Shown one piece after another: positions 1-64,000 of a DNA stretch of 64,000 nucleotides (positions are counted from its first letter, which is position 1; every line of letters begins with the position of its first letter). The position numbers and the translations under genes are program-made. A model generated the notes under the pieces. That model was not told where the DNA came from. It saw nothing but the letters and a program-made list of their open reading frames with translations, and did no database searches. This DNA comes from Oscillospiraceae bacterium (GTDB lineage: Bacteria; Bacillota; Clostridia; Oscillospirales; Oscillospiraceae). Where the stretch lies: assembly GCA_017458335.1 (NCBI GenBank), contig JAFTFT010000005.1:62001-126000 (forward strand), in the 5' to 3' direction.

Positions 1-158
1 TGTATGCGAAACGGACGATTTTCGATCTGGTGCTGCCGTATCTGGTCACCGATACGCCGGTGACAAAAGAGCATCTGGCCGGCCTGGGCCACGGCGGCCT
101 CTGCCTCAACTGCAAGGTCTGTCACTTCCCGAACTGCGGATTCGGAAAGGGAGTTTAA
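1..158 (+). CDS. Molybdopterin-binding protein, C-terminal end (partial)
   Basis: Only the last 51 codons are present, in frame from base 3 to the TAA at 156-158. The peptide ends with GGLCLNCKVCHFPNCGFGKG, a Cys-rich tail that I associate with clostridial molybdopterin-binding (MoaB/MogA-like) proteins encoded beside molybdate transporters. The preceding helix (AKRTIFDLVLPYL) fits the same family. Modulating molybdenum cofactor synthesis is inferred from this tail and from modABC directly downstream. The catalytic part lies outside the window. Confidence 0.55.
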   Translation, partial: YAKRTIFDLVLPYLVTDTPVTKEHLAGLGHGGLCLNCKVCHFPNCGFGKGV

Positions 159-286
159 GCCGGCGGTGCGCCGGACAAGCCTCGCGTATATGAACGGTGA
201 AACACCCGATAAATGTTCCCTGTCACACACCGCCGCCGGCGGTGTGTTGGACAAACCCCATGCGTATATGAACGGTGAAATACCCG
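159..286 (+). repeat. Imperfect direct repeat (159-208 and 235-286) with hairpin before modA
   Basis: Two copies of a roughly 50-base unit lie between the upstream stop and modA. Both start GCCGGCGGTG and share GCGTATATGAACGGTGAAA followed by ACCCG. A 10-bp stem (225-234 with 238-247) overlaps the start of the second copy. No T tract follows the stem, so it is not an obvious terminator. The position suggests a control element or RNA structure for modABC. I do not recognise a known Moco riboswitch here. Confidence 0.5.
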
Positions 287-334
287 TTTGTATAAATTTA
301 TAGTCCCTGAAATATGGGAAGAAGGAGAAACCAC

Positions 335-1219
335 ATGAAAAAAGCACTTTCCCTGCTGCTTGCGCTGACCATGGTCTTCGCGCTGGCCGTACCGAGTGCC
401 TTCGCCGCCGACGCGGAGAAGACGGAACTGATCGTCTTTGCCGCGGCCTCGATGACGGAGACGCTGAACCGGATCAAGGAACTCTACGAGGCGGAGAACC
501 CCGATGTCACCCTGGTCTATAACTTCGACTCTTCCGGTACCCTGAAGACTCAGATCCAGGAAGGGGCAGACTGCGACGTATTTATCTCTGCGGCTCCGAA
601 GCAGATGAACCAGCTGGACGCCTCCAAGGACAAGGATGCCAATCCCGACGGCCTTGACTTCGTCCTGCAGGGCAGCCGTATTAACCTCCTCGAGAACAAG
701 GTCGTTCTGGCCGTTCCGGAAGGAAATCCCAAGGGAATTGAGAGCTTCGACCAGCTGGCAGAGCTGCTGGCGGCCGGCGACGTGTTCCTCGCCATGGGCA
801 ACAGCGATGTCCCGGTCGGACAGTATACCCAGAAGATCCTTGCGTTCTATGGCCTGGATGAAGAGGCCCTGGCCAAGGCCGGTTCCATCACCTACGGCAC
901 CAACGTGAAAGAGGTTACGACCCAGGTCACGGAAGCGAGCGTTGACTGCGGCATTGTCTACGCCACGGATGCGTTTTCCGCCGGTCTCGACAGCGTGGAC
1001 GCTGCCACCGCAGAGATGTGCGGCCAGGTCATCTATCCCGCCGCGGTCCTGAACGTCAGCCAGAATCCCGAAGCCGCTCAGGCGTTCCTGGACTATCTGA
1101 CCGGACCGGAGGCCACCGAGGTCTTTGAAGCGGTTGGCTTCAGCGCGATGACCAAGGAAGCCGAAGCGAAGACCGAGCCTGCTCCCGAGGCTTCCCCGGA
1201 AGTGACACCCGCGGCATAA
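335..1219 (+). CDS. modA: ModA, molybdate ABC transporter substrate-binding protein
   Basis: Lipid-free, Sec-exported binding protein that captures molybdate or tungstate outside the membrane and delivers it to ModBC. Residues 1-25 form a signal peptide (MKKALSLLLALTMVFA, cleavage after AFA). The mature part begins LIVFAAASMTETL, the standard ModA opening with oxyanion-contacting Ser residues, followed by FDSSGTL and the QTEASVDCGIVYATDA region. A Pro/Glu/Ala-rich tail ends the protein. The start at 335 is preferred to an in-frame ATG at 314 because AGAAGGAG lies seven bases upstream and the signal peptide starts there. At 294 residues the protein is of normal family length. First gene of modABC. 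Confidence 0.93.
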   Translation: MKKALSLLLALTMVFALAVPSAFAADAEKTELIVFAAASMTETLNRIKELYEAENPDVTLVYNFDSSGTLKTQIQEGADCDVFISAAPKQMNQLDASKDKDANPDGLDFVLQGSRINLLENKVVLAVPEGNPKGIESFDQLAELLAAGDVFLAMGNSDVPVGQYTQKILAFYGLDEEALAKAGSITYGTNVKEVTTQVTEASVDCGIVYATDAFSAGLDSVDAATAEMCGQVIYPAAVLNVSQNPEAAQAFLDYLTGPEATEVFEAVGFSAMTKEAEAKTEPAPEASPEVTPAA

Positions 1220-1233
1220 TCCTGTTTTAAATC

Positions 1234-1266
1234 GGGCATCGGGAGGCTTCCTGCCGCCCGATGCCC
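1234..1266 (+). promoter_or_regulatory. Intercistronic stem-loop between modA and modB
   Basis: GGGCATCGGG (1234-1243) pairs perfectly with CCCGATGCCC (1257-1266) around a 13-base loop. No T run follows. Such structures often protect the upstream mRNA and reduce downstream expression, which would suit the excess of binding protein over permease. The ATG at 1261 lies inside the stem, so it is unlikely to be the modB start. Confidence 0.7.
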
Positions 1267-1278
1267 CGGAGTAGTTTC

Positions 1279-1953
1279 ATGAATTTTGACTGGTATCCGT
1301 TATGGAATTCCCTGCGCATCGCGGCGATCAGCTGTGTGCTGGTTTTCTTCCTCGGTATTTTCTTCGCCTATTACGCGGCGCGGCTGCCGCGGGCGGTCAA
1401 GGGCGTGCTGGATGTGTTTCTCACGCTGCCGATGGTCCTGCCGCCGACGGTCTGCGGCTATTTCCTGCTGCTCGTTTTCGGCGTGAAGCGCCCCCTCGGC
1501 ATCTTCCTGCTGAAGTTCGGCATCAAGTTCGTCATGACCTGGTACGGCGGCGTGCTGGCGGCCTCGGTCGTCGCCTTCCCACTGATGTACCGGACGGCAA
1601 GAGGCGCCTTTGAGAGCTTCGATCAGACGCTGGCCTATTCCGGGCAGACTCTTGGTCTCAGCAACACCTATATCTTCTGGCGGATCCGCATGCCCGCCTG
1701 CCGGCAGGGAATCCTGGCCGGAACCGTACTGGCCTTTGCCCGCGCACTGGGCGAGTACGGCGCCACCAGCATGCTGATCGGCTATACCCCGGGACGCACC
1801 GCAACCATTTCGACCACGGTCTACCAGCTCTGGCGGACCAACGACGAGAAGGGCGCGATGTTCTGGGTGCTTATAAACCTCGCCATCAGCACGGTGGTCC
1901 TGCTCACGGTGAACATGCTGGAAGCAAGGCAGAAGAAGGCGGTGAAGGCATGA
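1279..1953 (+). CDS. modB: ModB, molybdate ABC transporter permease
   Basis: Inner-membrane permease of the molybdate importer, with five or so hydrophobic helices in 224 residues. The cytoplasmic coupling loop with the EYGATSMLIGYTPGRT segment (ALGE..GA pattern) contacts ModC. The start at 1279 gives MNFDWYPLWNSLRIA, the usual ModB opening, and has GGAG seven bases upstream. The upstream ATG at 1261 is buried in a hairpin. The end overlaps modC by four bases (ATGA), which implies translational coupling. Confidence 0.92.
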   Translation: MNFDWYPLWNSLRIAAISCVLVFFLGIFFAYYAARLPRAVKGVLDVFLTLPMVLPPTVCGYFLLLVFGVKRPLGIFLLKFGIKFVMTWYGGVLAASVVAFPLMYRTARGAFESFDQTLAYSGQTLGLSNTYIFWRIRMPACRQGILAGTVLAFARALGEYGATSMLIGYTPGRTATISTTVYQLWRTNDEKGAMFWVLINLAISTVVLLTVNMLEARQKKAVKA

Positions 1954-2993
1954 GTCTGATCGTCGACATCCACAGAGCGCTCGGCTCCTTCACGCTGGAT
2001 GTGTGCTTTGAGGCGGAAAACGGCGTCACCTGCCTGCTGGGCGCTTCCGGCTGCGGCAAGAGCTTTACGCTCAAATGCATCGCGGGGATCGAGAAGCCGG
2101 ACAGCGGCCACATCGAGCTGGACGGTGTGGTGCTCTATGACTCTGAGAAGCACATCAATCTCCCGCCCCAGAAGAGACAGGTCGGCTATCTGTTTCAGAA
2201 CTACGCCCTGTTTCCGAACATGACGGTGCGGCAGAACATTCTCTGCGGCCTGCACCGGGAAAAGAACCGGGAGGAAAAGGAGCGGAAGCTCAAAGAGATG
2301 CTGAAGCTGATGCAGCTGGAAGGCCTGGAGAATCATCGGCCGGCTCAGCTCTCCGGCGGACAGCAGCAGCGCGTTGCCCTGGCAAGGATCATGGTCAATG
2401 AACCGCGCATGCTGATGCTGGACGAGCCGTTCTCGGCACTGGATGCTCATCTGCGCGACTCACTGAAGATCGAGCTGCGCGACATGCTGCAGCGCTTCGG
2501 ACACGAGGTGCTGATGGTGACGCACAGCAGGGAAGAGGCCTACAACATGAGCAGGCGGATCGCCGTCATGGATCAGGGACGGCTTCTCACCATCAAGGAT
2601 ACCAAGGACCTGTTTGCCGACCCGGGGAGCATCGCCGCGGCAGTCCTCACCGGATGCAAGAACATCGCCCCGGCCAGAAAGGTCGGAGACCATGAGGTGG
2701 AGGTGCCCGACTGGGGAATCCGGCTTCAGACCGCCCAGGCGGTTCGCGACGGACTCACCGCGATCGGCATCCGTGCGCACTACTTTAACATTCAGACAAA
2801 GCAGAACCGGTATCCGGTCCGGTATGTCGAGGAGATGGAGGAACCCTTCGAGGTCATCCTGCAGTTCCGTTATGAGGGACAGGCGCCGGACAGCCCGCCG
2901 GTCTGGTGGAGACTCAGCAAAGAAAAACGCCCCGGGGAGTTCCCGGAGGCACTGGGGATTTCCCCGGCCAATATCTTATTACTTTATGAATAA
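1950..2993 (+). CDS. modC: ModC, molybdate ABC transporter ATP-binding protein
   Basis: ATPase subunit that powers molybdate import on the cytoplasmic face. Visible motifs are Walker A GASGCGKS (about residues 31-38), signature LSGGQQQR, Walker B MLMLDEPFSALD and the switch His in VTHSREE. About 110 residues follow the nucleotide-binding domain and form a degenerate MOP/TOBE-like C-terminal region. The gene overlaps modB by four bases, and the operon ends at the hairpin terminator just downstream. Confidence 0.92.
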   Translation: MSLIVDIHRALGSFTLDVCFEAENGVTCLLGASGCGKSFTLKCIAGIEKPDSGHIELDGVVLYDSEKHINLPPQKRQVGYLFQNYALFPNMTVRQNILCGLHREKNREEKERKLKEMLKLMQLEGLENHRPAQLSGGQQQRVALARIMVNEPRMLMLDEPFSALDAHLRDSLKIELRDMLQRFGHEVLMVTHSREEAYNMSRRIAVMDQGRLLTIKDTKDLFADPGSIAAAVLTGCKNIAPARKVGDHEVEVPDWGIRLQTAQAVRDGLTAIGIRAHYFNIQTKQNRYPVRYVEEMEEPFEVILQFRYEGQAPDSPPVWWRLSKEKRPGEFPEALGISPANILLLYE

Positions 2994-2995
2994 AA

Positions 2996-3040
2996 AAATC
3001 ACCCCGGAACGGATCTCTTGGATCTGTTCCGGGGTGATTT
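2996..3040. terminator. Bidirectional intrinsic terminator between modC and the xdhC-like operon
   Basis: AAATCACCCCGGAAC (2996-3010) pairs with GTTCCGGGGTGATTT (3026-3040). The outer A/T bases supply a T tract in both directions. It sits between convergent operons, with modC ending at 2993 and the opposing gene at 3066. Confidence 0.88.
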
Positions 3041-3065
3041 CGGTATCAGCGGAAAAAACGGAGCG

Positions 3066-4100
3066 TCAGGCCTCGCTGCCGTCTTCGATGAGAACGCGCA
3101 TGGTGCCGCCGCAGACCATCCCGTCGGATTCGGCCACCTCGCCGGTGAGGTCGATGTCAAAAAGCTGATACCGGCCGGTGCCGATGATGCGCACGGCGTC
3201 CTGGATGACCGCGGCTTCGCTGCAGCCGCCGCCGATGGAGCCGGTGACCTTGCCCAAGGGACTGACGGACATCTTGGCTCCGGTGCCGCGGGGGGTGGAA
3301 CCCTTGGTCTCCACCACGGTGACGACGGCCTTCGGATCGTGGTTTTCGGCCAGATACTCCAGCGTCGAGAGCTCCAGGTCGGAGTCGGAGCAGGCGCGGC
3401 CGGGTGCGCCGTGTTCGGGCTTGCGCTTCCAGGCGATGACTTCGGAGAGAATGGAGACCGCGATCTCCGCCGGGGTGATGGCGCCGATGTCCAGACCGAT
3501 GGGCGTACAGATTTTCGCGAGGCGGTCCGGATCGAAACCCTCATCCTTCAGCATCTCCAAAAGTCCTTTCGTCCGCCTACGCGAGCCGATCATGCCGAGA
3601 TAGGCGGGCTCTTCCCCGGGGAGAAGAGTGCGGAGACAGTCGGCGTCGTGGCGGTGTCCGCGGGTGATGACGACGACGTAATCAAAGGGGGTAATCCCCA
3701 GCCGGCGGATGCCGTTTTCAAAACTGTCGCAGAGCACCTCCGCGGCATCCGGGAAACGGCGCCGGTTGGCAAAGTCCGGCCGGTCGTCCACCACATGAAC
3801 CTCAAAGCCGCATTTGGCGCCGAACTCGCAGACCGGCAGGGCGATGTGACCGCCGCCGAGGACGATGAGCCGCTCCCGCGGCATGACCGGTTCACGGACG
3901 GTGAGAAGCTCCCCGTCATATTCGGCCGTCACGCGGGCAAAGCGCCGGCCTTTCGGGTCCACCACGGGGACGACACCCGGAACCAGGCGGCGCTGCAGCC
4001 CCTCAGTGATCAGGCCGGATTCCCCACGGACGACCGTCTCCACCGTGACGGGTCGGGTCTGGGCAATATGAGAAAGTATTTCGGAATAAAGATTGGACAT
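3066..4100 (-). CDS. XdhC/CoxI-family molybdoenzyme maturation factor
   Basis: XdhC-type proteins bind molybdenum cofactor and help insert the sulfurated cofactor into xanthine dehydrogenase or aldehyde oxidoreductase-type hydroxylases. About residues 85-210 form the Rossmann domain (LIVLGGGHIALPV, then VHVVDDRPDFANRRRF). About residues 235-340 form the XdhC/CoxI domain (ETKGSTPRGTGAKM, GSIGGGCSEAAV, DGMVCGGTMRVLIED). In classical XdhC the CoxI part comes first, so the order here is reversed. The start at 4100 is chosen because CAGGAG lies nine bases upstream, while an ATG at 4109 directly abuts the Shine-Dalgarno sequence. The associated hydrolase/nucleotidyltransferase operon supports the role. 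Confidence 0.85.
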   Translation of the reverse strand: MSNLYSEILSHIAQTRPVTVETVVRGESGLITEGLQRRLVPGVVPVVDPKGRRFARVTAEYDGELLTVREPVMPRERLIVLGGGHIALPVCEFGAKCGFEVHVVDDRPDFANRRRFPDAAEVLCDSFENGIRRLGITPFDYVVVITRGHRHDADCLRTLLPGEEPAYLGMIGSRRRTKGLLEMLKDEGFDPDRLAKICTPIGLDIGAITPAEIAVSILSEVIAWKRKPEHGAPGRACSDSDLELSTLEYLAENHDPKAVVTVVETKGSTPRGTGAKMSVSPLGKVTGSIGGGCSEAAVIQDAVRIIGTGRYQLFDIDLTGEVAESDGMVCGGTMRVLIEDGSEA

Positions 4101-4164
4101 GATGATCATCTCCTGATGTTTGTTCGCTCCTGCTCATGGACGCAGGGATGCTGACAGGGATATT

Positions 4165-5184
4165 TTATCCGGAAATAATCCGTTTTTCAAGCCTTTTTGC
4201 GGTCTGAAAGCGCCGCTCGTGCGCCGCCCGGGCTTCCTCATCCGTGCAGCGGCCCGCGCTGGCCGCAAAGCGCTCCTCCAGGGAGACGCGTTCGGTACCC
4301 CGGACGTACTTGTCGGCGAGAAAGAGCAGGGCTGCCTCGTCGAGGCTGCCGCCGTCAAAGTCATGATGCCGGGCGATCACGCCGGCGACCTCTGGATAGC
4401 CGAGGGCGCGGACCCAGGCGGCGCCGGTTTCCGCGTGACTGGGCTCGGTCCGGGCAACATCGTGCAGCAGAGTGGCGGCATACAGAAGCCCGCGATCCGG
4501 AGCGGTTTCTCCTGCCGGAAGCCGGTCCGCGAGGCGCAGCGCTTCTTCGCAAACGGCACGGCAATGCGCAATCACCTGTTCCGGCGTACCGGCGGCACGC
4601 AGCACCGCCATGCAGACCTCTTCCGTCAGATCCGGATGCGGGAGCTGCCCGACCTCCTGAGGCGTGAGCTCCGTCCCGTCCCAGCTTACCCGGGAGATGG
4701 AGGTATGGAGCAGCTTTTTGCGCTGGCCGGTGATGCTGTCGATGGCGGACTTGTGACTGACCACCACGATGTCGCCCTCGGTTTCGTCCAGACATCGGCG
4801 CAGCGCGGCCCGCATCCTCCTGCCGACGGAGACCATGTCCTCGGCGTCCTCCGGCCAGATGGCGGGGTCTTTTTCCCTTGCGGCATAGAGCTCCGGATAC
4901 CGCACCATAATCTCGTCAAAGGAGAGCCCGTCCCAGACGCCCATATCCTGCTCTTCCAGGCCTTCCCGGATCATCGGTTCGGGACAGAGGGGCCGGGCGG
5001 TATCGACGGCGCGGGAGAGGTAACTGCAGAAAACAGGCTTGCCCGGCAGAATCGGGACAAAGGGAAGCAGGGCCGCCTGCATCCGGCCGACGGTTCCGAG
5101 AGGGAGATCCGTATGCCCGATACACCAGCGCGCGCCGATGGGGATATCCGGCATGGCATGCCGGACAAGATAGACAGACCGCAT
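4165..5184 (-). CDS. Histidine phosphatase-HD domain fusion protein
   Basis: The N-terminal half (residues 1-180) is a histidine phosphatase: LVRHAMP supplies the catalytic His near residue 8, and VVVSHKSAID the second one. The C-terminal half (about 215-335) is an HD-type metal phosphohydrolase with LLHDVART and a VIARHHDFDG segment. The substrate is unknown. The start codon overlaps the stop of the nucleotidyltransferase gene (TGATG) and has GGAGG upstream, so the two are coupled. From context I infer a role in molybdenum cofactor nucleotide metabolism or hydroxylase maturation. Neither active site shows an obvious defect. Confidence 0.82.
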   Translation of the reverse strand: MRSVYLVRHAMPDIPIGARWCIGHTDLPLGTVGRMQAALLPFVPILPGKPVFCSYLSRAVDTARPLCPEPMIREGLEEQDMGVWDGLSFDEIMVRYPELYAAREKDPAIWPEDAEDMVSVGRRMRAALRRCLDETEGDIVVVSHKSAIDSITGQRKKLLHTSISRVSWDGTELTPQEVGQLPHPDLTEEVCMAVLRAAGTPEQVIAHCRAVCEEALRLADRLPAGETAPDRGLLYAATLLHDVARTEPSHAETGAAWVRALGYPEVAGVIARHHDFDGGSLDEAALLFLADKYVRGTERVSLEERFAASAGRCTDEEARAAHERRFQTAKRLEKRIISG

Positions 5185-6107
5185 CAGAAAAGACCTCCGA
5201 AGTATTCATCAAAGTGCCGGGTCGCAAAGTCCCGGACCGCGGAGGCATAGGCGTCATACTGCCGGAGGAAGGCGATCCCGTCCTCGGTGAGACTGCTTCC
5301 GCCTCCGCCGGCTCCGCCTTGGCTGCGTTGGACGAGCGGGTGATTCAGCTGACTTTCCAGCGCGTGGATCACGTTCCAACCGCTGGAGTAGGACATCTGC
5401 ATGCGCTGGCAGGCGGTCCGCACCGAGGCGGTCTCCTCGACCAGATGCAGCAGCATCGCGGTCCGCTGGTCGAAGAAGGTGAGCTCCCGTACCAGAGAGA
5501 CGCTGACCTGCGGGCGGACAAGCTGCTCGTTGTGGTAGCGCAGCAGCGCCTTGTAGTCCTCCGGCGTGTCCGCGTCGTGCAGAACCCCGCGGTCGTCCAC
5601 CGGAATCTCCGTCATCGGCGCGCCGCAGCGGTCCAGCGCGCCGCGAAGGCCGTCTTCTCCGCTGTCAGAGAGGATTTTGCCGATGAGAGAGGAAGAGATC
5701 AGAATCGGGTGCCCGCGCTTCCCGTCGCAGACGGGGCAGGCCAGGAGCGCGTCGCTCTCCAGAAGCCGCTGCAGCGTTGCCGCCGTGAAAAGGGGAATGT
5801 CCACGGGGGTGAAGAGAAGCCGGTTGCACTTGTCCTCCAGATAGGAGAGACCGATGCAGGCGGATTCAAACATCTGGGTATGCTCGAAGTTTGCGTTCCG
5901 GAGAAAGACGATTCCGAGTCCGGAGAGATGCCGCTCGAGCTGCACGGCGTTGTATCCGGTGACCATCACGATCTTTTCCACGCCGGCCTGCTGAAGAGAG
6001 GCCACGACGCGCTGGGCGATGGAGATGGAACCGATGTTCAGCATCGGTTTGAAGTTTCCCATGCGCGAGCTCATTCCCGCCGCGACAATCAGCGCCGCTG
6101 TCTGCAT
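5184..6107 (-). CDS. MobA-like nucleotidyltransferase fused to a ModE-type winged helix
   Basis: Residues 1-190 form a MobA/MocA-like nucleotidyltransferase: LIVAAGMSSRMGNFKPML is the nucleotide-binding loop, FTPVDIPLF contains the metal-binding Asp, and CDGKRGHPIL is a family motif. Such enzymes add CMP or GMP to molybdopterin. Residues 200-307 resemble the DNA-binding domain of ModE/LysR (RTACQRMQMSYSSGWNVIHALESQL, then a Gly-rich wing). The fusion suggests an enzyme that also senses state and binds DNA. The start at 6107 has AAGGA nine bases upstream; the longer frame to 6158 has no site. First gene of the leftward operon. Confidence 0.85.
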   Translation of the reverse strand: MQTAALIVAAGMSSRMGNFKPMLNIGSISIAQRVVASLQQAGVEKIVMVTGYNAVQLERHLSGLGIVFLRNANFEHTQMFESACIGLSYLEDKCNRLLFTPVDIPLFTAATLQRLLESDALLACPVCDGKRGHPILISSSLIGKILSDSGEDGLRGALDRCGAPMTEIPVDDRGVLHDADTPEDYKALLRYHNEQLVRPQVSVSLVRELTFFDQRTAMLLHLVEETASVRTACQRMQMSYSSGWNVIHALESQLNHPLVQRSQGGAGGGGSSLTEDGIAFLRQYDAYASAVRDFATRHFDEYFGGLF

Positions 6108-6153
6108 ATGATCAGATCCTTCCGTACGAGATACGGGGTTTGCCCCGCTCCCT

Positions 6154-6186
6154 ATCATAACCGATTTTTAATTGTTTGTAAATCGG
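6154..6186 (-). promoter_or_regulatory. Promoter with overlapping inverted repeat for the molybdenum maturation operon
   Basis: On the minus strand TTTACA (6182-6177), 17 bases, then TATGAT (6159-6154). An inverted repeat, CCGATTT (6161-6167) with AAATCGG (6180-6186), covers the spacer and -35. It is placed as an operator would be. The downstream gene carries its own ModE-like DNA-binding domain, so autoregulation is plausible but not shown. Confidence 0.72.
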
Positions 6187-6251
6187 CAGCCCGCAAAATA
6201 CCGGTGAAAATCCTGAGCAAGACGGCGCGGATCAGGGAGCCGTATTCATGA

Positions 6252-6280
6252 TTGCATCTGCCGGTTTGATCTGGTAGAAT
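6252..6280 (+). promoter_or_regulatory. Promoter for the ThrE-like exporter genes
   Basis: TTGCAT (6252-6257), 17 bases, TAGAAT (6275-6280), about 100 bases before the first exporter start. Divergent from the molybdenum operon promoter. Confidence 0.6.
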
Positions 6281-6381
6281 ACGGATGATCATAAGCGGTG
6301 AGCCGAGATGCCGCCGAAGGCCGCAGACGCAGAGAAAACGTGACCTTCCGGCGGAGGAAAGAAAACCGGACGGAGGGCGTC

Positions 6382-7155
6382 ATGACTCTCACAAAAGAAA
6401 AACAGACGGAGCTGGCGGAGTGCCTGCTGGATATGGGGGCATTGCTTCTGGACTGCGGCGCCGAAATCAGCCGGGTGGAAGAGACCCTCATGCGGATGGG
6501 CAGGGCCTACGGCGCGAGACATGTGGACGCCTTTGCCATCACGTCGATCATCACTCTGACCATGGAGTTTGACGATGAGGATGCCATCACGGAAACAAGG
6601 CGGATTTATTCGAGCGCCGGGACGGACTTCTACCGTCTGGAAAAACTCAATGACCTGAGCCGCTCCTGCTGCGCGGCGCCGATCCCCGTGGCAGAGCTGC
6701 GGGCAAAGCTGGAACATGTGGCAGAAGGGAAAAAACCGGAAAGCGTGATCCTCTGGGGCAGCATCCTGGCGGCAGGCGGCTTTGCGGTGTTCTTCGGCGG
6801 GACAATCTGGGACGGCCTCACCGCGGCCGCGTTTGCGCTGCTGATCTGCTTCCTGCAGAAGCAGCTCGGCCATACGCAGATCAGTACGACAGGTTCCAAT
6901 CTGTTTATTTCGTTTCTGAGCGGACTCGGGGTCGGCCTGCTCTGCAGACTGGTACCGATGCTGCATATGGACATGATCCTGATCGGTGACATCATGCTGC
7001 TGATTCCGGGGATTGCCATGACCAACTCCATCCGGAACATGCTGGGCGGCAATACGATTTCCGGCGCGGTGCGGCTTCTGGAGAGCCTGATCTGGGCGGC
7101 CGCGCTGGCGGGCGGATTCATGACCGCCATGCTGATCGTCGAACTTACGATATGA
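6382..7155 (+). CDS. Threonine/serine exporter family protein, large subunit (ThrE N-terminal type)
   Basis: ThrE-family transporters export threonine and serine. In Bacillota the protein is often split into two genes, as here. The cytoplasmic N-terminal segment carries LLDCGAEISRVEETLMRMG and VDAFAITSIITLTM, the family's conserved opening, followed by about five membrane helices from residue 125 on. The motif LLIPGIAMTNSIRNMLGGNTISG matches the ThrE core. The start at 6382 has GGAGG close upstream; an upstream in-frame start at 6298 gives only Arg-rich junk. The second subunit follows 13 bases later. Confidence 0.85.
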   Translation: MTLTKEKQTELAECLLDMGALLLDCGAEISRVEETLMRMGRAYGARHVDAFAITSIITLTMEFDDEDAITETRRIYSSAGTDFYRLEKLNDLSRSCCAAPIPVAELRAKLEHVAEGKKPESVILWGSILAAGGFAVFFGGTIWDGLTAAAFALLICFLQKQLGHTQISTTGSNLFISFLSGLGVGLLCRLVPMLHMDMILIGDIMLLIPGIAMTNSIRNMLGGNTISGAVRLLESLIWAAALAGGFMTAMLIVELTI

Positions 7156-7168
7156 GGGAGGGGAGAAA

Positions 7169-7600
7169 ATGAAACAGATTCTGATCCAGCTGGTGACGGC
7201 GTTCATCGGCTCCCTCGGTTTCGGACTCCTGTTCGGCCTTCGAACGAAGCACCTGTTCTGGGCCGCTCTGGGCGGGATGATCGCATGGGGAATCTATCTC
7301 GGGGTCTATGCCCTGGTTCCGGAACTTTTCCTGGCAAACCTCTGCGCTTCCGTCTTTGCCGTGACATACGCGGAGCTGATGGCGCATCTGAGAAAATGCC
7401 CCGCGACCCTGTTTGTGGTGACCGGGGTGGTGCCGATGGTACCGGGCGGCTCCCTCTACCGCGCGATGGACTGTGCCGTAAACGGTGATCTGGCACGCGC
7501 CGGCGATTATGGCCATAAGACCCTGGTCGTCGCGCTGGCGATCGCGGCGGGAATCAGCTTTGTGACGGTATGCCGCGAACTCCATACACCGAAAACCTGA
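7169..7600 (+). CDS. Threonine/serine exporter family protein, small subunit (ThrE C-terminal type)
   Basis: 143-residue membrane protein with four to five helices and the family motif VVPMVPGGSLYRAMDCAVNG. It is homologous to the C-terminal half of full-length ThrE and should pair with the preceding gene product. GGGAGGGGAG lies just upstream of the ATG. Confidence 0.85.
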   Translation: MKQILIQLVTAFIGSLGFGLLFGLRTKHLFWAALGGMIAWGIYLGVYALVPELFLANLCASVFAVTYAELMAHLRKCPATLFVVTGVVPMVPGGSLYRAMDCAVNGDLARAGDYGHKTLVVALAIAAGISFVTVCRELHTPKT

Positions 7601-7653
7601 ATGCAAGGCTGCCCGCGAAAATAACAAATGAGACGGCGGAACCGGAAGAGTAG

Positions 7654-7662
7654 TGCTATGAT
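7654..7662 (+). promoter_or_regulatory. Extended -10 promoter of the first secreted repeat protein
   Basis: TGCTATGAT is an extended -10 element 35 bases before the gene. The position expected for -35 is poor. The same nine bases occur in the promoter at 9221-9229 ahead of the second secreted repeat protein. Confidence 0.55.
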
Positions 7663-7696
7663 GGACTCATCCAAAAGAAAACAGGAGGATATAACA

Positions 7697-8350
7697 ATGA
7701 AAAACCGGATGAAGAGAGTCGTCAGCTTATTCTGTGTGGTTCTGATCCTTTCGGGAATCCCGCTTACGTGTTTTGCCTCATATGGACCGAGTTCAGATGA
7801 TCTGAGAGGATGCAATTCCAGGATTGTGAGTCCTGAATGGTACAACTGGCTGGACAGCTATGAGACAAAATACGTCAAGACCAAGCATGGTGTCTGCGCC
7901 TATCTGCGTTACGAGCCCTCCGCGGATTCGGATTATTACGACTACGTCTATGAAAAGGACGCGGTCACGGTCCTGGCAAGAGAGAACGGCTATTCGCTGG
8001 TCAAGGTAAGGGATGGCGTGGCCGGCTGGGTGACGTCCAGTGTCCTGGTGGACTCGTATCCCTCGAGCAGCGGAACCGGCAGAACGTCGGGAAATTCGAA
8101 CACCCGGGAAGTAACGGAACCGGAGTGGTACAACTGGCTGGACAGCTATGAGACAAAGTATGTCAAGACCAAGCATGGCGTCTGCGCCTATCTGCGGTAT
8201 GATCCAAAGTCCGACTCCGATTACTTCGGCTATGTGTATGAGAAAGATCGTGTAATCGTGATGGCGCGGCAAAACGGATACTCCCTGGTGTTAACCGCGG
8301 ACGGTCAGACGGGCTGGGTTACCTCGAGCGTACTGGTCAGCCGGTACTGA
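7697..8350 (+). CDS. Secreted protein with two tandem SH3-like repeats
   Basis: 217 residues with a signal peptide (MKNRMKRVVSLFCVVLIL, cleavage after CFA). Two repeats of about 96 residues follow, each starting with WYNWLDSYETKYVKTKHGVC and ending with GWVTSSVLV. The beta-rich pattern ending in a Gly-Trp-Val strand resembles bacterial SH3 domains, which bind cell-wall peptides. The two DNA copies (from 7838 and from 8126, 288 bases apart) are nearly identical in their first 60 bases, so the duplication is recent. The mature N-terminus SYGPSSDDL is shared with the protein at 9263. AGGAGG lies eight bases before the ATG. Exact function unknown. Confidence 0.75.
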   Translation: MKNRMKRVVSLFCVVLILSGIPLTCFASYGPSSDDLRGCNSRIVSPEWYNWLDSYETKYVKTKHGVCAYLRYEPSADSDYYDYVYEKDAVTVLARENGYSLVKVRDGVAGWVTSSVLVDSYPSSSGTGRTSGNSNTREVTEPEWYNWLDSYETKYVKTKHGVCAYLRYDPKSDSDYFGYVYEKDRVIVMARQNGYSLVLTADGQTGWVTSSVLVSRY

Positions 8351-8364
8351 TCAAAACGAAGTAC

Positions 8365-8403
8365 GGAGGAAGGCCATGGGGAATCATCACCCGGCCTTCC
8401 TCC
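8365..8403 (+). terminator. Hairpin after the first secreted repeat protein
   Basis: GGAGGAAGGCC (8365-8375) pairs with GGCCTTCCTCC (8393-8403). No T run follows, so termination may be weak and the hydrolase downstream could be co-transcribed. Confidence 0.55.
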
Positions 8404-8443
8404 AAAGTCTGACGATGATTCAGAAAAACATGAGGCATGGAAA

Positions 8444-9199
8444 ATGTATAAGTATTATGAAATCAATGAACATGGCAACAACATTCGTTGCAAGATCTAC
8501 TATAAGGAGAAGATGACGGCTGAGAAAGCGATCATCTACTGTACGGGCTTTGCCGGTCATAAGGACAACAACGCGGCAAAGGAATTCGCCGAGAAAGTGC
8601 TGTCCAAATACAAGGACGTGATCGTGCTGGTCTTCAACTGGCCGGCTCACGGAGATGATATTAAGAAGAAACTGGATTTGAATGACTGCGATGCTTATCT
8701 GGAACAGGTGATCGCGGCGCTGAGAGGCTTCGGCGTTCAGACTATGTATTCCTACGCGACCAGTTTCGGCGGCTACCTGGTCCTGAAGTATATCTCTGAA
8801 CATGGGAATCCCTTTCGGAAGATTGCGCTCCGCTGCCCGGCGGTCGACATGTATGATGTCCTTACCCGCTCGATTATGAAAAATGATGAGTATGACAGAA
8901 TCATGAAGGGGAAGGATGTCCAGGTCGGATTTGACCGAAAAATCATCGTAACGCGTAAGCTTCTGGATGAATTGAAGACGAATGACATCCGTCAGCGTGA
9001 TTACCTGGAAGAGGCGGAGAATATCCTGATCATTCACGGGACGGCAGATGAAGTCGTGCCGTTTGACAGCAGCAGAGCGTTTGCGGAAAACAATGTAATT
9101 GACTTTATACCGGTGGAGAAAGCGGATCACAGATTCCAGAATCCGGCGCACAGGAGCGCGGCAAACAAATATACACTGGAGTTTTTTGACATGCAATGA
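8444..9199 (+). CDS. Alpha/beta hydrolase
   Basis: 251-residue cytoplasmic serine hydrolase without a signal peptide. The nucleophile elbow is SYATSFGGYLVLKY, with Ala in place of the usual first Gly of GxSxG. The acid is in HGTADEVVPF and the base in KADHRFQNP. The oxyanion region is YCTGFAGHKDNN. The substrate cannot be read from sequence; acyl esters or peptides are typical. It lies between two related secreted-protein genes, which suggests but does not prove a shared function. Confidence 0.78.
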   Translation: MYKYYEINEHGNNIRCKIYYKEKMTAEKAIIYCTGFAGHKDNNAAKEFAEKVLSKYKDVIVLVFNWPAHGDDIKKKLDLNDCDAYLEQVIAALRGFGVQTMYSYATSFGGYLVLKYISEHGNPFRKIALRCPAVDMYDVLTRSIMKNDEYDRIMKGKDVQVGFDRKIIVTRKLLDELKTNDIRQRDYLEEAENILIIHGTADEVVPFDSSRAFAENNVIDFIPVEKADHRFQNPAHRSAANKYTLEFFDMQ

Positions 9200-9200
9200 A

Positions 9201-9229
9201 TTGCGCACGGTAACGGAATATGCTATGAT
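9201..9229 (+). promoter_or_regulatory. Promoter of the second secreted repeat protein
   Basis: TTGCGC (9201-9206), 17 bases, TATGAT (9224-9229) with an extended TGC before the -10. Confidence 0.65.
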
Positions 9230-9262
9230 AGGTGTATCTGAACAGAAACGGGAGGAATGACA

Positions 9263-10318
9263 GTGAAAAAGCTTTACAGAAAAATGCCCCTTTTGCTGAT
9301 GAAAAACGCCTTCGCGATCCTGTGCATACTGATTATGATGATGACCATGATCCCGACAACATTCGCGGCCTACGGTCCGAGTTCCGCGGATCTGAAAGAA
9401 ATCGGCTCTCAGATCGAGTACCCGAAAGATAAGGAATATCTGGACGATTACGCATACGGGACAATCGTCGCCCCGAAGGGACACAGCGTCTACTGTTACG
9501 GATCCGCCGATCGAAAGGGCTCACAGTATACGGTTCTGGACGGAGAAGAGGTTGTCGTTCTGGCAAAACGAAAAGACATGCTCTGCGTGATTATTCCGTC
9601 TCAGCGCAGGGGAAGATGGGTCCGCGAAGAATATGTGGATGTCTATTCCGGCAGTACCGGTACGAGCAAGTCGAGCTCCAGCACCTTCCGCGGCAGCAAG
9701 TACGGACCCGGAGAGGCAGACCTGAAGGCGATCAATTCCGGAATTGAATATCCGAAGGCAAAAGAATACTGGTCTGACTACGGGTATGGTACGGTGACCG
9801 CCAAATGGGGAGATACGGCAGCCTGCTATGGAACGGCAGACTGCAAAGGGTCAAAATACTCCGTTCCGGTCGGAGAAGATGTTGTTGTGCTTGCCGGCAG
9901 AGCCGACATGCTCTGCGTGATTATTCCATCACAGAACAAGGCTCGCTGGATCAATGAGGCGAACGTAAGCCTCTATAGCGGAAGCACAATCAACAGCGGA
10001 TCCAACGGCAGGGCGTCCTATGATTTCGATTCCTACGGCAATGGAGCACCGAGCTCCGCGGATCTGAAAGAGATCGGTTCTCAGATTGAGTATCCCAAGA
10101 GCAAGGAGTACTGGAGCAGTTATGTGATCGGTACGGTATATGCCCCGAAAGGGCACAGCGTATACTGCTACGGATCCGCCGACCGGAAAGGATCCCAGTA
10201 CACCGTGCTCGACGGGGAAACAGTCGTGATCCTCGCCAGCCGCGGCGACATGCTCTGCGTGATTATCCCATCCCAGGAGAGAGCCCGATGGATCAGAGAC
10301 GAGTATGTCCTCTATTGA
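9263..10318 (+). CDS. Secreted protein with three tandem SH3-like repeats
   Basis: Starts at GTG 9263, seven bases after GGAGG. The ATG at 9257 touches the ribosome site and is less likely. A signal peptide (about 31 residues, rich in Leu/Ile/Met) is followed by three repeats of about 105 residues. Each begins around YGPSSADLKEIGSQIEYP and ends with DMLCVIIPSQ, then RWI or RWV. Ser/Gly-rich linkers separate them. Repeats 1 and 3 are nearly identical and repeat 2 is divergent. The CYGSADRKGSQY segment and the Trp near the repeat end suggest SH3-like beta barrels. Likely a surface or secreted protein of unknown ligand, related to the product of 7697-8350. Confidence 0.72.
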   Translation: MKKLYRKMPLLLMKNAFAILCILIMMMTMIPTTFAAYGPSSADLKEIGSQIEYPKDKEYLDDYAYGTIVAPKGHSVYCYGSADRKGSQYTVLDGEEVVVLAKRKDMLCVIIPSQRRGRWVREEYVDVYSGSTGTSKSSSSTFRGSKYGPGEADLKAINSGIEYPKAKEYWSDYGYGTVTAKWGDTAACYGTADCKGSKYSVPVGEDVVVLAGRADMLCVIIPSQNKARWINEANVSLYSGSTINSGSNGRASYDFDSYGNGAPSSADLKEIGSQIEYPKSKEYWSSYVIGTVYAPKGHSVYCYGSADRKGSQYTVLDGETVVILASRGDMLCVIIPSQERARWIRDEYVLY

Positions 10319-10363
10319 ACAGACAAACAGCGCTTTTACCCATCCATTAAAAACCCGCATATC

Positions 10364-10413
10364 AAAAAGGCCTCTGGTGTTGTTGATTCCCAACAGCTCC
10401 GGAGGCCTTTTTT
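10364..10413 (+). terminator. Intrinsic terminator
   Basis: AAAAAGGCCTC (10364-10374) pairs with GAGGCCTTTTTT (10402-10413) and ends in six T. It isolates the defence operon from upstream transcription and would also work leftward. Confidence 0.9.
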
Positions 10414-10414
10414 G

Positions 10415-10449
10415 TTGCATTTTACCAGTGACCTGTGGTATAATATAAT
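10415..10449 (+). promoter_or_regulatory. Promoter of the five-gene defence operon
   Basis: TTGCAT (10415-10420), 18 bases, TATAAT (10439-10444), with a second overlapping TATAAT at 10444-10449. No other good promoter is seen before the end of the last operon gene. Confidence 0.7.
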
Positions 10450-10467
10450 CTTAAATTGGGGGATTCT

Positions 10468-10521
10468 ATGCATTCTGCTCAGAATTCAATCATACAACAG
10501 ATCTGGAAAGGGTTCCAGTAA
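10468..10521 (+). CDS. Possible 17-residue leader peptide of the defence operon
   Basis: ATG at 10468 follows a GGGGG run (10458-10462) and encodes MHSAQNSIIQQIWKGFQ. Its TAA at 10519-10521 overlaps the helicase ATG (TAATG). The overlap would couple helicase translation to this short frame. No amino-acid bias points to attenuation. It may be chance. Confidence 0.35.
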   Translation: MHSAQNSIIQQIWKGFQ

Positions 10522-13500
10522 TGGAGATTTTCAACAACCAGACCAAGGTCGTTCGGGACGATCTGAAAAAGACAATACAGCCGCATAGTCGCGTTGCCAT
10601 AGCTGCGGCCTGCTTTTCGATCTATGCCTATCAGGAGCTGAAGAAAGAGCTGGAATCCTGCGATGAGTTCCGCTTTCTGTTCACGTCACCGACGTTTGTG
10701 GCGGAAAAGACGAAGAAAGCAAGTCGTGAGTTCTATATTTCCCGTCTGCAGCGAGAGAACAGTCTTTATGGGACCGAGTTTGAGGTCCGTCTCCGGAACG
10801 AGCTGAAGCAGAAAGCTGTTGCCCGGGAATGTGCCGAATGGATGCGCAGGAAGGCCAAATTCAAGTCCATTACGTCCCAGGAGAATGTGAACAACTTCCT
10901 GCTGGTCGACTCGGATGATACCTATACCTATCTCCCAATGAACAGCTTCACCACGGTGGATCTGGGCTGTGAGCGGGGAAATAACCTGACCAACATGGTG
11001 ACCCGTTTTGAAGCACCGAGCAGCCTTGAGTTCCTGCGGATGTTTGATGGCGTCTGGAATGATGAAACCCGCCTGTCTGATGTGACCGAGGAGGTAATCG
11101 ACAAGATTACCACGGTCTATCAGGAGAATTCTCCGGAGCTCATCTATTTCATGACACTATATAACATCTTTTCTGAGTTCTTGGAGGATATATCGGAAGA
11201 TGTGCTGCCTAATGAGGCCACCGGCTTTAAGGACAGTGTGGTCTGGAATAAGCTTTTTAATTTCCAGAAAGACGCCGCTCTTGCCATCATCAACAAGCTC
11301 GAACAGTATAATGGCTGCATCTTGGCGGATTCTGTCGGCCTTGGCAAAACCTTTACTGCACTTGCGGTAATCAAGTACTATGAAGGCCGGAATAAGAACG
11401 TCCTGGTCCTCTGCCCAAAGAAGCTCTCCGAGAACTGGATGACCTATCGCAGCAACCTGATTAACAACCCTCTGGAGAAAGACCGGCTCCGTTATGATGT
11501 GCTCTATCATACGGACCTTTCCCGCGACACCGGTAATACCGTGATCGGCCTTCCGATTGACCGGATCAACTGGGGAAACTATGACCTTGTGGTGATTGAT
11601 GAGAGCCATAATTTCCGCAATGGCAACGGCACGGACAGCCGCGGCGGTGAGAAGGAAAACCGCTATATGCGTCTCATGAACCGGGTCCTGAAGCCTGGTG
11701 TGAAGACGAAGGTTCTCATGCTCTCTGCCACTCCGGTGAATAATCGGTTTTACGATCTCCGCAATCAGCTTGCTCTTGCCTATGAGGGCGACCCGACTGA
11801 GTTTAATGATAAACTCAATACCAAGTCCGATATTGACAGCATTTTCCGCCAGGCCCAGAAAGTCTACAACGCCTGGTGCAAGCTGCCGGAGCCCCAGCGC
11901 ACGACGGCCAATCTTCTGTCCCGCCTGGACTATGATTTCTTTGAGGTCCTGGACAGTGTGACCATTGCCCGCTCCCGCCGACATATCCAGACCTACTATG
12001 ATGTGACGGATATCGGTACATTTCCGACTCGGTTGAAGCCGATTTCACTTCGGCCGAAGCTGACGGATCTGCCCGGAGCAATTAACTACAAAGAGATTTT
12101 TGAGCAGCTGAACACGCTGCATCTGACCATCTATACGCCGACGGCTTTCATTCATGCCAGTAAACTGTCGAAGTACCTGAATGAGAAGGAAACAGAAAGC
12201 TTCCGACGTGGCCGTGAAGTCGGCATTCAGCGCCTGATGAGTGTGAACCTGCTCAAGCGTATGGAGTCTTCGGTCCACTCTTTCGCTCTGACCGTTACCC
12301 GTATTCGCGATTATCTTGCCGAGACCTCCCGCCGCATTGCGGCATTTCAGCAGGGTCAGGGGAGCGCATCATTGGATGAGATGACGGATCTCTCCGGGGC
12401 GGCAGCGGAGTTTGATGACGATGATCTGAATACCGATTTCTTCACCGTGGGAAAGAAGATTCTCATCGACCTGCGCGACATGGATTACATTTCCTGGAAG
12501 CGCGAGATCGATGAAGATATTGAGAATCTGAATCTGCTGATCTCCATGGTGGCGGATATTACCCCCGAGTATGATTATAAGCTGAATGAGCTCCTCCGGG
12601 TCATTCGGGAGAAAGTACGGAATCCGATCAATCCGGGAAATCGGAAGCTGCTGATCTTCACGGCCTTTGCGGATACGGCGGACTACCTCTATGAGCATGT
12701 AAGCCGTATGGCGCTGAAAGAACTCGGCCTGCATACTGCTCTGGTCTCCGGCTCTGTGGATGGCAAGACGACGATTCCACGCTTCCGGGCGGAGATGAAC
12801 CATATTCTGTCCTGCTTCTCCCCAAACTCCAAGGACCGTGATGTCCTGTACAAGGATGACGGAGATAAGAATATCGACATTTTGATTGCGACCGATTGCA
12901 TTTCCGAAGGCCAGAACCTACAGGACTGCGACTACTGTATCAACTATGATATACACTGGAACCCGGTGCGTATCATCCAGCGATTTGGTCGGATTGACCG
13001 TATCGGCAGCAGAAACAGTGTGATTCAGCTGGTGAACTTCTGGCCGGATCTGGATCTGGATGAGTATATCAAGCTCAAATCGCGCGTGGAGCAGCGCATG
13101 CGCATTACCGTGGCGACTTCCACGGGTGATGACGACCTGATCAATGAGCAGGAGAAAGGAGATCTGGAATATCGCCGTGCTCAACTGAAGCGGCTCCAGG
13201 AAGAGATCGTGGATCTGGAGGACATGACGAGCGGAGTCTCCATCATGGATCTTGGCCTGAATGAGTTCCGTATGGATCTGCTGGCCTACATGAAAACCCA
13301 TCAGGATATCGAGCGTACGCCCTTTGGCATTCATGCTGTGGTAAAAGGCGATAATCCAGGCGTGATCTTTGTTCTGAAAAATGTGAATGAAGAGATCAAT
13401 ATTGACCACCAGAACCGCCTGCACCCGTTCTATCTGCTCTATGTCGGCGACGATGGGACTGTGATCTTTGACCATCTGAAGCCGAAGGATACCTTGGATG

Positions 13501-13757
13501 TGATGCGTCATCTGGCAAAGGGAAAAGCGCAGCCGGATAAGCAGCTTTGTGATTCGTTCAATAAAGCGACGAAAGACGGCCGCGATATGCGCGAGATTTC
13601 CGGTTTGCTTGAAGATGCCGTGAGCTCAATTATTGAGAATAAAGAAGAACAGGATATAGCCGCGTTCTTCAAATCCAAGGGGCCCGCACTTCTGGACAGA
13701 TATTTCTCCGGTTTGGATGATTTTGAACTGATCTGTTTTATGGTGGTACGAACATGA
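10521..13757 (+). CDS. SNF2-like helicase with N-terminal PLD-like domain
   Basis: 1078 residues. The first about 180 resemble a phospholipase-D-like domain (VAIAAACFSIYAYQELKKEL, then FRFLFTSPTF), although a canonical HxK motif is not obvious. A superfamily 2 helicase follows: Walker A ILADSVGLGKTFTAL (about residue 268), VVIDESHNFRNG (DESH box), MLSATPVNNRFYD, and motif VI IIQRFGRIDRIGS. Such proteins move on double-stranded DNA. It opens an operon with DUF4391, type III Mod, DUF1016 and type III Res, and overlaps DUF4391 by four bases. I infer a DNA translocase or nuclease acting with the modification-restriction pair. Confidence 0.85.
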   Translation: MEIFNNQTKVVRDDLKKTIQPHSRVAIAAACFSIYAYQELKKELESCDEFRFLFTSPTFVAEKTKKASREFYISRLQRENSLYGTEFEVRLRNELKQKAVARECAEWMRRKAKFKSITSQENVNNFLLVDSDDTYTYLPMNSFTTVDLGCERGNNLTNMVTRFEAPSSLEFLRMFDGVWNDETRLSDVTEEVIDKITTVYQENSPELIYFMTLYNIFSEFLEDISEDVLPNEATGFKDSVVWNKLFNFQKDAALAIINKLEQYNGCILADSVGLGKTFTALAVIKYYEGRNKNVLVLCPKKLSENWMTYRSNLINNPLEKDRLRYDVLYHTDLSRDTGNTVIGLPIDRINWGNYDLVVIDESHNFRNGNGTDSRGGEKENRYMRLMNRVLKPGVKTKVLMLSATPVNNRFYDLRNQLALAYEGDPTEFNDKLNTKSDIDSIFRQAQKVYNAWCKLPEPQRTTANLLSRLDYDFFEVLDSVTIARSRRHIQTYYDVTDIGTFPTRLKPISLRPKLTDLPGAINYKEIFEQLNTLHLTIYTPTAFIHASKLSKYLNEKETESFRRGREVGIQRLMSVNLLKRMESSVHSFALTVTRIRDYLAETSRRIAAFQQGQGSASLDEMTDLSGAAAEFDDDDLNTDFFTVGKKILIDLRDMDYISWKREIDEDIENLNLLISMVADITPEYDYKLNELLRVIREKVRNPINPGNRKLLIFTAFADTADYLYEHVSRMALKELGLHTALVSGSVDGKTTIPRFRAEMNHILSCFSPNSKDRDVLYKDDGDKNIDILIATDCISEGQNLQDCDYCINYDIHWNPVRIIQRFGRIDRIGSRNSVIQLVNFWPDLDLDEYIKLKSRVEQRMRITVATSTGDDDLINEQEKGDLEYRRAQLKRLQEEIVDLEDMTSGVSIMDLGLNEFRMDLLAYMKTHQDIERTPFGIHAVVKGDNPGVIFVLKNVNEEINIDHQNRLHPFYLLYVGDDGTVIFDHLKPKDTLDVMRHLAKGKAQPDKQLCDSFNKATKDGRDMREISGLLEDAVSSIIENKEEQDIAAFFKSKGPALLDRYFSGLDDFELICFMVVRT

Positions 13758-14380
13758 TTAGTTTACCGGAATCTACGCGTCTTCACCGGCGCATGCCCAA
13801 AGAGGCGTTTTATGGCAATCTTCAGCTCAGCCCGGCGGTGAAGAGCGCTTTTGTTAATGATCTGGAAAGAATATATATTGAATACGGGCTCTCAAAAGAG
13901 AACCTTCATCTTCCCTTGGACTCCGATGTGGAAGTGATCTATCTTATGATGCTTGAGCTGAAGAAGATGGAATATGATCCCCGTATTTTGGAGGCCATTG
14001 CCAGGCAGAATCCTCACCGACTGATTTTCCTTCTGGTATATGAGGATCAGGTTCGGCTTGCCATATATCAAGGGAAGCTGCATACATCCGATTGGCTTCT
14101 GGAAAGCGAACTGAAGCTGACGGCCGATGGTCAGTCGATGCGTGAGATCTGGGATAGTTTTGTAGAACAGATTGCCCTGAAGGAGGAACAGCCGGGGGCG
14201 CAGTCCGGCCTCTCTGTGGAAGAGCGTCTGAAGCGCCAGGAGAGAATCCGGAAGCTGGAACAGAGTATTGAGAAAACCGAAGCGGTTGCCTGGAAAGAAA
14301 AGCAGCCCCATAAGCGCTTTGAATTGCATCAGCGCGTACAGAAACTGAAACAGGAATTGGAGGATCTGAAGAATGGATAA
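13754..14380 (+). CDS. DUF4391 domain protein
   Basis: 208 residues. The N-terminal half is a compact alpha/beta region (STRLHRRMPKEAFYG, RLIFLLVYEDQVRLAIY); the last 65 residues form a Glu/Lys-rich coiled coil. DUF4391 proteins are usually encoded between a helicase and a type III-like methyltransferase, exactly as here, but no biochemical role is established to my knowledge. Overlaps of four bases upstream and eight downstream show strict co-translation, so a scaffold or subunit role is plausible. Confidence 0.78.
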   Translation: MISLPESTRLHRRMPKEAFYGNLQLSPAVKSAFVNDLERIYIEYGLSKENLHLPLDSDVEVIYLMMLELKKMEYDPRILEAIARQNPHRLIFLLVYEDQVRLAIYQGKLHTSDWLLESELKLTADGQSMREIWDSFVEQIALKEEQPGAQSGLSVEERLKRQERIRKLEQSIEKTEAVAWKEKQPHKRFELHQRVQKLKQELEDLKNG

Positions 14381-16433
14381 GCTGCCGATGAAGTCATCTG
14401 ATCTGACACAGCAGAATTATGAAAAGCTGGCCGCCTTGTTTCCCAACGCCGTGACCGAGACGGTCACAGGCTATGATGAACAAGGGAATGCCATTATTGA
14501 GCGGGCCGTTGATGCGGATGTCCTGCGCCAGGAGATTTCTGCCCAGGTGGTCGAAGGCAGGCAGCAGCGTTATCAGTTTACCTGGCCGGATAAGAACAAG
14601 GCTATTGTTCTTGGCAATACCCCGACAACCAAGACTCTCCGCCTGGATCGGGAGAAGTCGGTAGGGCGTGATGGGACGCAGGGGAGTATCGATACGGAAA
14701 ATATCTACATCGAGGGCGATAACCTTGATGCGTTAAAGATCCTTCGTGATACCTACCTCGGAAATGTCAAGATGATCTATATTGATCCGCCGTATAATAC
14801 CGGCAATGACTTCATTTATGAGGATGATTTCTCAGAGAGTGGGGAAGCGTTTGCTGAGCGGAGCGGATTGCGTGATGAGGACGGTAATCTGCGCTATGAC
14901 ATGAGACAGAACAATGAGGCCAGTGGGCGTTTTCATACCGACTGGCTCAATATGATGTACCCCCGGCTGAGGCTGGCGCGGGATCTGTTGAGCGACGACG
15001 GGGTTATTTTCATTAGTATTGATGATCATGAGTATAGCAACCTGAAAAAAATGTGTGATGAATTGTTTGGGGAATCAAATTATATCTCAAATATATCCTG
15101 GCAGCGAACTTATTCTACAAGGAATGACTCTAAGGGCATACCTACTGAAGTTGAGCACCTGCTAGTCTTCGGCAGAAAACCTGGATGGAACCCTAAGCTA
15201 CTTCCACGTACAGAGTCTATGGATTCCAAATATAAAAACCCAGATAATGATTATGCGTTGTGGAGAACAGACAATGCATATGCTGCTGATGCAAATACAC
15301 ACCAAGGAATGGTTTATGCAATCCAGCATCCTTTTACGGGTGAGATGTTATATCCCCCGAACGGCTTGCACTGGCGATATAAACAGAGCGAGATGCTGGA
15401 TATTATGCGAGGGTGGTGTAACTATGAACTAAAGGACCTCAATGACGCAAGAAAAAGGGCAGAGGTATGCGGAGTTTCAGAAAAAGATATAAGACAGGAT
15501 ATAAAAGCTATCGTTCTATCAGAGAGTATTGAAATTTCAAGACAAAGTGCCCAAACTATTTATAATAGAGGGCAATGGCCCAAATATTTCTTTACTAAGA
15601 ATGGGTTCGGAGGAATCGCCAAAAAAACATATTTAGATGTCACGAAAGGCAGATTACCTTCAAATTTTTGGTCACATACTGAGACGGGGCATACAGATGA
15701 AGCAAAAAAAGAGTTAATGGCTCTTTTTGATGGGAGAGCGCCGTTTGATACACCGAAACCTGTGCGCTTGATGGAGCGTATCCTTTCCATAGCAACGGAA
15801 GCAGATTCTATAGTAATGGATTTCTTCTCTGGTTCTGCATCTATGGCCCATGCGGTATTAGCAAAAAACACTGCAGATCATGGCAAGCGTAAGTTTATTA
15901 TGGTGCAAATACCGGAAAGTAGTCCGTCACCTGATTATCCAACACTATGCGACATCGGCGAAGAGCGCATTCGACGGGCTGGGAAGAAAATCAAGGACGA
16001 GTCTCCCAAAACCACCCAGGACCTGGATGTTGGCTTCCGGGTCTTCCGTGTGGATGACAGCAACATGAAGGATGTGTATTATCGTCCGGATGATCTCGGC
16101 CAGATTGACATTGAGGATATGATCGACAACATCAAGCCGGACCGTACACCCGAGGACCTGCTGTTCCAGACCATGCTTTCTCTCGGCGTTTTTCCGTCCT
16201 CAAAGATTGAGGAGATTACCGTTGCCGGGAAGAAGGTCTTCGATGTGGCGGACGGTTTCCTGCTTGCCTGCTTCGATTCCGATGTCAACGATATCGTTGT
16301 GACCGAGATCGCGAAGCGCAAGCCGTCCTATGCGGTCTTCCGCGACAGCGGCTTCGCCGATGATGCCGTTTCCGTGAATTTTGATCAGATCTTCCGGGAG
16401 TACAGTCCCAACACCGAAAGGAAAGTGCTCTGA
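14373..16433 (+). CDS. Type III-like site-specific DNA adenine methyltransferase (Mod)
   Basis: 686 residues. Motif IV DPPYNTG lies near residue 135 and motif I DFFSGSASMAHAV near 484, the beta-class order of Mod subunits that methylate adenine N6. Residues about 210-520 between the motifs hold the target recognition domain. The DNA from about 15,005 to 15,945 is visibly AT-richer than both flanks (many AAT, ATA and TTA codons), consistent with exchange of the specificity region. In type III systems Mod also supplies specificity to Res. Its stop overlaps the next start (TGATG). Confidence 0.9.
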   Translation: MDKLPMKSSDLTQQNYEKLAALFPNAVTETVTGYDEQGNAIIERAVDADVLRQEISAQVVEGRQQRYQFTWPDKNKAIVLGNTPTTKTLRLDREKSVGRDGTQGSIDTENIYIEGDNLDALKILRDTYLGNVKMIYIDPPYNTGNDFIYEDDFSESGEAFAERSGLRDEDGNLRYDMRQNNEASGRFHTDWLNMMYPRLRLARDLLSDDGVIFISIDDHEYSNLKKMCDELFGESNYISNISWQRTYSTRNDSKGIPTEVEHLLVFGRKPGWNPKLLPRTESMDSKYKNPDNDYALWRTDNAYAADANTHQGMVYAIQHPFTGEMLYPPNGLHWRYKQSEMLDIMRGWCNYELKDLNDARKRAEVCGVSEKDIRQDIKAIVLSESIEISRQSAQTIYNRGQWPKYFFTKNGFGGIAKKTYLDVTKGRLPSNFWSHTETGHTDEAKKELMALFDGRAPFDTPKPVRLMERILSIATEADSIVMDFFSGSASMAHAVLAKNTADHGKRKFIMVQIPESSPSPDYPTLCDIGEERIRRAGKKIKDESPKTTQDLDVGFRVFRVDDSNMKDVYYRPDDLGQIDIEDMIDNIKPDRTPEDLLFQTMLSLGVFPSSKIEEITVAGKKVFDVADGFLLACFDSDVNDIVVTEIAKRKPSYAVFRDSGFADDAVSVNFDQIFREYSPNTERKVL

Positions 16434-17536
16434 TGGCTGACTTGATGAGATATGTGAAAACCGACGATATTAATTCGGATGCGGGTCAGATCGTCGAGGC
16501 GGCGCAAAGCTATGCATTCAGAGCCGTGGACAGCGTGATGACGATACGGAATTGGCTGATCGGGAAGCGCATTGCTGAGGAAGCGCTGAAAAATGCGAAC
16601 AGAGCAGAATATGGTGCTGCCGTAATACAGAATCTCTCGAAATATCTGACGAAAGAGTATGGAAGAGGCTTCGGTCAGCGCAACCTGTATGAATACCTGC
16701 GTTTCTATCGTGCGTATCCGGAAATTTTGCATTTTGAAAATGCAAAATCTGATGAGGATGCTCAGAATGGAATTTTGCATTTCGGAAATGCAAAATCTTT
16801 GTTGAGTTGGACGCACTATCGTGTGCTGATTCAGGAACTGGATCCCAAGGCGAGGGCTTGGTATGAGCAGGAAGCCTATCAGCAGAACTGGAATGCAAAA
16901 ACCCTGCAGAGGAATATATCTACCCAGTATTATTATCGAATGCTGAAAACATCAGATCCTGCGGGTGTGGAGCAGGAGATGCTGGAAAAGACTTCTGCAT
17001 ACCAGAATAAGCTGGAGTTTATCAAGAATCCATATATTGCTGAGTTTTTGGGGATGCAGGAGAATCAGTCCTATCATGAATCCGATTTGGAATGCAGTAT
17101 TCTGAACAACCTGCAGAAGTTTATGATGGAGCTTGGCAGAGGTTATACATTTGCAGGCAGACAGCAGAGAATACATACGGAGAAAGCGGATTATTACATC
17201 GATCTGGTCTTTTATAACTATATCCTCAAGTGCTTTGTCCTGATAGATCTGAAAACAGGAAGAATAACGCATCAGGACGTCGGCCAGATGGATATGTATA
17301 TCCGTATGTATGATGAGTTGATGAAGATGCCGGATGACAATCCGACGCTTGGGATTGTCCTGTGCTCTGAAACCGATGAGGATATAGCCCGTTATTCGGT
17401 GCTCCACGGCAATGAACAGCTCTTTGCATCAAAATATAAGCTGTATCTTCCCACCGAGGAAGAACTACGCGCGGAGATTGAGACGCAGAAGCAGTTTTTC
17501 CTGCTTCAGCAGAATGCGCGGCGGGAGGAATCCTGA
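16433..17536 (+). CDS. DUF1016 (YhcG-type) PD-(D/E)XK nuclease domain protein
   Basis: 367 residues. The N-terminal winged-helix part carries GFGQRNLYEYLRFYRAYP and SWTHYRVLIQELDPKARAWYEQEAYQQNW. The C-terminal nuclease fold has ADYYIDLVFYNYILKCFVLIDLKTG, giving the D...DLK core of PD-(D/E)XK enzymes. The protein contains a tandem ILHFENAKS / ILHFGNAKS segment whose DNA forms two perfect palindromes. It is translationally linked to Mod. DUF1016 proteins are common passengers of restriction loci. Confidence 0.85.
   Translation: MADLMRYVKTDDINSDAGQIVEAAQSYAFRAVDSVMTIRNWLIGKRIAEEALKNANRAEYGAAVIQNLSKYLTKEYGRGFGQRNLYEYLRFYRAYPEILHFENAKSDEDAQNGILHFGNAKSLLSWTHYRVLIQELDPKARAWYEQEAYQQNWNAKTLQRNISTQYYYRMLKTSDPAGVEQEMLEKTSAYQNKLEFIKNPYIAEFLGMQENQSYHESDLECSILNNLQKFMMELGRGYTFAGRQQRIHTEKADYYIDLVFYNYILKCFVLIDLKTGRITHQDVGQMDMYIRMYDELMKMPDDNPTLGIVLCSETDEDIARYSVLHGNEQLFASKYKLYLPTEEELRAEIETQKQFFLLQQNARREES
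16724..16796 (+). repeat. Two 25-base odd palindromes inside the DUF1016 gene
   Basis: Copy 1, 16724-16748: ATTTTGCATTTT, G, AAAATGCAAAAT. Copy 2, 16772-16796: ATTTTGCATTTC, G, GAAATGCAAAAT. Both have perfect 12-bp arms and are 48 bases apart, in the same reading frame. The only arm difference is a compensated T-A to C-G change. Confidence 0.85.
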
Positions 17537-17537
17537 T

Positions 17538-20500
17538 ATGGCCGACATGAAGTTCAAATATACCATCCAGCCCTTCCAGACCGACGCGGTGGAGAGTGTA
17601 GCGGATGTCTTCCAGGGGCAGCCATATTCCGATGTGCTGACTTACCGGCGGGATATGGGAGTGTCTGCTCCTGAACCTGCTCAGATGGCTCTGGCATTGG
17701 AGGATGAGTTAGATCTTTCCATCGGTTATGCCAATGGTGCCATGCGTCTGTCTTCGGATCAGTTGCTGGAGAATGTTCAGAAAATCCAGACCCGGAATAA
17801 CATTCCTTTGACCGAGAATCTTCGAGAGGGAGCTGTTGGCGCCTGCTCTTTGGATGTCGAGATGGAGACCGGCACCGGCAAGACCTATGTTTACATCAAG
17901 ACCATGTTCGAGCTCAACCGCCGTTATGGCTGGACGAAGTTTGTGGTCGTGGTGCCCAGCATTGCCATTCGTGAGGGCGTAAGGAAGAGCTTCGAGTCCA
18001 TGCGCGAACACTTCAAGGAATACTACGGCAAGATCGTTCAGTCCTTTATCTATGACTCCGGCAATCTCCAGAAGATTGATGATTTCAGCACCTCGGCGGA
18101 TATCTATGCCATGATCATCAATATTCAGGCCTTCAACCGTGACTTTTCCGAGGATAAGAAGGGCAATGCCATCATCAATACCGCTACGGAGAAGTTCGGC
18201 TATCGCAAGCCCATTGATGTCATTGCGGCGAATCATCCGATTGTTATTCTGGATGAGCCGCAGAAGATGGGCGGCGACGCGACGCAGAAGGGGATTCGGC
18301 GCTTCCAGCCGCTCTTTACCCTGAATTATTCTGCAACGCATAAGCAGCACCACACCCTGGTCTATGCGCTGGACGCGGTGGATGCCTATAATCTTCATCT
18401 GGTCAAAAAGATAGCCGTCCAGGGAATTGACGTGCACAATCTTCCCGGAACGGCTGGATATCTGTATTTTGAAGGAGTTGTAAAGTTCCCGAATAAGCCG
18501 CCGATGGCGCGGATTGAATATGAGGTCCGGAAGGGCGGCAATACCAAACGAGTGACCCAGAACCTGAGCAGGCTCGACGATCTTTTTGTCCTTTCCAATG
18601 AGATGCCCCAGTACCGCGGCCTCAGGATCACAGAGATTGATGAAGAGCATGCAATGGTGCGTTTCACAGGGGATATCTCGCTTCATGCCGGCGAAGTTGT
18701 CGGTGATGTCAGTGAGAAGAATATGCGCCGGATCCAGATTCGCCAGACCATTGAAGAGCATTTCCGGAAAGAGAAAGAGCTGTATGAGAAGGGAATCAAG
18801 ACCCTATCTCTCTTCTTCATTGATAAAGTTGACAATTATCGCCGCTATGATGAGGACGGAAATGAGCTGAATTCGGAATACGGCGACATGTTCGAAGAAG
18901 AGTATGTCAATGTTCTGAACCGCTATATCACACTGGAGGATACGCCCTATATTCGTTATCTGAAAGAGATTGATACGAAGAAGACCCATGCCGGTTATTT
19001 CAGCATTGATAAAAAGGGCCGCAAGGTAGACAGCTCTCTCAAGCGCGGCACCGATATCAGCGATGATGTTTCTGCTTATGACCTGATCATGAAGGATAAG
19101 GAGCAGCTGCTCTCGTTTGAGAATCCTGTTCGTTTCATTTTCTCCCATTCTGCGCTGCGTGAGGGATGGGATAACCCGAATGTGTTCCAGCTCTGCCCGT
19201 TGAAAAAGGAGGGCGGTTCCGTTACCCAAAAGCGCCAGGAGGTTGGACGCGGCATGCGTCTCTGTGTCAATCAGACCGGTGACCGCATGGATGAAAACTT
19301 CCTGGGCTCTCGGGTTCATGAGATCAATGAGCTTACGGTGATCACTGCCGACGGTTACAAGCAGTTCGTTTCCGATCTCCAGAAGGGGATTCGTGCTGAC
19401 CTCTATGACCGGCCGAAAGCTGCCACACCGGAGTATTTTGCCGGCCGCCGCGTCGTGGTGGGGGGTAAGGAGACTAAAGTTACGGAAGAACAGGCGCTGT
19501 CTATTTATCGTTATCTTGTGAAAAACGATTATATAGACGATGATGGGCACGTCTTGGATAGCTACCGTCATGATCTGGAAGCCGGTACCCAGGCACCGTT
19601 GCCGGATCGCTGCAAAGAGCTCGGTGACAATGTTCATCGACTGGTTCGCGGCATCTTTGACGAGAATGTTCTCAAGGAAATGATTCGAGACGCTTCTGAG
19701 ACCAGAATCTATGAGAATCCTCTGACCGAGAATTTCTATAAAAAGGAATTTCAGGAACTCTGGCGCATGATCAATCACAAGTATACTTATACGGTGAACT
19801 TCAACACGGACGAACTGGTTTTGAAGTCTGTTGCGCGGATCAATAAAGCTTTGCATGTGACAGAGCAGATGTATACCATTACCTCAGGCACGCTTCAGGA
19901 TGGACTCACCGGTGAGAAGTTGGAGGAGGGGCAGGCAGTTGTAACGCAGAAGACTTCTACTTATCGTGTGAGCGGCACCGCCGGCAGCACCGCCGTCTAT
20001 GATCTGGTGGGCGAAATTGCCAAGGGCGCTATGATCACGCGCCGGACTGCCGGTACGATTTTGAGTAAGATTGAGCAGGCAAAGTTCCTGATGTATCGGA
20101 AGAATCCGGAGGACTTTATCCGCCAGGTTTCGCGGCTGATTACGGAAGAGAAAGCACGTATGATCGTGGATCATATCACCTACCATCGGACAGAAGGCAG
20201 CTATGATTCCTCTGTGTTTACGGCTGAAAAGCCCCAGGAGTTTTCTCGGGCATTCAGAGGAAAAAAGAGCATCCAGGAGTATGTTTTCACGGATGGCTAT
20301 GCCAAGGACGGCAAGAGCGTCGAGAGGGAGTTTGCCGAACGCCTGGACTTGGAGTCCGCGGTCTGCGTCTATGCCAAATTGCCAAAGGGATTCAGTATTC
20401 CCACGCCGGTTGGGAATTATTCTCCGGACTGGGCAATCGCTTTCAATGAGGGATATGATATTCGGCATCTTTATTTCATTGCTGAAACCAAAGGCTCGCT

Positions 20501-20651
20501 CTCTACGCTGGATATCAGGCCGATTGAACAGGGAAAGATTGACTGCGCCGACCGCCTCTATAATATCTTGTCGAAAGAGAATATTACCTACGGCCAGGTG
20601 ACGACCTACGAAAGTCTCCTATCCGTCATGGAAGGGATTGAAAAAAAGTAG
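17538..20651 (+). CDS. Type III restriction endonuclease, Res subunit
   Basis: 1037 residues. Translocase motifs are METGTGKTYVYIKTMF (Walker A), VILDEPQKMGG (motif II), LNYSATHKQHH (motif III) and SHSALREGWDNPNVFQLCPL (motif V/VI region). The C-terminal nuclease core is YSPDWAIAFN followed by FIAETKGS, a PD...ExK pattern. With Mod it would cut unmethylated DNA after ATP-driven diffusion. The start at 17538 has GGGAGG upstream; the longer frame overlapping DUF1016 is rejected. Last large gene of the operon. Confidence 0.9.
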   Translation: MADMKFKYTIQPFQTDAVESVADVFQGQPYSDVLTYRRDMGVSAPEPAQMALALEDELDLSIGYANGAMRLSSDQLLENVQKIQTRNNIPLTENLREGAVGACSLDVEMETGTGKTYVYIKTMFELNRRYGWTKFVVVVPSIAIREGVRKSFESMREHFKEYYGKIVQSFIYDSGNLQKIDDFSTSADIYAMIINIQAFNRDFSEDKKGNAIINTATEKFGYRKPIDVIAANHPIVILDEPQKMGGDATQKGIRRFQPLFTLNYSATHKQHHTLVYALDAVDAYNLHLVKKIAVQGIDVHNLPGTAGYLYFEGVVKFPNKPPMARIEYEVRKGGNTKRVTQNLSRLDDLFVLSNEMPQYRGLRITEIDEEHAMVRFTGDISLHAGEVVGDVSEKNMRRIQIRQTIEEHFRKEKELYEKGIKTLSLFFIDKVDNYRRYDEDGNELNSEYGDMFEEEYVNVLNRYITLEDTPYIRYLKEIDTKKTHAGYFSIDKKGRKVDSSLKRGTDISDDVSAYDLIMKDKEQLLSFENPVRFIFSHSALREGWDNPNVFQLCPLKKEGGSVTQKRQEVGRGMRLCVNQTGDRMDENFLGSRVHEINELTVITADGYKQFVSDLQKGIRADLYDRPKAATPEYFAGRRVVVGGKETKVTEEQALSIYRYLVKNDYIDDDGHVLDSYRHDLEAGTQAPLPDRCKELGDNVHRLVRGIFDENVLKEMIRDASETRIYENPLTENFYKKEFQELWRMINHKYTYTVNFNTDELVLKSVARINKALHVTEQMYTITSGTLQDGLTGEKLEEGQAVVTQKTSTYRVSGTAGSTAVYDLVGEIAKGAMITRRTAGTILSKIEQAKFLMYRKNPEDFIRQVSRLITEEKARMIVDHITYHRTEGSYDSSVFTAEKPQEFSRAFRGKKSIQEYVFTDGYAKDGKSVEREFAERLDLESAVCVYAKLPKGFSIPTPVGNYSPDWAIAFNEGYDIRHLYFIAETKGSLSTLDIRPIEQGKIDCADRLYNILSKENITYGQVTTYESLLSVMEGIEKK

Positions 20652-20695
20652 AGTGAATTCATGCAACATCCCTGCTCAAAACGATAAGGAAGATT

Positions 20696-20788
20696 ATGAA
20701 TATGCACCCTGAATTGATTGGCTGCTTCAACCTCATCTTCTACAACAGCGCGGAAGACGCGATATTCAAAGCCCTGGGCGTCGAGTAA
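20696..20788 (+). CDS. Hypothetical 30-residue peptide
   Basis: ATG at 20696 follows AAGGAAG and encodes a 30-residue peptide starting MNMHPELIGCFNLIFYNSA, stop 20786-20788. It lies between Res and the deoxyribosyltransferase-like gene. It may be the remnant of a longer gene or a real small protein; I recognise no family. Confidence 0.3.
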   Translation: MNMHPELIGCFNLIFYNSAEDAIFKALGVE

Positions 20789-20809
20789 AGGAACGGAGGT
20801 AGGCCGATT

Positions 20810-21136
20810 ATGGTAGGAAAGTATAAAGTCATCACCCTCTGTGGAAGCACCCGCTTTAAGGACGCTTTCATGGAGGCGCAGAAACGCCTGACGCTGGAGG
20901 GAAACATCGTCATCAGTGTTGGCCTCTTCGGTCACTCCGGTGATGAGGAAGTCTGGACGGAAGGAACCAAGGAAATGCTGGATGACATGCATAAGCGGAA
21001 GATCGATATGGCGGATGAGATCTTCGTGATCAATGTCGGCGGCTATATCGGATCCAGTACCAGGTCAGAGATTGAATACGCGGAAGCTACCGGAAAAGTC
21101 GTTCGGTATCTTGATGGTGATAGCAGTGGAAACTGA
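20810..21136 (+). CDS. Nucleoside 2-deoxyribosyltransferase-like protein
   Basis: 108 residues with VITLCGSTRFKDAFMEAQ at the start, MADEIFVINVGGYIG and SSTRSEIEYAEATGK. This GSTRF...D...S.R.E pattern is that of small nucleoside deoxyribosyltransferase/N-glycosidase folds. Likely cytoplasmic; the substrate is unknown. It ends the defence region and is closed by the terminator at 21152. A role in nucleotide-based defence is possible, but housekeeping salvage is equally compatible. Confidence 0.6.
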   Translation: MVGKYKVITLCGSTRFKDAFMEAQKRLTLEGNIVISVGLFGHSGDEEVWTEGTKEMLDDMHKRKIDMADEIFVINVGGYIGSSTRSEIEYAEATGKVVRYLDGDSSGN

Positions 21137-21151
21137 TTCAGAGACAAAACC

Positions 21152-21192
21152 AAACCAGGCTGGAGCACTTTATCGGTGATCCAGCCTGATTT
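21152..21192 (+). terminator. Terminator hairpin, copy A of a 41-base repeat
   Basis: CAGGCTGGA (21156-21164) pairs with TCCAGCCTG (21180-21188) and is followed by five T. The same 41 bases recur with three changes at 24230-24270. Confidence 0.8.
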
Positions 21193-21412
21193 TTCCGGTG
21201 TTCGGTGCTATTCGCAGCTTACGGAATTTGACAATCCAGCTATATTGAACGATTGTGATCGATCACATCCGTATGGACCGAGAGGTTCAAGTTCGGTTCT
21301 GTAACTGCATCCGAATGAAAGTCTTGTTGGCTGCTCGTCTGAGAGAACGGGGCTTACGCAGCCTTTCCTGCTCGATTGCATTTTACTGCGTTGTCGGGCA
21401 AAGAAGTCTCAG
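21193..21412. other. Intergenic region with a 14-bp palindrome
   Basis: No gene seen. TGTGATCGATCACA at 21254-21267 is a perfect palindrome of CRP/FNR flavour but with a 4-base centre. No promoter is clear next to it. Confidence 0.45.
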
Positions 21413-23020
21413 TTACAGGCTTTCAATATATTCTTTTGCCTGCTCAGCCGCAATACGACCGGAGTTCATTGCCCAGCCCGCGCAGGAACCGCCTGCAATG
21501 CCAACGTCATAGCAGTCACCGTAGAATCCGCCAGTGTCGCAGCCGCCTGCATACAATCCGGGAATGATGGTGCCATCTTCCTTCTTAACCTGTGTTTTGT
21601 CGGTAACAGCAAGACCGCCAACGGAGCAGAAATACCCGTTCTGGCAGTCAATCGCATAGAACGGTCCTTCGGACATATCGACCATATACTCGTCCGGTTT
21701 CTGCAATTCTGTATCCTTGCCGGCTTTGCACATCTCGTTATAGTTGTTCCAGGTGGCCGCCAGATTATCTTTGTCGACACCCATCTTCTCAGCGAGTTCC
21801 TCAATGGTATCCGCAACATATGCGCCGCCCTGCTCAATGCTCTGCGCGAGTTCATCGGGCATCGTGGGAAGCGTCTGTCCAACGGCAAGCCACACACCGC
21901 ACGGAGTCAGCGCACCTTCTCCTGTCGCAACACGGTCCACCATTGCCTGATTGCATACGGTAAAGATCTTCTTCTGCTTGGCGCATGCCTGTCCGGAGAA
22001 TGCGAAATTCTTCAGGAACATGTCCTCGCGGCAGAAACGTTTGCCGTTCTGGTTAACCCAGACAATCGGCTGAAGTGTCAGGCCGTTCAACGGTCTTGTC
22101 CATGCTGAAGTACGGGGTACAGGACCATAGAACGCGATGGTTCCGGGAGCGTGAGCCAGTGAAGCACCGAGAGATTTACCCATCTTGATGCCGTCGCCGT
22201 TCAAATCAAATTTGCCGCACGGCTGGAAGAGATCTTCCGGCATACCGGACAGATAAGAGGCCAGCGGAATATTATTGGAGTAACCGCCGCAAGCGATCAA
22301 AACGACAGGAGCATTTACTTTGATCACGGTACCGTCCGCTTTCACTGCAATGACGCCTTCCACTTTCCCATCGTCATCCAGAACAATTTTCTTTGCCGCG
22401 GTGTTCAGCTCAATGGGGACTTCAAGTTTCTGCGCCGCCGCCAGCATACTGGCCATGAATTCAACTCCCGGATGATCCGAGCCCTTATAAACATGCCAGC
22501 ATACTTCACTGTCGCCCAGACTCTGTACATGGTCAAACTCTACGCCGAGGTCCATCAGCCAATCAACAGTGCTCGCAGATTTGTTGAAAAACGCATAGTA
22601 CATATCGATGTCAGGGATCCAGTGATGGAAGTCCATTACTTTCGCAATGACATCAGCCGGGGTAAAATCTACGCCAAGTTCTTTTTGCATCGAGGACTGC
22701 GCAGCGAAAAGACCCTCTGTTCCGATAAACGAACCGCCCGTCACGGCTCTCTTTTCGAGCAGCAGGACATCCAGTCCCAGCTGCCGCGCCTGGCAGGCAG
22801 CGGCCAGACCGGTGCCGCCACCGCCGATGATGCACATCTGGGTTTCCACAGTTTCAGTCGGTTCGCCAACTTCTTCCAGTGCCCAGATTGCGTTTTCTTC
22901 GTTCAGCTCTCCTGCTACCGGTTCTGCTGAGGCCTGCACACCGGGCAGGGCAGCACCTACCAGTGCAACAGCGGCTGCCGATACTGAACCTTTCAGAAAA
23001 TCCCGTCTGCTAATTTCCAT
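21413..23020 (-). CDS. Tat-exported FAD-dependent oxidoreductase (flavocytochrome c/fumarate reductase-like flavoprotein)
   Basis: 535 residues. SRRDFLKG at residues 4-11 is a twin-arginine signal followed by a hydrophobic stretch to about residue 31, so the folded flavoprotein is exported. The FAD-binding motif is CIIGGGGTGLAAACQARQLG, and the fumarate reductase/KsdD-like C-terminus has GLYAGGCDTGGFYGD. Neither a haem-binding CxxCH domain nor an FMN-binding domain is present, so an electron donor partner must be encoded elsewhere. Family members reduce fumarate, urocanate or related enoates in anaerobic respiration. AGGAGG precedes the ATG. The divergent LysR gene probably controls it. Confidence 0.85.
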   Translation of the reverse strand: MEISRRDFLKGSVSAAAVALVGAALPGVQASAEPVAGELNEENAIWALEEVGEPTETVETQMCIIGGGGTGLAAACQARQLGLDVLLLEKRAVTGGSFIGTEGLFAAQSSMQKELGVDFTPADVIAKVMDFHHWIPDIDMYYAFFNKSASTVDWLMDLGVEFDHVQSLGDSEVCWHVYKGSDHPGVEFMASMLAAAQKLEVPIELNTAAKKIVLDDDGKVEGVIAVKADGTVIKVNAPVVLIACGGYSNNIPLASYLSGMPEDLFQPCGKFDLNGDGIKMGKSLGASLAHAPGTIAFYGPVPRTSAWTRPLNGLTLQPIVWVNQNGKRFCREDMFLKNFAFSGQACAKQKKIFTVCNQAMVDRVATGEGALTPCGVWLAVGQTLPTMPDELAQSIEQGGAYVADTIEELAEKMGVDKDNLAATWNNYNEMCKAGKDTELQKPDEYMVDMSEGPFYAIDCQNGYFCSVGGLAVTDKTQVKKEDGTIIPGLYAGGCDTGGFYGDCYDVGIAGGSCAGWAMNSGRIAAEQAKEYIESL

Positions 23021-23201
23021 GTTTTTTACTCCTCCTTATATTTTGTTATAGATCTGCTTTGTCATTATATAATGCCACAAAAAGCTATGGGATAAAAAAA
23101 GCTAATTAAGCTATTTAAAAATTAGATTGATCAAATCGCTTTGGAATGGTATGCTATATTTGTGATATTATAAAATGCAGTGAAGAAATAAGGTGAAGTA
23201 A
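23021..23201. promoter_or_regulatory. Divergent promoter region between flavoprotein and LysR genes
   Basis: An AT-rich 181-base region. A leftward -10 TATAAT lies at 23069-23064 with a poor -35, as expected for an activator-dependent promoter. Repeated AAGCTA motifs (for example AGCTAATTAAGCT, 23100-23112) are candidate LysR-binding half sites. Confidence 0.5.
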
Positions 23202-24110
23202 ATGACCTCCAAAGAACTGGAATGCTTCATGTCTGTTGCAGAAAACCACAGTTATGTGAAAAGCGCAGACCTGCTATTCTATAGTCAGCCCAGCATTTCC
23301 TATCAGATAAAAGCGCTGGAAGACGAGCTCGGCTTCGATCTGTTTTTCCCTGGCGACCGCGTCAATCTGACCCCTGCGGGTAAAATTGTGTACAAACAGA
23401 TGAAAGCCTGGAATAATTCATGGAAAAAGGCACTTTCTTCTGCCAAATCGGCATCTCAGACATCCCGAGAAATCCTCCACATCGGCATAAGGCGTCCGAT
23501 AAATGAAGATTTCTTTACCAGAGGTCTCAAACTCTTTTTTAACTGCCAGACGGAATATTCTTTCTGCGTGCACCCGTATCACATCGGAGGCCTGATTTCT
23601 GATCTGATTCAGGGCAGTCGTGATATTGTTGTTGCTGACAGTCTGGAAGTTGCAGCGATCGGTGGGCTCAGTTATCAGCCTCTTTGCCGGAGCTGCTGGG
23701 GCTTCGTTATTCCCAGTTCAGATCCGCTTGCCAGAAAAACAACGCTCCGGTTCTCGGACATGAACGGGCGGGACATTATTGTTCCATATATTCCGGAAGG
23801 AATGGATGAAACGATTTTTGATGCGGAATACCGTCGCTGGTCTACACCTTCCAACATTTTCTATTCCGGCTCTCACGAGAATGCTGTTATGACAGCCACT
23901 GCAGGCGTTGCTTTTGCTACGATTAATTATTCGGTACCATCCCAAAACAGTGATTCAGTTTATATACCTGTTGAGGGCTATGAAAACCACACCCATGGTT
24001 TGGTGTGGAGGAAAGATGACAACCGTGAGTCTGTCAAGTTGTTTGTGAAATCCATGAAAAAGGTCTTTTTAGATCAAGAGGGAAGAATAGCAGATTTTAT
24101 AAAGGAATAG
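23202..24110 (+). CDS. LysR-family transcriptional regulator
   Basis: 302 residues. The N-terminal winged helix-turn-helix has ELECFMSVAENHSYVKSADLL and SQPSISYQIKALEDELGFDLF, and LTPAGKIVYKQM follows. The C-terminal half is the periplasmic-binding-protein-like effector domain. It is divergent to the flavoprotein gene, and LysR regulators typically control such a neighbour in response to its substrate. Confidence 0.9.
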   Translation: MTSKELECFMSVAENHSYVKSADLLFYSQPSISYQIKALEDELGFDLFFPGDRVNLTPAGKIVYKQMKAWNNSWKKALSSAKSASQTSREILHIGIRRPINEDFFTRGLKLFFNCQTEYSFCVHPYHIGGLISDLIQGSRDIVVADSLEVAAIGGLSYQPLCRSCWGFVIPSSDPLARKTTLRFSDMNGRDIIVPYIPEGMDETIFDAEYRRWSTPSNIFYSGSHENAVMTATAGVAFATINYSVPSQNSDSVYIPVEGYENHTHGLVWRKDDNRESVKLFVKSMKKVFLDQEGRIADFIKE

Positions 24111-24161
24111 TGTCACCAGAACGTGAGCGCCGCGGCGTCAAGCATAGCGCAACCGGAAGTA

Positions 24162-24270
24162 TGTCAGGGGGGGTCTCCTGACACGTTATTAGGCACAGCG
24201 GATGGTGCTCTGTGTTCGCTCCTGCAACGAAACCAGGCTGAATCACTTTCTCGGTGATCCAGCCTGATTT
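24162..24270 (+). terminator. Two hairpins after the LysR gene, including copy B of the 41-base repeat
   Basis: TGTCAGG (24162-24168) pairs with CCTGACA (24177-24183). CAGGCTG (24234-24240) pairs with CAGCCTG (24260-24266), with an inner ATCAC/GTGAT stem. The second hairpin belongs to a 41-base segment 93 percent identical to 21152-21192. Confidence 0.65.
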
Positions 24271-24341
24271 CGTCATTGTGGCATAATGTCAGCAGAGCTT
24301 GTCTTCATTTGCATTATCCGTCCGGGGCGCTGCGGTTTGAC

Positions 24342-24536
24342 TCAGTCTTCCCAGAAGAGATCGTCCAGCGTTCTGTCCAGGGCTTTGCAGATGGCGATGC
24401 AGAGATTGATGGTCGGGTTGTAGTCTCCCTTTTCAATGGCGCTGATGGTCTGTCGGGAAACCCCGCAGAGCTTCGCCAGCTCGTCCTGGGAGAGATCTTT
24501 TGCCGCACGGGCGGATTTTAGCTTCAGGTTCTTCAT
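24342..24536 (-). CDS. XRE-family helix-turn-helix regulator
   Basis: 64 residues, almost all a Cro/C1 helix-turn-helix: ARAAKDLSQDELAKLCGVSR then QTISAIEKGDYNPTINL. This small YdfE/YP-type regulator is commonly paired with a membrane protein, as here: the upstream gene overlaps it by four bases. Probably autoregulatory. Confidence 0.85.
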   Translation of the reverse strand: MKNLKLKSARAAKDLSQDELAKLCGVSRQTISAIEKGDYNPTINLCIAICKALDRTLDDLFWED

Positions 24537-25063
24537 GCGTTCCCCTCACGGTTTTCCGCTCGGCGATCCAGAAACTGTTTGAGAAGCAGTTCCGCACCGA
24601 CCACCAGCAGCATGACGCAGGTCAGCAGATTCACATAGGGAAAGTCAAGGGTGGATTTGTGGGACAGCGCGCCGAAGAGGGGAATGGCATTGAGCAGGCC
24701 GGCGACGACCAGAATGATGCCGTAACGGCGGCGGTTGTTGTTCAGACCCCAGTAGGCGTCCTTCCAGATGCAGTACGTGCTGAGGACAAGGCAGCCGATG
24801 AGGATCCCGCCAAAGTGCAGAACGTAATCGGGCACAGGAAGCGTGACCTCGCCGATGCTCAGGATCAGAAGAATGACTTCACAGATGATCATGCTGTAAT
24901 AGGCGTAGCGGTAGGCGTCTCCGCGTACCCGGAGCTGGCGCTCGTCATACTCCGACCGGACCTTCCGGTTGTTGTTGGCGATGAGAATCAGGGCGAGGGC
25001 CAGAATAAGGCCGATCAGAATACCGATGGCCACTCCGGCAGATTTAAAAAGATTTCCGTTCAC
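24533..25063 (-). CDS. Four-helix membrane protein paired with an XRE regulator
   Basis: 176 residues with hydrophobic helices near 8-28, 58-78, 85-105 and 115-155. No catalytic motif is visible. The start is GTG at 25063 with AAGGAGA upstream. Co-transcribed with the XRE gene from the promoter at 25165. Function unknown; similar pairs respond to envelope or antibiotic signals, which is inference. Confidence 0.65.
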   Translation of the reverse strand: MNGNLFKSAGVAIGILIGLILALALILIANNNRKVRSEYDERQLRVRGDAYRYAYYSMIICEVILLILSIGEVTLPVPDYVLHFGGILIGCLVLSTYCIWKDAYWGLNNNRRRYGIILVVAGLLNAIPLFGALSHKSTLDFPYVNLLTCVMLLVVGAELLLKQFLDRRAENREGNA

Positions 25064-25164
25064 GATGGTCTCCTTATACGCTTTCTCTTTCGCTGACCGT
25101 GTTCAGCGATTTTTCTTTTCTTATTCGGTGCAATCGGAGGCCGGCTTTCCCCGACTGCGAGACC

Positions 25165-25193
25165 AGTGTACATCAGGAAAAGCAAAATGTCAA
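25165..25193 (-). promoter_or_regulatory. Promoter of the membrane protein-XRE operon
   Basis: On the minus strand TTGACA (25193-25188), 17 bases, TACACT (25170-25165). Confidence 0.75.
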
Positions 25194-25213
25194 GTATATT
25201 TTACAAAAATCTA

Positions 25214-25378
25214 TTAATAATAGCGAACACACCGAAAAGAAAGCGCGCTGCCGGATTTGGTTTGCCGGCGGCGCCCCTCCACGATCTGATGAATGTATTC
25301 TTCGGAAAAACTGGTATGCTCGGCGATCTGTTCAATGATCTCCCGGTCATAGTATTCAAAACCCAGCTCCTCGGCCAG
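25214..25378 (-). pseudogene. Fragment of a cytidylate kinase-like gene
   Basis: The minus-strand frame contains LAEELGFEYYDREIIEQIAE and SFSEEYIHQIVEGRR, the second segment of cytidylate kinase-like (AAA_26) proteins. The N-terminal P-loop and everything after about 45 residues are missing. It abuts an unrelated fragment on the other strand at about 25379, so it is a deletion or recombination scar. Confidence 0.65.
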
Positions 25379-25379
25379 C

Positions 25380-25535
25380 ATGGCGATGGCAACGCCTGTC
25401 GCCACCACCTCGGTTACGATGGTGCAGGTTGTCGGCTACCGGTTCCGTGATTATTTTCGAATCGGCGGATTGGTCGGCCTGATCGGCGTTGTTACCGCCT
25501 GGGTGAGCATTGTGTTGATTTACGGACTGGTTTAG
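25380..25535 (+). pseudogene. C-terminal fragment of an SLC13/DASS-type transporter
   Basis: The plus-strand frame reads MAMATPVATTSVTMVQVVGY, continues with FRDYFRIGGLVGLIG, ends YGLV and stops at 25533-25535. This is the last pore motif and final helix of SLC13/citrate-type permeases. The rest of the gene is absent. Confidence 0.6.
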
Positions 25536-25611
25536 CACATACGGCCAGCCCGGTGACTTTCGATGCCGCAAAAACAGAGGGGATGGCCCGGGCGGCATTG
25601 ACCCTGCCCTT

Positions 25612-27240
25612 TCACAAATCCTCGACGTTCAGAAAGTCAAAATCCGCGGTCCGGCGGCGGAGCATCGCGTCTACGCAGCCCAGACCGTACATGGTGCCGG
25701 TGAACTCTCCGTAGCCGCTATGCTCGTCGGACAGGTGCCAGGTGGGAAAGTCAGGCCCGATGGCGGTCCAGCGTTCCCCGTCTAATGACCAGGAAAAGGC
25801 GAAACGCTTTCCCTCAATCCTCAGACGGAGCCGGACTGCTCCTTCCGGAGCCGGAATCTCGCAATCCCGATGGTCGTTTTTCACGCCCCGGTCCACTTCC
25901 TGTACGCTCAGAACGGCGCAGTTCTGCTCCTCGCTCCAGGTCTTGCGGAGCCAGACATAGTTCATGCTGTCGTAATACAGCACCAGGCCCGCGCTGTGCT
26001 GATAGAGTTCCGGGGTGAAATCCATCCGGGTGGTGATCACCGTGCGGACGCCTGTCAGTTTTCGCACCAGAAGACTCACCAGATTGGTGGAGCTCAAAGA
26101 CTCCTGCCCCCTCAGACGCAGCCAGCCGGGGCGGCTTTCCAGATCGGCAAAGGTTTCGGGGCTGATGCGCGGCGTATAATAGTCTTTCCGCAGCACGCCC
26201 GCATCAAAGCCGTCAAAGCCGGGCAGCGTTTCCGCCGCGAAAGGCGGCAGCGCGGCTTCCTCACTTTCAAGCCGGGCGAGGCAGCCGCCGCCGGGAAGCT
26301 GCAGCCAGCCGTCGGCGGTCCACTCGAGCTTCTGAATGGCCGCCTCCCGGCCCAGCGTGCAGCAGAGCTCCGGAACAAAAGGCCGGGCGCAGTGGTAAGC
26401 CATGAACACCTCACCGGTCTGCGTCTCGACCAGACTGCCGTGCCCGGCTTTCTGCAGAGGGGCGGCGGGATTGTAATAGCGGGGCTTGAGGTGGTCGGTA
26501 TCCGAGCTCTCGTCCCGGTTTTCGGGAACGGAAGTGAGGATCGGATTGTGCGGGCAGGGCTCATAGGGGCCGAAAAGACTGCGGGAGCGGCTGAGCGTGG
26601 CGCAGTGGTAATAACCCGTTCCTCCCTCGGCGCAGAGAAGATAATAGTATCCGTTCTTCTGATACAGGTGCGGCCCCTCAAGGCAGCCGCGAAGGGTCGC
26701 GCCCATGAAAATACGCTTCGGATAGCCGACGATGGCCCGCGCCGCGGGATCATACTCCACAAGACAGATTCCGCCGGGCTTCCGGCGGTCATCCCGGGTC
26801 TCCCACTCCAGAGATACCAGCCACTTGCGGCCGTCTTCATCGTGGAAGAGGGAAGCGTCAAAACCGGCCGAGTGGAGGTACACCGGCTCGGACCAGGGGC
26901 CTTCCGGCTCCGGGGCGGTGATCAGGTAGTTGTCGATGTCGAAAAAGCGGGCGTTCATGGAGCGCATGACTCCGTAGACCAGGTAGAACAGTCCGTCTTT
27001 CTCACACCAGCTCAGACAGGGCGCCCAGATGCCTTTGGCGGAAGGCAGCCCGCGCAGGCCCAGACTCCCGGCATCACGAAGCAGGTGCGTCTGCAGCTCC
27101 CAGTGCTTCAGATCGCGGGAATGGTAGACCGGAATCCCGGGGAACCACTCGAAGGTGGAGCAGGCCAGATAATAGTCTTCACCCCGGCGGCAAAGACAGG
27201 GGTCTGAGTGAAAACCGGGCAGAATCGGATTTTGAATCAT
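25612..27240 (-). CDS. GH43 family beta-xylosidase
   Basis: 542 residues, cytoplasmic (no signal peptide). The five-bladed propeller starts NPILPGFHSDPCLCR, with the catalytic base Asp in HSDP. The pKa-modulating Asp is in AGFDASLFHDEDG and the acid Glu in RGCLEGPHLYQK. Residues about 330-542 form the C-terminal beta-sandwich typical of GH43 xylosidases (DRGVKNDHRDCEIP, SDEHSGYGEFTGTMYGLGC). It should release xylose, possibly arabinose, from imported xylo-oligosaccharides. No transporter or regulator gene adjoins it. Confidence 0.9.
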   Translation of the reverse strand: MIQNPILPGFHSDPCLCRRGEDYYLACSTFEWFPGIPVYHSRDLKHWELQTHLLRDAGSLGLRGLPSAKGIWAPCLSWCEKDGLFYLVYGVMRSMNARFFDIDNYLITAPEPEGPWSEPVYLHSAGFDASLFHDEDGRKWLVSLEWETRDDRRKPGGICLVEYDPAARAIVGYPKRIFMGATLRGCLEGPHLYQKNGYYYLLCAEGGTGYYHCATLSRSRSLFGPYEPCPHNPILTSVPENRDESSDTDHLKPRYYNPAAPLQKAGHGSLVETQTGEVFMAYHCARPFVPELCCTLGREAAIQKLEWTADGWLQLPGGGCLARLESEEAALPPFAAETLPGFDGFDAGVLRKDYYTPRISPETFADLESRPGWLRLRGQESLSSTNLVSLLVRKLTGVRTVITTRMDFTPELYQHSAGLVLYYDSMNYVWLRKTWSEEQNCAVLSVQEVDRGVKNDHRDCEIPAPEGAVRLRLRIEGKRFAFSWSLDGERWTAIGPDFPTWHLSDEHSGYGEFTGTMYGLGCVDAMLRRRTADFDFLNVEDL

Positions 27241-27278
27241 AACAGCAAGCCCTCGATTCCTGTATCATTGGATACGCT

Positions 27279-27307
27279 ATGTTATCCTGTTTTCAGAGAT
27301 TTGTCTA
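27279..27307 (-). promoter_or_regulatory. Promoter of the GH43 gene
   Basis: On the minus strand TAGACA (27307-27302), 17 bases, TAACAT (27284-27279). Confidence 0.55.
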
Positions 27308-27417
27308 TCACAATTTTTCTGCCCATGCAAAAACGCAGGAGCTTTACCATGCTCTCTGCCAAATGCACAGGGGACGCTTCTCCGTATAACCATGCCTCAA
27401 AATAATGCGGCCCGCGG

Positions 27418-27446
27418 TTGACAGAAGAGAGTTAGCGATATATAAT
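27418..27446 (+). promoter_or_regulatory. Consensus promoter of the methyltransferase gene
   Basis: TTGACA (27418-27423), 17 bases, TATAAT (27441-27446): a perfect sigma-70/SigA consensus. Confidence 0.88.
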
Positions 27447-27497
27447 TAAATCAATTTAACTATTCTGCTTTGTTTATGGTTCACAAAGGAGGAATTT

Positions 27498-28286
27498 GTG
27501 TTGAAAGCAGATTATAAAAACTGGGTACCGCTGGGAATGGAGCTGGGCTTCGGAGCCGCGGGCGCCGTGTTGACGGCCGGGGCGCTGGCGGCGCGGAAGC
27601 TGCCGCTGGGTCCGGGGGTCAAAAAGGGCGCCGGCTTCGTGCTGGGGCTCGGGGCGGCGGGTTGCCTCGCCTGGACCGGCTGGTGCTTTGCGGCGCGAAG
27701 AGCGTTTTCCTATGACGGGGAGCGAAAGCTCTCCAGGCAGATTGTGGAAGGGACTGCGGAATATGTGACGCTGCCGGATGGGGGCGTCGGTCTCGACGTG
27801 GGCTGCGGCAGCGGTGCGCTGACGATCGCCTGCGCGAAGAGAAATCCCCGGGCACGCATGGTGGGGGTGGACCGCTGGGGTCCGGAATATGCCTCCTTCA
27901 GCAAAGCACGCTGCGAAAAAAACGCAGAGGCAGAGGGGGTAACGAACGTCCGTTTCCAGAAGGGTGATGCCTGCCGGCTTGAGTTTGCGGATGAGAGCTT
28001 CGACGCGGTCACCAGCAACTATGTCTATCACAACATCAGCGGTGTCGATAAGCAGAAGCTCCTTCGGGAGACCCTGCGTGTCCTGAAGAAGGGCGGGACC
28101 TTCGCCATCCATGACCTGATGGAGAAAGCGCGCTATGGGGACATGGAGAAGTTTGCCGCAGAGCTCCGTGCGGAGGGCTATGAAGAGGTTCGCCTGATCC
28201 CGACGGCAAACGGCACGTTTATGTCGAAGAAGGAAGGACTGTGCTATTTTCTCGCCGGCTCAACCCTGCTGGTGGGAAAGAAATAG
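27498..28286 (+). CDS. Membrane-anchored class I SAM-dependent methyltransferase
   Basis: 262 residues. Two hydrophobic helices (about 10-32 and 44-64) anchor the N-terminus, and a Rossmann methyltransferase follows. Motif I is GLDVGCGSGALTIACAK, the acidic loop is MVGVDRW, and motif IV is FDAVTSNYVYHNI. The substrate is unknown. The start is GTG 27498, or TTG 27501 with better spacing from AAAGGAGG. The gene is intact although the prophage inserted just after its terminator. Confidence 0.8.
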   Translation: MLKADYKNWVPLGMELGFGAAGAVLTAGALAARKLPLGPGVKKGAGFVLGLGAAGCLAWTGWCFAARRAFSYDGERKLSRQIVEGTAEYVTLPDGGVGLDVGCGSGALTIACAKRNPRARMVGVDRWGPEYASFSKARCEKNAEAEGVTNVRFQKGDACRLEFADESFDAVTSNYVYHNISGVDKQKLLRETLRVLKKGGTFAIHDLMEKARYGDMEKFAAELRAEGYEEVRLIPTANGTFMSKKEGLCYFLAGSTLLVGKK

Positions 28287-29825
28287 TGATAAAAAAGCCG
28301 CAAACCCGTACGGTTTGCGGCTGTATATGGTGGAGCTTGGTGAACCGTTCGCGAACACTTCACCCCGACCGAGATGTGGGATTTTTATTGTTCCCTCTGC
28401 CCCGTAATGGTACTGTATCGTAAGCTTATCATCGTAAACGTACACTGCCTTTACGAACACCCGAATGAGATCTTTGATGTACTCTGGCTTATCAATGTCC
28501 CCATCCCTGAGACGTTCAAGCCAATTTCTGACTTCTTCCGGTGTGGCAATCTCTGCTGCTGCCTTTTCCAGCCGCATGGCCTCTTCGATATCTTTTCGAG
28601 TTTCTATCAATTCGTCCATTCTTGCCTTGGTAACCTCATTGAACAGTCCTGCTTCGACTGCTTTCATGATGTTGTCAAGGCTTTTGTTTACGGCGTCCAG
28701 ATCCGCCTGTAAAGTGTTGACCTTGCTTTCTTCTTTGATGACTTCCAGGACGTGCTCATACTGAGAGACAATGCCGTCGATTACTCCTGGTCTATGAAGC
28801 TCATCTTTGATGCTTTCAGCCACCAGGCGTTCCAGATCATCCTTGGGAACATGCTGCTTGTCACATGTGTGCTCATATCTGCGCGTGTTGCATGCATAGT
28901 AACAATGTTTGGTGCCGTTCCGGCTGGTTCCGGCAAGGGCGCCCATTGGAGCGCCGCACTTTCCGCAGAAGCATTTACCAGTCAGAAGGTACTCAGCGTT
29001 TTCTCTCTGCTTTCCCCTCGGCCTTTTCTTTTCGCTCAAGATCTTCTGCACCTCCTCGAACGCCACCTTTTCTATGATAACCGGGATCCCGCCCTCTATG
29101 CGTACGCCCGAATACTTATATACTCCCGTGTATTGCTCGTTCTGGAGCATCTTGTCGAAGCTGGAGAAGCGCCACTCTTTCCCGTCCCTGGTCTTGATCC
29201 CTCGAGCATTCAGATCGTCTTTGATATCTGCGATTGTCCATCCGGCACGGATCCGCTCGAACATCTGTCGAACGATGGCAGCATTCGGTTCATCAATAGC
29301 ATACTTCCCGTCCTCTCCCTTTTTGTATCCGAACGGGAGCCGACCATTTACCATGCACTTTTGAGCGTTGTCCAGCAGGCCACGGGTGATGTCTTCGGCC
29401 ATGTTCTCGCTGTAGAACTGGTTGACGTTCATCATGTTCCGGAGGGCGAACCGTCCGGAAGCCGTATTGTCGAAGTCTTCTTCCACATACAGACACTCCA
29501 CACCATACTCGGACAGCTTTGCCATGTTGGCCAAGGTCTGATGCATATTCCTGCCGATCCGGTTGCTTTTCCAGGCAATAATAAAATCGAACAGCTCTTT
29601 CTTTGCATCGTGCATCATGCGCTTGAAGGCCGGCCTGTCATCTGTCCGGCCTGAGACGGCAGCGTCCTGGTAGATGTCTATGATCTTGTACCCGTTCCGT
29701 TCGGCATACTGCCTGCACTCTGCGATTTGCTGTTCAAGGGAAGCCTCCCTTTGATTGTGGGAAGAATATCGAGCGTAAATGACGGCATTCCCGCCTGTCT
29801 GCTTTTCCTTCTTTTTCTTCGCCAT
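28260..29825 (-). CDS. Large serine recombinase (prophage integrase)
   Basis: 521 residues. The resolvase catalytic domain carries AVIYARYSSHNQREASLEQQ (nucleophile Ser in the YSSHNQ segment) and IIAWKSNRIGRNM. The recombinase domain has LPFGYKKGEDGKYAID. A zinc-ribbon follows with CFCGKCGAPM and YYACNTRRYEHTCDK, then a coiled coil at about 370-430. The last 34 residues, from about GEVFANG on, are read from the att-like repeat and host DNA including the methyltransferase terminator, so the C-terminus in the circular phage must differ. It integrates and, with a directionality factor not identified here, excises the phage. Confidence 0.92.
   Translation of the reverse strand: MAKKKKEKQTGGNAVIYARYSSHNQREASLEQQIAECRQYAERNGYKIIDIYQDAAVSGRTDDRPAFKRMMHDAKKELFDFIIAWKSNRIGRNMHQTLANMAKLSEYGVECLYVEEDFDNTASGRFALRNMMNVNQFYSENMAEDITRGLLDNAQKCMVNGRLPFGYKKGEDGKYAIDEPNAAIVRQMFERIRAGWTIADIKDDLNARGIKTRDGKEWRFSSFDKMLQNEQYTGVYKYSGVRIEGGIPVIIEKVAFEEVQKILSEKKRPRGKQRENAEYLLTGKCFCGKCGAPMGALAGTSRNGTKHCYYACNTRRYEHTCDKQHVPKDDLERLVAESIKDELHRPGVIDGIVSQYEHVLEVIKEESKVNTLQADLDAVNKSLDNIMKAVEAGLFNEVTKARMDELIETRKDIEEAMRLEKAAAEIATPEEVRNWLERLRDGDIDKPEYIKDLIRVFVKAVYVYDDKLTIQYHYGAEGTIKIPHLGRGEVFANGSPSSTIYSRKPYGFAAFLSLFLSHQQG
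28296..28322. terminator. Terminator after the methyltransferase gene
   Basis: AGCCGCAAACC (28296-28306) pairs with GGTTTGCGGCT (28312-28322). A-rich bases on the left give a T tract for leftward transcripts. The recombinase frame from the prophage runs through it. Confidence 0.75.
28339..28364. mobile_element. Candidate attL core of the prophage
   Basis: A 26-base imperfect inverted repeat: GGTGAA (28339-28344), centre GTTCGCGAAC (28347-28356), TTCACC (28359-28364). It lies where host sequence (the methyltransferase terminator) meets the recombinase gene. Serine integrase att sites are imperfect inverted repeats of this kind. The second att copy lies beyond the window, so the core cannot be confirmed by comparison. 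Confidence 0.5.
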
Positions 29826-29831
29826 AGGCAG

Positions 29832-30230
29832 TTACTTCCCGACTATGTCAAACACGATGTTGTTATCAACAGCAAGGTACTCGATGTTATACTGTTTTGT
29901 GTTGGCCATCGGGAACTCACCGATACATTCAAAGGTGTGAACCGTTCCGTCCCGATCGAACTTTCCGCTGACATCATATCTTCTGCCCTGGGAGACAATG
30001 TTATACCTCTGAGTGGGAAACTTTACATTTGAGAAATAGTTTTCCTTGATGAACAACTGTGAAAAAGATTGCGCTGCCAGTTCATAATTTGGCTCTTTGC
30101 TTTTGCCCGTGCCGTTTAGAGAGAACCAGGTAATCACAAGGAGTACGCCGATAATGATAATGATCTTTAGTACGTTTGGGCTATTTGAATCTTTCTTTTC
30201 CTGAGGCTCATGAACCTGTTGATCTTCCAT
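29832..30230 (-). CDS. Prophage membrane-anchored protein of unknown function
   Basis: 132 residues: a charged N-terminus, one transmembrane helix (about 21-40, IIIIIGVLLVITWF), then an extracytoplasmic domain of about 90 residues. GGAGGGG precedes the ATG. It lies between the repressor and the integrase on the lysogenic strand, so it may be expressed from the prophage and act on the host, for example in exclusion. That is inference. Confidence 0.65.
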   Translation of the reverse strand: MEDQQVHEPQEKKDSNSPNVLKIIIIIGVLLVITWFSLNGTGKSKEPNYELAAQSFSQLFIKENYFSNVKFPTQRYNIVSQGRRYDVSGKFDRDGTVHTFECIGEFPMANTKQYNIEYLAVDNNIVFDIVGK

Positions 30231-30322
30231 TTCTGTCCCCTCCGTTACGCAATCCCGTAATTTCCTTATCGCCTTCCGTATTCTCGATTACAAAACAGTT
30301 TCAATTCTTTTTCAATGTGATA

Positions 30323-30328
30323 TAATGC
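30323..30328 (+). promoter_or_regulatory. -10 element before the 50-residue gene
   Basis: TATAAT preceded at 17 bases by TTTTCA (30300-30305), a weak -35. Confidence 0.45.
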
Positions 30329-30371
30329 ACAATAAGCTGTCGGCAGACTTCAATCTGAGAGGAGTAAAGCT

Positions 30372-30524
30372 ATGGTTTCCAGCAAAGAATTTCTGAAGGT
30401 GTTGACCCTCATCAGGGCACTGCCAGCAGAGACAAAGATTGCGTTTCTCAATTATCTTCGCGAGATGCAAGATACCGAAGAAAACCGAGAGCCTCTTTCT
30501 TTTTCGCCTGACTCATGCTCATAA
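30372..30524 (+). CDS. Small prophage protein, convergent with and overlapping the repressor gene
   Basis: 50 residues (MVSSKEFLKVLTLIRALPAE, then KIAFLNYLREMQ). GGAG is seven bases before the ATG and a TATAAT is 44 bases upstream. Its last 77 bases are antisense to the end of the CI-like gene. The helical sequence resembles short regulatory peptides, but I recognise no family. Confidence 0.5.
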   Translation: MVSSKEFLKVLTLIRALPAETKIAFLNYLREMQDTEENREPLSFSPDSCS

Positions 30525-30831
30525 CAAGGGACGCGATTTCCAAATCAAGATCATCAACCGGCCCGTTCTCCCCATCGAGAGCGGGCCTTTTAGAAATGTC
30601 CACTTCGATTTCATCTGCCAAAGTGAGAAGTTCATCCACAGTCATGCCCATAACCTTAGCAATCCTCTGGAGTCGATCCAGCGCCGGTACAATAGCTTTC
30701 CCGGTTTTTGGATTAGAACCTTTTTCCAGCATGGAGATATAACCGTTGGAAACACCGCACATTTCGGCAAATTTCCGCTGCGAAAGACCATGTTTGTTTC
30801 GGTAATCTGATATGATTTCTGATAATGTCAT
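30448..30831 (-). CDS. CI-like XRE repressor
   Basis: 127 residues. N-terminal helix-turn-helix: KHGLSQRKFAEMCGVSNGY, then ISMLEKGSNPKTGK. The remaining half is helical, with no LexA-type peptidase residues, so induction is probably not by RecA-stimulated self-cleavage. GAGGAG precedes the ATG. It is transcribed from the consensus promoter at 30863-30891 and faces the Cro-like gene. Confidence 0.85.
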   Translation of the reverse strand: MTLSEIISDYRNKHGLSQRKFAEMCGVSNGYISMLEKGSNPKTGKAIVPALDRLQRIAKVMGMTVDELLTLADEIEVDISKRPALDGENGPVDDLDLEIASLVMSMSQAKKKEALGFLRYLASREDN

Positions 30832-31004
30832 GTCCGGCGCTCCTCTCTTTTTCGTCTAATGTATTGTACATCACGCAAAGACCGTTGTCAATGCTGATGT
30901 GCAATTTTTTAAACAAATTTGTTCAAAAGGCTTGACAAATATTTCCTCGTAGGTTAATATAGTCCGTGCAATCGGTTGAACACGCAACCAGAAAGGAGGA
31001 CACC
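30832..31004. promoter_or_regulatory. Lysis-lysogeny switch: back-to-back promoters and operators
   Basis: Leftward promoter: TTGACA (30891-30886), 17 bases, TACAAT (30868-30863). Rightward promoter: TTGACA (30932-30937), 17 bases, TAATAT (30955-30960). Operators: TTGTACATCA (30864-30873) and its near inverse TGATGTGCAA flank the leftward promoter. AACAAATTTGTT (30912-30923) is a perfect 12-bp palindrome just before the rightward -35. Confidence 0.8.
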
Positions 31005-31205
31005 ATGGGATACAAGATCAAGGAATTGCGCGAAGAGAAACGCATGACGCAGGAAGAGCTTGCAGAAAAGAGCGGTGTAAGCCGAGGAACAATCTCCGCC
31101 CTGGAAAACGGTTCGATGAGAAATACTGGGTCAAAGACGCTGCTGAAGATTGCGTCTGCGCTTGGCGTGACTGTCGATCGTATTTTTTTTGCCGAAAGTG
31201 TTTAA
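31005..31205 (+). CDS. Cro-like XRE regulator
   Basis: 66 residues: IKELREEKRMTQEELAEKSG, then VSRGTISALENGS, a full helix-turn-helix with little else. AAAGGAGG lies six bases before ATG 31005. First gene of the rightward early operon and the expected antagonist of the CI-like repressor. Confidence 0.85.
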   Translation: MGYKIKELREEKRMTQEELAEKSGVSRGTISALENGSMRNTGSKTLLKIASALGVTVDRIFFAESV

Positions 31206-31248
31206 TCGGCTAAACGCTTTCGGCTGAAAGAAAGTCTCGGAGGCTGAT

Positions 31249-31389
31249 ATGGAGATCAATTTGCAGGCAATCCCCCAGCAGTCGTGGTTTGACCTTTGCG
31301 CTCTTGCCGTGAAGTATGCCACAGAGGAAAAGGAAGCTCGGAAAGAGCAGGAGAAAATGAAAGGTGGTGAATCAGATCGGATGCGCTGA
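31249..31389 (+). CDS. Small early phage protein (46 residues)
   Basis: MEINLQAIPQQSWFDLCALA, then a Glu/Lys-rich tail. GGAGG is five bases before the ATG. No family recognised. Confidence 0.5.
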   Translation: MEINLQAIPQQSWFDLCALAVKYATEEKEARKEQEKMKGGESDRMR

Positions 31390-31426
31390 TCACGCAGCAA
31401 CATACGAATACGAAAGGAGCGGTCGA

Positions 31427-31567
31427 ATGACCAAAAACAAAAGATGCCGCTCTCCGGTGTGGAAGACCGGAAAGCGGCGAAAGATGGACAACCAAGACAC
31501 GATTACCCAAGGCGCAGAATATCAGAATTCTGTGCGTTTGTCAACGGAGGTTTCTGCAGATGGGTAA
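31427..31567 (+). CDS. Small basic early phage protein (46 residues)
   Basis: Starts MTKNKRCRSPVWKTGKRRKM, preceded by AAAGGAG. The end overlaps the next gene by eight bases, supporting real translation. Function unknown. Confidence 0.5.
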   Translation: MTKNKRCRSPVWKTGKRRKMDNQDTITQGAEYQNSVRLSTEVSADG

Positions 31568-31952
31568 TCATCAGAGAGACCTCCGTTTACGTTCCGGCCT
31601 GAAGCTGGACGAGTTGGCTGACATTCTGAAAGAGATTCATCCGAACATCGACAAGGCTCTGTTGTCCAAGTGTGAAAACCCTGAGAAGTACGGTGTGAAA
31701 CTCGATTATGAAACCTTTAAGCACCTGTATCAGACTGCCGATCCGGAAGGCTGGGAGAAATACAAGCGGCACACAGACGGTCACCGTCTTCGAAAGAGCA
31801 TCCGAATCAGGATGAGCGATGAAACCTTCAACCGTCTGCAGCAGAAGATTGCTGATGAAGGATTTCTCAGTTTTCAGGAATGGGGCACAGTTCAGATCTT
31901 CCGATATCTGACAGACACCCAGAGAGGAGAAGAACATGACCCAAATTCCTGA
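31560..31952 (+). CDS. Early phage protein, possible DNA-binding
   Basis: 130 residues. The central KSIRIRMSDETFNRLQQKIA segment resembles a ribbon-helix-helix or toprim-adjacent helical motif, and the N-terminus (LRSGLKLDELADILKE) a degenerate helix-turn-helix. Found in the regulatory zone next to cro. Function not established. Confidence 0.5.
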   Translation: MGNHQRDLRLRSGLKLDELADILKEIHPNIDKALLSKCENPEKYGVKLDYETFKHLYQTADPEGWEKYKRHTDGHRLRKSIRIRMSDETFNRLQQKIADEGFLSFQEWGTVQIFRYLTDTQRGEEHDPNS

Positions 31953-32142
31953 TCATCCGGAAATCCAAAGGGCCGAAAGAGAAGGTGTCCAAGAACCGAA
32001 GCATTACCCGATCTGCCCGTGCTGCGGCAGCGAGTGCGAAACAATCTACATGGACGAGCCGACCGGAATCATTCACGGCTGCGACGTCTGTGTGAAGGTT
32101 AAAGAAGCATGGGAAGTCAGTGAATGTTTCCCAGACGAATGA
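31936..32142 (+). CDS. Small zinc-ribbon phage protein
   Basis: 68 residues with YPICPCCGSECETIY and IHGCDVCVKV: two CxxC pairs suited to one zinc. Overlaps the previous gene. Confidence 0.6.
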   Translation: MTQIPDHPEIQRAEREGVQEPKHYPICPCCGSECETIYMDEPTGIIHGCDVCVKVKEAWEVSECFPDE

Positions 32143-32153
32143 AAGGAGTACCT

Positions 32154-32381
32154 ATGGAACAGGAAAAGAAAATCAGACTGCATCCCCGCAGACTGGCCAG
32201 AAAGATGGCCAAGGCCCAGCTCGACCGCAGAGGAGCCACCGGCTACAACAAGCCAAACACCAGCGCAACCGGCAAGGTCAATCTGGGCGGCGGTTCAACC
32301 TTCTCCCGCACATGGCGTGAGTTCGCCGTCGAGGCCAGCAAATTCACCCTCGGCAAAAAGAAAGGAGCTAAGAAAAAATGA
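32154..32381 (+). CDS. Small basic phage protein
   Basis: 75 residues, Lys/Arg-rich (HPRRLARKMAKAQLDRRGAT), start 32154 with AAAGGAG. Overlaps the ATPase gene by four bases (ATGA). Probably nucleic-acid binding, by composition only. Confidence 0.5.
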   Translation: MEQEKKIRLHPRRLARKMAKAQLDRRGATGYNKPNTSATGKVNLGGGSTFSRTWREFAVEASKFTLGKKKGAKKK

Positions 32382-33328
32382 TTGTTACCCCTGAAAACAT
32401 GTCCTTCGACAGTAAGAAGTTCTCCATGATCCTCTACGGATCCCCCGGCGTCGGCAAGACCACCCTGGCCCTGTCCGCTCCGGATCCGATCCTGATTGAC
32501 TTCGACCGCGGCATGAGCCGTGTCCGGACGCAGCACCGCAAGACCGCGATCTTCTGTGACACCTATGAAGACGTTCTCTCTGATCTGGAGTCTCCGGCCA
32601 TGAAGAATTTCCAGACTATCGTCGTGGATACCGGAGGCAGCTTCATCACCTATCTGCAGGATTGGGCAATGAGGTCTGACCCGAAGGTGAACAAGCAGAA
32701 GAACGGCGCGATCAGTTTGAAGGGATTCGGCGCTGTGAAGCAGGAATTCAACCGCTTCACCGGCTATGTCAAGGACACACTCAACAAGAACCTGATCTAT
32801 GTGTTCCACAGCATGGAACAGACGGACAAGGACGGGAACCCGCAGGTTCGTCTCATGTGCGAGGGTGCTGCCAAGAATATTGTCTGGACTCCCTGCGACT
32901 TCGGCGGCTACGTCCAGATGATTGGCAACCAGCGTGTGGTCTGCTTCACCCCGGAGCAGGAATATTTTGCCAAAGGCTGCCACGGTATCAAAGGTCAGCT
33001 CATTGTTCCCGAGCTCGGTCAGAACGACGAAAACAACTTCATCAGCAGGCTCTTCGACAAGGCCAAGGCGAACATTGCTGCAGAGGCCGAGGAATATGCT
33101 CCCATCAAAGAGCAGTATGAGCGCGTCATGGAGACCGCCCGTCAGATGATCGAGACCGTCACCGATGCCGAGAGTGCCAACAAGGTCAGTGCAGATCTAC
33201 AGGCCCTTGCTCATGCATCCACCAGCAAGACGGAAAGTGCCAAGCTCCTGAAGGACAAGGCCGCGAGCATCGGCCTCGTGTACAGCAAATCCGCTGCGGG
33301 ATTTATCAAGGCGCCGAAGGAGGGCTGA
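32378..33328 (+). CDS. Sak4-like RecA-fold ATPase
   Basis: 316 residues. Walker A YGSPGVGKTTLAL lies near residues 20-30, Walker B-like TIVVDTGGSF near 85, and DFDRG marks the RecA-fold core. Phage Sak4-type proteins assist single-strand annealing and replication. The following genes (nuclease, NinB-like, SSB) complete a recombination module. Confidence 0.8.
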   Translation: MIVTPENMSFDSKKFSMILYGSPGVGKTTLALSAPDPILIDFDRGMSRVRTQHRKTAIFCDTYEDVLSDLESPAMKNFQTIVVDTGGSFITYLQDWAMRSDPKVNKQKNGAISLKGFGAVKQEFNRFTGYVKDTLNKNLIYVFHSMEQTDKDGNPQVRLMCEGAAKNIVWTPCDFGGYVQMIGNQRVVCFTPEQEYFAKGCHGIKGQLIVPELGQNDENNFISRLFDKAKANIAAEAEEYAPIKEQYERVMETARQMIETVTDAESANKVSADLQALAHASTSKTESAKLLKDKAASIGLVYSKSAAGFIKAPKEG

Positions 33329-33330
33329 TC

Positions 33331-33969
33331 ATGCCCCGTTACAAGATCACCAAATCCCTGATCGAGTCCTGGTACTACGTGCATGACTGCTGGGAGGGCT
33401 GCGAGGACGACGCCATGGAATCCTTTCTCCGCGCCCTCCGCTGCGAGCCGGAAGAGCTCACCGAAGAGCAGCGGCAAAACATCCAGAACGGCCACGACTT
33501 TGAGGAGCTGATCGAAAGCATTGCCAACGATGCGGACTGGGAAACCGACAAGGAGCACAAGTGGTATCGCGCCGCCTATGAGCTGGCCCAGATCGTCAAG
33601 GGTGCGCAGTTCCAGGTCAGGATCCGGAAGCCCATCACCGTCAATGGAATGGAATTTGAGATTGTCGGTGTTCTGGACGCCCTTCGGGAGGGCACAATCT
33701 TCGACTTCAAATTCAAGAACAAGAGCTTCGGTTCCCTTGATCTGGCCGGTGACTATCTCGACAGCGCGCAGCACCCGTTCTACTTCTACCTCGTACCGGA
33801 GGCGCGGAAATTCCTCTACATGGTGTCGGACGGAAACGACATCTACATTGAGCAGTATTTCCCGGAGGAATCCCGCAGCGCCGAGGAGATCATCGCCGAG
33901 TTCATCTCATTTTTGGAATCCTCGAACCTCATGGACGAGTACAAGGCTCACTGGCAGATCGCAGCATGA
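33331..33969 (+). CDS. PD-(D/E)XK exonuclease (RecB/Cas4-like)
   Basis: 212 residues with the RecB-family motifs GHDFEELIE (motif I Glu), IVGVLDALREGTIFDFKFKN (D...DxK core) and a following QHPFYFYL (conserved Gln). It probably resects DNA ends for the adjacent annealing ATPase. The stop overlaps the next ATG (ATGA). Confidence 0.78.
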   Translation: MPRYKITKSLIESWYYVHDCWEGCEDDAMESFLRALRCEPEELTEEQRQNIQNGHDFEELIESIANDADWETDKEHKWYRAAYELAQIVKGAQFQVRIRKPITVNGMEFEIVGVLDALREGTIFDFKFKNKSFGSLDLAGDYLDSAQHPFYFYLVPEARKFLYMVSDGNDIYIEQYFPEESRSAEEIIAEFISFLESSNLMDEYKAHWQIAA

Positions 33970-34496
33970 AAGGCCGGATCATCGACTTCTCCATGAGCTT
34001 CGGCGGAAAACAGCGCATTACGCTCGAGCTCGACTCCGACTTCCGCGAGGGCTATGAAGCCCTCAAGGATGCGGTGCTGGAGATCGTCATCAAGAAATGG
34101 AGAGCCAAGCGCAGCAACGATGCCAACAAGTATTTCCACCTGCTGGTCAATGAAATCGCTGCTGCGCGCGGGATCTCCGATGATCAGGTCAAAATCGATC
34201 TGGTCACACAGTATGGCACCTATGCCCGCGACGATGATGGGATGATCGTTGGATTCAAGCTCCCGGCCTCTGTCGATGTGAGCACGATCTACCCCTATAC
34301 CCGCATGTACAAAGAGGTTGAGGAGAACGGAAAGCTCTTCAAGTGCTACCTCGTATACAAGCAGACGCGCCTTATGGATACCAAGGAGTTCTCCCATCTG
34401 ATCGACGGCGCGGTACAGGTTGCCCAGGAATTAAACATCGACACCGACACGCCCGAACGGGCCAGTTGGTGGGAATCACTGAAAGGGGAAAAATAA
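33966..34496 (+). CDS. NinB/Orf-like recombination protein
   Basis: 176 residues. KKWRAKRSNDANKYFHLLVN matches the signature of NinB-like recombination mediators, and the C-terminal half keeps HLIDGAVQVAQELNID. Such proteins load or help recombinases on SSB-coated DNA, consistent with the neighbouring SSB. Confidence 0.6.
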   Translation: MKGRIIDFSMSFGGKQRITLELDSDFREGYEALKDAVLEIVIKKWRAKRSNDANKYFHLLVNEIAAARGISDDQVKIDLVTQYGTYARDDDGMIVGFKLPASVDVSTIYPYTRMYKEVEENGKLFKCYLVYKQTRLMDTKEFSHLIDGAVQVAQELNIDTDTPERASWWESLKGEK

Positions 34497-34714
34497 TGTC
34501 AGTTGAAAAAAGAATCATTCTCTACGTTCTTCGCAAGCTGAGAAGTATACCGAGTCCAGGTCCGGCAACTCAGGCTCTTTTTGCCGAGATTGATCTGGTG
34601 AACAGGATTCTGGAGAGAGTCCCATATTATCACTGGGAAGAAATAATTACGGCTGTCTTTCCTCTCGCGGAAGACGAAAAGTCCATTAGCACAGAGGAGG
34701 ATGGCGATGCTTAA
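34496..34714 (+). CDS. Small phage protein (72 residues)
   Basis: MSVEKRIILYVLRKLRSIPS, starting on the TAATG overlap with the NinB-like gene. No recognised domain. Confidence 0.55.
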   Translation: MSVEKRIILYVLRKLRSIPSPGPATQALFAEIDLVNRILERVPYYHWEEIITAVFPLAEDEKSISTEEDGDA

Positions 34715-35252
34715 CTCGATTTCCATCGCCGGCAGGCTGTCCAAGGATCCGGAGCTCCGGTACACGCAGAGTCAAGTTCCCGTCTGCTCATTCACTGTTG
34801 CTGTAGAGCGCGACTTTTCCCAGCAGGGGCAGCAGAAAGATGTTGACTGGTTTGACTGTGTCGCATGGCGTCAGGGTGGTGAATTCGTAAGCAAGTACTT
34901 TCACAAGGGAGACATGATCATCGTCACCGGCCGGATGCAGGCTCGGGACTGGACAGATAACCAGGGAAACAAACGTCGTTCATGGGAGATCCAGGTTGAT
35001 CACTCCTATTTTGGCGGGAGCAAGTCCGACAGCCAGAGCAATCAGGGCGGCGGTTATTACGCCCAGCAGGGCCAGTACGGCGCTGCGCCACCGCAGCAGA
35101 ATTCCTATAATGCTGCACCACAGCAGCATGGAGCTCCGCCCCAGTACGGCGCCCCTCCACAGAATCCGTATGGTGCACCGCCTCATACGTATGGCGGAAC
35201 ACAGCAACAGTTTACCGAACTGGACGATGATGACGGAGATCTGCCGTTCTGA
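34707..35252 (+). CDS. ssb: Phage single-stranded DNA-binding protein
   Basis: OB-fold at residues 1-110 (MLNSISIAGRLSKDPELRYT, VDWFDCVAWRQGGEFVSKYF), a long Gln/Gly/Pro/Tyr linker with repeated APPQYGAPP-like units, and the acidic tip DDDDGDLPF that recruits repair and replication proteins. Start 34707 is preferred because GAGG lies six bases before it; 34701 is possible. Confidence 0.92.
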   Translation: MLNSISIAGRLSKDPELRYTQSQVPVCSFTVAVERDFSQQGQQKDVDWFDCVAWRQGGEFVSKYFHKGDMIIVTGRMQARDWTDNQGNKRRSWEIQVDHSYFGGSKSDSQSNQGGGYYAQQGQYGAAPPQQNSYNAAPQQHGAPPQYGAPPQNPYGAPPHTYGGTQQQFTELDDDDGDLPF

Positions 35253-35265
35253 GGAGGCATGACCG

Positions 35266-36147
35266 ATGGCAGCAAGAGATAAAGAACGGTACTACTGGCT
35301 GAAGCTCGACCGCGGTTTCTTCAAGCGGCATGACATCACCGTCATCGAAGATATGCCAAACGGGAAAGATTACGTTCTGTTCTATCTCAAGCTCATGCTC
35401 GAAAGTGTTGATCACGAAGGCGCTCTTCGATTCTCTGACACCATCCCGTATTCAGAAACCATGCTGGCGAGTGTCACGCATACCAATGTTGACATTGTCC
35501 GCTCGGCTTTGAAAGTCCTCATAGAGCTCGGAATGGTTGAGGTTTTCGATGACAAGACGCTCTTTATGAAAGAAGTTGCCAAGCTTCTGGACAGCGAAAC
35601 CTATGCAGCCAGACGCCAACGGGAATTGCGGAACAAAGACAATTCTGGCGACATTGTCGCCCAGTTGTCGCCCGTTTGTCGCCAAGAGAAAGAGATAGAA
35701 ACAGAACAAGAGTCAGAGAAAGAGCAAGAGTCAGAGAAAGAGAGTGGAACACTTTCTGTCGAAAGTGTATGTCGCCCGGAGGACGTGCGACGTGTTGTCG
35801 ATGCCTGGCAAACACTTGGGATCCAGAAGCTCCGGAAGATTCCGGATTCCACAACAAATGCCGGGAAGATGCTCAGGGCCAGAATCAGGGACTACGGCAT
35901 CGGCTCTGTTCTGGAGGCAATCGAGATCGTCAGGGCCAGTGACTTCCTGATGGGCCGGGTAAAGGATTTCCAAATCACCTTTGACTGGTTCGTTCGCCCG
36001 AACAACTTTCTGAACATCGTCAATGGCAAGTATGACAATCGGGACAAGCCGGAGCAGACTACCAGACACGGCAGGGAGATGCAGCAGACCTATAACACGA
36101 TAGAGAGGTGGGCAGAACAGCATGCCAATGACAGCGAAACAGTTTGA
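35266..36147 (+). CDS. Phage replisome organiser
   Basis: 293 residues. The N-terminal winged helix (YYWLKLDRGFFKRHDITVIE, then VLFYLKLM) is typical of phage replisome organisers. An acidic Glu/Ser/Lys/Gln repeat linker (about 145-165) follows, then a DnaD-like C-terminal helical domain. It should bind the phage origin and recruit the helicase loader encoded next. Confidence 0.75.
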   Translation: MAARDKERYYWLKLDRGFFKRHDITVIEDMPNGKDYVLFYLKLMLESVDHEGALRFSDTIPYSETMLASVTHTNVDIVRSALKVLIELGMVEVFDDKTLFMKEVAKLLDSETYAARRQRELRNKDNSGDIVAQLSPVCRQEKEIETEQESEKEQESEKESGTLSVESVCRPEDVRRVVDAWQTLGIQKLRKIPDSTTNAGKMLRARIRDYGIGSVLEAIEIVRASDFLMGRVKDFQITFDWFVRPNNFLNIVNGKYDNRDKPEQTTRHGREMQQTYNTIERWAEQHANDSETV

Positions 36148-36751
36148 GAAAATCACCAAGGGCATTACAACCGCTTTTCCATGGGCGAACCTGTTTCCGA
36201 ATTCTGACGCAGTTGAAATCTGGTATCGGAAACTCGGTGACATACCCTATGACGTCATGGCTGCTGTTGTCAACCGCTGGATCGAAACCAAAACCCAGCC
36301 TCCGACTATCGCAGCGCTCCGGCAGGAAGCGGACATTGTTGTGAACGGCGTCCCACCTTCATGGGCTGATGGATGGGAGCTGGTGCAGAAAGCCATAGGC
36401 CGGTTCGGTTACATGCAGCGCGAAGCCGCGCTTGCCTCCATGGATGAGGTTACGCGGGAGACGGTGAAGCGGATCGGCTGGCAGCAGATCTGCGAGAGCG
36501 AAAACGTGGATGCGCTCCGGGCAAACTTTCGCATGGTGTATGAAACGATGTCTTCCAGAGCAAGGGAGAGTCGGATGATCTCAGCCGGAACGCAGCAGAA
36601 ATTGGAAGCAGTGAGAGCGGTCCCTTTGATCGCCGATCTTGCAGACAAAATGAACTTGTCCATAACGGACGGAAAGGAAAATGAGCATGACAAAGGAGAT
36701 GGCCATGATGGAACTGCCGAACTGGAGCCGCCAGGAATTGCCGGTCAGTAA
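36122..36751 (+). CDS. Replicative helicase loader/inhibitor-like protein
   Basis: 209 residues: AVEIWYRKLGDIPYDVMAAV, NRWIETKTQPPTIAALR and WELVQKAIGRFGYMQREAAL are the pattern of G39P-type loaders in clostridial phages. Overlaps the organiser by 26 bases. No DnaB-type helicase is encoded in the window, so the host helicase is presumably recruited. Confidence 0.68.
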   Translation: MPMTAKQFEKITKGITTAFPWANLFPNSDAVEIWYRKLGDIPYDVMAAVVNRWIETKTQPPTIAALRQEADIVVNGVPPSWADGWELVQKAIGRFGYMQREAALASMDEVTRETVKRIGWQQICESENVDALRANFRMVYETMSSRARESRMISAGTQQKLEAVRAVPLIADLADKMNLSITDGKENEHDKGDGHDGTAELEPPGIAGQ

Positions 36752-37367
36752 ACCCGTAAAAAAGAAGACGTTCAAGATTGACCTGAGTCACTGGTTCGTT
36801 CGGAAGCACGGTATCACTATCGCACTGGCAGCAGCGTTCACGATCTACACTTTGCTCCTCAGCTGGAGTGTATCAGCAAAGACAGAGAAGCGTGTCCGGG
36901 CAGAAATGGCAGATCAGTATGCCGCAGAACTGCAGGCATACAAAAATGAACAGGCCGAAGCCAGATCCCGGGAATACTTTCTGAGCGGTGATGCATCCCG
37001 TGAAGCCTTCGTCAATCAGGAGATCACAGCAGGAGCGCAGCTGATCAGCAAGGAAGCCAACGATCAGGTGAAGGGTACAAAGCTCGGTGTCGCGATCGCA
37101 CGGAAGCTGAATCCGAACTATCCGGATTCCATTCGGGAAGTGGCTGCACAGCCGAATCAGTTCATGTTCTACAGCGAAGACAACACTTTCACCCAACATG
37201 ACTGGGATCTGGCTGAGAGCATGATACGCCCTCTGTATGAACAGGGGATCATCCCTAACGGCCTGACGGAGAATATGGTTTATTTCGAATGGAACGGAAG
37301 CTCCGGAACGGCCAGGGACAGTTATGAGACAACCACTTCCATGAGCACATGGAGGTATCAGGGCTGA
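36687..37367 (+). CDS. Phage membrane protein of unknown function
   Basis: 226 residues with one transmembrane helix near 45-65 (GITIALAAAFTIYTLLLSW), then a Glu/Ala coiled segment and a C-terminal domain (REVAAQPNQFMFYSEDN, WNGSSGTARDSYET). The NQF segment recalls SleB-like wall hydrolases, but catalytic residues are not convincing. ATG 36687 is chosen for spacing from AAGGA. Confidence 0.5.
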   Translation: MTKEMAMMELPNWSRQELPVSKPVKKKTFKIDLSHWFVRKHGITIALAAAFTIYTLLLSWSVSAKTEKRVRAEMADQYAAELQAYKNEQAEARSREYFLSGDASREAFVNQEITAGAQLISKEANDQVKGTKLGVAIARKLNPNYPDSIREVAAQPNQFMFYSEDNTFTQHDWDLAESMIRPLYEQGIIPNGLTENMVYFEWNGSSGTARDSYETTTSMSTWRYQG

Positions 37368-38296
37368 TGGCGAAGGACGCGCGGCTGGTCCGGGACTCGC
37401 ACCAAAAGGAAATCGTAAAGCTGTTCTCCGCCTTCGACGGAAGCAAGAACCGGCGAAAGATCTTCGAAGACTTTGTCGTGATGACCGCATGCATGTACTC
37501 GAATCTCGCCGATCTGGACCACCGTGAGGAGCGGGAGCAGATGTATATGGACCATGCGAAGCAGTACCGGAAATCAGAGCTGGATATCTTCGCAAAAATG
37601 ATTGCCGAAATCGTGATGGGAATGGAAGACAATCCCGACCAGGACTTCCTCGGCGAGATGTATATGGCTCTCGATTTCGGCAGCAGCGCAGCGGGACAGT
37701 TCTTCACACCGTATTCCGTTTGCCAGTGCATGGCGGCGATCCTGTCCGACTTCGATATGCTGAAAGCGAAGATCGATGATCGGGGCTTTGTCTCGGTAAA
37801 CGATCCGGCCTGCGGTGCCGGCGCTCTCCTGATGGCGTTTGCCAACGAATCGCTCCGGAGCGGGATCAATCCTCAGACGCAGATCCTGTTCACGGCGCAG
37901 GACATCGATTTCACGGTCGGCTGCATGTGCTACATCGGCATGTGCGTCCGGGGTCTCGCCGGATATGTCGTGATCGGCGATACTCTCTGCAATCCGTCCA
38001 CATCTTATGACAGGCGGGGCCTTCTTCCGGTCGATAAGGGAAATATCTGGTACACGCCGATGTTCCTTGCCCGTCTTGAATGGGCCGGGCGCAGGATGGC
38101 GGCAAGCATGGACCTGATGTTTTCCGGAGGAAGAAAAGAAAAGCCAGCGGAAACCACGCTTGCCCAGCCTCCTGCTCCGCCTGTGGCCGTCAAGGCTCCG
38201 GAACCTGTAATGATACTTCCGGAGCCTGAAGCCCAGCAAACCGTCCCGGAGCCGCTGTACAGCGAAACCGGGTTCGGACAACTAACATTTTTCTGA
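37367..38296 (+). CDS. N6-DNA-methylase-like protein
   Basis: 309 residues. Motif I VNDPACGAGALLMAF and the upstream SSAAGQFFTPYSVCQCMAAI match the gamma-class N-6 DNA methylases (HsdM-like). At the place expected for the catalytic NPPY/F motif the sequence reads GDTLCNPSTSYD. Activity is therefore doubtful, or the motif is altered. May protect phage DNA or bind it. Start on the TGATG overlap with the previous gene. Confidence 0.72.
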   Translation: MAKDARLVRDSHQKEIVKLFSAFDGSKNRRKIFEDFVVMTACMYSNLADLDHREEREQMYMDHAKQYRKSELDIFAKMIAEIVMGMEDNPDQDFLGEMYMALDFGSSAAGQFFTPYSVCQCMAAILSDFDMLKAKIDDRGFVSVNDPACGAGALLMAFANESLRSGINPQTQILFTAQDIDFTVGCMCYIGMCVRGLAGYVVIGDTLCNPSTSYDRRGLLPVDKGNIWYTPMFLARLEWAGRRMAASMDLMFSGGRKEKPAETTLAQPPAPPVAVKAPEPVMILPEPEAQQTVPEPLYSETGFGQLTFF

Positions 38297-38309
38297 AAGG
38301 AGGAAACTA

Positions 38310-38741
38310 ATGCCAATTAAGAACTACACCACCGAAATTCCAGCTGTTCAGACGGTCGGAGAGATCCAAGGGCTTCTTGCGGCTCACGGAGCGCGAAAAG
38401 TCATGATGGACTATTCCGATTCCGGGAAAGTCGAGGCTGTCACCTTCGGATTGATGCTGAACGGTACAATGTCCGGCTTCAAGATCGACGCAAAGCCGGA
38501 GGGCGTTATCCGTGTGATGAAAAAGGACGGGAAGAAATGCGACGAGAAACAGGCCGAGCGGATCGCGTGGAGAAACGTAAAGGACTGGATCGCCGCCCAG
38601 CTCGCGCTTGTGGAAACGGAACAGGCGGCTATGGAGCAGGTTTTTCTCCCCTATCTGCTCGATCAGGAGAACAGAACGCTATATCAGAGAATCGCGGAGT
38701 CTAATTTCGCTCCGTCGCTTCCGAAAGGAGAAAACAAATGA
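38310..38741 (+). CDS. Hypothetical phage protein
   Basis: 143 residues beginning MPIKNYTTEIPAVQTVGEIQ; an alpha/beta protein with KDWIAAQLALVETEQAAMEQ. Found in clostridial phages as far as I recall, without an assigned function. Strong ribosome site AAAGGAGG. Confidence 0.55.
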   Translation: MPIKNYTTEIPAVQTVGEIQGLLAAHGARKVMMDYSDSGKVEAVTFGLMLNGTMSGFKIDAKPEGVIRVMKKDGKKCDEKQAERIAWRNVKDWIAAQLALVETEQAAMEQVFLPYLLDQENRTLYQRIAESNFAPSLPKGENK

Positions 38742-38944
38742 CTGATTTCAAAGTGGGCGAATACATCGTCTATCAGAATGGCGAACGTTTCGAGATCGGT
38801 AAAATCAAACGCATCACCAATGACGGTGCCTTTGTCTGGTACCACGAAGGAGAGACCGCTGCAAAAACGCCGTTCGACTGCATGCACAAACTGGTGAATG
38901 GTTTTACCATCAAAGCAACCAGTCTTGGAGGTGCCCATGGATAA
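38738..38944 (+). CDS. Hypothetical phage protein (68 residues)
   Basis: FKVGEYIVYQNGERFEIGKI suggests a small beta barrel (KOW/SH3-like). Overlaps both neighbours. Confidence 0.55.
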   Translation: MTDFKVGEYIVYQNGERFEIGKIKRITNDGAFVWYHEGETAAKTPFDCMHKLVNGFTIKATSLGGAHG

Positions 38945-39458
38945 GCTCCCTCCGCTGCCGAATCCCGTTAACCAGAAGAAGGGGAAGAAGAATCGTGAGG
39001 AAGGCCGAGCCTTTGAAGAGATCCTCGATCACACCTTTGCCTATTATTCCTCAAAAGGGTATGCCCAGATCGATAAGACGCCGGAGCCGTTCAAGATCAT
39101 CCGGCGTATGGGAAACGGCCGGTTTATGGGATGCTTTGCCGCTCGTGCCCAGCCTGATTACAAGGGAACCATCAAAGGTGGACGGGCTGTAATCTTTGAA
39201 GCGAAGTACACCAGTGGAGACCGTCTGACGCAGGACAGGGTGAGTGATGTGCAGGCCACATACATGAATCAGGCTTCGTCCCTTGGCGCCAGGTGCTTTG
39301 TCCTCGCTGGGTTCAAGCACGGCGGTGTCTACAGAATCCCGTGGTCCGATTGGACCAGCATGAAAGAAAAGTTTGGCCACAAGTATGTGACCGAGAATGA
39401 TTTGCAAGCATACCGGATCAGCAAATCCTGGAATGATCTTCTGCTGATCCTCGACTGA
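38937..39458 (+). CDS. RecU-like Holliday junction resolvase
   Basis: 173 residues. NREEGRAFEEILDHTFAYY, AQPDYKGTIKGGRAVIFEAK (PD...ExK nuclease core) and GARCFVLAGFKHGGVYRIPW follow the RecU/penicillin-binding-factor layout. It would resolve branched replication or recombination intermediates before packaging. Start 38937 with GGAGG upstream. Confidence 0.75.
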   Translation: MDKLPPLPNPVNQKKGKKNREEGRAFEEILDHTFAYYSSKGYAQIDKTPEPFKIIRRMGNGRFMGCFAARAQPDYKGTIKGGRAVIFEAKYTSGDRLTQDRVSDVQATYMNQASSLGARCFVLAGFKHGGVYRIPWSDWTSMKEKFGHKYVTENDLQAYRISKSWNDLLLILD

Positions 39459-39474
39459 GAAAGGAGTCAACACA

Positions 39475-40167
39475 ATGAGTGAAATCACTATGTATGAAGC
39501 CCAGAAGAAAAAGCTGGATGGCCTGTGTGAGGAACATGACCTGACATATCGTATCCGGAAGGACACCTACCCGATCACTCTGACTATTCGTCCGATTCAG
39601 GGTGCCGCTGAGCAGCTCTCGTTCCTGGAGAAAACGGACGGGGAGGATTATATCAGCCCGAACGCATCTATGAAATGGCTGTTCTCTGACGGTGAACTGA
39701 CGTCGAAGGTTGAAGGCGGAACGTTCACGATTTCTAAGGTTCTTCGGACCAAGATTGAGAACATCTTCCTCAAGATGATCTCGTTCTGGCAGCAGTATTT
39801 CTTCCGGTATCTGATTACCAACGGTACCATCCACAAGTTCAACATGCCGGTAATCGATGAGGGTGATTCCGGCGTAGACGATGAGCCGCCTGAGGATATG
39901 AGAGAGAGCGATTCCGAAGAAACGGATCCGGAAGCAGTCGATGATTCAGGCGAGGATGCATCGACGGATGATCTGATCGCCGCGGCCACACAGCTTGTGA
40001 GGCAGGAAAACAAAGCCTCTGTCGCATTGCTACAGCGCCGGTTGAAGATCGGATATTCTCGTGCCGGGCGCATCATGCAGGCCCTTGAAGATGCCGGCGT
40101 GGTTGGCCCCTATCGTGGATCAGAGCCCCGTGAGGTTCTGGCCTATGACGTTCCGGAGGAGGCATAA
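39475..40167 (+). CDS. Phage protein with a stand-alone FtsK-gamma winged helix
   Basis: 230 residues. The N-terminal about 120 are of unknown fold (YRIRKDTYPITLTIRPIQG), then a Glu/Asp-rich linker (about 125-160). The last 65 residues match the FtsK gamma domain: VALLQRRLKIGYSRAGRIMQ, then GVVGPYRGSEPREVL. In FtsK/SpoIIIE this domain reads chromosome-orientation sequences (KOPS/SRS), but here there is no motor. It may read host polarity sequences or regulate host FtsK/SpoIIIE. Confidence 0.72.
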   Translation: MSEITMYEAQKKKLDGLCEEHDLTYRIRKDTYPITLTIRPIQGAAEQLSFLEKTDGEDYISPNASMKWLFSDGELTSKVEGGTFTISKVLRTKIENIFLKMISFWQQYFFRYLITNGTIHKFNMPVIDEGDSGVDDEPPEDMRESDSEETDPEAVDDSGEDASTDDLIAAATQLVRQENKASVALLQRRLKIGYSRAGRIMQALEDAGVVGPYRGSEPREVLAYDVPEEA

Positions 40168-40170
40168 GTC

Positions 40171-41535
40171 ATGGCAGATATTGTGATGCTTCCAATTGAG
40201 AACCTTCTTCCGCATCCGCTGAATCCCCGAAAAGATCTCGGGGATTTGACGGAGCTTGCCGACAGCATCCGGACACAGGGCGTTCTCCAGAACCTTACTG
40301 TTGTTCCTGAACCGCTGGAAGGGCAGGATAAGTACAGGATCCTCATTGGCCACCGCCGACATGCTGCGGCAAAGCTGGCAGGCCTGACAGAACTTCCGTG
40401 CTCTGTTGTCTGGATGGATAAAAAGGAGCAAGTCCAGACCATGCTGATTGAAAACATGCAGAGGTCAGACCTTACCGTCTATGAACAGGCACAGGGATTT
40501 CAAATGATGCTCGACCTCGGCAGCACTGTCGAGGAGATCGCCGAAAAATCCGGCTTCTCCGCATCAACGGTCAGACGCCGGGTGAAGTGGATGGAGCTCG
40601 ACCAGAAGAAATTCAAACAGGTCACCGATGAACGGCAGATCTCCATTACCGATCTCGACAGCCTGTCTCAGATCGAAGACATCGCCGCCAGAAACGAATG
40701 CCTGGATAAGATCGGCACCAGAGACTTCGACATGGCGATCCAGAAAGCCGTCAAGAGGCAGAACATTGACGTCAATATGCCCAAAGTGAAGGAATGGCTG
40801 AAATCTGTCAAGGCAAAGAAAATAAATGACAATGACCGTTGGAACGGAAAGTATGACAGTGTTGGCTCTACCATCTACATCGACAAATGGGAAGAAGATG
40901 GAAACAAGCCGAAAGATGATATCACCAAGGAACCTGTCTTCTACTGGCTTGGAAAAGACTCCTATGACTATGGCCAGCTCAGACTCTTTCATGAACACAA
41001 AAAAGCTCCTCCTGTGAAAAGGCCTCAGGAGGAGATCGATAAAGAGAAGGCCGTCCGCGCTGCATGGGATCGGCTGGAAAGCCTCGGTAAGACCACGTTT
41101 GAACTGCGGAAAAAGTTCATTGACGGCTTCACCGTCACGAAGAAGAACGAGCCGCAGGTGATCTTCGGGGCCGTTATTGCCGGGTGCTATAACGCGATCG
41201 GCTACAACAGTTCTGACAGAGGGGCACTCTATACTCTTGCCGGCATTACGGATACCGGATACATACCAGAGCGTGAGGAGAAATTCTTTGAAGGATTCGA
41301 CAAGGTTTCCGGCGACGATTGGGTAAAGCTGGTGTATGCCCTGTTTGGGGATGCGGACATCAACTGCAGCAGTGGATACAGGAGAGAGTTTCCAAAGTTC
41401 GATCACAACAGAAAACTGGAGCTGATCTATCGTTGGTTGTCAACGCTCGGGTACAAAATGAGCACAGAGGAAGCACAGATGCTCTCCGGAGACCATGAAG
41501 TGTACAAGGCTGGTGAAGACAATGGCGAGGTGTAA
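40171..41535 (+). CDS. ParB/Spo0J-like DNA-binding protein
   Basis: 454 residues. ParB N-terminal CTP-binding box: IGHRRHAAAKLAG and TMLIENMQRSDLTVYEQAQG, then a helix-turn-helix (TVEEIAEKSGFSASTVRRRV). The C-terminal half is phage-specific. Without a ParA partner it is more likely a phage replication or transcription factor than a partition protein. Confidence 0.8.
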   Translation: MADIVMLPIENLLPHPLNPRKDLGDLTELADSIRTQGVLQNLTVVPEPLEGQDKYRILIGHRRHAAAKLAGLTELPCSVVWMDKKEQVQTMLIENMQRSDLTVYEQAQGFQMMLDLGSTVEEIAEKSGFSASTVRRRVKWMELDQKKFKQVTDERQISITDLDSLSQIEDIAARNECLDKIGTRDFDMAIQKAVKRQNIDVNMPKVKEWLKSVKAKKINDNDRWNGKYDSVGSTIYIDKWEEDGNKPKDDITKEPVFYWLGKDSYDYGQLRLFHEHKKAPPVKRPQEEIDKEKAVRAAWDRLESLGKTTFELRKKFIDGFTVTKKNEPQVIFGAVIAGCYNAIGYNSSDRGALYTLAGITDTGYIPEREEKFFEGFDKVSGDDWVKLVYALFGDADINCSSGYRREFPKFDHNRKLELIYRWLSTLGYKMSTEEAQMLSGDHEVYKAGEDNGEV

Positions 41536-41770
41536 ATCCTGCGGTGCTGAGATCACCTGGGTAAAGACCAGGAATGGCGCGGACATGCCGTGCGATCCGA
41601 ACCTTGTTCCGTTCTGGGCGAAGTTCCACGGCAAAGGGAAGGTTGTCACTCAGGAAGGTGACGTTGTCAGCTGTGAGTTTGACGGACCACTGGAAGATAT
41701 GACGAACGTAGGCCGAATCCCGCATTGGGCAACATGCCCGTTTGCCAAACAGCACAAGCGGAGGAAATAG
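41522..41770 (+). CDS. Small zinc-ribbon phage protein
   Basis: 82 residues: MARCKSCGAEITWVKTRNG, CDPNLVPFWAKF and a C-terminal ATCPFAKQHK. Four Cys suit a zinc ribbon. Overlaps ParB by 14 bases. Confidence 0.6.
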   Translation: MARCKSCGAEITWVKTRNGADMPCDPNLVPFWAKFHGKGKVVTQEGDVVSCEFDGPLEDMTNVGRIPHWATCPFAKQHKRRK

Positions 41771-41771
41771 C

Positions 41772-42062
41772 ATGGACGAGCAGAGATGTTTTCTCTGCGG
41801 CCGGAATGGCACCGGGGACACGCTTGAGTGGCATCACGTGTTCCCCGGGAGCCTCCGGAAGAAGTCAGAGAAATACGGCCTTGTTGTTCCGCTTTGCGGC
41901 AAACGCTGTCACAGATGCGGACCTAAGTCGGCGCATAAGAACCAGGAGACGCAACTCATGCTGAAACAGTGGGCACAGAAAAAGGCAATGGAAGAAAACG
42001 GCTGGACAGTTGAAGACTGGCGAAAAGAATTCGGAAAAAACTATCTTGAAGAGGAGGAGTGA
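41772..42062 (+). CDS. HNH-like zinc protein
   Basis: 96 residues: CFLCGRNGTGDTLEWHHVFP and CGKRCHRCGPKSAHKN. The WHHVF core with flanking CxxC pairs resembles HNH nucleases, although the third catalytic His is uncertain. GGAGG is seven bases before ATG 41772. Confidence 0.55.
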   Translation: MDEQRCFLCGRNGTGDTLEWHHVFPGSLRKKSEKYGLVVPLCGKRCHRCGPKSAHKNQETQLMLKQWAQKKAMEENGWTVEDWRKEFGKNYLEEEE

Positions 42063-42064
42063 AT

Positions 42065-42355
42065 GTGGTCGGAGCTTTAATCTTTTTGGGATTCTCCGCG
42101 GCAATGCTGATTTTCGTTTTTGCTGTGGCGACATCAAAGGACAAGCCAGAGAAACACGACTGGATAGACACTGTGTACCGTCCGTGCTGCAGGCACTGCG
42201 CATATTGGATTCCGGATCCGGGAATGGAGCCTGGATATAAAACAGCTCAGTTCTGCGACAAACTGGAGTGTTATACCGATTGGGATTATTGCTGCATGAA
42301 TTATGATGGAATTGAAACGGAGGTTGGCTATGGCACAAGTAGTGACGGTGTGTGA
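42065..42355 (+). CDS. Small Cys-rich membrane protein
   Basis: 96 residues: one N-terminal transmembrane helix (GALIFLGFSAAMLIFVFAV), then CCRHCAYWIPDPG, CDKLECY and YCCMNYDG. GTG 42065 is seven bases after GGAGG. GTG 42059 is too close. Confidence 0.5.
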   Translation: MVGALIFLGFSAAMLIFVFAVATSKDKPEKHDWIDTVYRPCCRHCAYWIPDPGMEPGYKTAQFCDKLECYTDWDYCCMNYDGIETEVGYGTSSDGV

Positions 42356-42509
42356 GTTCTGTGTTAAGCAGCAGCAGGACTTTTTTCGGTTGAAGCTGAT
42401 TACAGGAAAAACCACCACTGAGAAGAAAAAGAAGTGCGATTTCTGCAAGAAGCCTTTTCGACCGGAATTACTCAGACAGTATGTCCTGAGCGGGAAAGGA
42501 GCGAAGTGA
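42330..42509 (+). CDS. Small zinc-ribbon phage protein
   Basis: 59 residues with VCEFCVKQQQ and KCDFCKKPF. The stop overlaps the next start (TGATG). Confidence 0.55.
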   Translation: MAQVVTVCEFCVKQQQDFFRLKLITGKTTTEKKKKCDFCKKPFRPELLRQYVLSGKGAK

Positions 42510-42694
42510 TGGTTGAACTGAAAATCTCCGGCTGCTGCAAAGACTGCCGCCATATCGACCTCGACATGAAAAAGGAAGTGTACTTCGCTGGAAAAGATTA
42601 CCAAAACGTTTATTCCCTTCGCTGCATCCATGAGCCGGTATGTGCCAAACTGGAAAAGGAGTTGTCAGATGGCAAAACCGATGAAAACATATAA
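42509..42694 (+). CDS. Small Cys-rich phage protein
   Basis: 61 residues: ISGCCKDCRHIDLDMKKEVY, then CIHEPVCAKL. Coupled to both neighbours. Confidence 0.5.
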   Translation: MVELKISGCCKDCRHIDLDMKKEVYFAGKDYQNVYSLRCIHEPVCAKLEKELSDGKTDENI

Positions 42695-42875
42695 CCCTCC
42701 GGAGCGCTTCTGCGCTCAGTGCGGCCATATGATCATCACACACGATCCAGGGGCGTACCAGTACAAGATCCGCCTTGCCGGGAAAGGTAAGACGCTCTGG
42801 TTCTGCAAACCGTCCTGCATGAGCAAGTACCGGGCGGCTTATCCTGTGAAAGAACGCAGGAGGATGCCGAAGTGA
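42669..42875 (+). CDS. Small zinc-finger phage protein
   Basis: 68 residues: RFCAQCGHMI and WFCKPSCMSKY form a treble-clef-like CxxC pair. AAAGGAG precedes ATG 42669. Confidence 0.55.
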   Translation: MAKPMKTYNPPERFCAQCGHMIITHDPGAYQYKIRLAGKGKTLWFCKPSCMSKYRAAYPVKERRRMPK

Positions 42876-43123
42876 AAAAACCGTTGGAGCACATGCTTCC
42901 GAAGACTGAACATGAGATCAGTGTCGAGGAGGTCAGAGCATTGGAGATTGGCAGCAGAGTCAACATCCACGGCAATGACCGGCACGGCGTACACCAGTGG
43001 CTCGAATGTACGGTTGCCGGATTGCCTGGTCATAAGTTTCTGACCTATCGCAGTGACGGTTTTCTGAAGAAATGCCCGATCAAAGAGTACCCGAACAAAT
43101 ACTACACGAAGGTGGTGGGCTGA
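42872..43123 (+). CDS. Hypothetical phage protein (83 residues)
   Basis: GTG start, four-base overlap upstream. IGSRVNIHGNDRHGVHQWLE suggests a small beta barrel. No family recognised. Confidence 0.5.
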   Translation: MKKPLEHMLPKTEHEISVEEVRALEIGSRVNIHGNDRHGVHQWLECTVAGLPGHKFLTYRSDGFLKKCPIKEYPNKYYTKVVG

Positions 43124-43290
43124 TGCTTAACAAAAGCTGTATGAACTGGATAGGAGACGATGACTGCAACAAGTGCGCTGCACGTGGGTTTATCTATTTG
43201 TGTCCGGACCCGTGCCCTGATTACATCGGGTTCTATCCGCATGACAAGCACGAAAAGGAGGCACCGAAAAATGCTCATAAAGCTGAATGA
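43123..43290 (+). CDS. Small Cys-rich phage protein
   Basis: 55 residues: NKSCMNWIGDDDCNKCAARG, then LCPDPCPDYIGFYPHD. TGATG overlap with the previous gene. Confidence 0.5.
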   Translation: MLNKSCMNWIGDDDCNKCAARGFIYLCPDPCPDYIGFYPHDKHEKEAPKNAHKAE

Positions 43291-43486
43291 AGCTTATTAC
43301 AGGAATGGCTGTTATCAGTCTTCGCCGTTAATCGTGAACACGGATGAGATCGAAGCAATCAATGAAGATCATTCCGGATATGAAGACTTCGTCTATGTCC
43401 ACATGAAAAGCGGAAAATGCTTCAGGCTGAAGGATAAATACAAAGATGTGCTGAAAATGCTGGAGCACAAGGAGGAGCAAACGTGA
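43271..43486 (+). CDS. Hypothetical phage protein (71 residues)
   Basis: MLIKLNEAYYRNGCYQSSPL and IVNTDEIEAINEDH: the layout of a short beta-sheet protein like the flagellar FlbD-type or DUF-type phage proteins. Overlaps both neighbours. Confidence 0.5.
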   Translation: MLIKLNEAYYRNGCYQSSPLIVNTDEIEAINEDHSGYEDFVYVHMKSGKCFRLKDKYKDVLKMLEHKEEQT

Positions 43487-43788
43487 TTTTAGATGATTAT
43501 GAGCCAAGACCTATCCGTCCGGTTCAGAGCCTGAGACACGGCACAACAGTAGCGGATTTCTTGAAAGAACACCGCCCGAACAATCCGGCAATTGTAATTG
43601 TCGGGATGACTACCGGAAAAGTCTTCTATGATGGGTTCAGAGACGATGTAGCTGGAGAAGTTTTGAACATGGCTGTCAGAATGGCACACCCGGATCAGAA
43701 AAAGTTCGCCTACTGCGGCAATTATGAAGGGGAAGACGGAGATGCCTGTGTTTACAAAATCGTAGTGAACGACAAGGAGGAAACTTAA
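43483..43788 (+). CDS. Hypothetical phage protein (101 residues)
   Basis: GTG start with GGAGG upstream. PAIVIVGMTTGKVFYDGFRD; no recognised family. Confidence 0.5.
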   Translation: MILDDYEPRPIRPVQSLRHGTTVADFLKEHRPNNPAIVIVGMTTGKVFYDGFRDDVAGEVLNMAVRMAHPDQKKFAYCGNYEGEDGDACVYKIVVNDKEET

Positions 43789-44271
43789 ATGGATTGGATA
43801 CCGATGAATCAGTTTAATGCACCTGCTGGCGTTCCGCTTATCGTTACGGTTGAGCGGAAGAGTGCAGGAGAGCCGAAGTGCGTGGTTCTTTCCCCGGTTT
43901 ATTACATGATGCATCCGCAGCACGGTGACTGGGGATTCTTCGAATGTGCCGATTTTGAACATCAGATTAGACCGGAGTATTTCAAAGTCATTGCCTGGAC
44001 ACGATTTCCAAAAGCTTATGTGCCAAGAACTGAGGACGGCCGGGACGAAGACTATACCGTCACTGAGGTATGCCCTAACTGTGAGAGCGAGATAGAGATG
44101 TCATGGAGCGTTGAAGCGAGAGGGTATAAAGCCTTCTGCCCGGTGTGCGGTCAGAGACTGATGCTCTGCGACGAATGCCAGCACCGTGAGCAGACCGGAG
44201 ATGCAATACCTCCATGCAGTTATGATTTGGAGACGGATTCATGTGAATTCAATCGGAAGGAGCAGAGGTGA
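43789..44271 (+). CDS. DUF551-like protein with C-terminal zinc ribbon
   Basis: 160 residues. The N-terminal part (WIPMNQFNAPAGVPLIVTVE, ending FKVIAWTRFP) follows the DUF551 pattern seen in many phages. The C-terminal half has VCPNCESEIEM, FCPVCGQRLMLCDEC: a double zinc ribbon. Confidence 0.6.
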   Translation: MDWIPMNQFNAPAGVPLIVTVERKSAGEPKCVVLSPVYYMMHPQHGDWGFFECADFEHQIRPEYFKVIAWTRFPKAYVPRTEDGRDEDYTVTEVCPNCESEIEMSWSVEARGYKAFCPVCGQRLMLCDECQHREQTGDAIPPCSYDLETDSCEFNRKEQR

Positions 44272-44471
44272 TGGATGTTCTAAAGCCTTGCCCGTTTTGC
44301 GGCAAGATGCCTATCATAAAGAGCGATAACAGATATCCGCGCCCAGAGTGTGAGCGCATTACAGCTTATGAGGTTGTTTGCCAGAATTATGATTGCATTA
44401 TCTACTATGCGGACAACAAATATTTCAGGACAGCAGAAGAGGCAAAGGCAGCGTGGAACAGGAGGGCTTAG
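44271..44471 (+). CDS. Lar-like zinc-ribbon protein
   Basis: 66 residues: LKPCPFCGKMPIIKS and the ending TAEEAKAAWNRR match the Lar family (named for restriction alleviation in Rac prophage), although function outside Rac is unproven. TGATG overlap with the previous gene. Confidence 0.62.
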   Translation: MDVLKPCPFCGKMPIIKSDNRYPRPECERITAYEVVCQNYDCIIYYADNKYFRTAEEAKAAWNRRA

Positions 44472-44473
44472 TG

Positions 44474-44746
44474 ATGAATAGACCAATAACCCTTTGTGAC
44501 CGATGCAAAGAATATGCACGTTGTTGTCTGAATTATGACGGTGATAATTGCCGGAGAATCAGAACTATTGAGCCAACAAAGGCCGACAGAATTCGGTCTA
44601 TGACGGATGAAGAGCTGGCAAAGTTCTTTGCTGATTATGTTTCTTGCCATGATTGCCCGATCCCATATTGCAAGGTGCGCTTTACAATGGAAAGGCTTGG
44701 ATGCCAAGCGAATTGGCTGGACTGGCTGAAGCAGGAGGCTGAGTGA
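44474..44746 (+). CDS. Cys-rich phage protein
   Basis: 90 residues: LCDRCKEYARCCLNYDGDNC, then IRSMTDEELAKFFADYVSCH. The Cys set, then TDEELA and CHDCP, is common in clostridial phage proteins of unknown role. Confidence 0.55.
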   Translation: MNRPITLCDRCKEYARCCLNYDGDNCRRIRTIEPTKADRIRSMTDEELAKFFADYVSCHDCPIPYCKVRFTMERLGCQANWLDWLKQEAE

Positions 44747-45012
44747 TGGGTATAATTCGGAAGTGCTGCCCCTTATGTGGCGGGAGGATAATTGTCTCTG
44801 ACCTTTACCAGATTTCATACAACTATGCTATGACGAAATCCGGCAAACTCAGTAAAAAATACTCTGTTTCTTCTCCCGGCTCGATGGAAGCAAGTATCGC
44901 AGCTTGCGAGAACGCTCCTGACAGATGCACGGCATCATGGGACACTGACAGTTTCATTATCGACGAAAAAGGCCGATTTATTGATCTTCTGTATAAAAAC
45001 GAGGAGGGCTGA
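44746..45012 (+). CDS. Small zinc-ribbon phage protein
   Basis: 88 residues: IIRKCCPLCGGRIIVSD near the N-terminus, with Cys at about 50 and 58. Coupled start. Confidence 0.5.
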   Translation: MGIIRKCCPLCGGRIIVSDLYQISYNYAMTKSGKLSKKYSVSSPGSMEASIAACENAPDRCTASWDTDSFIIDEKGRFIDLLYKNEEG

Positions 45013-45014
45013 GG

Positions 45015-45260
45015 ATGGAAAACCTGTACCGGAAACGAACCTGTTCCAGATGTGGAACATCGACCTTCGAGGCAGTCACCGGAATGAATGACGAAATTTC
45101 GGCTTATCGCCCCCTTGACGCATTTGAGTTTGAACCGTCAGGCTTTATGGATGTAGAGGTCCGTTGTGAAGGCAAGACAAGCGCCTCATTCACTCTCTGT
45201 CAGAGCTGCCAAGACAGGCTTGACCAGATGCTCGAGGAACTTAAGAGAGGATTCATATGA
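45015..45260 (+). CDS. Small zinc-ribbon phage protein
   Basis: 81 residues: RKRTCSRCGTSTFEAV and FTLCQSCQDRLDQML, a four-Cys zinc site split over the chain. Confidence 0.55.
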   Translation: MENLYRKRTCSRCGTSTFEAVTGMNDEISAYRPLDAFEFEPSGFMDVEVRCEGKTSASFTLCQSCQDRLDQMLEELKRGFI

Positions 45261-45448
45261 TGGAAGAACCCACGAAAGAGGAAATCTACCGTCTGGCCCT
45301 GCAGGTCGGCATCTGCCCACGGTGCATGAAGAGCCTGTCGGGCATCCGGACGGACGGAAAAAAGAAGTGGCGGTATTGCTTCTGCTGCTTCAGCAATTTT
45401 GACGTAGAGGAGGAGCCAGATGACCGAGAAGGACAAGGAATTGAATGA
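45257..45448 (+). CDS. Small zinc-ribbon phage protein
   Basis: 63 residues: GICPRCMKSLSGIR and YCFCCFSNFDVEEE. Overlaps its neighbours by 4 and 29 bases. Confidence 0.55.
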   Translation: MMEEPTKEEIYRLALQVGICPRCMKSLSGIRTDGKKKWRYCFCCFSNFDVEEEPDDREGQGIE

Positions 45449-45629
45449 GCTCCGGCATGAGAACCGACAGCTGAAAGCAAGAGTCGCACAGCTCGAAACT
45501 GAGATCACCAAATGGGAGCACTGCCACCGCCAGGACATGGCCGACAATCTCCGGCTGAGAAACCAGATCGCAATGCTCATGGGATGGGATCCGGTTCAGC
45601 CGGCACAGGAACAGGAGATGTTGAAATGA
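45420..45629 (+). CDS. Small coiled-coil phage protein
   Basis: 69 residues. ELRHENRQLKARVAQLETEI is a regular heptad coiled coil. The stop overlaps the dUTPase start (ATGA). Confidence 0.55.
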   Translation: MTEKDKELNELRHENRQLKARVAQLETEITKWEHCHRQDMADNLRLRNQIAMLMGWDPVQPAQEQEMLK

Positions 45630-46168
45630 TTATCAATGGAGGAGAGGTCTGGATGTGCGATCCACAGAAGAATACACAATGCAAAAAGACCGCATGCTAC
45701 CTGTATGGAGGGCCTTGCCGCATGACCATCAATGCGGAGTATATGCTAAAAACAAAGATCGTTCTGGATGAAGGGGCATACATGCCCGAACGCGCGCATC
45801 CAACAGATGCAGGCCTTGATATTAGAAGCCGCGATGAAGATTTCTGGCTTTGGCCTGGACACTCTCACGTGTTCGATACAGGCGTCCATATCCAGCTCCT
45901 GCCCGGAACCTGGGCGAAGGTGGAAAGCAAGTCGGGCCTGAATGTGAATGCCAGCATTGTTTCCTGTGGGGGAACGATAGATGAACCGTACCGCGGCTCC
46001 ATTGCTGTCAAGCTCTACAACTTTGGGAAGGAAGGCTATCATTTCCAGAAGGGCGACAAGATTGCTCAGTTGGTGATTCTTCCATATTTCGCACCGGAGC
46101 TTGAACTTGTTGATCAGCTGGATCCGTCAGATCGAGGAGATGCTGGTTTCGGGAGCACAGGGCGTTAG
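45626..46168 (+). CDS. dut: dUTPase with Cys-rich N-terminal extension
   Basis: 180 residues. Trimeric dUTPase motifs: HPTDAGLDIRSR (motif 1), ESKSGLNVNAS (2), GTIDEPYRGSIAVKLYN (3), KGDKIAQLVI (4) and RGDAGFGSTG (5, the mobile lid). It hydrolyses dUTP to keep uracil out of phage DNA. About 35 extra residues at the front contain four Cys (MCDPQKNTQCKKTACYLYGG, then PC). Phage dUTPases can also act as regulators. Confidence 0.88.
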   Translation: MIINGGEVWMCDPQKNTQCKKTACYLYGGPCRMTINAEYMLKTKIVLDEGAYMPERAHPTDAGLDIRSRDEDFWLWPGHSHVFDTGVHIQLLPGTWAKVESKSGLNVNASIVSCGGTIDEPYRGSIAVKLYNFGKEGYHFQKGDKIAQLVILPYFAPELELVDQLDPSDRGDAGFGSTGR

Positions 46169-46170
46169 TC

Positions 46171-46199
46171 TTGCCCGAATTACACTGATACGTTATAAT
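46171..46199 (+). promoter_or_regulatory. Promoter before the late regulator
   Basis: TTGCCC (46171-46176), 17 bases, TATAAT (46194-46199), 27 bases before the gene. Confidence 0.65.
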
Positions 46200-46225
46200 G
46201 CGATTGAAGGGAGGATAGACACACG

Positions 46226-46630
46226 ATGACGCTTGAAGAGCTGAACGGGCATCTGGACATGGTTACCCAACTTGCCTTTGCGAAGGAAGCCCTACAGGCT
46301 GCACAAGCTCAAATCCTTGGTGCAACGCAATATGACGGAATGCCCCATGCGCATGATCCTTCACGCCGACCGGAAAATCTGTCTATCGTCCTTCAGTCCA
46401 GAGAAGATGATGTGAAGCGCCTTGAGGCGATTGTCGAACGATCGGAAGTAGGAGTCCGGGAATACATCAAATCTATCGAGGATATCAGAACAAGGGCTAT
46501 CTTCGAGTACAGGTTCCTCTGTGGGATGAAATGGGAAGACGTGGCAAGGTTCATCGGCGGACGGAATACAGAAATAACCGTAAAGCAGACCTGCTATCGG
46601 TATCTCAACATAACCAACGACACAGAATAG
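46226..46630 (+). CDS. Phage late transcription regulator, sigma-region-4/ArpU-like
   Basis: 134 residues. The helical C-terminus RAIFEYRFLCGMKWEDVARF, then IGGRNTEITVKQTCYRYL, looks like a sigma-70 region 4 type helix-turn-helix as in DUF1492/ArpU late activators. It is the last early gene, has its own promoter, and lies next to the converging late operon. Confidence 0.68.
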   Translation: MTLEELNGHLDMVTQLAFAKEALQAAQAQILGATQYDGMPHAHDPSRRPENLSIVLQSREDDVKRLEAIVERSEVGVREYIKSIEDIRTRAIFEYRFLCGMKWEDVARFIGGRNTEITVKQTCYRYLNITNDTE

Positions 46631-46754
46631 CCATTTTGGGCCGTTGCAACGCCACAGAAACGGCCTAAAGCCTCAGACCTATGTTTCTATATCTCTGAGA
46701 CGAAAGTAGCGTTTCCGGCCCGTTTCCGTGGGCGATACGGTAAAAACAAAAAAG

Positions 46755-46796
46755 AGCCCCTACCTTTTTGCCAACGGCGGCAATTTGGTAGGGGCT
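46755..46796. terminator. Bidirectional terminator between early and late operons
   Basis: AGCCCCTACC (46755-46764) pairs with GGTAGGGGCT (46787-46796), with an inner TTGCC/GGCAA stem. A-rich and T-rich flanks serve both directions. Confidence 0.88.
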
Positions 46797-46820
46797 TTTG
46801 TTTCCGGATTGTCCGGATGA

Positions 46821-47219
46821 TTATTCAGTTGGCGCCGGCTCGACAGGGATCATTTCCCCATCTTCACCGTGAACATGCTGTGCTTCAAAAGCTTCGTGAA
46901 TCAGAAACAGGGCCTGAGCGGAAGCGTGGTCACACTCGATGACTGCGGCTTCAATGAGGGCATTGACCTCTTCTGTAATATGAATGCCGCGTGCTTCCAG
47001 CAGGTGCCGGACGAACTCCTTTTTCATGTCTTTGGAAATTTGCCCGGACGCTGCCATTTTCTCAGCGGCTTCGACGTACTTCTTCACGATGCCGTCAAGG
47101 CGCTGCTCTTTCAGCCAGGGAATGCCGTTGCTGACAATCCACGGAAGAACAATAGAACTGAAAATCAGGCCAAGGGCCGTGAAGATCAGTTTGATTACCT
47201 GCTCCAAAAGAATCTGCAT
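46821..47219 (-). CDS. LLH-family phage holin
   Basis: 132 residues. One N-terminal transmembrane helix (VIKLIFTALGLIFSSIVLPW), then an amphipathic cytoplasmic tail with VKKYVEAAEKMAASGQISKD. This is the LLH holin pattern. It permeabilises the membrane to time lysis with the endolysin encoded upstream in the same operon. Confidence 0.85.
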   Translation of the reverse strand: MQILLEQVIKLIFTALGLIFSSIVLPWIVSNGIPWLKEQRLDGIVKKYVEAAEKMAASGQISKDMKKEFVRHLLEARGIHITEEVNALIEAAVIECDHASAQALFLIHEAFEAQHVHGEDGEMIPVEPAPTE

Positions 47220-47264
47220 GGTGATACTCCTTTCTGAGTTCGGACTTCTGTAACCCGCCGTCCG

Positions 47265-47438
47265 TCAGCCGGGGATGTCGATGATCTTGACGATGTCTTT
47301 CGGGTCCACAGTCAGATCGCCGACCGCAATACTCTCAAGGATCTCAAAAGCTGCCTGAAAGATCGTGGTCGACTGGACGTTGAGACGGTGTTCGGTGCCG
47401 TCTTTCGTCACAAATGCAAACTGGATGTTTTCGCCCAT
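47265..47438 (-). CDS. Small phage protein between endolysin and holin (57 residues)
   Basis: Encodes MGENIQFAFVTKDGTEHRLN and ends VDPKDIVKIIDIPG. GGAG lies seven bases before the ATG at 47438. A short beta-rich protein with no recognised family. Confidence 0.6.
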   Translation of the reverse strand: MGENIQFAFVTKDGTEHRLNVQSTTIFQAAFEILESIAVGDLTVDPKDIVKIIDIPG

Positions 47439-47453
47439 GGTTTTTCTCCTTTC

Positions 47454-48290
47454 TCAGGTTTTGGTAATTTTCAGCAATGCCGCCCAGGTGAGTGGGCCGA
47501 CAATACCGTCCGGTTTCAGACCCTTTGCAGTCTGGTATGCCTTGACCCGCTCCGTCAGGAACGAGCCGAAGTTCGAGTCGATGTAGTTCACGCCGCACTC
47601 CTGCGCCTTGAGCAGGGCGCACAGCACTTCCACGTCCGGTCCCTTCATGCCCTCGCAGATGACCCTCGGTGGCCAGTATTCATGCGTCGGCATGATAGGC
47701 GGGGTCGTGGCCACGGGCGTGACGGTGGACGACGCAGACCCGCTCTCCTGGGCGGGGACGTACTCCACCAGCGCCGCCGGATCTACCACGAAGCCGGAGA
47801 ACTCCCGCAGCAGGCTCTCCGCCGCGTCTCTCCGATCCTTGTAGTTGTTCACTGCCGGCCGCTCGTAGCTCTCGCAGATGGCGTCGCAGCAGGCCGTCAG
47901 GTTGCTGGATTCCTTCAGCATCCGGAAAAGTCCAGCGTATTCCCCTTCTGTCCTGAGCTCCGTCAGCGCGAAGTGTGTCTGCATGATCTCACTGTCCAGA
48001 GCCGTGCCGTAGCGCTTCCAGAACGTCCATAGCTTATCCTTCCGATAGGGCAGCGTCCACTGGGCCAGTCCAAATCCGACTGCCCGGCAGAACTCTTCCT
48101 TGCTCATGGCACCGCTGGTTGCTCTGGCCACATAGTTCTTTGAGGTCGTCCGGAACGGGTCGAAGTCGTTCTGCAGCCGCCAGGGTTCAAGGCCGGACTC
48201 GCAGGCCCAGTTTCCCATCATGCCGATGGCGCCGGCCTCAGTCAGACCTGCGTTTCGGAGGATAGTGTAAATGGTCTGATTTCTTGTCAT
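47454..48290 (-). CDS. Phage endolysin with tail-tip-lysozyme and peptidoglycan-binding domains
   Basis: 278 residues. Residues 1-160 match phage tail-tip lysozyme (AGAIGMMGNWACESGLEPWR with catalytic Glu, VGFGLAQWTLPYRKD). A Ser/Thr/Pro linker is followed by a PG_binding_1 domain at about 210-278 (GPDVEVLCALLKAQE, GSFLTERVKAYQTAKGLKPD). It degrades host peptidoglycan at lysis. No signal peptide, so release depends on the holin. Confidence 0.87.
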   Translation of the reverse strand: MTRNQTIYTILRNAGLTEAGAIGMMGNWACESGLEPWRLQNDFDPFRTTSKNYVARATSGAMSKEEFCRAVGFGLAQWTLPYRKDKLWTFWKRYGTALDSEIMQTHFALTELRTEGEYAGLFRMLKESSNLTACCDAICESYERPAVNNYKDRRDAAESLLREFSGFVVDPAALVEYVPAQESGSASSTVTPVATTPPIMPTHEYWPPRVICEGMKGPDVEVLCALLKAQECGVNYIDSNFGSFLTERVKAYQTAKGLKPDGIVGPLTWAALLKITKT

Positions 48291-48442
48291 TCCTCATACC
48301 TCCAGTCTTCCGGATCTCCCCTCTGCCTGGCCTGCTCACGGAGATGTTCCATCTTTTCGTCTTCTTCCGCTCCGGCAACAATACATGCAAACATCATCAT
48401 TGCCAGAAGCAGCAGCAAAAGAACTGTGATCACAACTACCAT
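48287..48442 (-). CDS. Small membrane protein in the lysis cassette (51 residues)
   Basis: MVVVITVLLLLLLAMMMFAC, then a charged tail ending WRYEE. GGAGGATATC precedes the ATG at 48442, and its TGA overlaps the endolysin start (ATGA). One transmembrane helix with a cytoplasmic tail suggests a holin-like or anti-holin partner, by context only. Confidence 0.6.
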   Translation of the reverse strand: MVVVITVLLLLLLAMMMFACIVAGAEEDEKMEHLREQARQRGDPEDWRYEE

Positions 48443-48452
48443 GATATCCTCC

Positions 48453-48767
48453 TTATGTGATTACATCCCAGGTCCTGACTTCCTTCTCAATATCGTCCAC
48501 AAAACTATTTCCATTCAGGCGCTTGTACGCCTTGTATTCGAGCAGGAAGTTCTCCTTCTCATACTGACGGATCGTGTCTTCCTCCCGATGCTTGTAGTAG
48601 GTGTGCAGCATGTCAGACCGAAGTTGGCAGCGCTGTGCCTCTCTCATATCCTTCATGCCAAACAGCCATTCTCGGACGGGCTTCACGACAATAGCCATGA
48701 AAGCTATGATTCCTGTGATGTTACCAAAAATTCTTGCGATCTCTGCGATCACTTCAAGCCATTCCAT
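48453..48767 (-). CDS. Small phage membrane protein with coiled tail
   Basis: 104 residues. Hydrophobic helix at about 12-32 (IFGNITGIIAFMAIVVKPV), then a charged helical tail (TYYKHREEDTIRQYEKEN). ATG 48767 follows GGAGGTAACTGCC. First gene after the DGR terminator; possibly holin-related. Confidence 0.6.
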   Translation of the reverse strand: MEWLEVIAEIARIFGNITGIIAFMAIVVKPVREWLFGMKDMREAQRCQLRSDMLHTYYKHREEDTIRQYEKENFLLEYKAYKRLNGNSFVDDIEKEVRTWDVIT

Positions 48768-48781
48768 GGCAGTTACCTCCA

Positions 48782-48813
48782 TAAAAAATGATCCGCTCAA
48801 AAAAGCGGATCAT
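48782..48813 (-). terminator. Terminator overlapping the end of the DGR reverse transcriptase gene
   Basis: ATGATCCGCT (48788-48797) pairs with AGCGGATCAT (48804-48813). On the minus strand the hairpin spans the RT stop codon and is followed by six T. It closes the avd-TR-RT unit. Confidence 0.78.
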
Positions 48814-49927
48814 CGTCAATTTGTTCATCGTCCACGCCGAAATGATGTCGGACGAGGACGAAGTCTTCTATCGTTTTGTTCCTTAGATCGTCACAGTCAC
48901 AATGCTTCATAAGTCCGAGATAGGACTGTATCACACTCAGACAGTATTCCATTGGCAGCTCCCCGGTACTGTAGTGCTCCATTACATACCGAAGATGCCT
49001 TTTCATGTTGAGAGATGTGGATTTCCGGAGAGAAGAACGCCCTGGCCACACCATCCGCCCTATGAATTCTACGCCGGTACCGACCGGAACGACAGCGGTT
49101 TTATCATTCAGCTGCAAGCCGAAATTCTCCTGGAGATGATCGTCTATCTCCGCTATTGCCTCCCAGCACTCTGTTTTGGATGGCATGAGAATCATCATAT
49201 CGTCCATGTACCGGATGTAATACGGAACTCGCATCACGCGCTTGATGTAGTGATCGACTGGTGATAGCACAACATTGGCTGTTGTCTGCGAGATCAGGGA
49301 TCCGACCTGCATTCCCAGTCCGCATATTCGCTCACAGGTTGTAACGTCTGTGACCGCCAGAGGCAGACCGAAGGGCCGACCGTCGCACCGAATTGCCGTG
49401 TCCAGAAACCAGCGCATACGCTCGTCATCCAAGGGACGCATCAGTTCCCGCATCTGTACTTCAACCGGAATTCGGAAGAAGAACTTTGCGATATCCAGCT
49501 TTCCGATGTACCAGGTAGTCGCTTTGCCGGAGACATACTGCATCCAGCTCGTCAGAGTATCAATCGCCGCAAGCTGTCCACGGTTTGGGATGCTGCCGTA
49601 GGAATGCTCATAGAATGATCGGGAATAGATGGGCCAGAGTTGATGATAGGCAGCGCAGTTCACAACCCGGTCAAAGAACGGGAGTGCGTGGATCAGACGC
49701 AGCTTCGGAAAGTATTCATAGAACGGTCGTGGTTGCCCAGTCTCATACGTTCCCCATTGCAGATGATTTACGGCATTGATGATATTCTCTTCAAGGTTGG
49801 CAGAATAGGCCAGCACTTCCGGGCGATAACGCTTATTGCGTCTCGCCAGCAGATAACCGTCATACATGTTCTCGAAGGTTGCGAACTTCTCGAATACATG
49901 AGAGTGCTTTTCCATATTCTGCTCCAT
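48797..49927 (-). CDS. Reverse transcriptase of a diversity-generating retroelement
   Basis: 376 residues. RT motifs: IGKLDIAKFFFRIPV (motif A), GLGMQVGSLISQTTANVVLS with the DGR-specific SQ box, YYIRYMDDMMILMPSK (catalytic YMDD) and FIGRMV. There is no maturase or endonuclease domain, and the size fits DGR enzymes. Together with Avd it copies the template-repeat RNA into cDNA, misreading adenines, and the cDNA replaces VR in the target gene. ATG 49915 (GGAG six bases upstream) may be used instead of 49927. Confidence 0.95.
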   Translation of the reverse strand: MEQNMEKHSHVFEKFATFENMYDGYLLARRNKRYRPEVLAYSANLEENIINAVNHLQWGTYETGQPRPFYEYFPKLRLIHALPFFDRVVNCAAYHQLWPIYSRSFYEHSYGSIPNRGQLAAIDTLTSWMQYVSGKATTWYIGKLDIAKFFFRIPVEVQMRELMRPLDDERMRWFLDTAIRCDGRPFGLPLAVTDVTTCERICGLGMQVGSLISQTTANVVLSPVDHYIKRVMRVPYYIRYMDDMMILMPSKTECWEAIAEIDDHLQENFGLQLNDKTAVVPVGTGVEFIGRMVWPGRSSLRKSTSLNMKRHLRYVMEHYSTGELPMEYCLSVIQSYLGLMKHCDCDDLRNKTIEDFVLVRHHFGVDDEQIDDDPLF

Positions 49928-50221
49928 CCTCTATCTGTGCATAACGAACGCCGTGCCGGTTTGGACCCAGCCGGAACGTTGGCTTACTAAAGCGCCGAAG
50001 CGCACCAGCGAATATTTTTAGGCCACAGGATAACCAAGGGGACGATTCCCTTATGCCCTGTACTGTCTGCAAGCCCGTGAGCTTGCAGTATGAGACTACT
50101 TGGGCATGAGCGGAGCGGAAGCCAATGTTGCCGTTCGAGTTCGACCGAGCGTTGTTGCCGTTGGAGTTGAAGACGCCAGCGTTCGTGCCGTTGTTCCAAT
50201 TGCCACCGCAGTTGAAGCTCC
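49928..50221 (-). ncRNA. DGR template RNA (TR plus spacer up to RT)
   Basis: Contains TR (50221-50109) and a 181-base non-coding spacer reaching the RT start. The spacer has a CTGCAAGC/GCTTGCAG stem (50067-50088 on the plus strand) and a second small hairpin next to it. In the Bordetella phage BPP-1 element the RNA spans TR and the spacer up to RT. The exact ends here are not determined. Confidence 0.75.
50109..50221 (-). repeat. DGR template repeat (TR), 113 bp
   Basis: Lies 712 bases from VR with no gaps in the alignment. 99 of 113 positions are identical. All 14 differences fall on adenines of the sense (minus) strand, out of 27 adenines. Most are in AAC codons, the design that lets single A changes reach many amino acids while avoiding stops. 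Confidence 0.97.
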
Positions 50222-50241
50222 CAAACAATATGAACCATTCC

Positions 50242-50619
50242 CTATGCTGGCGGCTTTGGCTGTTTGACGGTCTTCAGCCAGCCGCCTAACATTCTTCCAA
50301 TTTCATCCACCATCGTTGACCAGTTGTCATACTTTGCCATATCGATGAAGTGCAGCCGATAGGACAGACGGATGAAAACCCGGAGCGTTGCTATTTCCAC
50401 GTCCATATTCTGGAGCGTGGTTTTCTTGTAGTAGTGCTTTCTGGCTTCAATGGCATAACGGAGGATCATATTCATGCAGTGCTTGATATCTGTTGCCATT
50501 GCGTATTTTTCTGACTTCGGAAACTGACGGAGCGCTGTATAGGCATACTCCATCATATCAAGAATCTTCTGCAGAAGCAGGAACTCCTCAGTAGGATTTA
50601 TGTTTGGTTCATCAGCCAT
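50242..50619 (-). CDS. avd: Avd, DGR accessory variability determinant
   Basis: 125 residues, a predicted four-helix bundle (FLLLQKILDMMEYAYTALRQ, MNMILRYAIEARKHYYKKTT, then VFIRLSYRLHFIDMAKYDNW). In BPP-1 Avd forms a basic barrel that binds RT and the template RNA and is required for cDNA synthesis. It ends 20 bases before TR. ATG 50619 has GGAGGG seven to eight bases upstream. Confidence 0.92.
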   Translation of the reverse strand: MADEPNINPTEEFLLLQKILDMMEYAYTALRQFPKSEKYAMATDIKHCMNMILRYAIEARKHYYKKTTLQNMDVEIATLRVFIRLSYRLHFIDMAKYDNWSTMVDEIGRMLGGWLKTVKQPKPPA

Positions 50620-50643
50620 TTTCTGTCCCTCCGAGCAAACCGT

Positions 50644-50652
50644 ATCATACCA
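50644..50652 (-). promoter_or_regulatory. Extended -10 promoter of the avd-TR-RT unit
   Basis: Minus strand TGGTATGAT, an extended -10, 25 bases before the Avd start. The -35 region is poor. Confidence 0.5.
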
Positions 50653-50720
50653 CATTCCTGAAAAAACTGTAGCTATCTTCCGGGTTCACGTTATTAAATT
50701 TCGGTATCCCGTAATTGTCC

Positions 50721-50751
50721 GAAAAAAATCGGCGGTCGGGCTTCGCCCGAC
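50721..50751 (-). terminator. Terminator after the DGR target gene
   Basis: GTCGGGC (50735-50741) pairs with GCCCGAC (50745-50751). On the minus strand a seven-T run (50728-50722) follows after six bases. It separates late-gene transcription of the target gene from avd-TR-RT. Confidence 0.72.
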
Positions 50752-50760
50752 TTAAAGAGA

Positions 50761-50782
50761 ATGCTCCGCTATCGCGGAGCAT
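50761..50782 (-). promoter_or_regulatory. DGR target-site hairpin downstream of VR
   Basis: ATGCTCCGC (50761-50769) pairs with GCGGAGCAT (50774-50782), a 9-bp stem with a four-base loop that reads GATA on the coding strand. In BPP-1 a short inverted repeat with a GRNA-type tetraloop just after VR is needed for efficient retrohoming. This one lies 38 bases past the VR end. Confidence 0.8.
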
Positions 50783-50805
50783 GGCAGCGCCCAGAGAACC
50801 AGCGA

Positions 50806-51882
50806 TCAGGGTTCATAATAAGCGGAGCGGAAGCCAATGTTGCCGTACGAGAACGACCGAGCGTAGTTGCCGCTGGAGTAGAAGACGCCAGCGCTCGCGC
50901 CGCTGCCCCAATGGCCACCGCAGTAGAAGCACCTTTCCGCTTCACCGTTGTTGAAGTAGAAATGATCTCCATCAAAGGCTGTATCTGTCTCGTCATACCG
51001 GCACATTCCGATGGATGCAAGCAGAAGCTTCGCAGCATCCGAAATTGTGTTGTCGCAGGTGATGACGTTGAACTGACAGTTATGCGCACCCTTTGCGGTG
51101 TCGGTGATCGTATTGGAGTAGACGAGCTTGTTGCTGATCCAATCCATCTTCACGGACCCGCTGGTTGTGCCGGAGCCGTCCGGAGTGATCAGCGTACCGT
51201 CTGCGGCATTGATTGCCATCCACTGCGCGGAGGATGCAGCCTGAGAGTTTGCACTGTCAGCAGCGTTGTTGTTTGCAAGAACCTGAACCTCGCCGTATAC
51301 GGTGCGAACGCCGCCTGTCCATTCCCAGACGTTGCCGTTCAGATCCCAGACTCCATCTGCAGCCCAGTTGTGGCTCCATTTCACAGGCCCGGTACCAGTT
51401 CCGACACGTCCGGTATTGGCGCCGTCTTTATGTTTCGGAATAGCGGAGTATACAGTCTCTCTGGTATCTTTGCCGTAGTTGTTATTGCCGTATGGCATGG
51501 TGCCGTTTTGCTTGCTCCACCAGGCAAGCAGCGCCCACTCGACTTTCGTCATGAGGTGCCAACCGGAACCTTTGGCGGAGCAGGCGGCAATTGCCTGGTC
51601 AAAGTTGATACTCGTTCTCGGATCCTGCGCCGGCAAAGAATAGGCACGGCCGTTCTGGACGATGTTCTGGTATTTGGAAATCCAGATATAGTCTTTCTCG
51701 ACACCGTCCACGATGAATGCGGGGAAGACCTCAGTAGAGGAGCCAAGGCCAAGCTGAGCATAGGTCATCTTCGGGATCTTCACCATGATAGACGGCTTGC
51801 CGACATCATCGTAAAGAAGCTCGTTGTTCGGGCAGATCGCCTGCAGGGCAAGGTTGGTCAGGTCAAAGTTGTTGTTCGCCAT
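50806..51882 (-). CDS. DGR target protein, FGE/C-type-lectin fold, likely tail receptor-binding protein
   Basis: 358 residues. FGE-sulfatase (C-type lectin) fold: WHLMTKVEWALLAWWSKQNG, VWDLNGNVWEWTGG, and a C-terminal core RSFSYGNIGFRSAYYEP in which VR is embedded. VR codes for the ligand-facing loops near the C-terminus; 12 codons differ from TR (7 A to T, 6 A to G, 1 A to C). The final residues and stop lie outside VR and stay constant. The position after the baseplate genes suggests it sits on the tail tip and binds host receptors. AGGAGG precedes the ATG. Confidence 0.93.
   Translation of the reverse strand: MANNNFDLTNLALQAICPNNELLYDDVGKPSIMVKIPKMTYAQLGLGSSTEVFPAFIVDGVEKDYIWISKYQNIVQNGRAYSLPAQDPRTSINFDQAIAACSAKGSGWHLMTKVEWALLAWWSKQNGTMPYGNNNYGKDTRETVYSAIPKHKDGANTGRVGTGTGPVKWSHNWAADGVWDLNGNVWEWTGGVRTVYGEVQVLANNNAADSANSQAASSAQWMAINAADGTLITPDGSGTTSGSVKMDWISNKLVYSNTITDTAKGAHNCQFNVITCDNTISDAAKLLLASIGMCRYDETDTAFDGDHFYFNNGEAERCFYCGGHWGSGASAGVFYSSGNYARSFSYGNIGFRSAYYEP
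50821..50933 (-). repeat. DGR variable repeat (VR), 113 bp
   Basis: 3' end of the target gene. Invariant GC-rich stretches (the GGCTTCCGCTCCGCT end) would act as the initiation-of-mutagenic-homology region. Changes against TR: S to C, N to Y (four times), N to H, N to G, N to S (three times), T to A, N to F. Confidence 0.97.
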
Positions 51883-51885
51883 GGT

Positions 51886-52272
51886 TTATTCCTCCTCAAG
51901 TGCCCAGAGTGAGAGCGTGACGGTGTTCATATCCAGGGGGACTGGGATTCTTTCCTCGGACTCGTTCTGCGCCGTATCAACAGGAGCGTCCTCAACAGAC
52001 GGTTCACCGCCAGTTGCAGGACCTTCTTCTTCCTGCTGCTCTTCCGAAGTCTCATAACGTCTGGCCGGGATATCGATCTCCGCCACATACCGCCGTCCCG
52101 CAGCGGCGCCGATGACAAGCTCACCGTCCCTGTCTGCACAGATATCAATATGCACGGGATCGTCTTTTTCGCGCTTTGCCAGATTGATGGTAAGATCATC
52201 GTCAAAGGTGATCTTTGTCGTTCTGACAGTGTAGGGGATTTTTTCGCCCTCGTTCTTGTTCACGATAATCAT
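51886..52272 (-). CDS. Phage tail/baseplate accessory protein
   Basis: 128 residues: MIIVNKNEGEKIPYTVRTTK, then a beta-rich half (ICADRDGELVIGAAAGRRY) and an acidic Glu-rich linker. ATG 52272 with GGAGG upstream; ends three bases before the target gene start. Possibly the connector that carries the DGR protein, by position. Confidence 0.6.
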   Translation of the reverse strand: MIIVNKNEGEKIPYTVRTTKITFDDDLTINLAKREKDDPVHIDICADRDGELVIGAAAGRRYVAEIDIPARRYETSEEQQEEEGPATGGEPSVEDAPVDTAQNESEERIPVPLDMNTVTLSLWALEEE

Positions 52273-52273
52273 A

Positions 52274-53038
52274 TTAAGCCATACCTCCAAGTACCTGATA
52301 TTTAATGGTGACGGATGACGCAGAGCCGGTGAACTCAATCTTGAATCCGTTGACCAGCTTTGCCGACACAATGATGTCCCCGACATTTCCGACTGCAGCT
52401 GTGACTTCATAATCCACGATGTAATTCTGGTTGTTCCGCTCTACACTGATCGGCACAGTTACCTGGCTGTTATTGAACGGGAAGTTCTCAGAATTGGTGA
52501 GAGTCACCGTGCCGGCAACGATATCTGTTCTCGCTGTCAGTTTGGTGATATTTCCCTCGGCGGTGGTCATCCTGCCCTGCAGCGCCGTGATGTCGCCGGA
52601 CAGGGCAGTGTCTTCGCTTTCAAGAGCCAAGATCCTATTGCCCCAATCCGCGTTCTTGTGAGCCAGCTCCGCAAACAGCATATCGACTGCAATTCGGGCA
52701 TCGTCTATGCCGTCACCAAGCGTGGCAAGGTTACTCTGCACGTCGTTCAGGTCTTTCGCCGTAAACATACGTGCGCATTTCGTGTTTGCAACCCAAGCCT
52801 GGGCAGGTCCGTCAACACCCCTGGTGATTGTGAGTCTGTCGCCGCTGACCGCCGTTACCAGAACCGTTTCAGAGGCGGACGCATCAAACCCGAGAGTGAG
52901 AAGGAAAGGCACGGTCGATGGAAGGACAGATGGATCCTTCACATAGACTGTAGTGGACGAGGCGTCGATTGCCCCGTTGGTTTCTGTCGCAGGCGAGTTC
53001 GTCTGGGCAGCGTACAATGTGAGCAGTGAGATATTAAT
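52274..53038 (-). CDS. Phage baseplate/fibre protein
   Basis: 254 residues. An N-terminal beta region (LLTLYAAQTNSPATETNGAI, TLGFDASASETVLVTAVSGD), a central coiled coil (ALESEDTALSGDITALQGRM) and a C-terminal beta-sandwich, a trimeric fibre layout. ATG, GTG or TTG with good spacing is missing. AGGAGGT is eight bases before ATT at 53038, which overlaps the stop of the upstream gene. TTG 53065 and GTG 53047 are alternatives. Confidence 0.62.
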   Translation of the reverse strand: MNISLLTLYAAQTNSPATETNGAIDASSTTVYVKDPSVLPSTVPFLLTLGFDASASETVLVTAVSGDRLTITRGVDGPAQAWVANTKCARMFTAKDLNDVQSNLATLGDGIDDARIAVDMLFAELAHKNADWGNRILALESEDTALSGDITALQGRMTTAEGNITKLTARTDIVAGTVTLTNSENFPFNNSQVTVPISVERNNQNYIVDYEVTAAVGNVGDIIVSAKLVNGFKIEFTGSASSVTIKYQVLGGMA

Positions 53039-55685
53039 ACTGTCCACCTCCTCTGGAATTTGCAAAGAGCTGAATTACAAGGTCAAGCTCAATGCGTGTA
53101 AGCGCATCGGGCGTGACTGTGACGGTGTGCCATCCCCGGTCAACAAGCCCTTCGTCATCTGCCGACAGGAATGGAATGAGGTTGATATCGTCAATGCTGG
53201 AAAAGGTTCCGACCACGTTGTCATCTACTGCGATTTCAACAGAGCTTGCACGGTCTCCTTGATAGATGCCATATTCGATATCGTGTGTATGATCCGGGAT
53301 GGAGAAATTGTGATTATGCGATTTGATGGTTACGCTGTGGGAATGTGCCTGAATGGTAACGCTGTGGCTGTGGCTCCCGATGGTTACCGAGTGCGAGTGC
53401 GAACCGATCGTAACAGAATGCGAATGATTCGGAATGGTCACTGAATGGGAGTGTGAGCCAATACTGACAGAGTGAGAGTGAGTCGCAAGGACGATACCAT
53501 GAGTATGGGATGGGATAGAATGCCTATGACTTCCGAGGTCAACATAGTGTGAATGATCCGAAGGCCAATAATACTGGTGTTGGTGTGAAGGGCTTCCGCT
53601 ATAATAGGTATATGCTGCAGAACGCCCATTACCGCTGTTACTCCAGCCGCCTGTCCATGCGTAATCAGTCACCATGGAAATTGAACTTGCGGATGTCGGA
53701 TAGCTGCTTCCGCCAGTGTTTGCGGTACTCGTGTTGACACTTCCTCCAGAGCCGGAGGTAGATGTAGCTCCACCGCCAGCCGGCGAGGTATATGTCCCAC
53801 CGCCACCGGATGCGCTGGTGACAGTAGAAGATCCACCTGCTGCCGATGTTACCGTCGCGCCGCCTCCGGACGTTGTTGTCTCTGTTGTAGAGCCACCGTC
53901 TGTCGTGGTGGACGAACTCGCGCCGCCGCCTTTGGTTGCCTTGGTATAGCCGCGGAAGGCGGTTAGCTTTCCGTGGAGAATGATCTGATTCAGATGAACG
54001 ACATTCTGCGGAATGTAAAACCGCATCTCTGCCGGGTTGTCTGCGCCGGCATTGTCCCGGAAAGACTGTGAGTACAGGGTGACAGCACCCTGAGCATAGG
54101 TTTCCTCAATTCGCTGCCGGTCACTGATATCCGCAATGCTGGATGCAGTACTTTCATCGTCACCGCCCAGAACAAACGTAGCCGCTGCAGGATTCCCGGT
54201 AACATCGTCCTTTGTGATGCACTGAATCTGAAAGTATTCGCTGATCTCTTCTTCGTCATCGATTACGCGGACGATGTCGCCAACATCACAGTTTCTGAGA
54301 CTGCCGATATGGGCGGATTCGACGGTGTAGGTTACCTTCGGCTCCTTGAGCTTTTCCAACAAAGCATTTGCTGCATCCCACAAGGACTGAGGAACCTGGT
54401 ATCGACGGTCTACCCAGATTTTGGAAATGATGCCGTATTTATCCTGGGTGTCTGAATCAATATACAGTCTCCCTGTTGGGTTGATTTTGGAAAGGTTCAG
54501 GGCGTCAACGCCTTCACCATACCCAAACGCATACAGGCGAGTGCACACATCGGTCGCATCGACAACCTTTGTGATTCCGATCATGTTTTTGGCATATCGG
54601 ATCTCGCCCTTTGCTTTGATGATTTTACGCTCTACTGTGCTCCTTTCAACGAAGTCTGTAGCAATTCCCATTTCCGGGGTAATGGAAAAGTTGTTGAAAG
54701 AATCACCGCCGCCGTGCCACCAGAAGTTTACGCTGTAGAACCAACCATCATAACGTTCCGGCCAGACGAACTGCATATCATCAAGGCTCTGGATATTCGC
54801 AGATACAACAGCATAACCGGAGCTTGAGGACGCTGTTTCATAGGCGACAATCTGAAACAGGCCTCCGGAGGAGGACAGCGCACCGCTCTTATGGAACTTG
54901 ATTCGATAAGTGCCTTGAGAAAGCGGAATATCCTCGGAACGATTCCTGATTCCGATATAAAACCATGAGCTTGATTCACCGGTGCTGCTTCCGTTCAGAG
55001 TGATTTTGCCGTCATTCTGAGTTATCGTCACACCGTTGTACACCTGCGCCGTGCCGCTGAGTTTGCTGTCATAGTACGGCGGTTCAGTATAGTTGGTTCC
55101 GACAAGAACTTCCTCAGTGTGGGTTATCGTTTCACTTTCCTGTGCTTTAAGGCTGAGAACCCAAGGCCAGTTTCTGGTGTCGAAGACCCATTGATATTTT
55201 GCGGTGAACGGCTTCGGGATAGACAGCAGAGCTGACAGAAGGTTTTCGTGCTCCCAGCCATACAGGAACTGTCTGTTAAACTCACATTCGTTCAGCACCC
55301 AGTTTTTCGTGGTCTGCTGATCAAGAACATACTGGATGACCTGATTGGTATATACACCGAGATTTCCTACTTCATGCCATCCGACCATAACGTCATCCAG
55401 CAGCGTTGCGAGGACATGTTCGCACTGGTAGGTAATCTCATGCGTATTGATGTTTTTCACCAGCTCGGAAGGAACGATCCGGAACAGGCCGATATACTCA
55501 TCTTCATCATACAGCTCTACATAGTTGAACGGCTGGCAGTATTCGTTCTTCCTGTCAGTTGCCGGCAGCGTAAAGTGTGCGGTCCAGAGTGCATTCAGCG
55601 GTTTCCGGTATCCGATTTTATAGGCGTTCTCAAGGAAGGCAAGCCGCTTTCTGCTCGTATGGCTGTAGATGGAGATATAGTTCAT
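53034..55685 (-). CDS. Tail-associated endopeptidase/Tal-like protein with Gly/Ser/Thr and His-x-His repeats
   Basis: 883 residues. The N-terminal about 550 follow siphophage Tal/prophage endopeptidase-tail proteins (SRKRLAFLENAYKIGYRKPL, FNYVELYDEDEYIGLFRIVP, VRVIDDEEEISEYFQIQCIT). Then come a low-complexity Gly/Ser/Thr stretch (about 590-675) and at least seven units of HSHSVTIGS or close variants (about 735-800), followed by HTHDIEYGIY and a C-terminal beta domain. Alternating His in trimeric fibres can coordinate metal ions. Located at the tail tip. Confidence 0.8.
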   Translation of the reverse strand: MNYISIYSHTSRKRLAFLENAYKIGYRKPLNALWTAHFTLPATDRKNEYCQPFNYVELYDEDEYIGLFRIVPSELVKNINTHEITYQCEHVLATLLDDVMVGWHEVGNLGVYTNQVIQYVLDQQTTKNWVLNECEFNRQFLYGWEHENLLSALLSIPKPFTAKYQWVFDTRNWPWVLSLKAQESETITHTEEVLVGTNYTEPPYYDSKLSGTAQVYNGVTITQNDGKITLNGSSTGESSSWFYIGIRNRSEDIPLSQGTYRIKFHKSGALSSSGGLFQIVAYETASSSSGYAVVSANIQSLDDMQFVWPERYDGWFYSVNFWWHGGGDSFNNFSITPEMGIATDFVERSTVERKIIKAKGEIRYAKNMIGITKVVDATDVCTRLYAFGYGEGVDALNLSKINPTGRLYIDSDTQDKYGIISKIWVDRRYQVPQSLWDAANALLEKLKEPKVTYTVESAHIGSLRNCDVGDIVRVIDDEEEISEYFQIQCITKDDVTGNPAAATFVLGGDDESTASSIADISDRQRIEETYAQGAVTLYSQSFRDNAGADNPAEMRFYIPQNVVHLNQIILHGKLTAFRGYTKATKGGGASSSTTTDGGSTTETTTSGGGATVTSAAGGSSTVTSASGGGGTYTSPAGGGATSTSGSGGSVNTSTANTGGSSYPTSASSISMVTDYAWTGGWSNSGNGRSAAYTYYSGSPSHQHQYYWPSDHSHYVDLGSHRHSIPSHTHGIVLATHSHSVSIGSHSHSVTIPNHSHSVTIGSHSHSVTIGSHSHSVTIQAHSHSVTIKSHNHNFSIPDHTHDIEYGIYQGDRASSVEIAVDDNVVGTFSSIDDINLIPFLSADDEGLVDRGWHTVTVTPDALTRIELDLVIQLFANSRGGGQY
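53285..53500 (-). repeat. Coding repeats for His-x-His units
   Basis: Tandem 27- to 30-base units encode HSHSVTIGS-like peptides. Codon-level variation shows they are a protein repeat, not a CRISPR array. Confidence 0.7.
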
Positions 55686-55699
55686 TCAGTCTCACCACC

Positions 55700-56242
55700 T
55701 TACAGATAGCGATCCGCCCATAGCACGGTGATTTCCAGCGCAACATTTGCCGGACTGGTGTTAACTGTGATGATATTGCCACCAGGCTTCAACTGAATAA
55801 ACACACCGCCTGATACCCACGATTCCACGTCCGGTTCGCCGTTCAGCAGAATTTCAAGCGTATCAGTATCGATGATCAGAGTATCACCCGGCTTAAACCC
55901 AACATCATTCAGACTGAGTTCTTCCGTTTCGTCCAGACGGATAGACGCAGGATCGAAGACAAACTCCGACTCAATTGTTGTCGGCTGCAGATTAACTCTC
56001 ACGAACATCCTTGCCGAAGTAGTGAAAGAACTGCTGATGCTGACGCTTTTCAGCGGGACTTTGAAGCTCATGGTGGGCAAGTCCATATCGAAGCTTGCCG
56101 TGATGGCCTGTTCCCGCATATCAATAAGGGAACTGATGCGAGGCGCATCTTCTGAGAAAATGACCTGTACATCCACGAACAGTGCCATTGTCGTGGATCC
56201 CTTATTGAAGCGCGTCTTATTAAAGAATGCTTTGCCAAACAC
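55700..56242 (-). CDS. Phage tail protein near Dit/Tal
   Basis: 180 residues. GTG start with AAAGGAGG seven bases upstream. FGKAFFNKTRFNKG is an opening I have seen in small siphophage tail proteins. A beta-rich body follows, ending in an Ig-like IDTDTLEILLNGEPDVESWV (distal-tail C-terminal style). Probably a baseplate component. Confidence 0.58.
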   Translation of the reverse strand: MFGKAFFNKTRFNKGSTTMALFVDVQVIFSEDAPRISSLIDMREQAITASFDMDLPTMSFKVPLKSVSISSSFTTSARMFVRVNLQPTTIESEFVFDPASIRLDETEELSLNDVGFKPGDTLIIDTDTLEILLNGEPDVESWVSGGVFIQLKPGGNIITVNTSPANVALEITVLWADRYL

Positions 56243-56255
56243 GGCAAACCCTCCT

Positions 56256-56651
56256 TTACGTCAGGTATACTTTCAGCTCACCTGCGGCAAAGTACGGCGT
56301 ATACCCATAGGCCAAAGCCAATGATGTTGAAAGTGCCTGATAGAACAGAAGGTTACCTCCGCTCTGAGCGTCCATAATGCCGACATATGCGGCGGTGCCG
56401 GCAGAAGCGGTGAGCTTCGGGAAAGTGACCTCTGCGTTGTTCTGGATCAGCGCACGGTCTCCGGAGATGGTGGGCGCAGAGAATGTGACAGCTGCACGAG
56501 TATAGCCGCCGCCGCTGACTTCCGTCCCGCTGTTGGCCGCTGTCGGGTTATTTGAGAAGAGCGCCACATACAGATTTGATGGAATCGTGAAGCTCTGTCT
56601 CTGAAGCCATGCGGCAAGGGTGTTGGTCCTGACATAGTTTGAAGCAGGCAT
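56256..56651 (-). CDS. Phage tail fibre-like protein (131 residues)
   Basis: SNYVRTNTLAAWLQRQSFTI and LYVALFSNNPTAANSGTEVS, GGGYTRAAVTFSAP: a pattern found in small phage tail-fibre proteins. Good ribosome site (AGGAGG). Confidence 0.65.
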   Translation of the reverse strand: MPASNYVRTNTLAAWLQRQSFTIPSNLYVALFSNNPTAANSGTEVSGGGYTRAAVTFSAPTISGDRALIQNNAEVTFPKLTASAGTAAYVGIMDAQSGGNLLFYQALSTSLALAYGYTPYFAAGELKVYLT

Positions 56652-56666
56652 TTTTTGTATTCCTCC

Positions 56667-57209
56667 TTACTGAACAGACCGTGTTACCCGAAGATTGTTG
56701 ATCGTCCGAGTTCCAACGTTCTTGATGATGATTCGGCAAGGCGTGTCCGCCGTGCCGTTTACCGGGAGAAAGATGTACCCGGAATTGCTTACGATGGTGT
56801 CTGATTCCTGCTGAATCTCTGTATATGCAAACGGCGGCGAATAGCAGAAGGTAACATCAAACTCCCCATATTGCAGATGCCGTATCTGCGGAGGGGCGCC
56901 CACAACAAAAGCGTCATAGTATTTACCAGGCTCGTTGTCGAATTCAAGCCGACCTTCTCCGGACAGCCAGAGGGCAATTCGACGAGCGGAATCAGCCAGA
57001 GAGATGTTTTCGGGCCTGACATAATAACAGTGGAAGGTTTCTTCTCTGGCAAGGTAGGTGCCGTCTGATTGTGAATGGTATCCTGAACGGCCCGGAATCT
57101 CTATCATCACTCTTCTTTTCTCCGGAAGAATGATGCGCTGTGTTGGGTTGACTACAATCCCGTAAGACTGCGAGTGGCCGCTGTTAAATGTGAATCCTGT
57201 CGTTATCAT
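56667..57209 (-). CDS. Distal tail protein (Dit)
   Basis: 180 residues: GIVVNPTQRIILPEKRRVMI, EIPGRSGYHSQSDGTYLARE and the C-terminal Ig-like GYIFLPVNGTADTPCRI, typical for Dit. It forms the hub joining tail tube and Tal. Overlaps the tape measure end by four bases. Confidence 0.8.
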   Translation of the reverse strand: MITTGFTFNSGHSQSYGIVVNPTQRIILPEKRRVMIEIPGRSGYHSQSDGTYLAREETFHCYYVRPENISLADSARRIALWLSGEGRLEFDNEPGKYYDAFVVGAPPQIRHLQYGEFDVTFCYSPPFAYTEIQQESDTIVSNSGYIFLPVNGTADTPCRIIIKNVGTRTINNLRVTRSVQ

Positions 57210-60200
57210 TTGTTGCCCCTTCCCCTGAGCTCGAGCTTGATCTCCGCTGCCAGTTGCCTGGATATCTTCCGAATATCTGCTTCTTCCCGTACAACCATGC
57301 TCCCGATGTGGATGTCAATGTTGGTGTCTCCGCTGTCGGAACTACCGGTTGCCGCTGATCGGAGAGCCGGATACAAAACATCTCGCATGTCCGGAGCGCT
57401 GGCTTTAATGAGCCGTGCGGCTTTTTCCAGACCAGAGGTATCGAACCTAAGGGCATTGTCAACAACCTTCTCTGTGGCCGTTGCAACGCGCTCCTTTTTG
57501 CTCTCAATGCCGACCGCCATGCCTTCGCCGACATACTCGAAGATTTCCTTTGTCTTCCGGGAAGGTGAGCTGACGGCTGCAGCTGCCCTGGCGGCGCTGA
57601 TTGCATTTGCAGTGACGCTATAGACAGCCTGATATAGATATCCGCTTTGGCTGTAGATGCCGTTGATCATACCGCCGACAATATTTGAGCCGATAGCGAA
57701 CATCTGCTCATACATACCGTAAGTGCCCATGGAGAGTGTGCTTTTGAGTTCCTGCAATTCTGACTGCGTCCGGCTCTGCAGATCTCTCAAGCCTCTGGCG
57801 TAGTATTCGGCAGACTCAAGGCCGGCCTGGAACATGGTATTCTTGATTTCTGCGGAAAGGGTTTTCACAGAACTGATTACAATGCTCTCTCCGTTTTTAA
57901 TTCCTTCCGCAAGTCCCTGATCAAGATTGGTGCCGATTTCGCGCCATACAGTGGACGGCGAATGTACGCCGGCTTCTGTCTGTGCGGCTTCGGTTGTGCT
58001 GCTCACCAGATCCTTTGCAGCGCCTTCTACTTCTGAGGTAGAGCCTGTGATACCAGTAGAAAGCCCTGTACCCATATTACCGCCGATTTCTTCAAAGTTC
58101 AGACCGACATCAGCAAACGCTGTATCGACTGCTTCATAGAAACCATCAAAATTGACCGCAGCTGCCTGTTCCTCCATCTGTGCGATGGCTTCGGCGACAC
58201 TGGTGTTGATTGCCGCCATGGTTTCAGCGAGGTTTGTTTTTGCGTCCTCGGTGCTTTTGAATGCTGCGTTGAATTTTTCAACAGCTTCCTCAGATGTCGC
58301 TGCAAAACCGGAAACACCGTTCCCTGCATTTTCTATTTCTCCGATAATGGTTGCCAGATACCCTGCTGACTCTGTGGAGCCATCTGCAAGAGACTGGACA
58401 AGTCCGGTGTCAAGACCATACTCAGCAGCTTTTTTCAGATTCTCCGTGTAGGCGCCGAGGTTGGCTGTCTGCTGAGCCCACAGATCCAGCATTTCCTGTG
58501 CAGTGTCCGTATCTTCTGAAATCTCAGCGGCATAAGCATCGAATAGACTGATCTGTCCTTCAAGCGAACTTTTGGCTTCATCATAGGCATCTTTGTATGC
58601 CTGCGCCATTTCGCCGAGAGACATCGTAATCTCCTCTGCAACGTAGTTAGCCGCTTCGTTTGCAGCGGTCATATCTCCTGTGGCCTCTGCCGATTCTTCC
58701 GTTGCCTGCTTTGCCGCTTCCTGGGCAGCGGTGTACTCCTCGGTGGCATGAGTCAGCCCGAGCGTTGCCATGTCCAGGGCATCCTGTGCCATGGTAAGAT
58801 CTCCGCCATACATTGCGAGATTGTCATACTCTTCCTGTAGGCGGACGATTTCCGCTTTGTATGCCTCCACATTGGCCGCATATTCCTCAAGAGTGTGGCC
58901 TTCTCCGAGAAAACCGATTTTCTCAGTTTCTTTGAAATGATCGATTACGGTAGCAACGCTGAGAAGCGCGACAGCAACAGCTGGGGCCGCGGATGCTACA
59001 CCGCCCAGAGCGGTGGTAAAGGTTCCCAGCGCACTGGACGCGCCGTTAACAATCCCGGACAGCATGGATGCGGTCTTGGTGAACCCAAGCAGGCTTGCCA
59101 CTTTTGATGCGGACTGCAGGCCAACAAAAGCAGATGTCACTCCAACGATGGCACCGGCCGTCTTTACAAGAACCGAAGTCAGTTTCGGGTTTTCTTCGGT
59201 AAGCTTTGTGAAGAACTCAACTGCTGTCTGACCTTTTTCGGCAAGGTCAATGATCGTGGGGGCGAGTGCGTCACCGATGGCAATTTTAAGATTGTTGGTA
59301 GCATTCTCAAATTGAGTGACTTTCGCCTGAGCGGTATCGTACATGATACCGGCTTTTTCTTGCAGAGCTGTGTTTTCTTCCCATGCCTGATTTGCCTGCT
59401 CAATGGTTCCGGTCAGAAGATCACCAGCAGCCGCGAGACCGAGGATTGCTTTTGTCTGACGGACATTGGTAATGCCCAATTCATCCAGAATGAGGATAGC
59501 GGACTGTCCGTTCCGTTCGGTGTCATTCAGTCCAGTGATGAAAGCATTCAGCGCACCGACTGCATCTTCTCCCCAAGCCTGACGGAATTGCGATCCGCTC
59601 ATACCGGCGACACTGGCAAACTGATCCAGCTTCTCACCGCCTGTCTGAGTGGCCTTGTATAGCGTGGAGATCAGCGTCGACATTGCTGTGGATCCGGCAG
59701 CGCTTTCAATGCCAAGGGAACCGACTGCGGCGGAGATGGCCATAATATCTGTCGCGCTCATGCCGGCAAGCGTACCAGTTGCCGCTATGCCCTGGGACAT
59801 CTCGACAACCTTTGTTGCGGTGGTAGCAGTCGCGTCGCCGAGTGACGCAACGACAGATCCGAGATGTTCATAATCGCTTGCGGTTTTCATGCCGGTGATA
59901 TTGGCAAATTGCGCAAGCATTGTCGCTGCTGTATCTGCAGTCAGATCGGTTGTCGTGGCCAGCTGAGCCATGACCTCTGTGAATGCCTCAACATTATCAC
60001 GGCCTTTTACGCCGAGCTGCCCGGCTGTCGTGGCGATCGCAGTTAACTCCTGCGTAGTGATCGGGATCTCCGTAGAGAGCTGTTTGAAATGATTTCCCAT
60101 TTCCTCCAGTTCCGGCCCGGTGATTCCGGTAGTGCGTTTGACAGCCGCCATCCCGACTTCAAATTCCATGGAAGCCCTGGCACAGTCCATAAGAGCGTCG

Positions 60201-60871
60201 CGCAGCTTATCTGCTACCTGCTGGAATTCTGCAGACGCAAGGACTGTACTGAGGTCTTGGACAGACTCTTTTGTCTCGTCCACTTCACGGCCGAACTCAT
60301 CAATGGAATGGGCGCAGCCGTCAGAGGATTTTGCCGCTTCGTCCAGATACTTGTCGTTCTTCTGAATCTCCGCATCCAGATTATTCAGCTGGATTTCTGC
60401 ATTGTTGAGCTGTGTCTGCCAGTTGTTGGTTCCCTTTTCGGCAGCGGCTAACTTGGCGTCCACGCCCTGGAGTTCTTTCTGAAGCTTCGCGTTTTCCTCA
60501 GTGAGACGGGCTTCTTCCTTCGACGTGTCGCCGGTGGTCTGTTTCAGCTTTTCCAGCGCCTTGTTGTTCTCTTCAATCTTCTTTTGAAGCTCGGCCTTCT
60601 GCTGGGCATATTTCTGCTCAGCCTGTTTCGCATTATCCAGGGCGCTTCTGAGTTCCTGAACCTTGTTCTTCTGAGCCTGATACAGATCGCTCAGTGCTTT
60701 TCCCTTGGCCTGCAAGGCCTGCATGGAATTCGCATTTGTCTGATACTGACTCTCTGTGAGCTTCAGCTGAGATGCAAGAGATTTGAGTTCAGAATTGATT
60801 TTTGACAGTGAGGCGCGATATTCGGACTCACCGGTTATTGCGAGTTTCGTTGATATGGTCCGAGTGGCCAT
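57206..60871 (-). CDS. Tail tape measure protein
   Basis: 1221 residues. The N-terminal coiled coils (SKINSELKSLASQLKLTESQ, AKQAEQKYAQQKAELQKKIE) span about 20-180. A TP901-type region (FKQLSTEIPITTQELTAIAT, VEAFTEVMAQLATTTDLTAD) lies at about 240-540, with hydrophobic helices at 560-660 and more helical segments to the end (VHSPSTVWREIGTNLDQGLA, AAVSSPSRKTKEIFEYVGEG). Its length sets tail length; by the usual 1.5 angstrom per residue this means roughly 180 nm. Confidence 0.93.
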   Translation of the reverse strand: MATRTISTKLAITGESEYRASLSKINSELKSLASQLKLTESQYQTNANSMQALQAKGKALSDLYQAQKNKVQELRSALDNAKQAEQKYAQQKAELQKKIEENNKALEKLKQTTGDTSKEEARLTEENAKLQKELQGVDAKLAAAEKGTNNWQTQLNNAEIQLNNLDAEIQKNDKYLDEAAKSSDGCAHSIDEFGREVDETKESVQDLSTVLASAEFQQVADKLRDALMDCARASMEFEVGMAAVKRTTGITGPELEEMGNHFKQLSTEIPITTQELTAIATTAGQLGVKGRDNVEAFTEVMAQLATTTDLTADTAATMLAQFANITGMKTASDYEHLGSVVASLGDATATTATKVVEMSQGIAATGTLAGMSATDIMAISAAVGSLGIESAAGSTAMSTLISTLYKATQTGGEKLDQFASVAGMSGSQFRQAWGEDAVGALNAFITGLNDTERNGQSAILILDELGITNVRQTKAILGLAAAGDLLTGTIEQANQAWEENTALQEKAGIMYDTAQAKVTQFENATNNLKIAIGDALAPTIIDLAEKGQTAVEFFTKLTEENPKLTSVLVKTAGAIVGVTSAFVGLQSASKVASLLGFTKTASMLSGIVNGASSALGTFTTALGGVASAAPAVAVALLSVATVIDHFKETEKIGFLGEGHTLEEYAANVEAYKAEIVRLQEEYDNLAMYGGDLTMAQDALDMATLGLTHATEEYTAAQEAAKQATEESAEATGDMTAANEAANYVAEEITMSLGEMAQAYKDAYDEAKSSLEGQISLFDAYAAEISEDTDTAQEMLDLWAQQTANLGAYTENLKKAAEYGLDTGLVQSLADGSTESAGYLATIIGEIENAGNGVSGFAATSEEAVEKFNAAFKSTEDAKTNLAETMAAINTSVAEAIAQMEEQAAAVNFDGFYEAVDTAFADVGLNFEEIGGNMGTGLSTGITGSTSEVEGAAKDLVSSTTEAAQTEAGVHSPSTVWREIGTNLDQGLAEGIKNGESIVISSVKTLSAEIKNTMFQAGLESAEYYARGLRDLQSRTQSELQELKSTLSMGTYGMYEQMFAIGSNIVGGMINGIYSQSGYLYQAVYSVTANAISAARAAAAVSSPSRKTKEIFEYVGEGMAVGIESKKERVATATEKVVDNALRFDTSGLEKAARLIKASAPDMRDVLYPALRSAATGSSDSGDTNIDIHIGSMVVREEADIRKISRQLAAEIKLELRGRGNK

Positions 60872-61031
60872 CAGTCTATCGCCTCCTCATTTCCGTGCGG
60901 CATACTGTTTATTTCAAGCTGCACCATATCGAAAAACAGGCCGGGATGCATCCGGTAGAATTCAAGCCGGGTGAGGTGCAGCTTTGAGACCGCAACATAG
61001 TTGTATTGCGCTCTTATTCCCCGGCCTTTTC
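60871..61031 (-). CDS. gpT-like extension of the tail assembly chaperone, reached by -1 frameshift
   Basis: In the -1 frame after an A7 slippery run the reading frame continues for 53 residues with SKLHLTRLEFYRMHPGLFFD, the conserved LTRxEFYRMxP element of gpGT chaperones, and stops on the tape-measure start (TGATG). There is no independent start codon with a ribosome site. Confidence 0.8.
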
Positions 61032-61412
61032 TTTTTTTGAGTTCAGCTCCGCAAGCCCAAGATCGATCTCAGCCTTTGGATCCTCGACCTCTCTTTCGTA
61101 GCCGATATCAAATGCTTTCAGAATTGCTTCCTTGTACATCTGATACTTTCCGGGGCGGTCGATGATGATGTCTTCCTCTGTCAGGAGAGGATCATGCTCA
61201 TACCCTTCATTTCTCCGGAGCAGTTCGGCGTCGTTCACAAGCTGGACCAAAAGCCATCGGATTGCGCCGACGCTTTCCCTGGTTTCGGTAGTGATGGCAT
61301 TCAAGGCATCCGTCACGCTGCCGAACTTATCCGCTGTGTTGAACATGACCTCCATAGACCAGTTCAGAGGACGCATTTTGCCGTTTACTGGGACATAGTA
61401 CATCTTGTCCAT
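61014..61412 (-). CDS. Tail assembly chaperone gpG-like
   Basis: 132 residues: MYYVPVNGKMRPLNWSMEVM, FGSVTDALNAITTETRESVG and LLTEEDIIIDRPGKYQMYKE. This zero-frame product helps polymerise the tail tube around the tape measure. The tail NSKKEKAGE is coded over the slippery run AAAAAAAG at 61038-61031. Confidence 0.82.
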   Translation of the reverse strand: MDKMYYVPVNGKMRPLNWSMEVMFNTADKFGSVTDALNAITTETRESVGAIRWLLVQLVNDAELLRRNEGYEHDPLLTEEDIIIDRPGKYQMYKEAILKAFDIGYEREVEDPKAEIDLGLAELNSKKEKAGE

Positions 61413-61439
61413 AGGTTATCTCCTTAATCGTGTCCTGTG

Positions 61440-61515
61440 GGCCGTTGCAACGGCCGGAAATGCGCAGAATGACCGAGGGATATGTTTCTATATCCCCCGG
61501 TACAAAAGACTCATT
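61440..61515 (-). promoter_or_regulatory. Hairpins between major tail protein and gpG genes
   Basis: A nested stem-loop, CAGAATGA...TCATTCTG outside and CCGNGGGATAT/ATATCCCNCGG inside (about 61467-61515), is followed by the 16-bp palindrome GGCCGTTGCAACGGCC (61440-61455). Likely reduces transcription or stabilises mRNA after the abundant tail protein. Confidence 0.65.
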
Positions 61516-61524
61516 CTGGGGCTA

Positions 61525-62058
61525 TCAGGTGATACCGCAGGCGGTTTTCACGAAGCTGATAGCGTCTGCTTCGGTGTCGCAGTCTTTGGTTTTACGCCAC
61601 ACAGAATTGGCGTCTTCCAGAATTGCAAAGGTTGTCTGCGCAGTCTGGAACGTGATCGAGCTGCCACGGGTCTGCGCATTATCATTCCCGATAGCTGCTT
61701 TTGCCCTCGGATATACATAGCCACGCCATTTCTTTACGCCGCCGACCATCAGGGTCTTGTAATATCCGAGGGTGCCTTCAGGCGGCGTGTCAGTCGATTT
61801 GTATGTCACGACACCGTCAGTGACGGTCGCGCCATAAATGGTGGACGCGACTTCATCCGCCATGTTGTCAGTTTCCATCGCAATGCTGCCGCTGGCAAAC
61901 TGAGAGAGCTGCTCGGCAAGAGCATCATCTGCGTACAGTTCGCCGGAGGAGAGGTTGACCGTCAGGTTGGCCGCAACAAGTTTGCCAAGGACAACGCCAG
62001 CGGTAACACCTGATGCATTGCTTTTGAAACAAGGCATTTTTGCGCCGAATTCAGCCAT
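61525..62058 (-). CDS. Major tail tube protein (phi13-type)
   Basis: 177 residues: VLGKLVAANLTVNLSSGELY, ADDALAEQLSQFASGSIAME and GYYKTLMVGGVKKWRGYVYP match phi13-family major tail proteins. Forms the hexameric rings of the tail tube. Followed by a hairpin that may set expression ratios. Confidence 0.87.
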   Translation of the reverse strand: MAEFGAKMPCFKSNASGVTAGVVLGKLVAANLTVNLSSGELYADDALAEQLSQFASGSIAMETDNMADEVASTIYGATVTDGVVTYKSTDTPPEGTLGYYKTLMVGGVKKWRGYVYPRAKAAIGNDNAQTRGSSITFQTAQTTFAILEDANSVWRKTKDCDTEADAISFVKTACGIT

Positions 62059-62076
62059 AGTAATATCTTCCTTTCG

Positions 62077-62514
62077 TTAGAGATTGAGAGTCTTCAGCCA
62101 TCTGTCATAGACATCGGCTTCGGCTCTTGTAGTTTCTTCTGCGCTCTTCTCATTCGCATTCATCATCCAGCCAAGGTGCTTGGTGTTCCCGTGACCGCCA
62201 AACTCCTGGACAAAACCGACGTCAGCGTTTCGCGCAGTCGCAGTGCCGCCCTTTCTGGCGTGATATGTGTGATGCGTTCCGTCCGGATAGATGAGCGCAT
62301 ATCTGCTCCGGCCTCTCTTGCACATCTTGATTTTGGGGCTTCCGAGCAATCGCCCGGTATGCTGGCCAAAATGAGAAATGGCTTCCACATGAGCTTTTCG
62401 GACAACCTCCGCTCCGGCTTCCAGAATATCGCCGATGGTATCATCCGGAAGCTCGGCGAATTCTTTCATGCTGAGAACAAAACCGTCGATGTCGTTACAT
62501 GTAAAGGTCGCCAT
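62077..62514 (-). CDS. HK97 gp10-like head-tail connector/tail completion protein
   Basis: 145 residues: IGDILEAGAEVVRKAHVEAI, GRLLGSPKIKMCKRGRSRYA and NADVGFVQEFGGHGNTKHLG. ATG 62514 with GGAG nine bases upstream; a longer frame to 62640 overlaps the previous gene and is rejected. Confidence 0.8.
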   Translation of the reverse strand: MATFTCNDIDGFVLSMKEFAELPDDTIGDILEAGAEVVRKAHVEAISHFGQHTGRLLGSPKIKMCKRGRSRYALIYPDGTHHTYHARKGGTATARNADVGFVQEFGGHGNTKHLGWMMNANEKSAEETTRAEADVYDRWLKTLNL

Positions 62515-62986
62515 CAAAATCAACTCCGTCCACAAACTGGAATTCAAATACAATGTGACGCCCGTTGCTGTCACTGGCATTGACTGTCTCCGGCCAGGTA
62601 AACCCGGCTTTATGGAGAGCGGCCTTTGTCTTTCGGACAAGCCGAGTGAGATTTGAAGCCAGTGGAGCGAACAGGTGTACCTGAATCAGATAAACTTCAC
62701 CTGTCGGTTCATCGTCAGCATATCCGACACCGTAACTGGAATAGTTGAACACATAGTAAACCGGCTGTACTTCGCCGCCGTACTTTGTGTTTTCCTCTTC
62801 CTTAACGGAATTCCAAACAGGCAGCCCGATAACCGACAATGCGGTTTTAATCATGGAATCTACAGAAAAGCTGTTCAGGATGTTCGGATAGTCGAAACTG
62901 AAAACGGCTTCTCCTTCGGATACCGCATTCTCGATCGAGTTCTCCAGGCCGAAGAAGATCTTGTTATATTTTCCCTGAGTGAGCAT
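62495..62986 (-). CDS. Tail terminator-like/phage connector protein
   Basis: 163 residues: VDSMIKTALSVIGLPVWNSV and PTGEVYLIQVHLFAPLASNL, the fold pattern of minor tail/terminator proteins (gpU-like). In most related phages the gp10-like gene precedes the terminator; here the order looks reversed, so the assignment is tentative. Confidence 0.6.
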   Translation of the reverse strand: MLTQGKYNKIFFGLENSIENAVSEGEAVFSFDYPNILNSFSVDSMIKTALSVIGLPVWNSVKEEENTKYGGEVQPVYYVFNYSSYGVGYADDEPTGEVYLIQVHLFAPLASNLTRLVRKTKAALHKAGFTWPETVNASDSNGRHIVFEFQFVDGVDFDGDLYM

Positions 62987-62998
62987 AACCAGACCTCC

Positions 62999-63358
62999 TT
63001 ATCTTGCTCCAGCTTTTCTCTGCACCTTGATTTCCAGCCAGTTGTGCCGTTCCTCAACGTCATCGATGCTGATGATCTCATAGGGCATCGAATCGTCTTC
63101 CTTGTAGACAATAAGCGTCTGATCCAAGAGACTGTTGGAAAAACGTGTCGTTATTGTTGCCGGTTCGCGGATCTGCAGCTGCATAGTTTGAAACACTTCA
63201 TACCCATGAGCATTAACCCACTTGCACATGCAAGGAACGCCATCACCGAAAATGTTGATCTCCTCATCTTGCCAGAAGCCTTCGCCGTCAAGCGTGCGCT
63301 GATTCCTTTTGAAATATACTCGCGTTCTGAGTTCTCCCGGGTTTGCGGATTTGCTCAA
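62999..63358 (-). CDS. Head closure/head-tail adaptor protein
   Basis: 119 residues: NPGELRTRVYFKRNQRTLDG, GEGFWQDEEINIFGD and VEERHNWLEIKVQRK, the SPP1 gp16-like small beta-barrel pattern. Overlaps the gp6-like gene by four bases. Confidence 0.8.
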   Translation of the reverse strand: MSKSANPGELRTRVYFKRNQRTLDGEGFWQDEEINIFGDGVPCMCKWVNAHGYEVFQTMQLQIREPATITTRFSNSLLDQTLIVYKEDDSMPYEIISIDDVEERHNWLEIKVQRKAGAR

Positions 63359-63684
63359 CTTCCATCACCGCCCTCTTCATCCTTCTCTGGATCCTCCGTC
63401 GCATAGCGGAGTTGAAGGACAAAGGCATCCTTGATCTTCTGCATTGTTTCCCTTGCTGTTGCCTGATACGAACCGGAGACTTGAAGTCCCCGGTTGTCAT
63501 AGTACCAGGCCGCAAGAGCGTAAATGAAAAGGTCATACTGGGCGTTGCGCTGGAATTCCGGGATACCGGCTGTCCGGGCTTCGGACTTCGCAGCGTCAAG
63601 CCACATGGAGAGCTGAGCGGCTGTAGTATCGGGAGAACAATTCAAATACTGACGAAGACTGTCTACCGTTACCACCGCCGTCAC
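63355..63684 (-). CDS. Head-tail connector protein (HK97 gp6-like)
   Basis: 109 residues: VDSLRQYLNCSPDTTAAQLS, LFIYALAAWYYDNRGLQVSG. Helical adaptor that binds the portal. The order connector, closure protein, tail genes is standard. Confidence 0.82.
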   Translation of the reverse strand: MTAVVTVDSLRQYLNCSPDTTAAQLSMWLDAAKSEARTAGIPEFQRNAQYDLFIYALAAWYYDNRGLQVSGSYQATARETMQKIKDAFVLQLRYATEDPEKDEEGGDGS

Positions 63685-63693
63685 CTCTCCTCA

Positions 63694-64000
63694 TCAGGAT
63701 TTGGTGACGGTCACAGTATAGGTCTTCGATACGGTGCCATCAGTGACAATGACGGTCACAACATTCTCTCCGGCTTCCCACGTCGGGGAGCTGCCGTTTT
63801 CAATAACAGTGTCACCGACCTTCACTACGACGGTCGCGGTTTCATCCGCAGCTGTCGCAGTCACCTTGTTGGTGGCATTGGTTGTTGCGGCTGAATACTC
63901 AGTCACGTCCTTATCAAAGGCCGGACTGAGCGTGAGCGAACCAATCGTCAGCCCCGACAGGTCCGCGTTTAAGGGTTTACGATCGCGAGACGGAAGGCGC
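63694..64000 (-). CDS. C-terminal part of a capsid or head-fibre protein with cadherin-like domain (partial)
   Basis: The frame is open to the right edge. The last about 85 residues form a cadherin-like beta-sandwich: LTLSPAFDKDVTEYSAATTN, VVVKVGDTVIENGSS, WEAGENVVTVIVTDGTVSKT. Such Ig-like domains decorate capsids or other virion surfaces. From position next to the connector genes it may be the tail end of the major capsid protein or a separate decoration protein. Confidence 0.6.
   Translation of the reverse strand, partial: RLPSRDRKPLNADLSGLTIGSLTLSPAFDKDVTEYSAATTNATNKVTATAADETATVVVKVGDTVIENGSSPTWEAGENVVTVIVTDGTVSKTYTVTVTKS

Follow-up and report, generated by a model that had tools for sequence, protein, structure and literature searches.

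A prophage diversity-generating retroelement in Oscillospiraceae with a spaced CTG array between its variable repeat and hairpin

Results and Discussion

The window, by which we mean the whole 64-kb stretch of DNA analysed here, is best explained, with high confidence, as harboring an Avd-containing, phage-type diversity-generating retroelement (DGR) in a siphovirus-like prophage, whose recipient would be marked by a three-part site made up of the 3′ end of the variable repeat (VR), an array of four spaced CTG units and a hairpin with a GRNA loop.

Cassette and prophage context

The cassette comprises three open reading frames (target, avd and reverse transcriptase), all on the minus strand. 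Pfam, PHROG and structure matches place the 358 amino acid variable protein encoded by the target gene (50806..51882, minus strand), which carries the VR at its C terminus, in the FGE-type C-type-lectin family (FGE-sulfatase, 2.8e-8; phrog_2889, 3e-123; phrog_5302, a tail protein, 2.6e-14). Its solved relative by sequence is 5vf4 (1.8e-46), the TaqVP protein of Thermus aquaticus, and its AlphaFold model (mean pLDDT 93.5) shares the TaqVP fold over the whole length (TM 0.88-0.89, E 1e-38) at a sequence identity of 30%, with weaker structural matches to TvpA and Mtd. The family match and the model thus uphold the lectin fold that had been proposed for the target; TaqVP itself is presented, in the accessible text of PMC6328139, as a DGR variable protein with the FGE subtype of the C-type-lectin fold. 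The accessory variability determinant, avd (50242..50655, minus strand), matches bAvd (PF22296, 1.5e-29), phrog_3206 (Avd, 1e-36) and Bbp7, the BPP-1 Avd (4dwl, 0.0018). The DGR reverse transcriptase (RT; 48797..49927, minus strand), 376 amino acids long with a YMDD active site, matches RVT_1 (1.2e-19) and phrog_1423 (8.8e-105), and its best solved relative is 8ub7 (1.5e-28), which we take to be the BPP-1 reverse transcriptase.

The surrounding genes, all on the minus strand, are those of a prophage. An endolysin (47454..48290) adjoins the cassette, a Tal-like prophage tail endopeptidase (53034..55685; PF06605, 8.5e-24) and a tape-measure protein (57206..60871) lie on its other side, and a recombinase/integrase (28260..29825; phrog_95 integrase, 8.3e-117; phrog_125 DNA invertase, 1e-27) is found in the left part of the prophage, while no tRNA genes were found within the 64-kb window. 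The gene order into the cassette is Dit, the Tal-like endopeptidase upstream of the target, two more genes and then the target, and it is a sensible inference from this order and from homology that the target would be the tail-tip receptor-binding protein, with which the phage could retarget itself. An adenine-biased pair of template repeat (TR) and VR, a DGR-type RT and a target gene of C-type-lectin scaffold whose 3′ end holds the VR are all present, as are the avd and the order target-avd-TR-RT of the BPP-1 (Avd) type; the element is a canonical DGR, a further example of the ordinary kind. Gene and domain matches agree with the original prediction of a full set of parts (target with VR, hairpin, avd, TR and RT) arranged as in BPP-1 within a prophage.

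Template and variable repeats

The TR (50109..50221, minus strand) and the VR (50821..50933, minus strand) pair over 113 bp without gaps, and on re-alignment the coordinates first predicted for both proved exact to the base. By direct alignment the repeats differ at 14 positions, which read from TR to VR on the minus strand are 7 A>T, 6 A>G and 1 A>C; all fall on the 27 adenines of the TR and none on its 86 other positions. Twelve target codons are altered (318, 320, 324, 326, 327, 329, 330, 335, 337, 340, 344 and 346) and no change is silent. We thus recovered the predicted counts of differences, adenines and codons, and the hypergeometric probability of finding 14 of 14 differences on adenines (7.3e-11) excludes chance, as had been argued. 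With a repeat finder the pair reaches 116 bp (50106-50221 and 50818-50933) and includes one extra non-A mismatch near the end, where homology stops. That the repeats could be an ordinary duplication, diverged under selection or gene conversion and unrelated to a DGR, has a probability close to nil: we found no point in its favor, a DGR RT and an Avd adjoin the repeats, and the reading is already contradicted by the adenine pattern. The same bias is seen in 43 pooled TR/VR pairs, picked by hand with duplicates and complicated loci left out (e.g. L009, L040, L064, L075, L078, L079, L081-L084, L090, L094 and L098), which have 516 differences at TR adenines and 25 elsewhere, adenine making up 1010 of the 4814 TR bases. 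A search for extra repeat copies in the collected loci gave nine rows, namely four TR-like copies (L040 and L155) and five further VR candidates.

The original prediction of a complete and demonstrably active DGR holds as regards completeness, but "demonstrably active" is too strong, because a single consensus sequence records past adenine-directed homing only; such homing is nevertheless implied at the window's copy. It is unlikely that the element is a decayed remnant whose parts stayed intact by chance after homing was lost, even though this copy is known from one consensus sequence and a scan of the genome bin with a 131-base TR query found one TR and one VR only (the bin being a metagenome assembly, 83.7% complete, so that further copies could be missing from it). 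Indeed, the three reading frames are open, not one non-A difference has accumulated in 113 bp, and the hairpin and array are intact.

No close second copy of this DGR was found among 59 relatives' genomes, where the best other RT is 37% identical, while the best among 391 genomes of the class is 71% identical. Neither an exact-pattern search of viral contigs for the same TR/VR pattern with adenines masked nor a megablast of positions 47400-56300 against a phage collection gave a match. Two relatives' contigs (L070 and L071) are identical at 6312 of 6319 bp, and the seven mismatches all lie in the VR at TR adenines, the TR being the same in both; in a second pair (L073 and L074), again with identical TRs, the VR differs at 11 positions, 10 of them at TR adenines. 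The natural variation in the first pair, confined to VR adenines, shows that the DGR of a relative with an RT 74% identical to that of the window is active in nature.

Spaced CTG array, hairpins and spacer RNA

Between the VR and the hairpin lies a spaced array, CTG-N4-CTG-N5-CTG-N4-CTG (50785..50809, minus strand), with units at 50807-50809, 50800-50802, 50792-50794 and 50785-50787, hence gaps of 4, 5 and 4. When the 38-nt interval between VR and hairpin was shuffled 200,000 times, four CTG units at 7/8-nt steps arose in 7 of the shuffles. Across the RT cluster to which the window's DGR belongs (25 DGRs with the window's own included, chosen regardless of the array, L006 being dropped from 26 members), identity to the window was 0.96 for the letters of the CTG units and 0.22 for the spacer letters separating them. 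The array overlaps the target stop codon, which falls inside it in 44 of 57 cases at differing offsets, so that the conservation is not due to protein-coding constraint. In the window's own genome a looser array pattern occurs seven times, against three in the control, and only one of these sites is at a VR. The original prediction did not mention the array.

The hairpin (or cruciform) that follows (50761..50782, minus strand; DNA fold z = -3.5) fits the published GRNA consensus. The rule given for BPP-1-type DGRs in the accessible part of PMC3240598 is a GC-rich stem of 7-10 bp with a 4-nt GRNA loop downstream of the VR, and we found a 9-bp stem with a GATA loop. Of the 109 representative DGRs described below, 57 possess a GRNA hairpin whose stem is at least 6 bp long, and there are 47 distinct stems among them. 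A second stem-loop (50735..50751, minus strand), which has a GAA loop and a T-rich stretch after it, is weak (z = -1.9) and may be a terminator.

A structured spacer RNA is predicted 3′ of the TR (50034..50108, minus strand) from the fold of a 24-sequence alignment (26 cluster members without L006 and L016), in which compensatory changes occur, one pair for example being U-A in 12 sequences and C-G in 12. Most relatives carry the loop motifs G[UC]CAGAU and CAGU[AG]CAG, the window having GUCUCAU at the first, and no match was found in Rfam. Pairing of the CAG motifs of this spacer with the CTG array was considered and, though both are enriched, rejected, because the spacing differs, CAG is retained in the spacers of groups with arrays other than CTG, and CAGAU is missing from the window's spacer.

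Arrays in other DGRs

We surveyed 109 representative DGRs, consisting of 99 clusters and ten named phages (L208 repeats the L051 flank; L223, a near-copy of L219, and L220, whose pair was not found, were left out). Chains of at least three CTG units at 7/8-nt steps lie 3′ of the VR in 60 of them, with 0.40 expected from dinucleotide shuffles, and 3′ of the TR in none; chains of at least four units follow the VR in 50 (expected 0.00). The strict chain of three is missing in 49 representatives, four of them through a misplaced VR end (L006, L040, L058 and L112), which were kept as negatives in these counts and dropped from a count of chains of any triplet. A YTG chain of three is missing in 17 of 28 RT clusters, and in only 14 of the 40 loci with at least two VRs does a chain of three follow every VR.

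Other units were found in other RT groups. In group A3, YTG chains occur in 44 of 58 VR flanks (expected 2.00) versus one of 58 TR flanks; the set is not purely proteobacterial, and contig names or identical flanks show that no fewer than 11 of the 58 rows duplicate contigs or phages already in the first set (L225, L240, L241, L277, L278, L283, L291, L292, L294, L297 and L298). TTY chains occur in 60 of 101 VR flanks of the Haboob-type A4 group (expected 7.85) versus none of 101 TR flanks, and the TTY units also recur every 4 nt and are in part explained by composition. Expected counts came from plain shuffles in the first CTG scan and in the A3 and A4 scans, and from dinucleotide shuffles in the later rescan. 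Pairs were admitted when at least 75% of differences (one set) or at least 80% (A3 and A4 scans) fell on TR adenines, so that the adenine bias of these sets holds by construction.

In 5.79 million strand-bases of loci there are 108 distinct four-unit arrays, 88 of which lie in detected VR flanks. A DNA-only search, with the array plus the hairpin core as its pattern, returned at least 120 stretches; among the 120 matches listed, 29 had already been met (23 with a TR, 5 without and 1 at an edge) and 91 were new (45 with a TR, 43 without a TR in the fetched locus and 3 at edges). Judged by eye from translations, 24 of the 43 TR-less matches resemble DGR targets at their ends, weakly so in five cases (L396, L406, L461, L466 and L502), so that the 88 new evaluable sites among the matches listed divide into 45 TR-bearing, 24 probable DGR targets and 19 that look unrelated to DGRs; certain rows are duplicates of one another (L392/L473/L504, L478/L484 and L432/L494). 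These results make it very unlikely that the array is no DGR signal and instead a passively inherited feature or a side effect of the gene end (stop-codon region, terminator or ribosome site). Many of the compared sequences are homologous and the neighboring hairpin scores as terminator-like, but the letters of the units are conserved whereas those of the intervening spacers vary, the array is absent at the TR, most distinct four-unit arrays lie in VR flanks, and DGR targets were retrieved from DNA alone.

Proposed role of the array

How the mutagenised cDNA finds the VR and spares the TR is described as still undefined or incompletely understood in the accessible text of PMC8144416 and PMC12875486. 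Following the BPP-1 literature, the TR would be transcribed and its RNA copied by RT and Avd, with priming in the structured spacer 3′ of the TR and misincorporation by the RT at adenines, after which the cDNA would replace the VR and so vary the C-terminal face of the lectin-type tail protein. The array, which is located where TR/VR homology ends and has no counterpart at the TR, would probably mark the copy to be overwritten. We somewhat favor the idea that it docks the RT-Avd-cDNA complex; such docking would confine transfer to the TR-to-VR direction, the part played by the IMH in BPP-1.

The array could have another job instead, for example as a start site for the host lagging-strand primase that leaves single-stranded DNA or primers at the VR for cDNA annealing. 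Among trinucleotides E. coli DnaG prefers CTG, and the CTG unit with its adjacent hairpin resembles single-strand initiation sites. Access of the cDNA to the lagging strand is also discussed in the available portion of PMC12875486. Nonetheless we regard this as quite unlikely, given that the units of other DGR groups, equally spaced, are TTG or TTC, that one site rather than four in register is enough for a primase, and that changes in DnaG level or recruitment left DGR editing in E. coli unaltered according to the S9 Fig legend of the same source.

Returning to docking, we tentatively raise a wider possibility, one we hold with less than even confidence: DGR recipients in general may bear, at the 3′ edge of the VR, three to five short units at a 7-8-nt pitch, a previously undescribed mark read in register by a multi-subunit protein (e.g. 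an Avd pentamer at about 7.5 nt per subunit) that would steer the cDNA to the VR and never to the TR. The units would be CTG in Bacillota phages, YTG in proteobacterial phages, TTY in Pseudomonas-type phages and TGA in BPP-1, there coinciding with the direction-setting letters of the IMH. We found no mention of a spaced array beside the VR in the literature searched, one major survey lying outside that search. A compact spaced motif that sits at recipients and not at templates, and that finds DGR targets from DNA alone, is a concrete testable element which may help to locate orphan target genes and may let the BPP-1 IMH be seen as one case of a general rule instead of a one-off sequence.

Comparison with known systems

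The BPP-1 DGR (mtd, avd, TR, brt), as described in the accessible text of PMC3240598, resembles that of the window in gene order, Avd, RT family, FGE-type lectin target and a GRNA hairpin after the VR. However, the VR-hairpin interval is 38 nt in the window versus 4 to 34 in the published set, and the four CTG units stand in place of a short IMH, on the present reading three TGA. At the BPP-1 VR end we read TGA-N5-TGA-N4-TGA, with no TGA there in the TR, and four of the five IMH/IMH* mismatches fall on TGA letters; this reading comes from one sequence, and chains of three built from any triplet turn up by chance in about 4% of stretches of this kind. The BPP-1-type GC-only tract of 14 bp at the VR end is lacking: the window's VR ends in ...GGCTTCCGCTCCGCT, which is GC-rich and not GC-only, and its relatives are alike.

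Bacillus phage BalMu-1, Faecalibacterium phage FP_Lagaffe and Dulem virus 37 share the order target-avd-TR-RT with lysis genes downstream, and have three- or four-unit CTG arrays after the VR as in the window, but their RTs are only 36-39% identical to the window's and the stem-loop of FP_Lagaffe, unlike that of the window, has no GRNA loop. Closer is the DGR of uncultured Clostridiales RUG467 (ONNS01000001.1) and IMGVR_UViG_2799112583_000005, with 81% identity in the RT, 72-73% in the target and the same layout of array and hairpin, which differs from that of the window in VR content.

A diversity-generating retroelement of known type in a prophage

The original prediction placed the template repeat (TR) at 50109-50221 and the variable repeat (VR) at 50821-50933, aligned over 113 bp without gaps, and these coordinates proved exact; both repeats are read on the minus strand. 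As it had also claimed, all 14 differences lie at TR adenines (7 A to T, 6 A to G and 1 A to C) and alter 12 codons of the target gene; none falls on the 86 non-adenine TR positions, and the probability that 14 randomly drawn sites would all land on the 27 TR adenines is 7.3e-11. A repeat finder stretched the pair to 116 bp, and a mismatch at a non-A position there shows where the homology breaks off. A search of the 2.95 Mb metagenome assembly found a single TR and a single VR.

The three genes of this diversity-generating retroelement (DGR) are open frames on the minus strand. The target (50806-51882) encodes a 358 aa protein of the FGE type (Pfam 2.8e-8, phrog_2889 3e-123), avd (50242-50655) matches bAvd at 1.5e-29, and the reverse transcriptase (RT; 48797-49927) matches RVT_1 at 1.2e-19 and phrog_1423 at 8.8e-105. 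By sequence, the solved chain closest to the target is 5vf4 (1.8e-46); the RT is closest to 8ub7 (1.5e-28) and Avd to 4dwl (Bbp7; 0.0018). An AlphaFold model of the target, with 33 relatives as input, reached a mean pLDDT of 93.5; the predicted fold resembles 5vf4 at a TM of 0.88-0.89 (E about 1e-38), with TvpA (2y3c, E 3e-5) and Mtd chains (E 1e-3) far below. 5vf4 is the structure of the DGR variable protein TaqVP, whose C-type-lectin fold belongs to the FGE subtype, and in variable proteins of this kind the variable residues are exposed at ligand-binding sites (PMC6328139). CalU17 was a weak match of the predicted fold.

The contig that holds the window is 332 kb long and belongs to a metagenome-assembled genome whose 44 contigs total 2.95 Mb. 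The cassette sits in a prophage, because it is surrounded by phage genes (integrase, regulator, Dit, Tal-like endopeptidase, tape measure, holin and endolysin) and the next 20 kb holds frames whose translations, read by eye, were taken for portal, terminase and head protease. It is a further example of an already known type. The genome has one more RT gene, only distantly related (G000:C29:54746-55465; E 4.9e-8, 491-aa frame), which probably does not belong to a DGR.

A spaced CTG array follows the VR

Within the 38-nt interval between the VR and the hairpin (50761-50782), the window carries CTG-N4-CTG-N5-CTG-N4-CTG (50785-50809), a result equalled 7 times when the interval was shuffled 200,000 times. 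In the aligned flanks of relatives the CTGs are kept, and the spacer letters and hairpin stem vary: among 25 DGRs whose RTs fall in the window's cluster (RT identity 50% or more, the window's row counted and one member with a misplaced VR end dropped), identity to the window was 0.96 at the 12 unit letters versus 0.22 at the 13 spacer letters.

We then compared 109 representatives, comprising 99 clusters and ten named phages, one of these repeating a flank. Chains of at least three CTGs at steps of 7/8 nt, from triplet start to triplet start, were found in 60 VR flanks versus none of the 109 TR flanks, with 0.06 VR flanks expected from plain shuffles and 0.40 from dinucleotide shuffles. Chains of at least four followed the VR in 50 of 109 (expected 0.00), and 3/109 had chains at VR+55 to +113. 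Other step pairs gave fewer chains of three in VR flanks (6/7, 25; 8/9, 8; the others tried, 0 to 4), and the gaps among 61 distinct four-unit arrays were mostly 4-5-4 (23) or 4-4-5 (16). A GRNA-type hairpin was present in 57 of the representatives, with 47 distinct stems. In 44 of 57 cases the array contains the target stop codon, with offsets that vary, and the constraint is thus at the DNA or RNA level, not at the protein level.

Among 108 distinct four-unit arrays in the collected loci, 88 lie in detected VR flanks, and by-eye reading indicated that about half of the remaining 20 follow VR-like ends. A looser pattern had 7 matches in the window's own genome, one of them the VR flank, versus 3 for a reversed control. 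A pattern limited to the four CTG units plus the core of the hairpin, CGATAG, matched at least 120 stretches in IMG/VR, 120 of which were examined. Among these matches listed, 29 had been met previously (23 with a TR pair) and 91 were new, 45 of them with an A-biased TR/VR pair in the locus, 43 without a TR there and 3 at locus edges; from translations read by eye, 24 of the 43 end like DGR targets (GFRxAF-type; five weak) and 19 do not.

Two further scans were based on alignments of other RTs, with adenine bias, but not arrays, as a selection criterion. In group A3 (obtained with proteobacterial Avd RTs), at least 11 of 58 rows duplicate contigs or phages already present in the first set; chains of at least three YTG units occurred in 44/58 distinct VR flanks (expected 2.00) versus 1/58 TR flanks. 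In group A4 (Haboob type), TTY chains occurred in 60/101 VR flanks (expected 7.85) versus 0/101 TR flanks; the 101 flanks had no CTG chains. Forty loci have at least two distinct VRs; three chained YTG or TTY units followed at least one VR in 35 and every VR in 14, and the flanks of two VRs within one locus had a mean identity of 32%. Across RT clusters, 11 of 28 had a YTG chain of three; clusters with no such chain include those of Arawn (L211) and Brigit (L221), along with several from genomes of the class.

The annotated VR1 end of BPP-1 has three TGA triplets, the steps between them being 8 and 7, and the TR has none. The direction of transfer is set there by mismatches between the VR-end and TR-end sequences, IMH and IMH* (PMC3240598); four of the five mismatches hit TGA letters, and the next mismatch beyond breaks the third TGA in the TR. 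Since about 4% of such stretches would hold a triplet chain of three by chance, we regard this likeness between sequences as a lead.

No mention of the array was found in the accessible parts of PMC3240598, PMC12875486, PMC10743442, PMC7290462, PMC6642488, PMC11792537, PMC3521204, PMC8144416, PMC4372165, PMC6199706 and PMC5006420, nor in the accessible parts of the other literature searched; it may have been described before, for instance in the large survey of Wu et al. (NAR 2018) or in a figure of PMC3240598. The term CTG had 0 occurrences in the accessible text of a set of papers searched for the word.

Possible role of the array and the spacer RNA

The array is located where TR/VR homology ends, on the VR side only, adjoining the GRNA-type hairpin. 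We propose that it may mark the recipient copy; an oligomeric component would read its units in register, and Avd would be the first candidate for this. Avd is a pentamer in BPP-1. By analogy, the RNA, priming and mutagenesis steps would go as in BPP-1 (PMC12875486). Across 24 sequences, the spacer RNA 3′ of the TR shows a conserved fold and compensatory changes, which is what would be expected of the priming structure. In the window (50034-50108, minus strand) and relatives the structure covaries, and CAG-containing loops are conserved in relatives; Rfam gave no match for this stretch. A palindrome like AAATAACG-N5-CGTTATTT, about 70-120 nt after the VR and upstream of avd in five loci (L015, L046, L073, L076 and L099), is a possible operator of the avd-TR-RT unit.

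Relatives and traces of activity

The window's DGR had been called demonstrably active, which a single sequence is unable to show. RT matches were found in 10 of 60 genomes (its own and 59 relatives), the best besides its own being 37% identical, and in 103 of 391 genomes of the class, many plainly other RTs, the best 71% identical. In IMG/VR the target had 62 relatives and the RT had 14 (RT identity up to 84%), and six relatives were in named genomes. Pooling 43 relatives' TR/VR pairs, hand-picked from the listing of pairs, gave 516 differences at TR adenines versus 25 elsewhere. Loci L070 and L071, whose RT is 74% identical to that of the window, share 99.889% identity over 6319 bp with identical TRs, and all 7 mismatches lie within the VR at TR adenines, a pattern that matches the trace left by an active DGR. 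Between L073 and L074, 10 of 11 VR differences are at TR adenines and the TR is identical.

TR-to-VR copying predicts that TR differences will be mirrored in the VR. Where neither TR has A, this was so for 2/2 differences in L017/L020, 2/2 in L049/L052 and 2/3 in L025/L026; no mirroring was found in L007/L011, whose TRs differ solely where one has A. These last two are related phages (96% identical), and between their TRs (L007, 3049-3158; L011, 4765-4874) five adenines within ten bases are C or T in one phage. Adenines thus seem to have been lost from the TR itself, perhaps by self-homing or VR-to-TR conversion. L040 (6836-7686, on a contig shared with L155) has nearly three tandem 304-bp units, each with a TR-like sequence, beside one VR, and is a DGR with multiple templates.

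Database records

In L210, the DGR target (1108-2187) is annotated as a calicheamicin CalU17 protein, and annotated ORFs, one as an enediyne biosynthesis protein, cover the TR region in L210 (2713-2928) and L208 (2770-2901); these look like misannotated DGR parts. The records OK094664.1 (Shewanella phage) and OP650936.1 ('Hujiaoplasma phage') have equal lengths and identical RT match statistics, and one of the two may carry an incorrect host label. The OK094664.1 DGR closely resembles the one in Burkholderia phage Magia.
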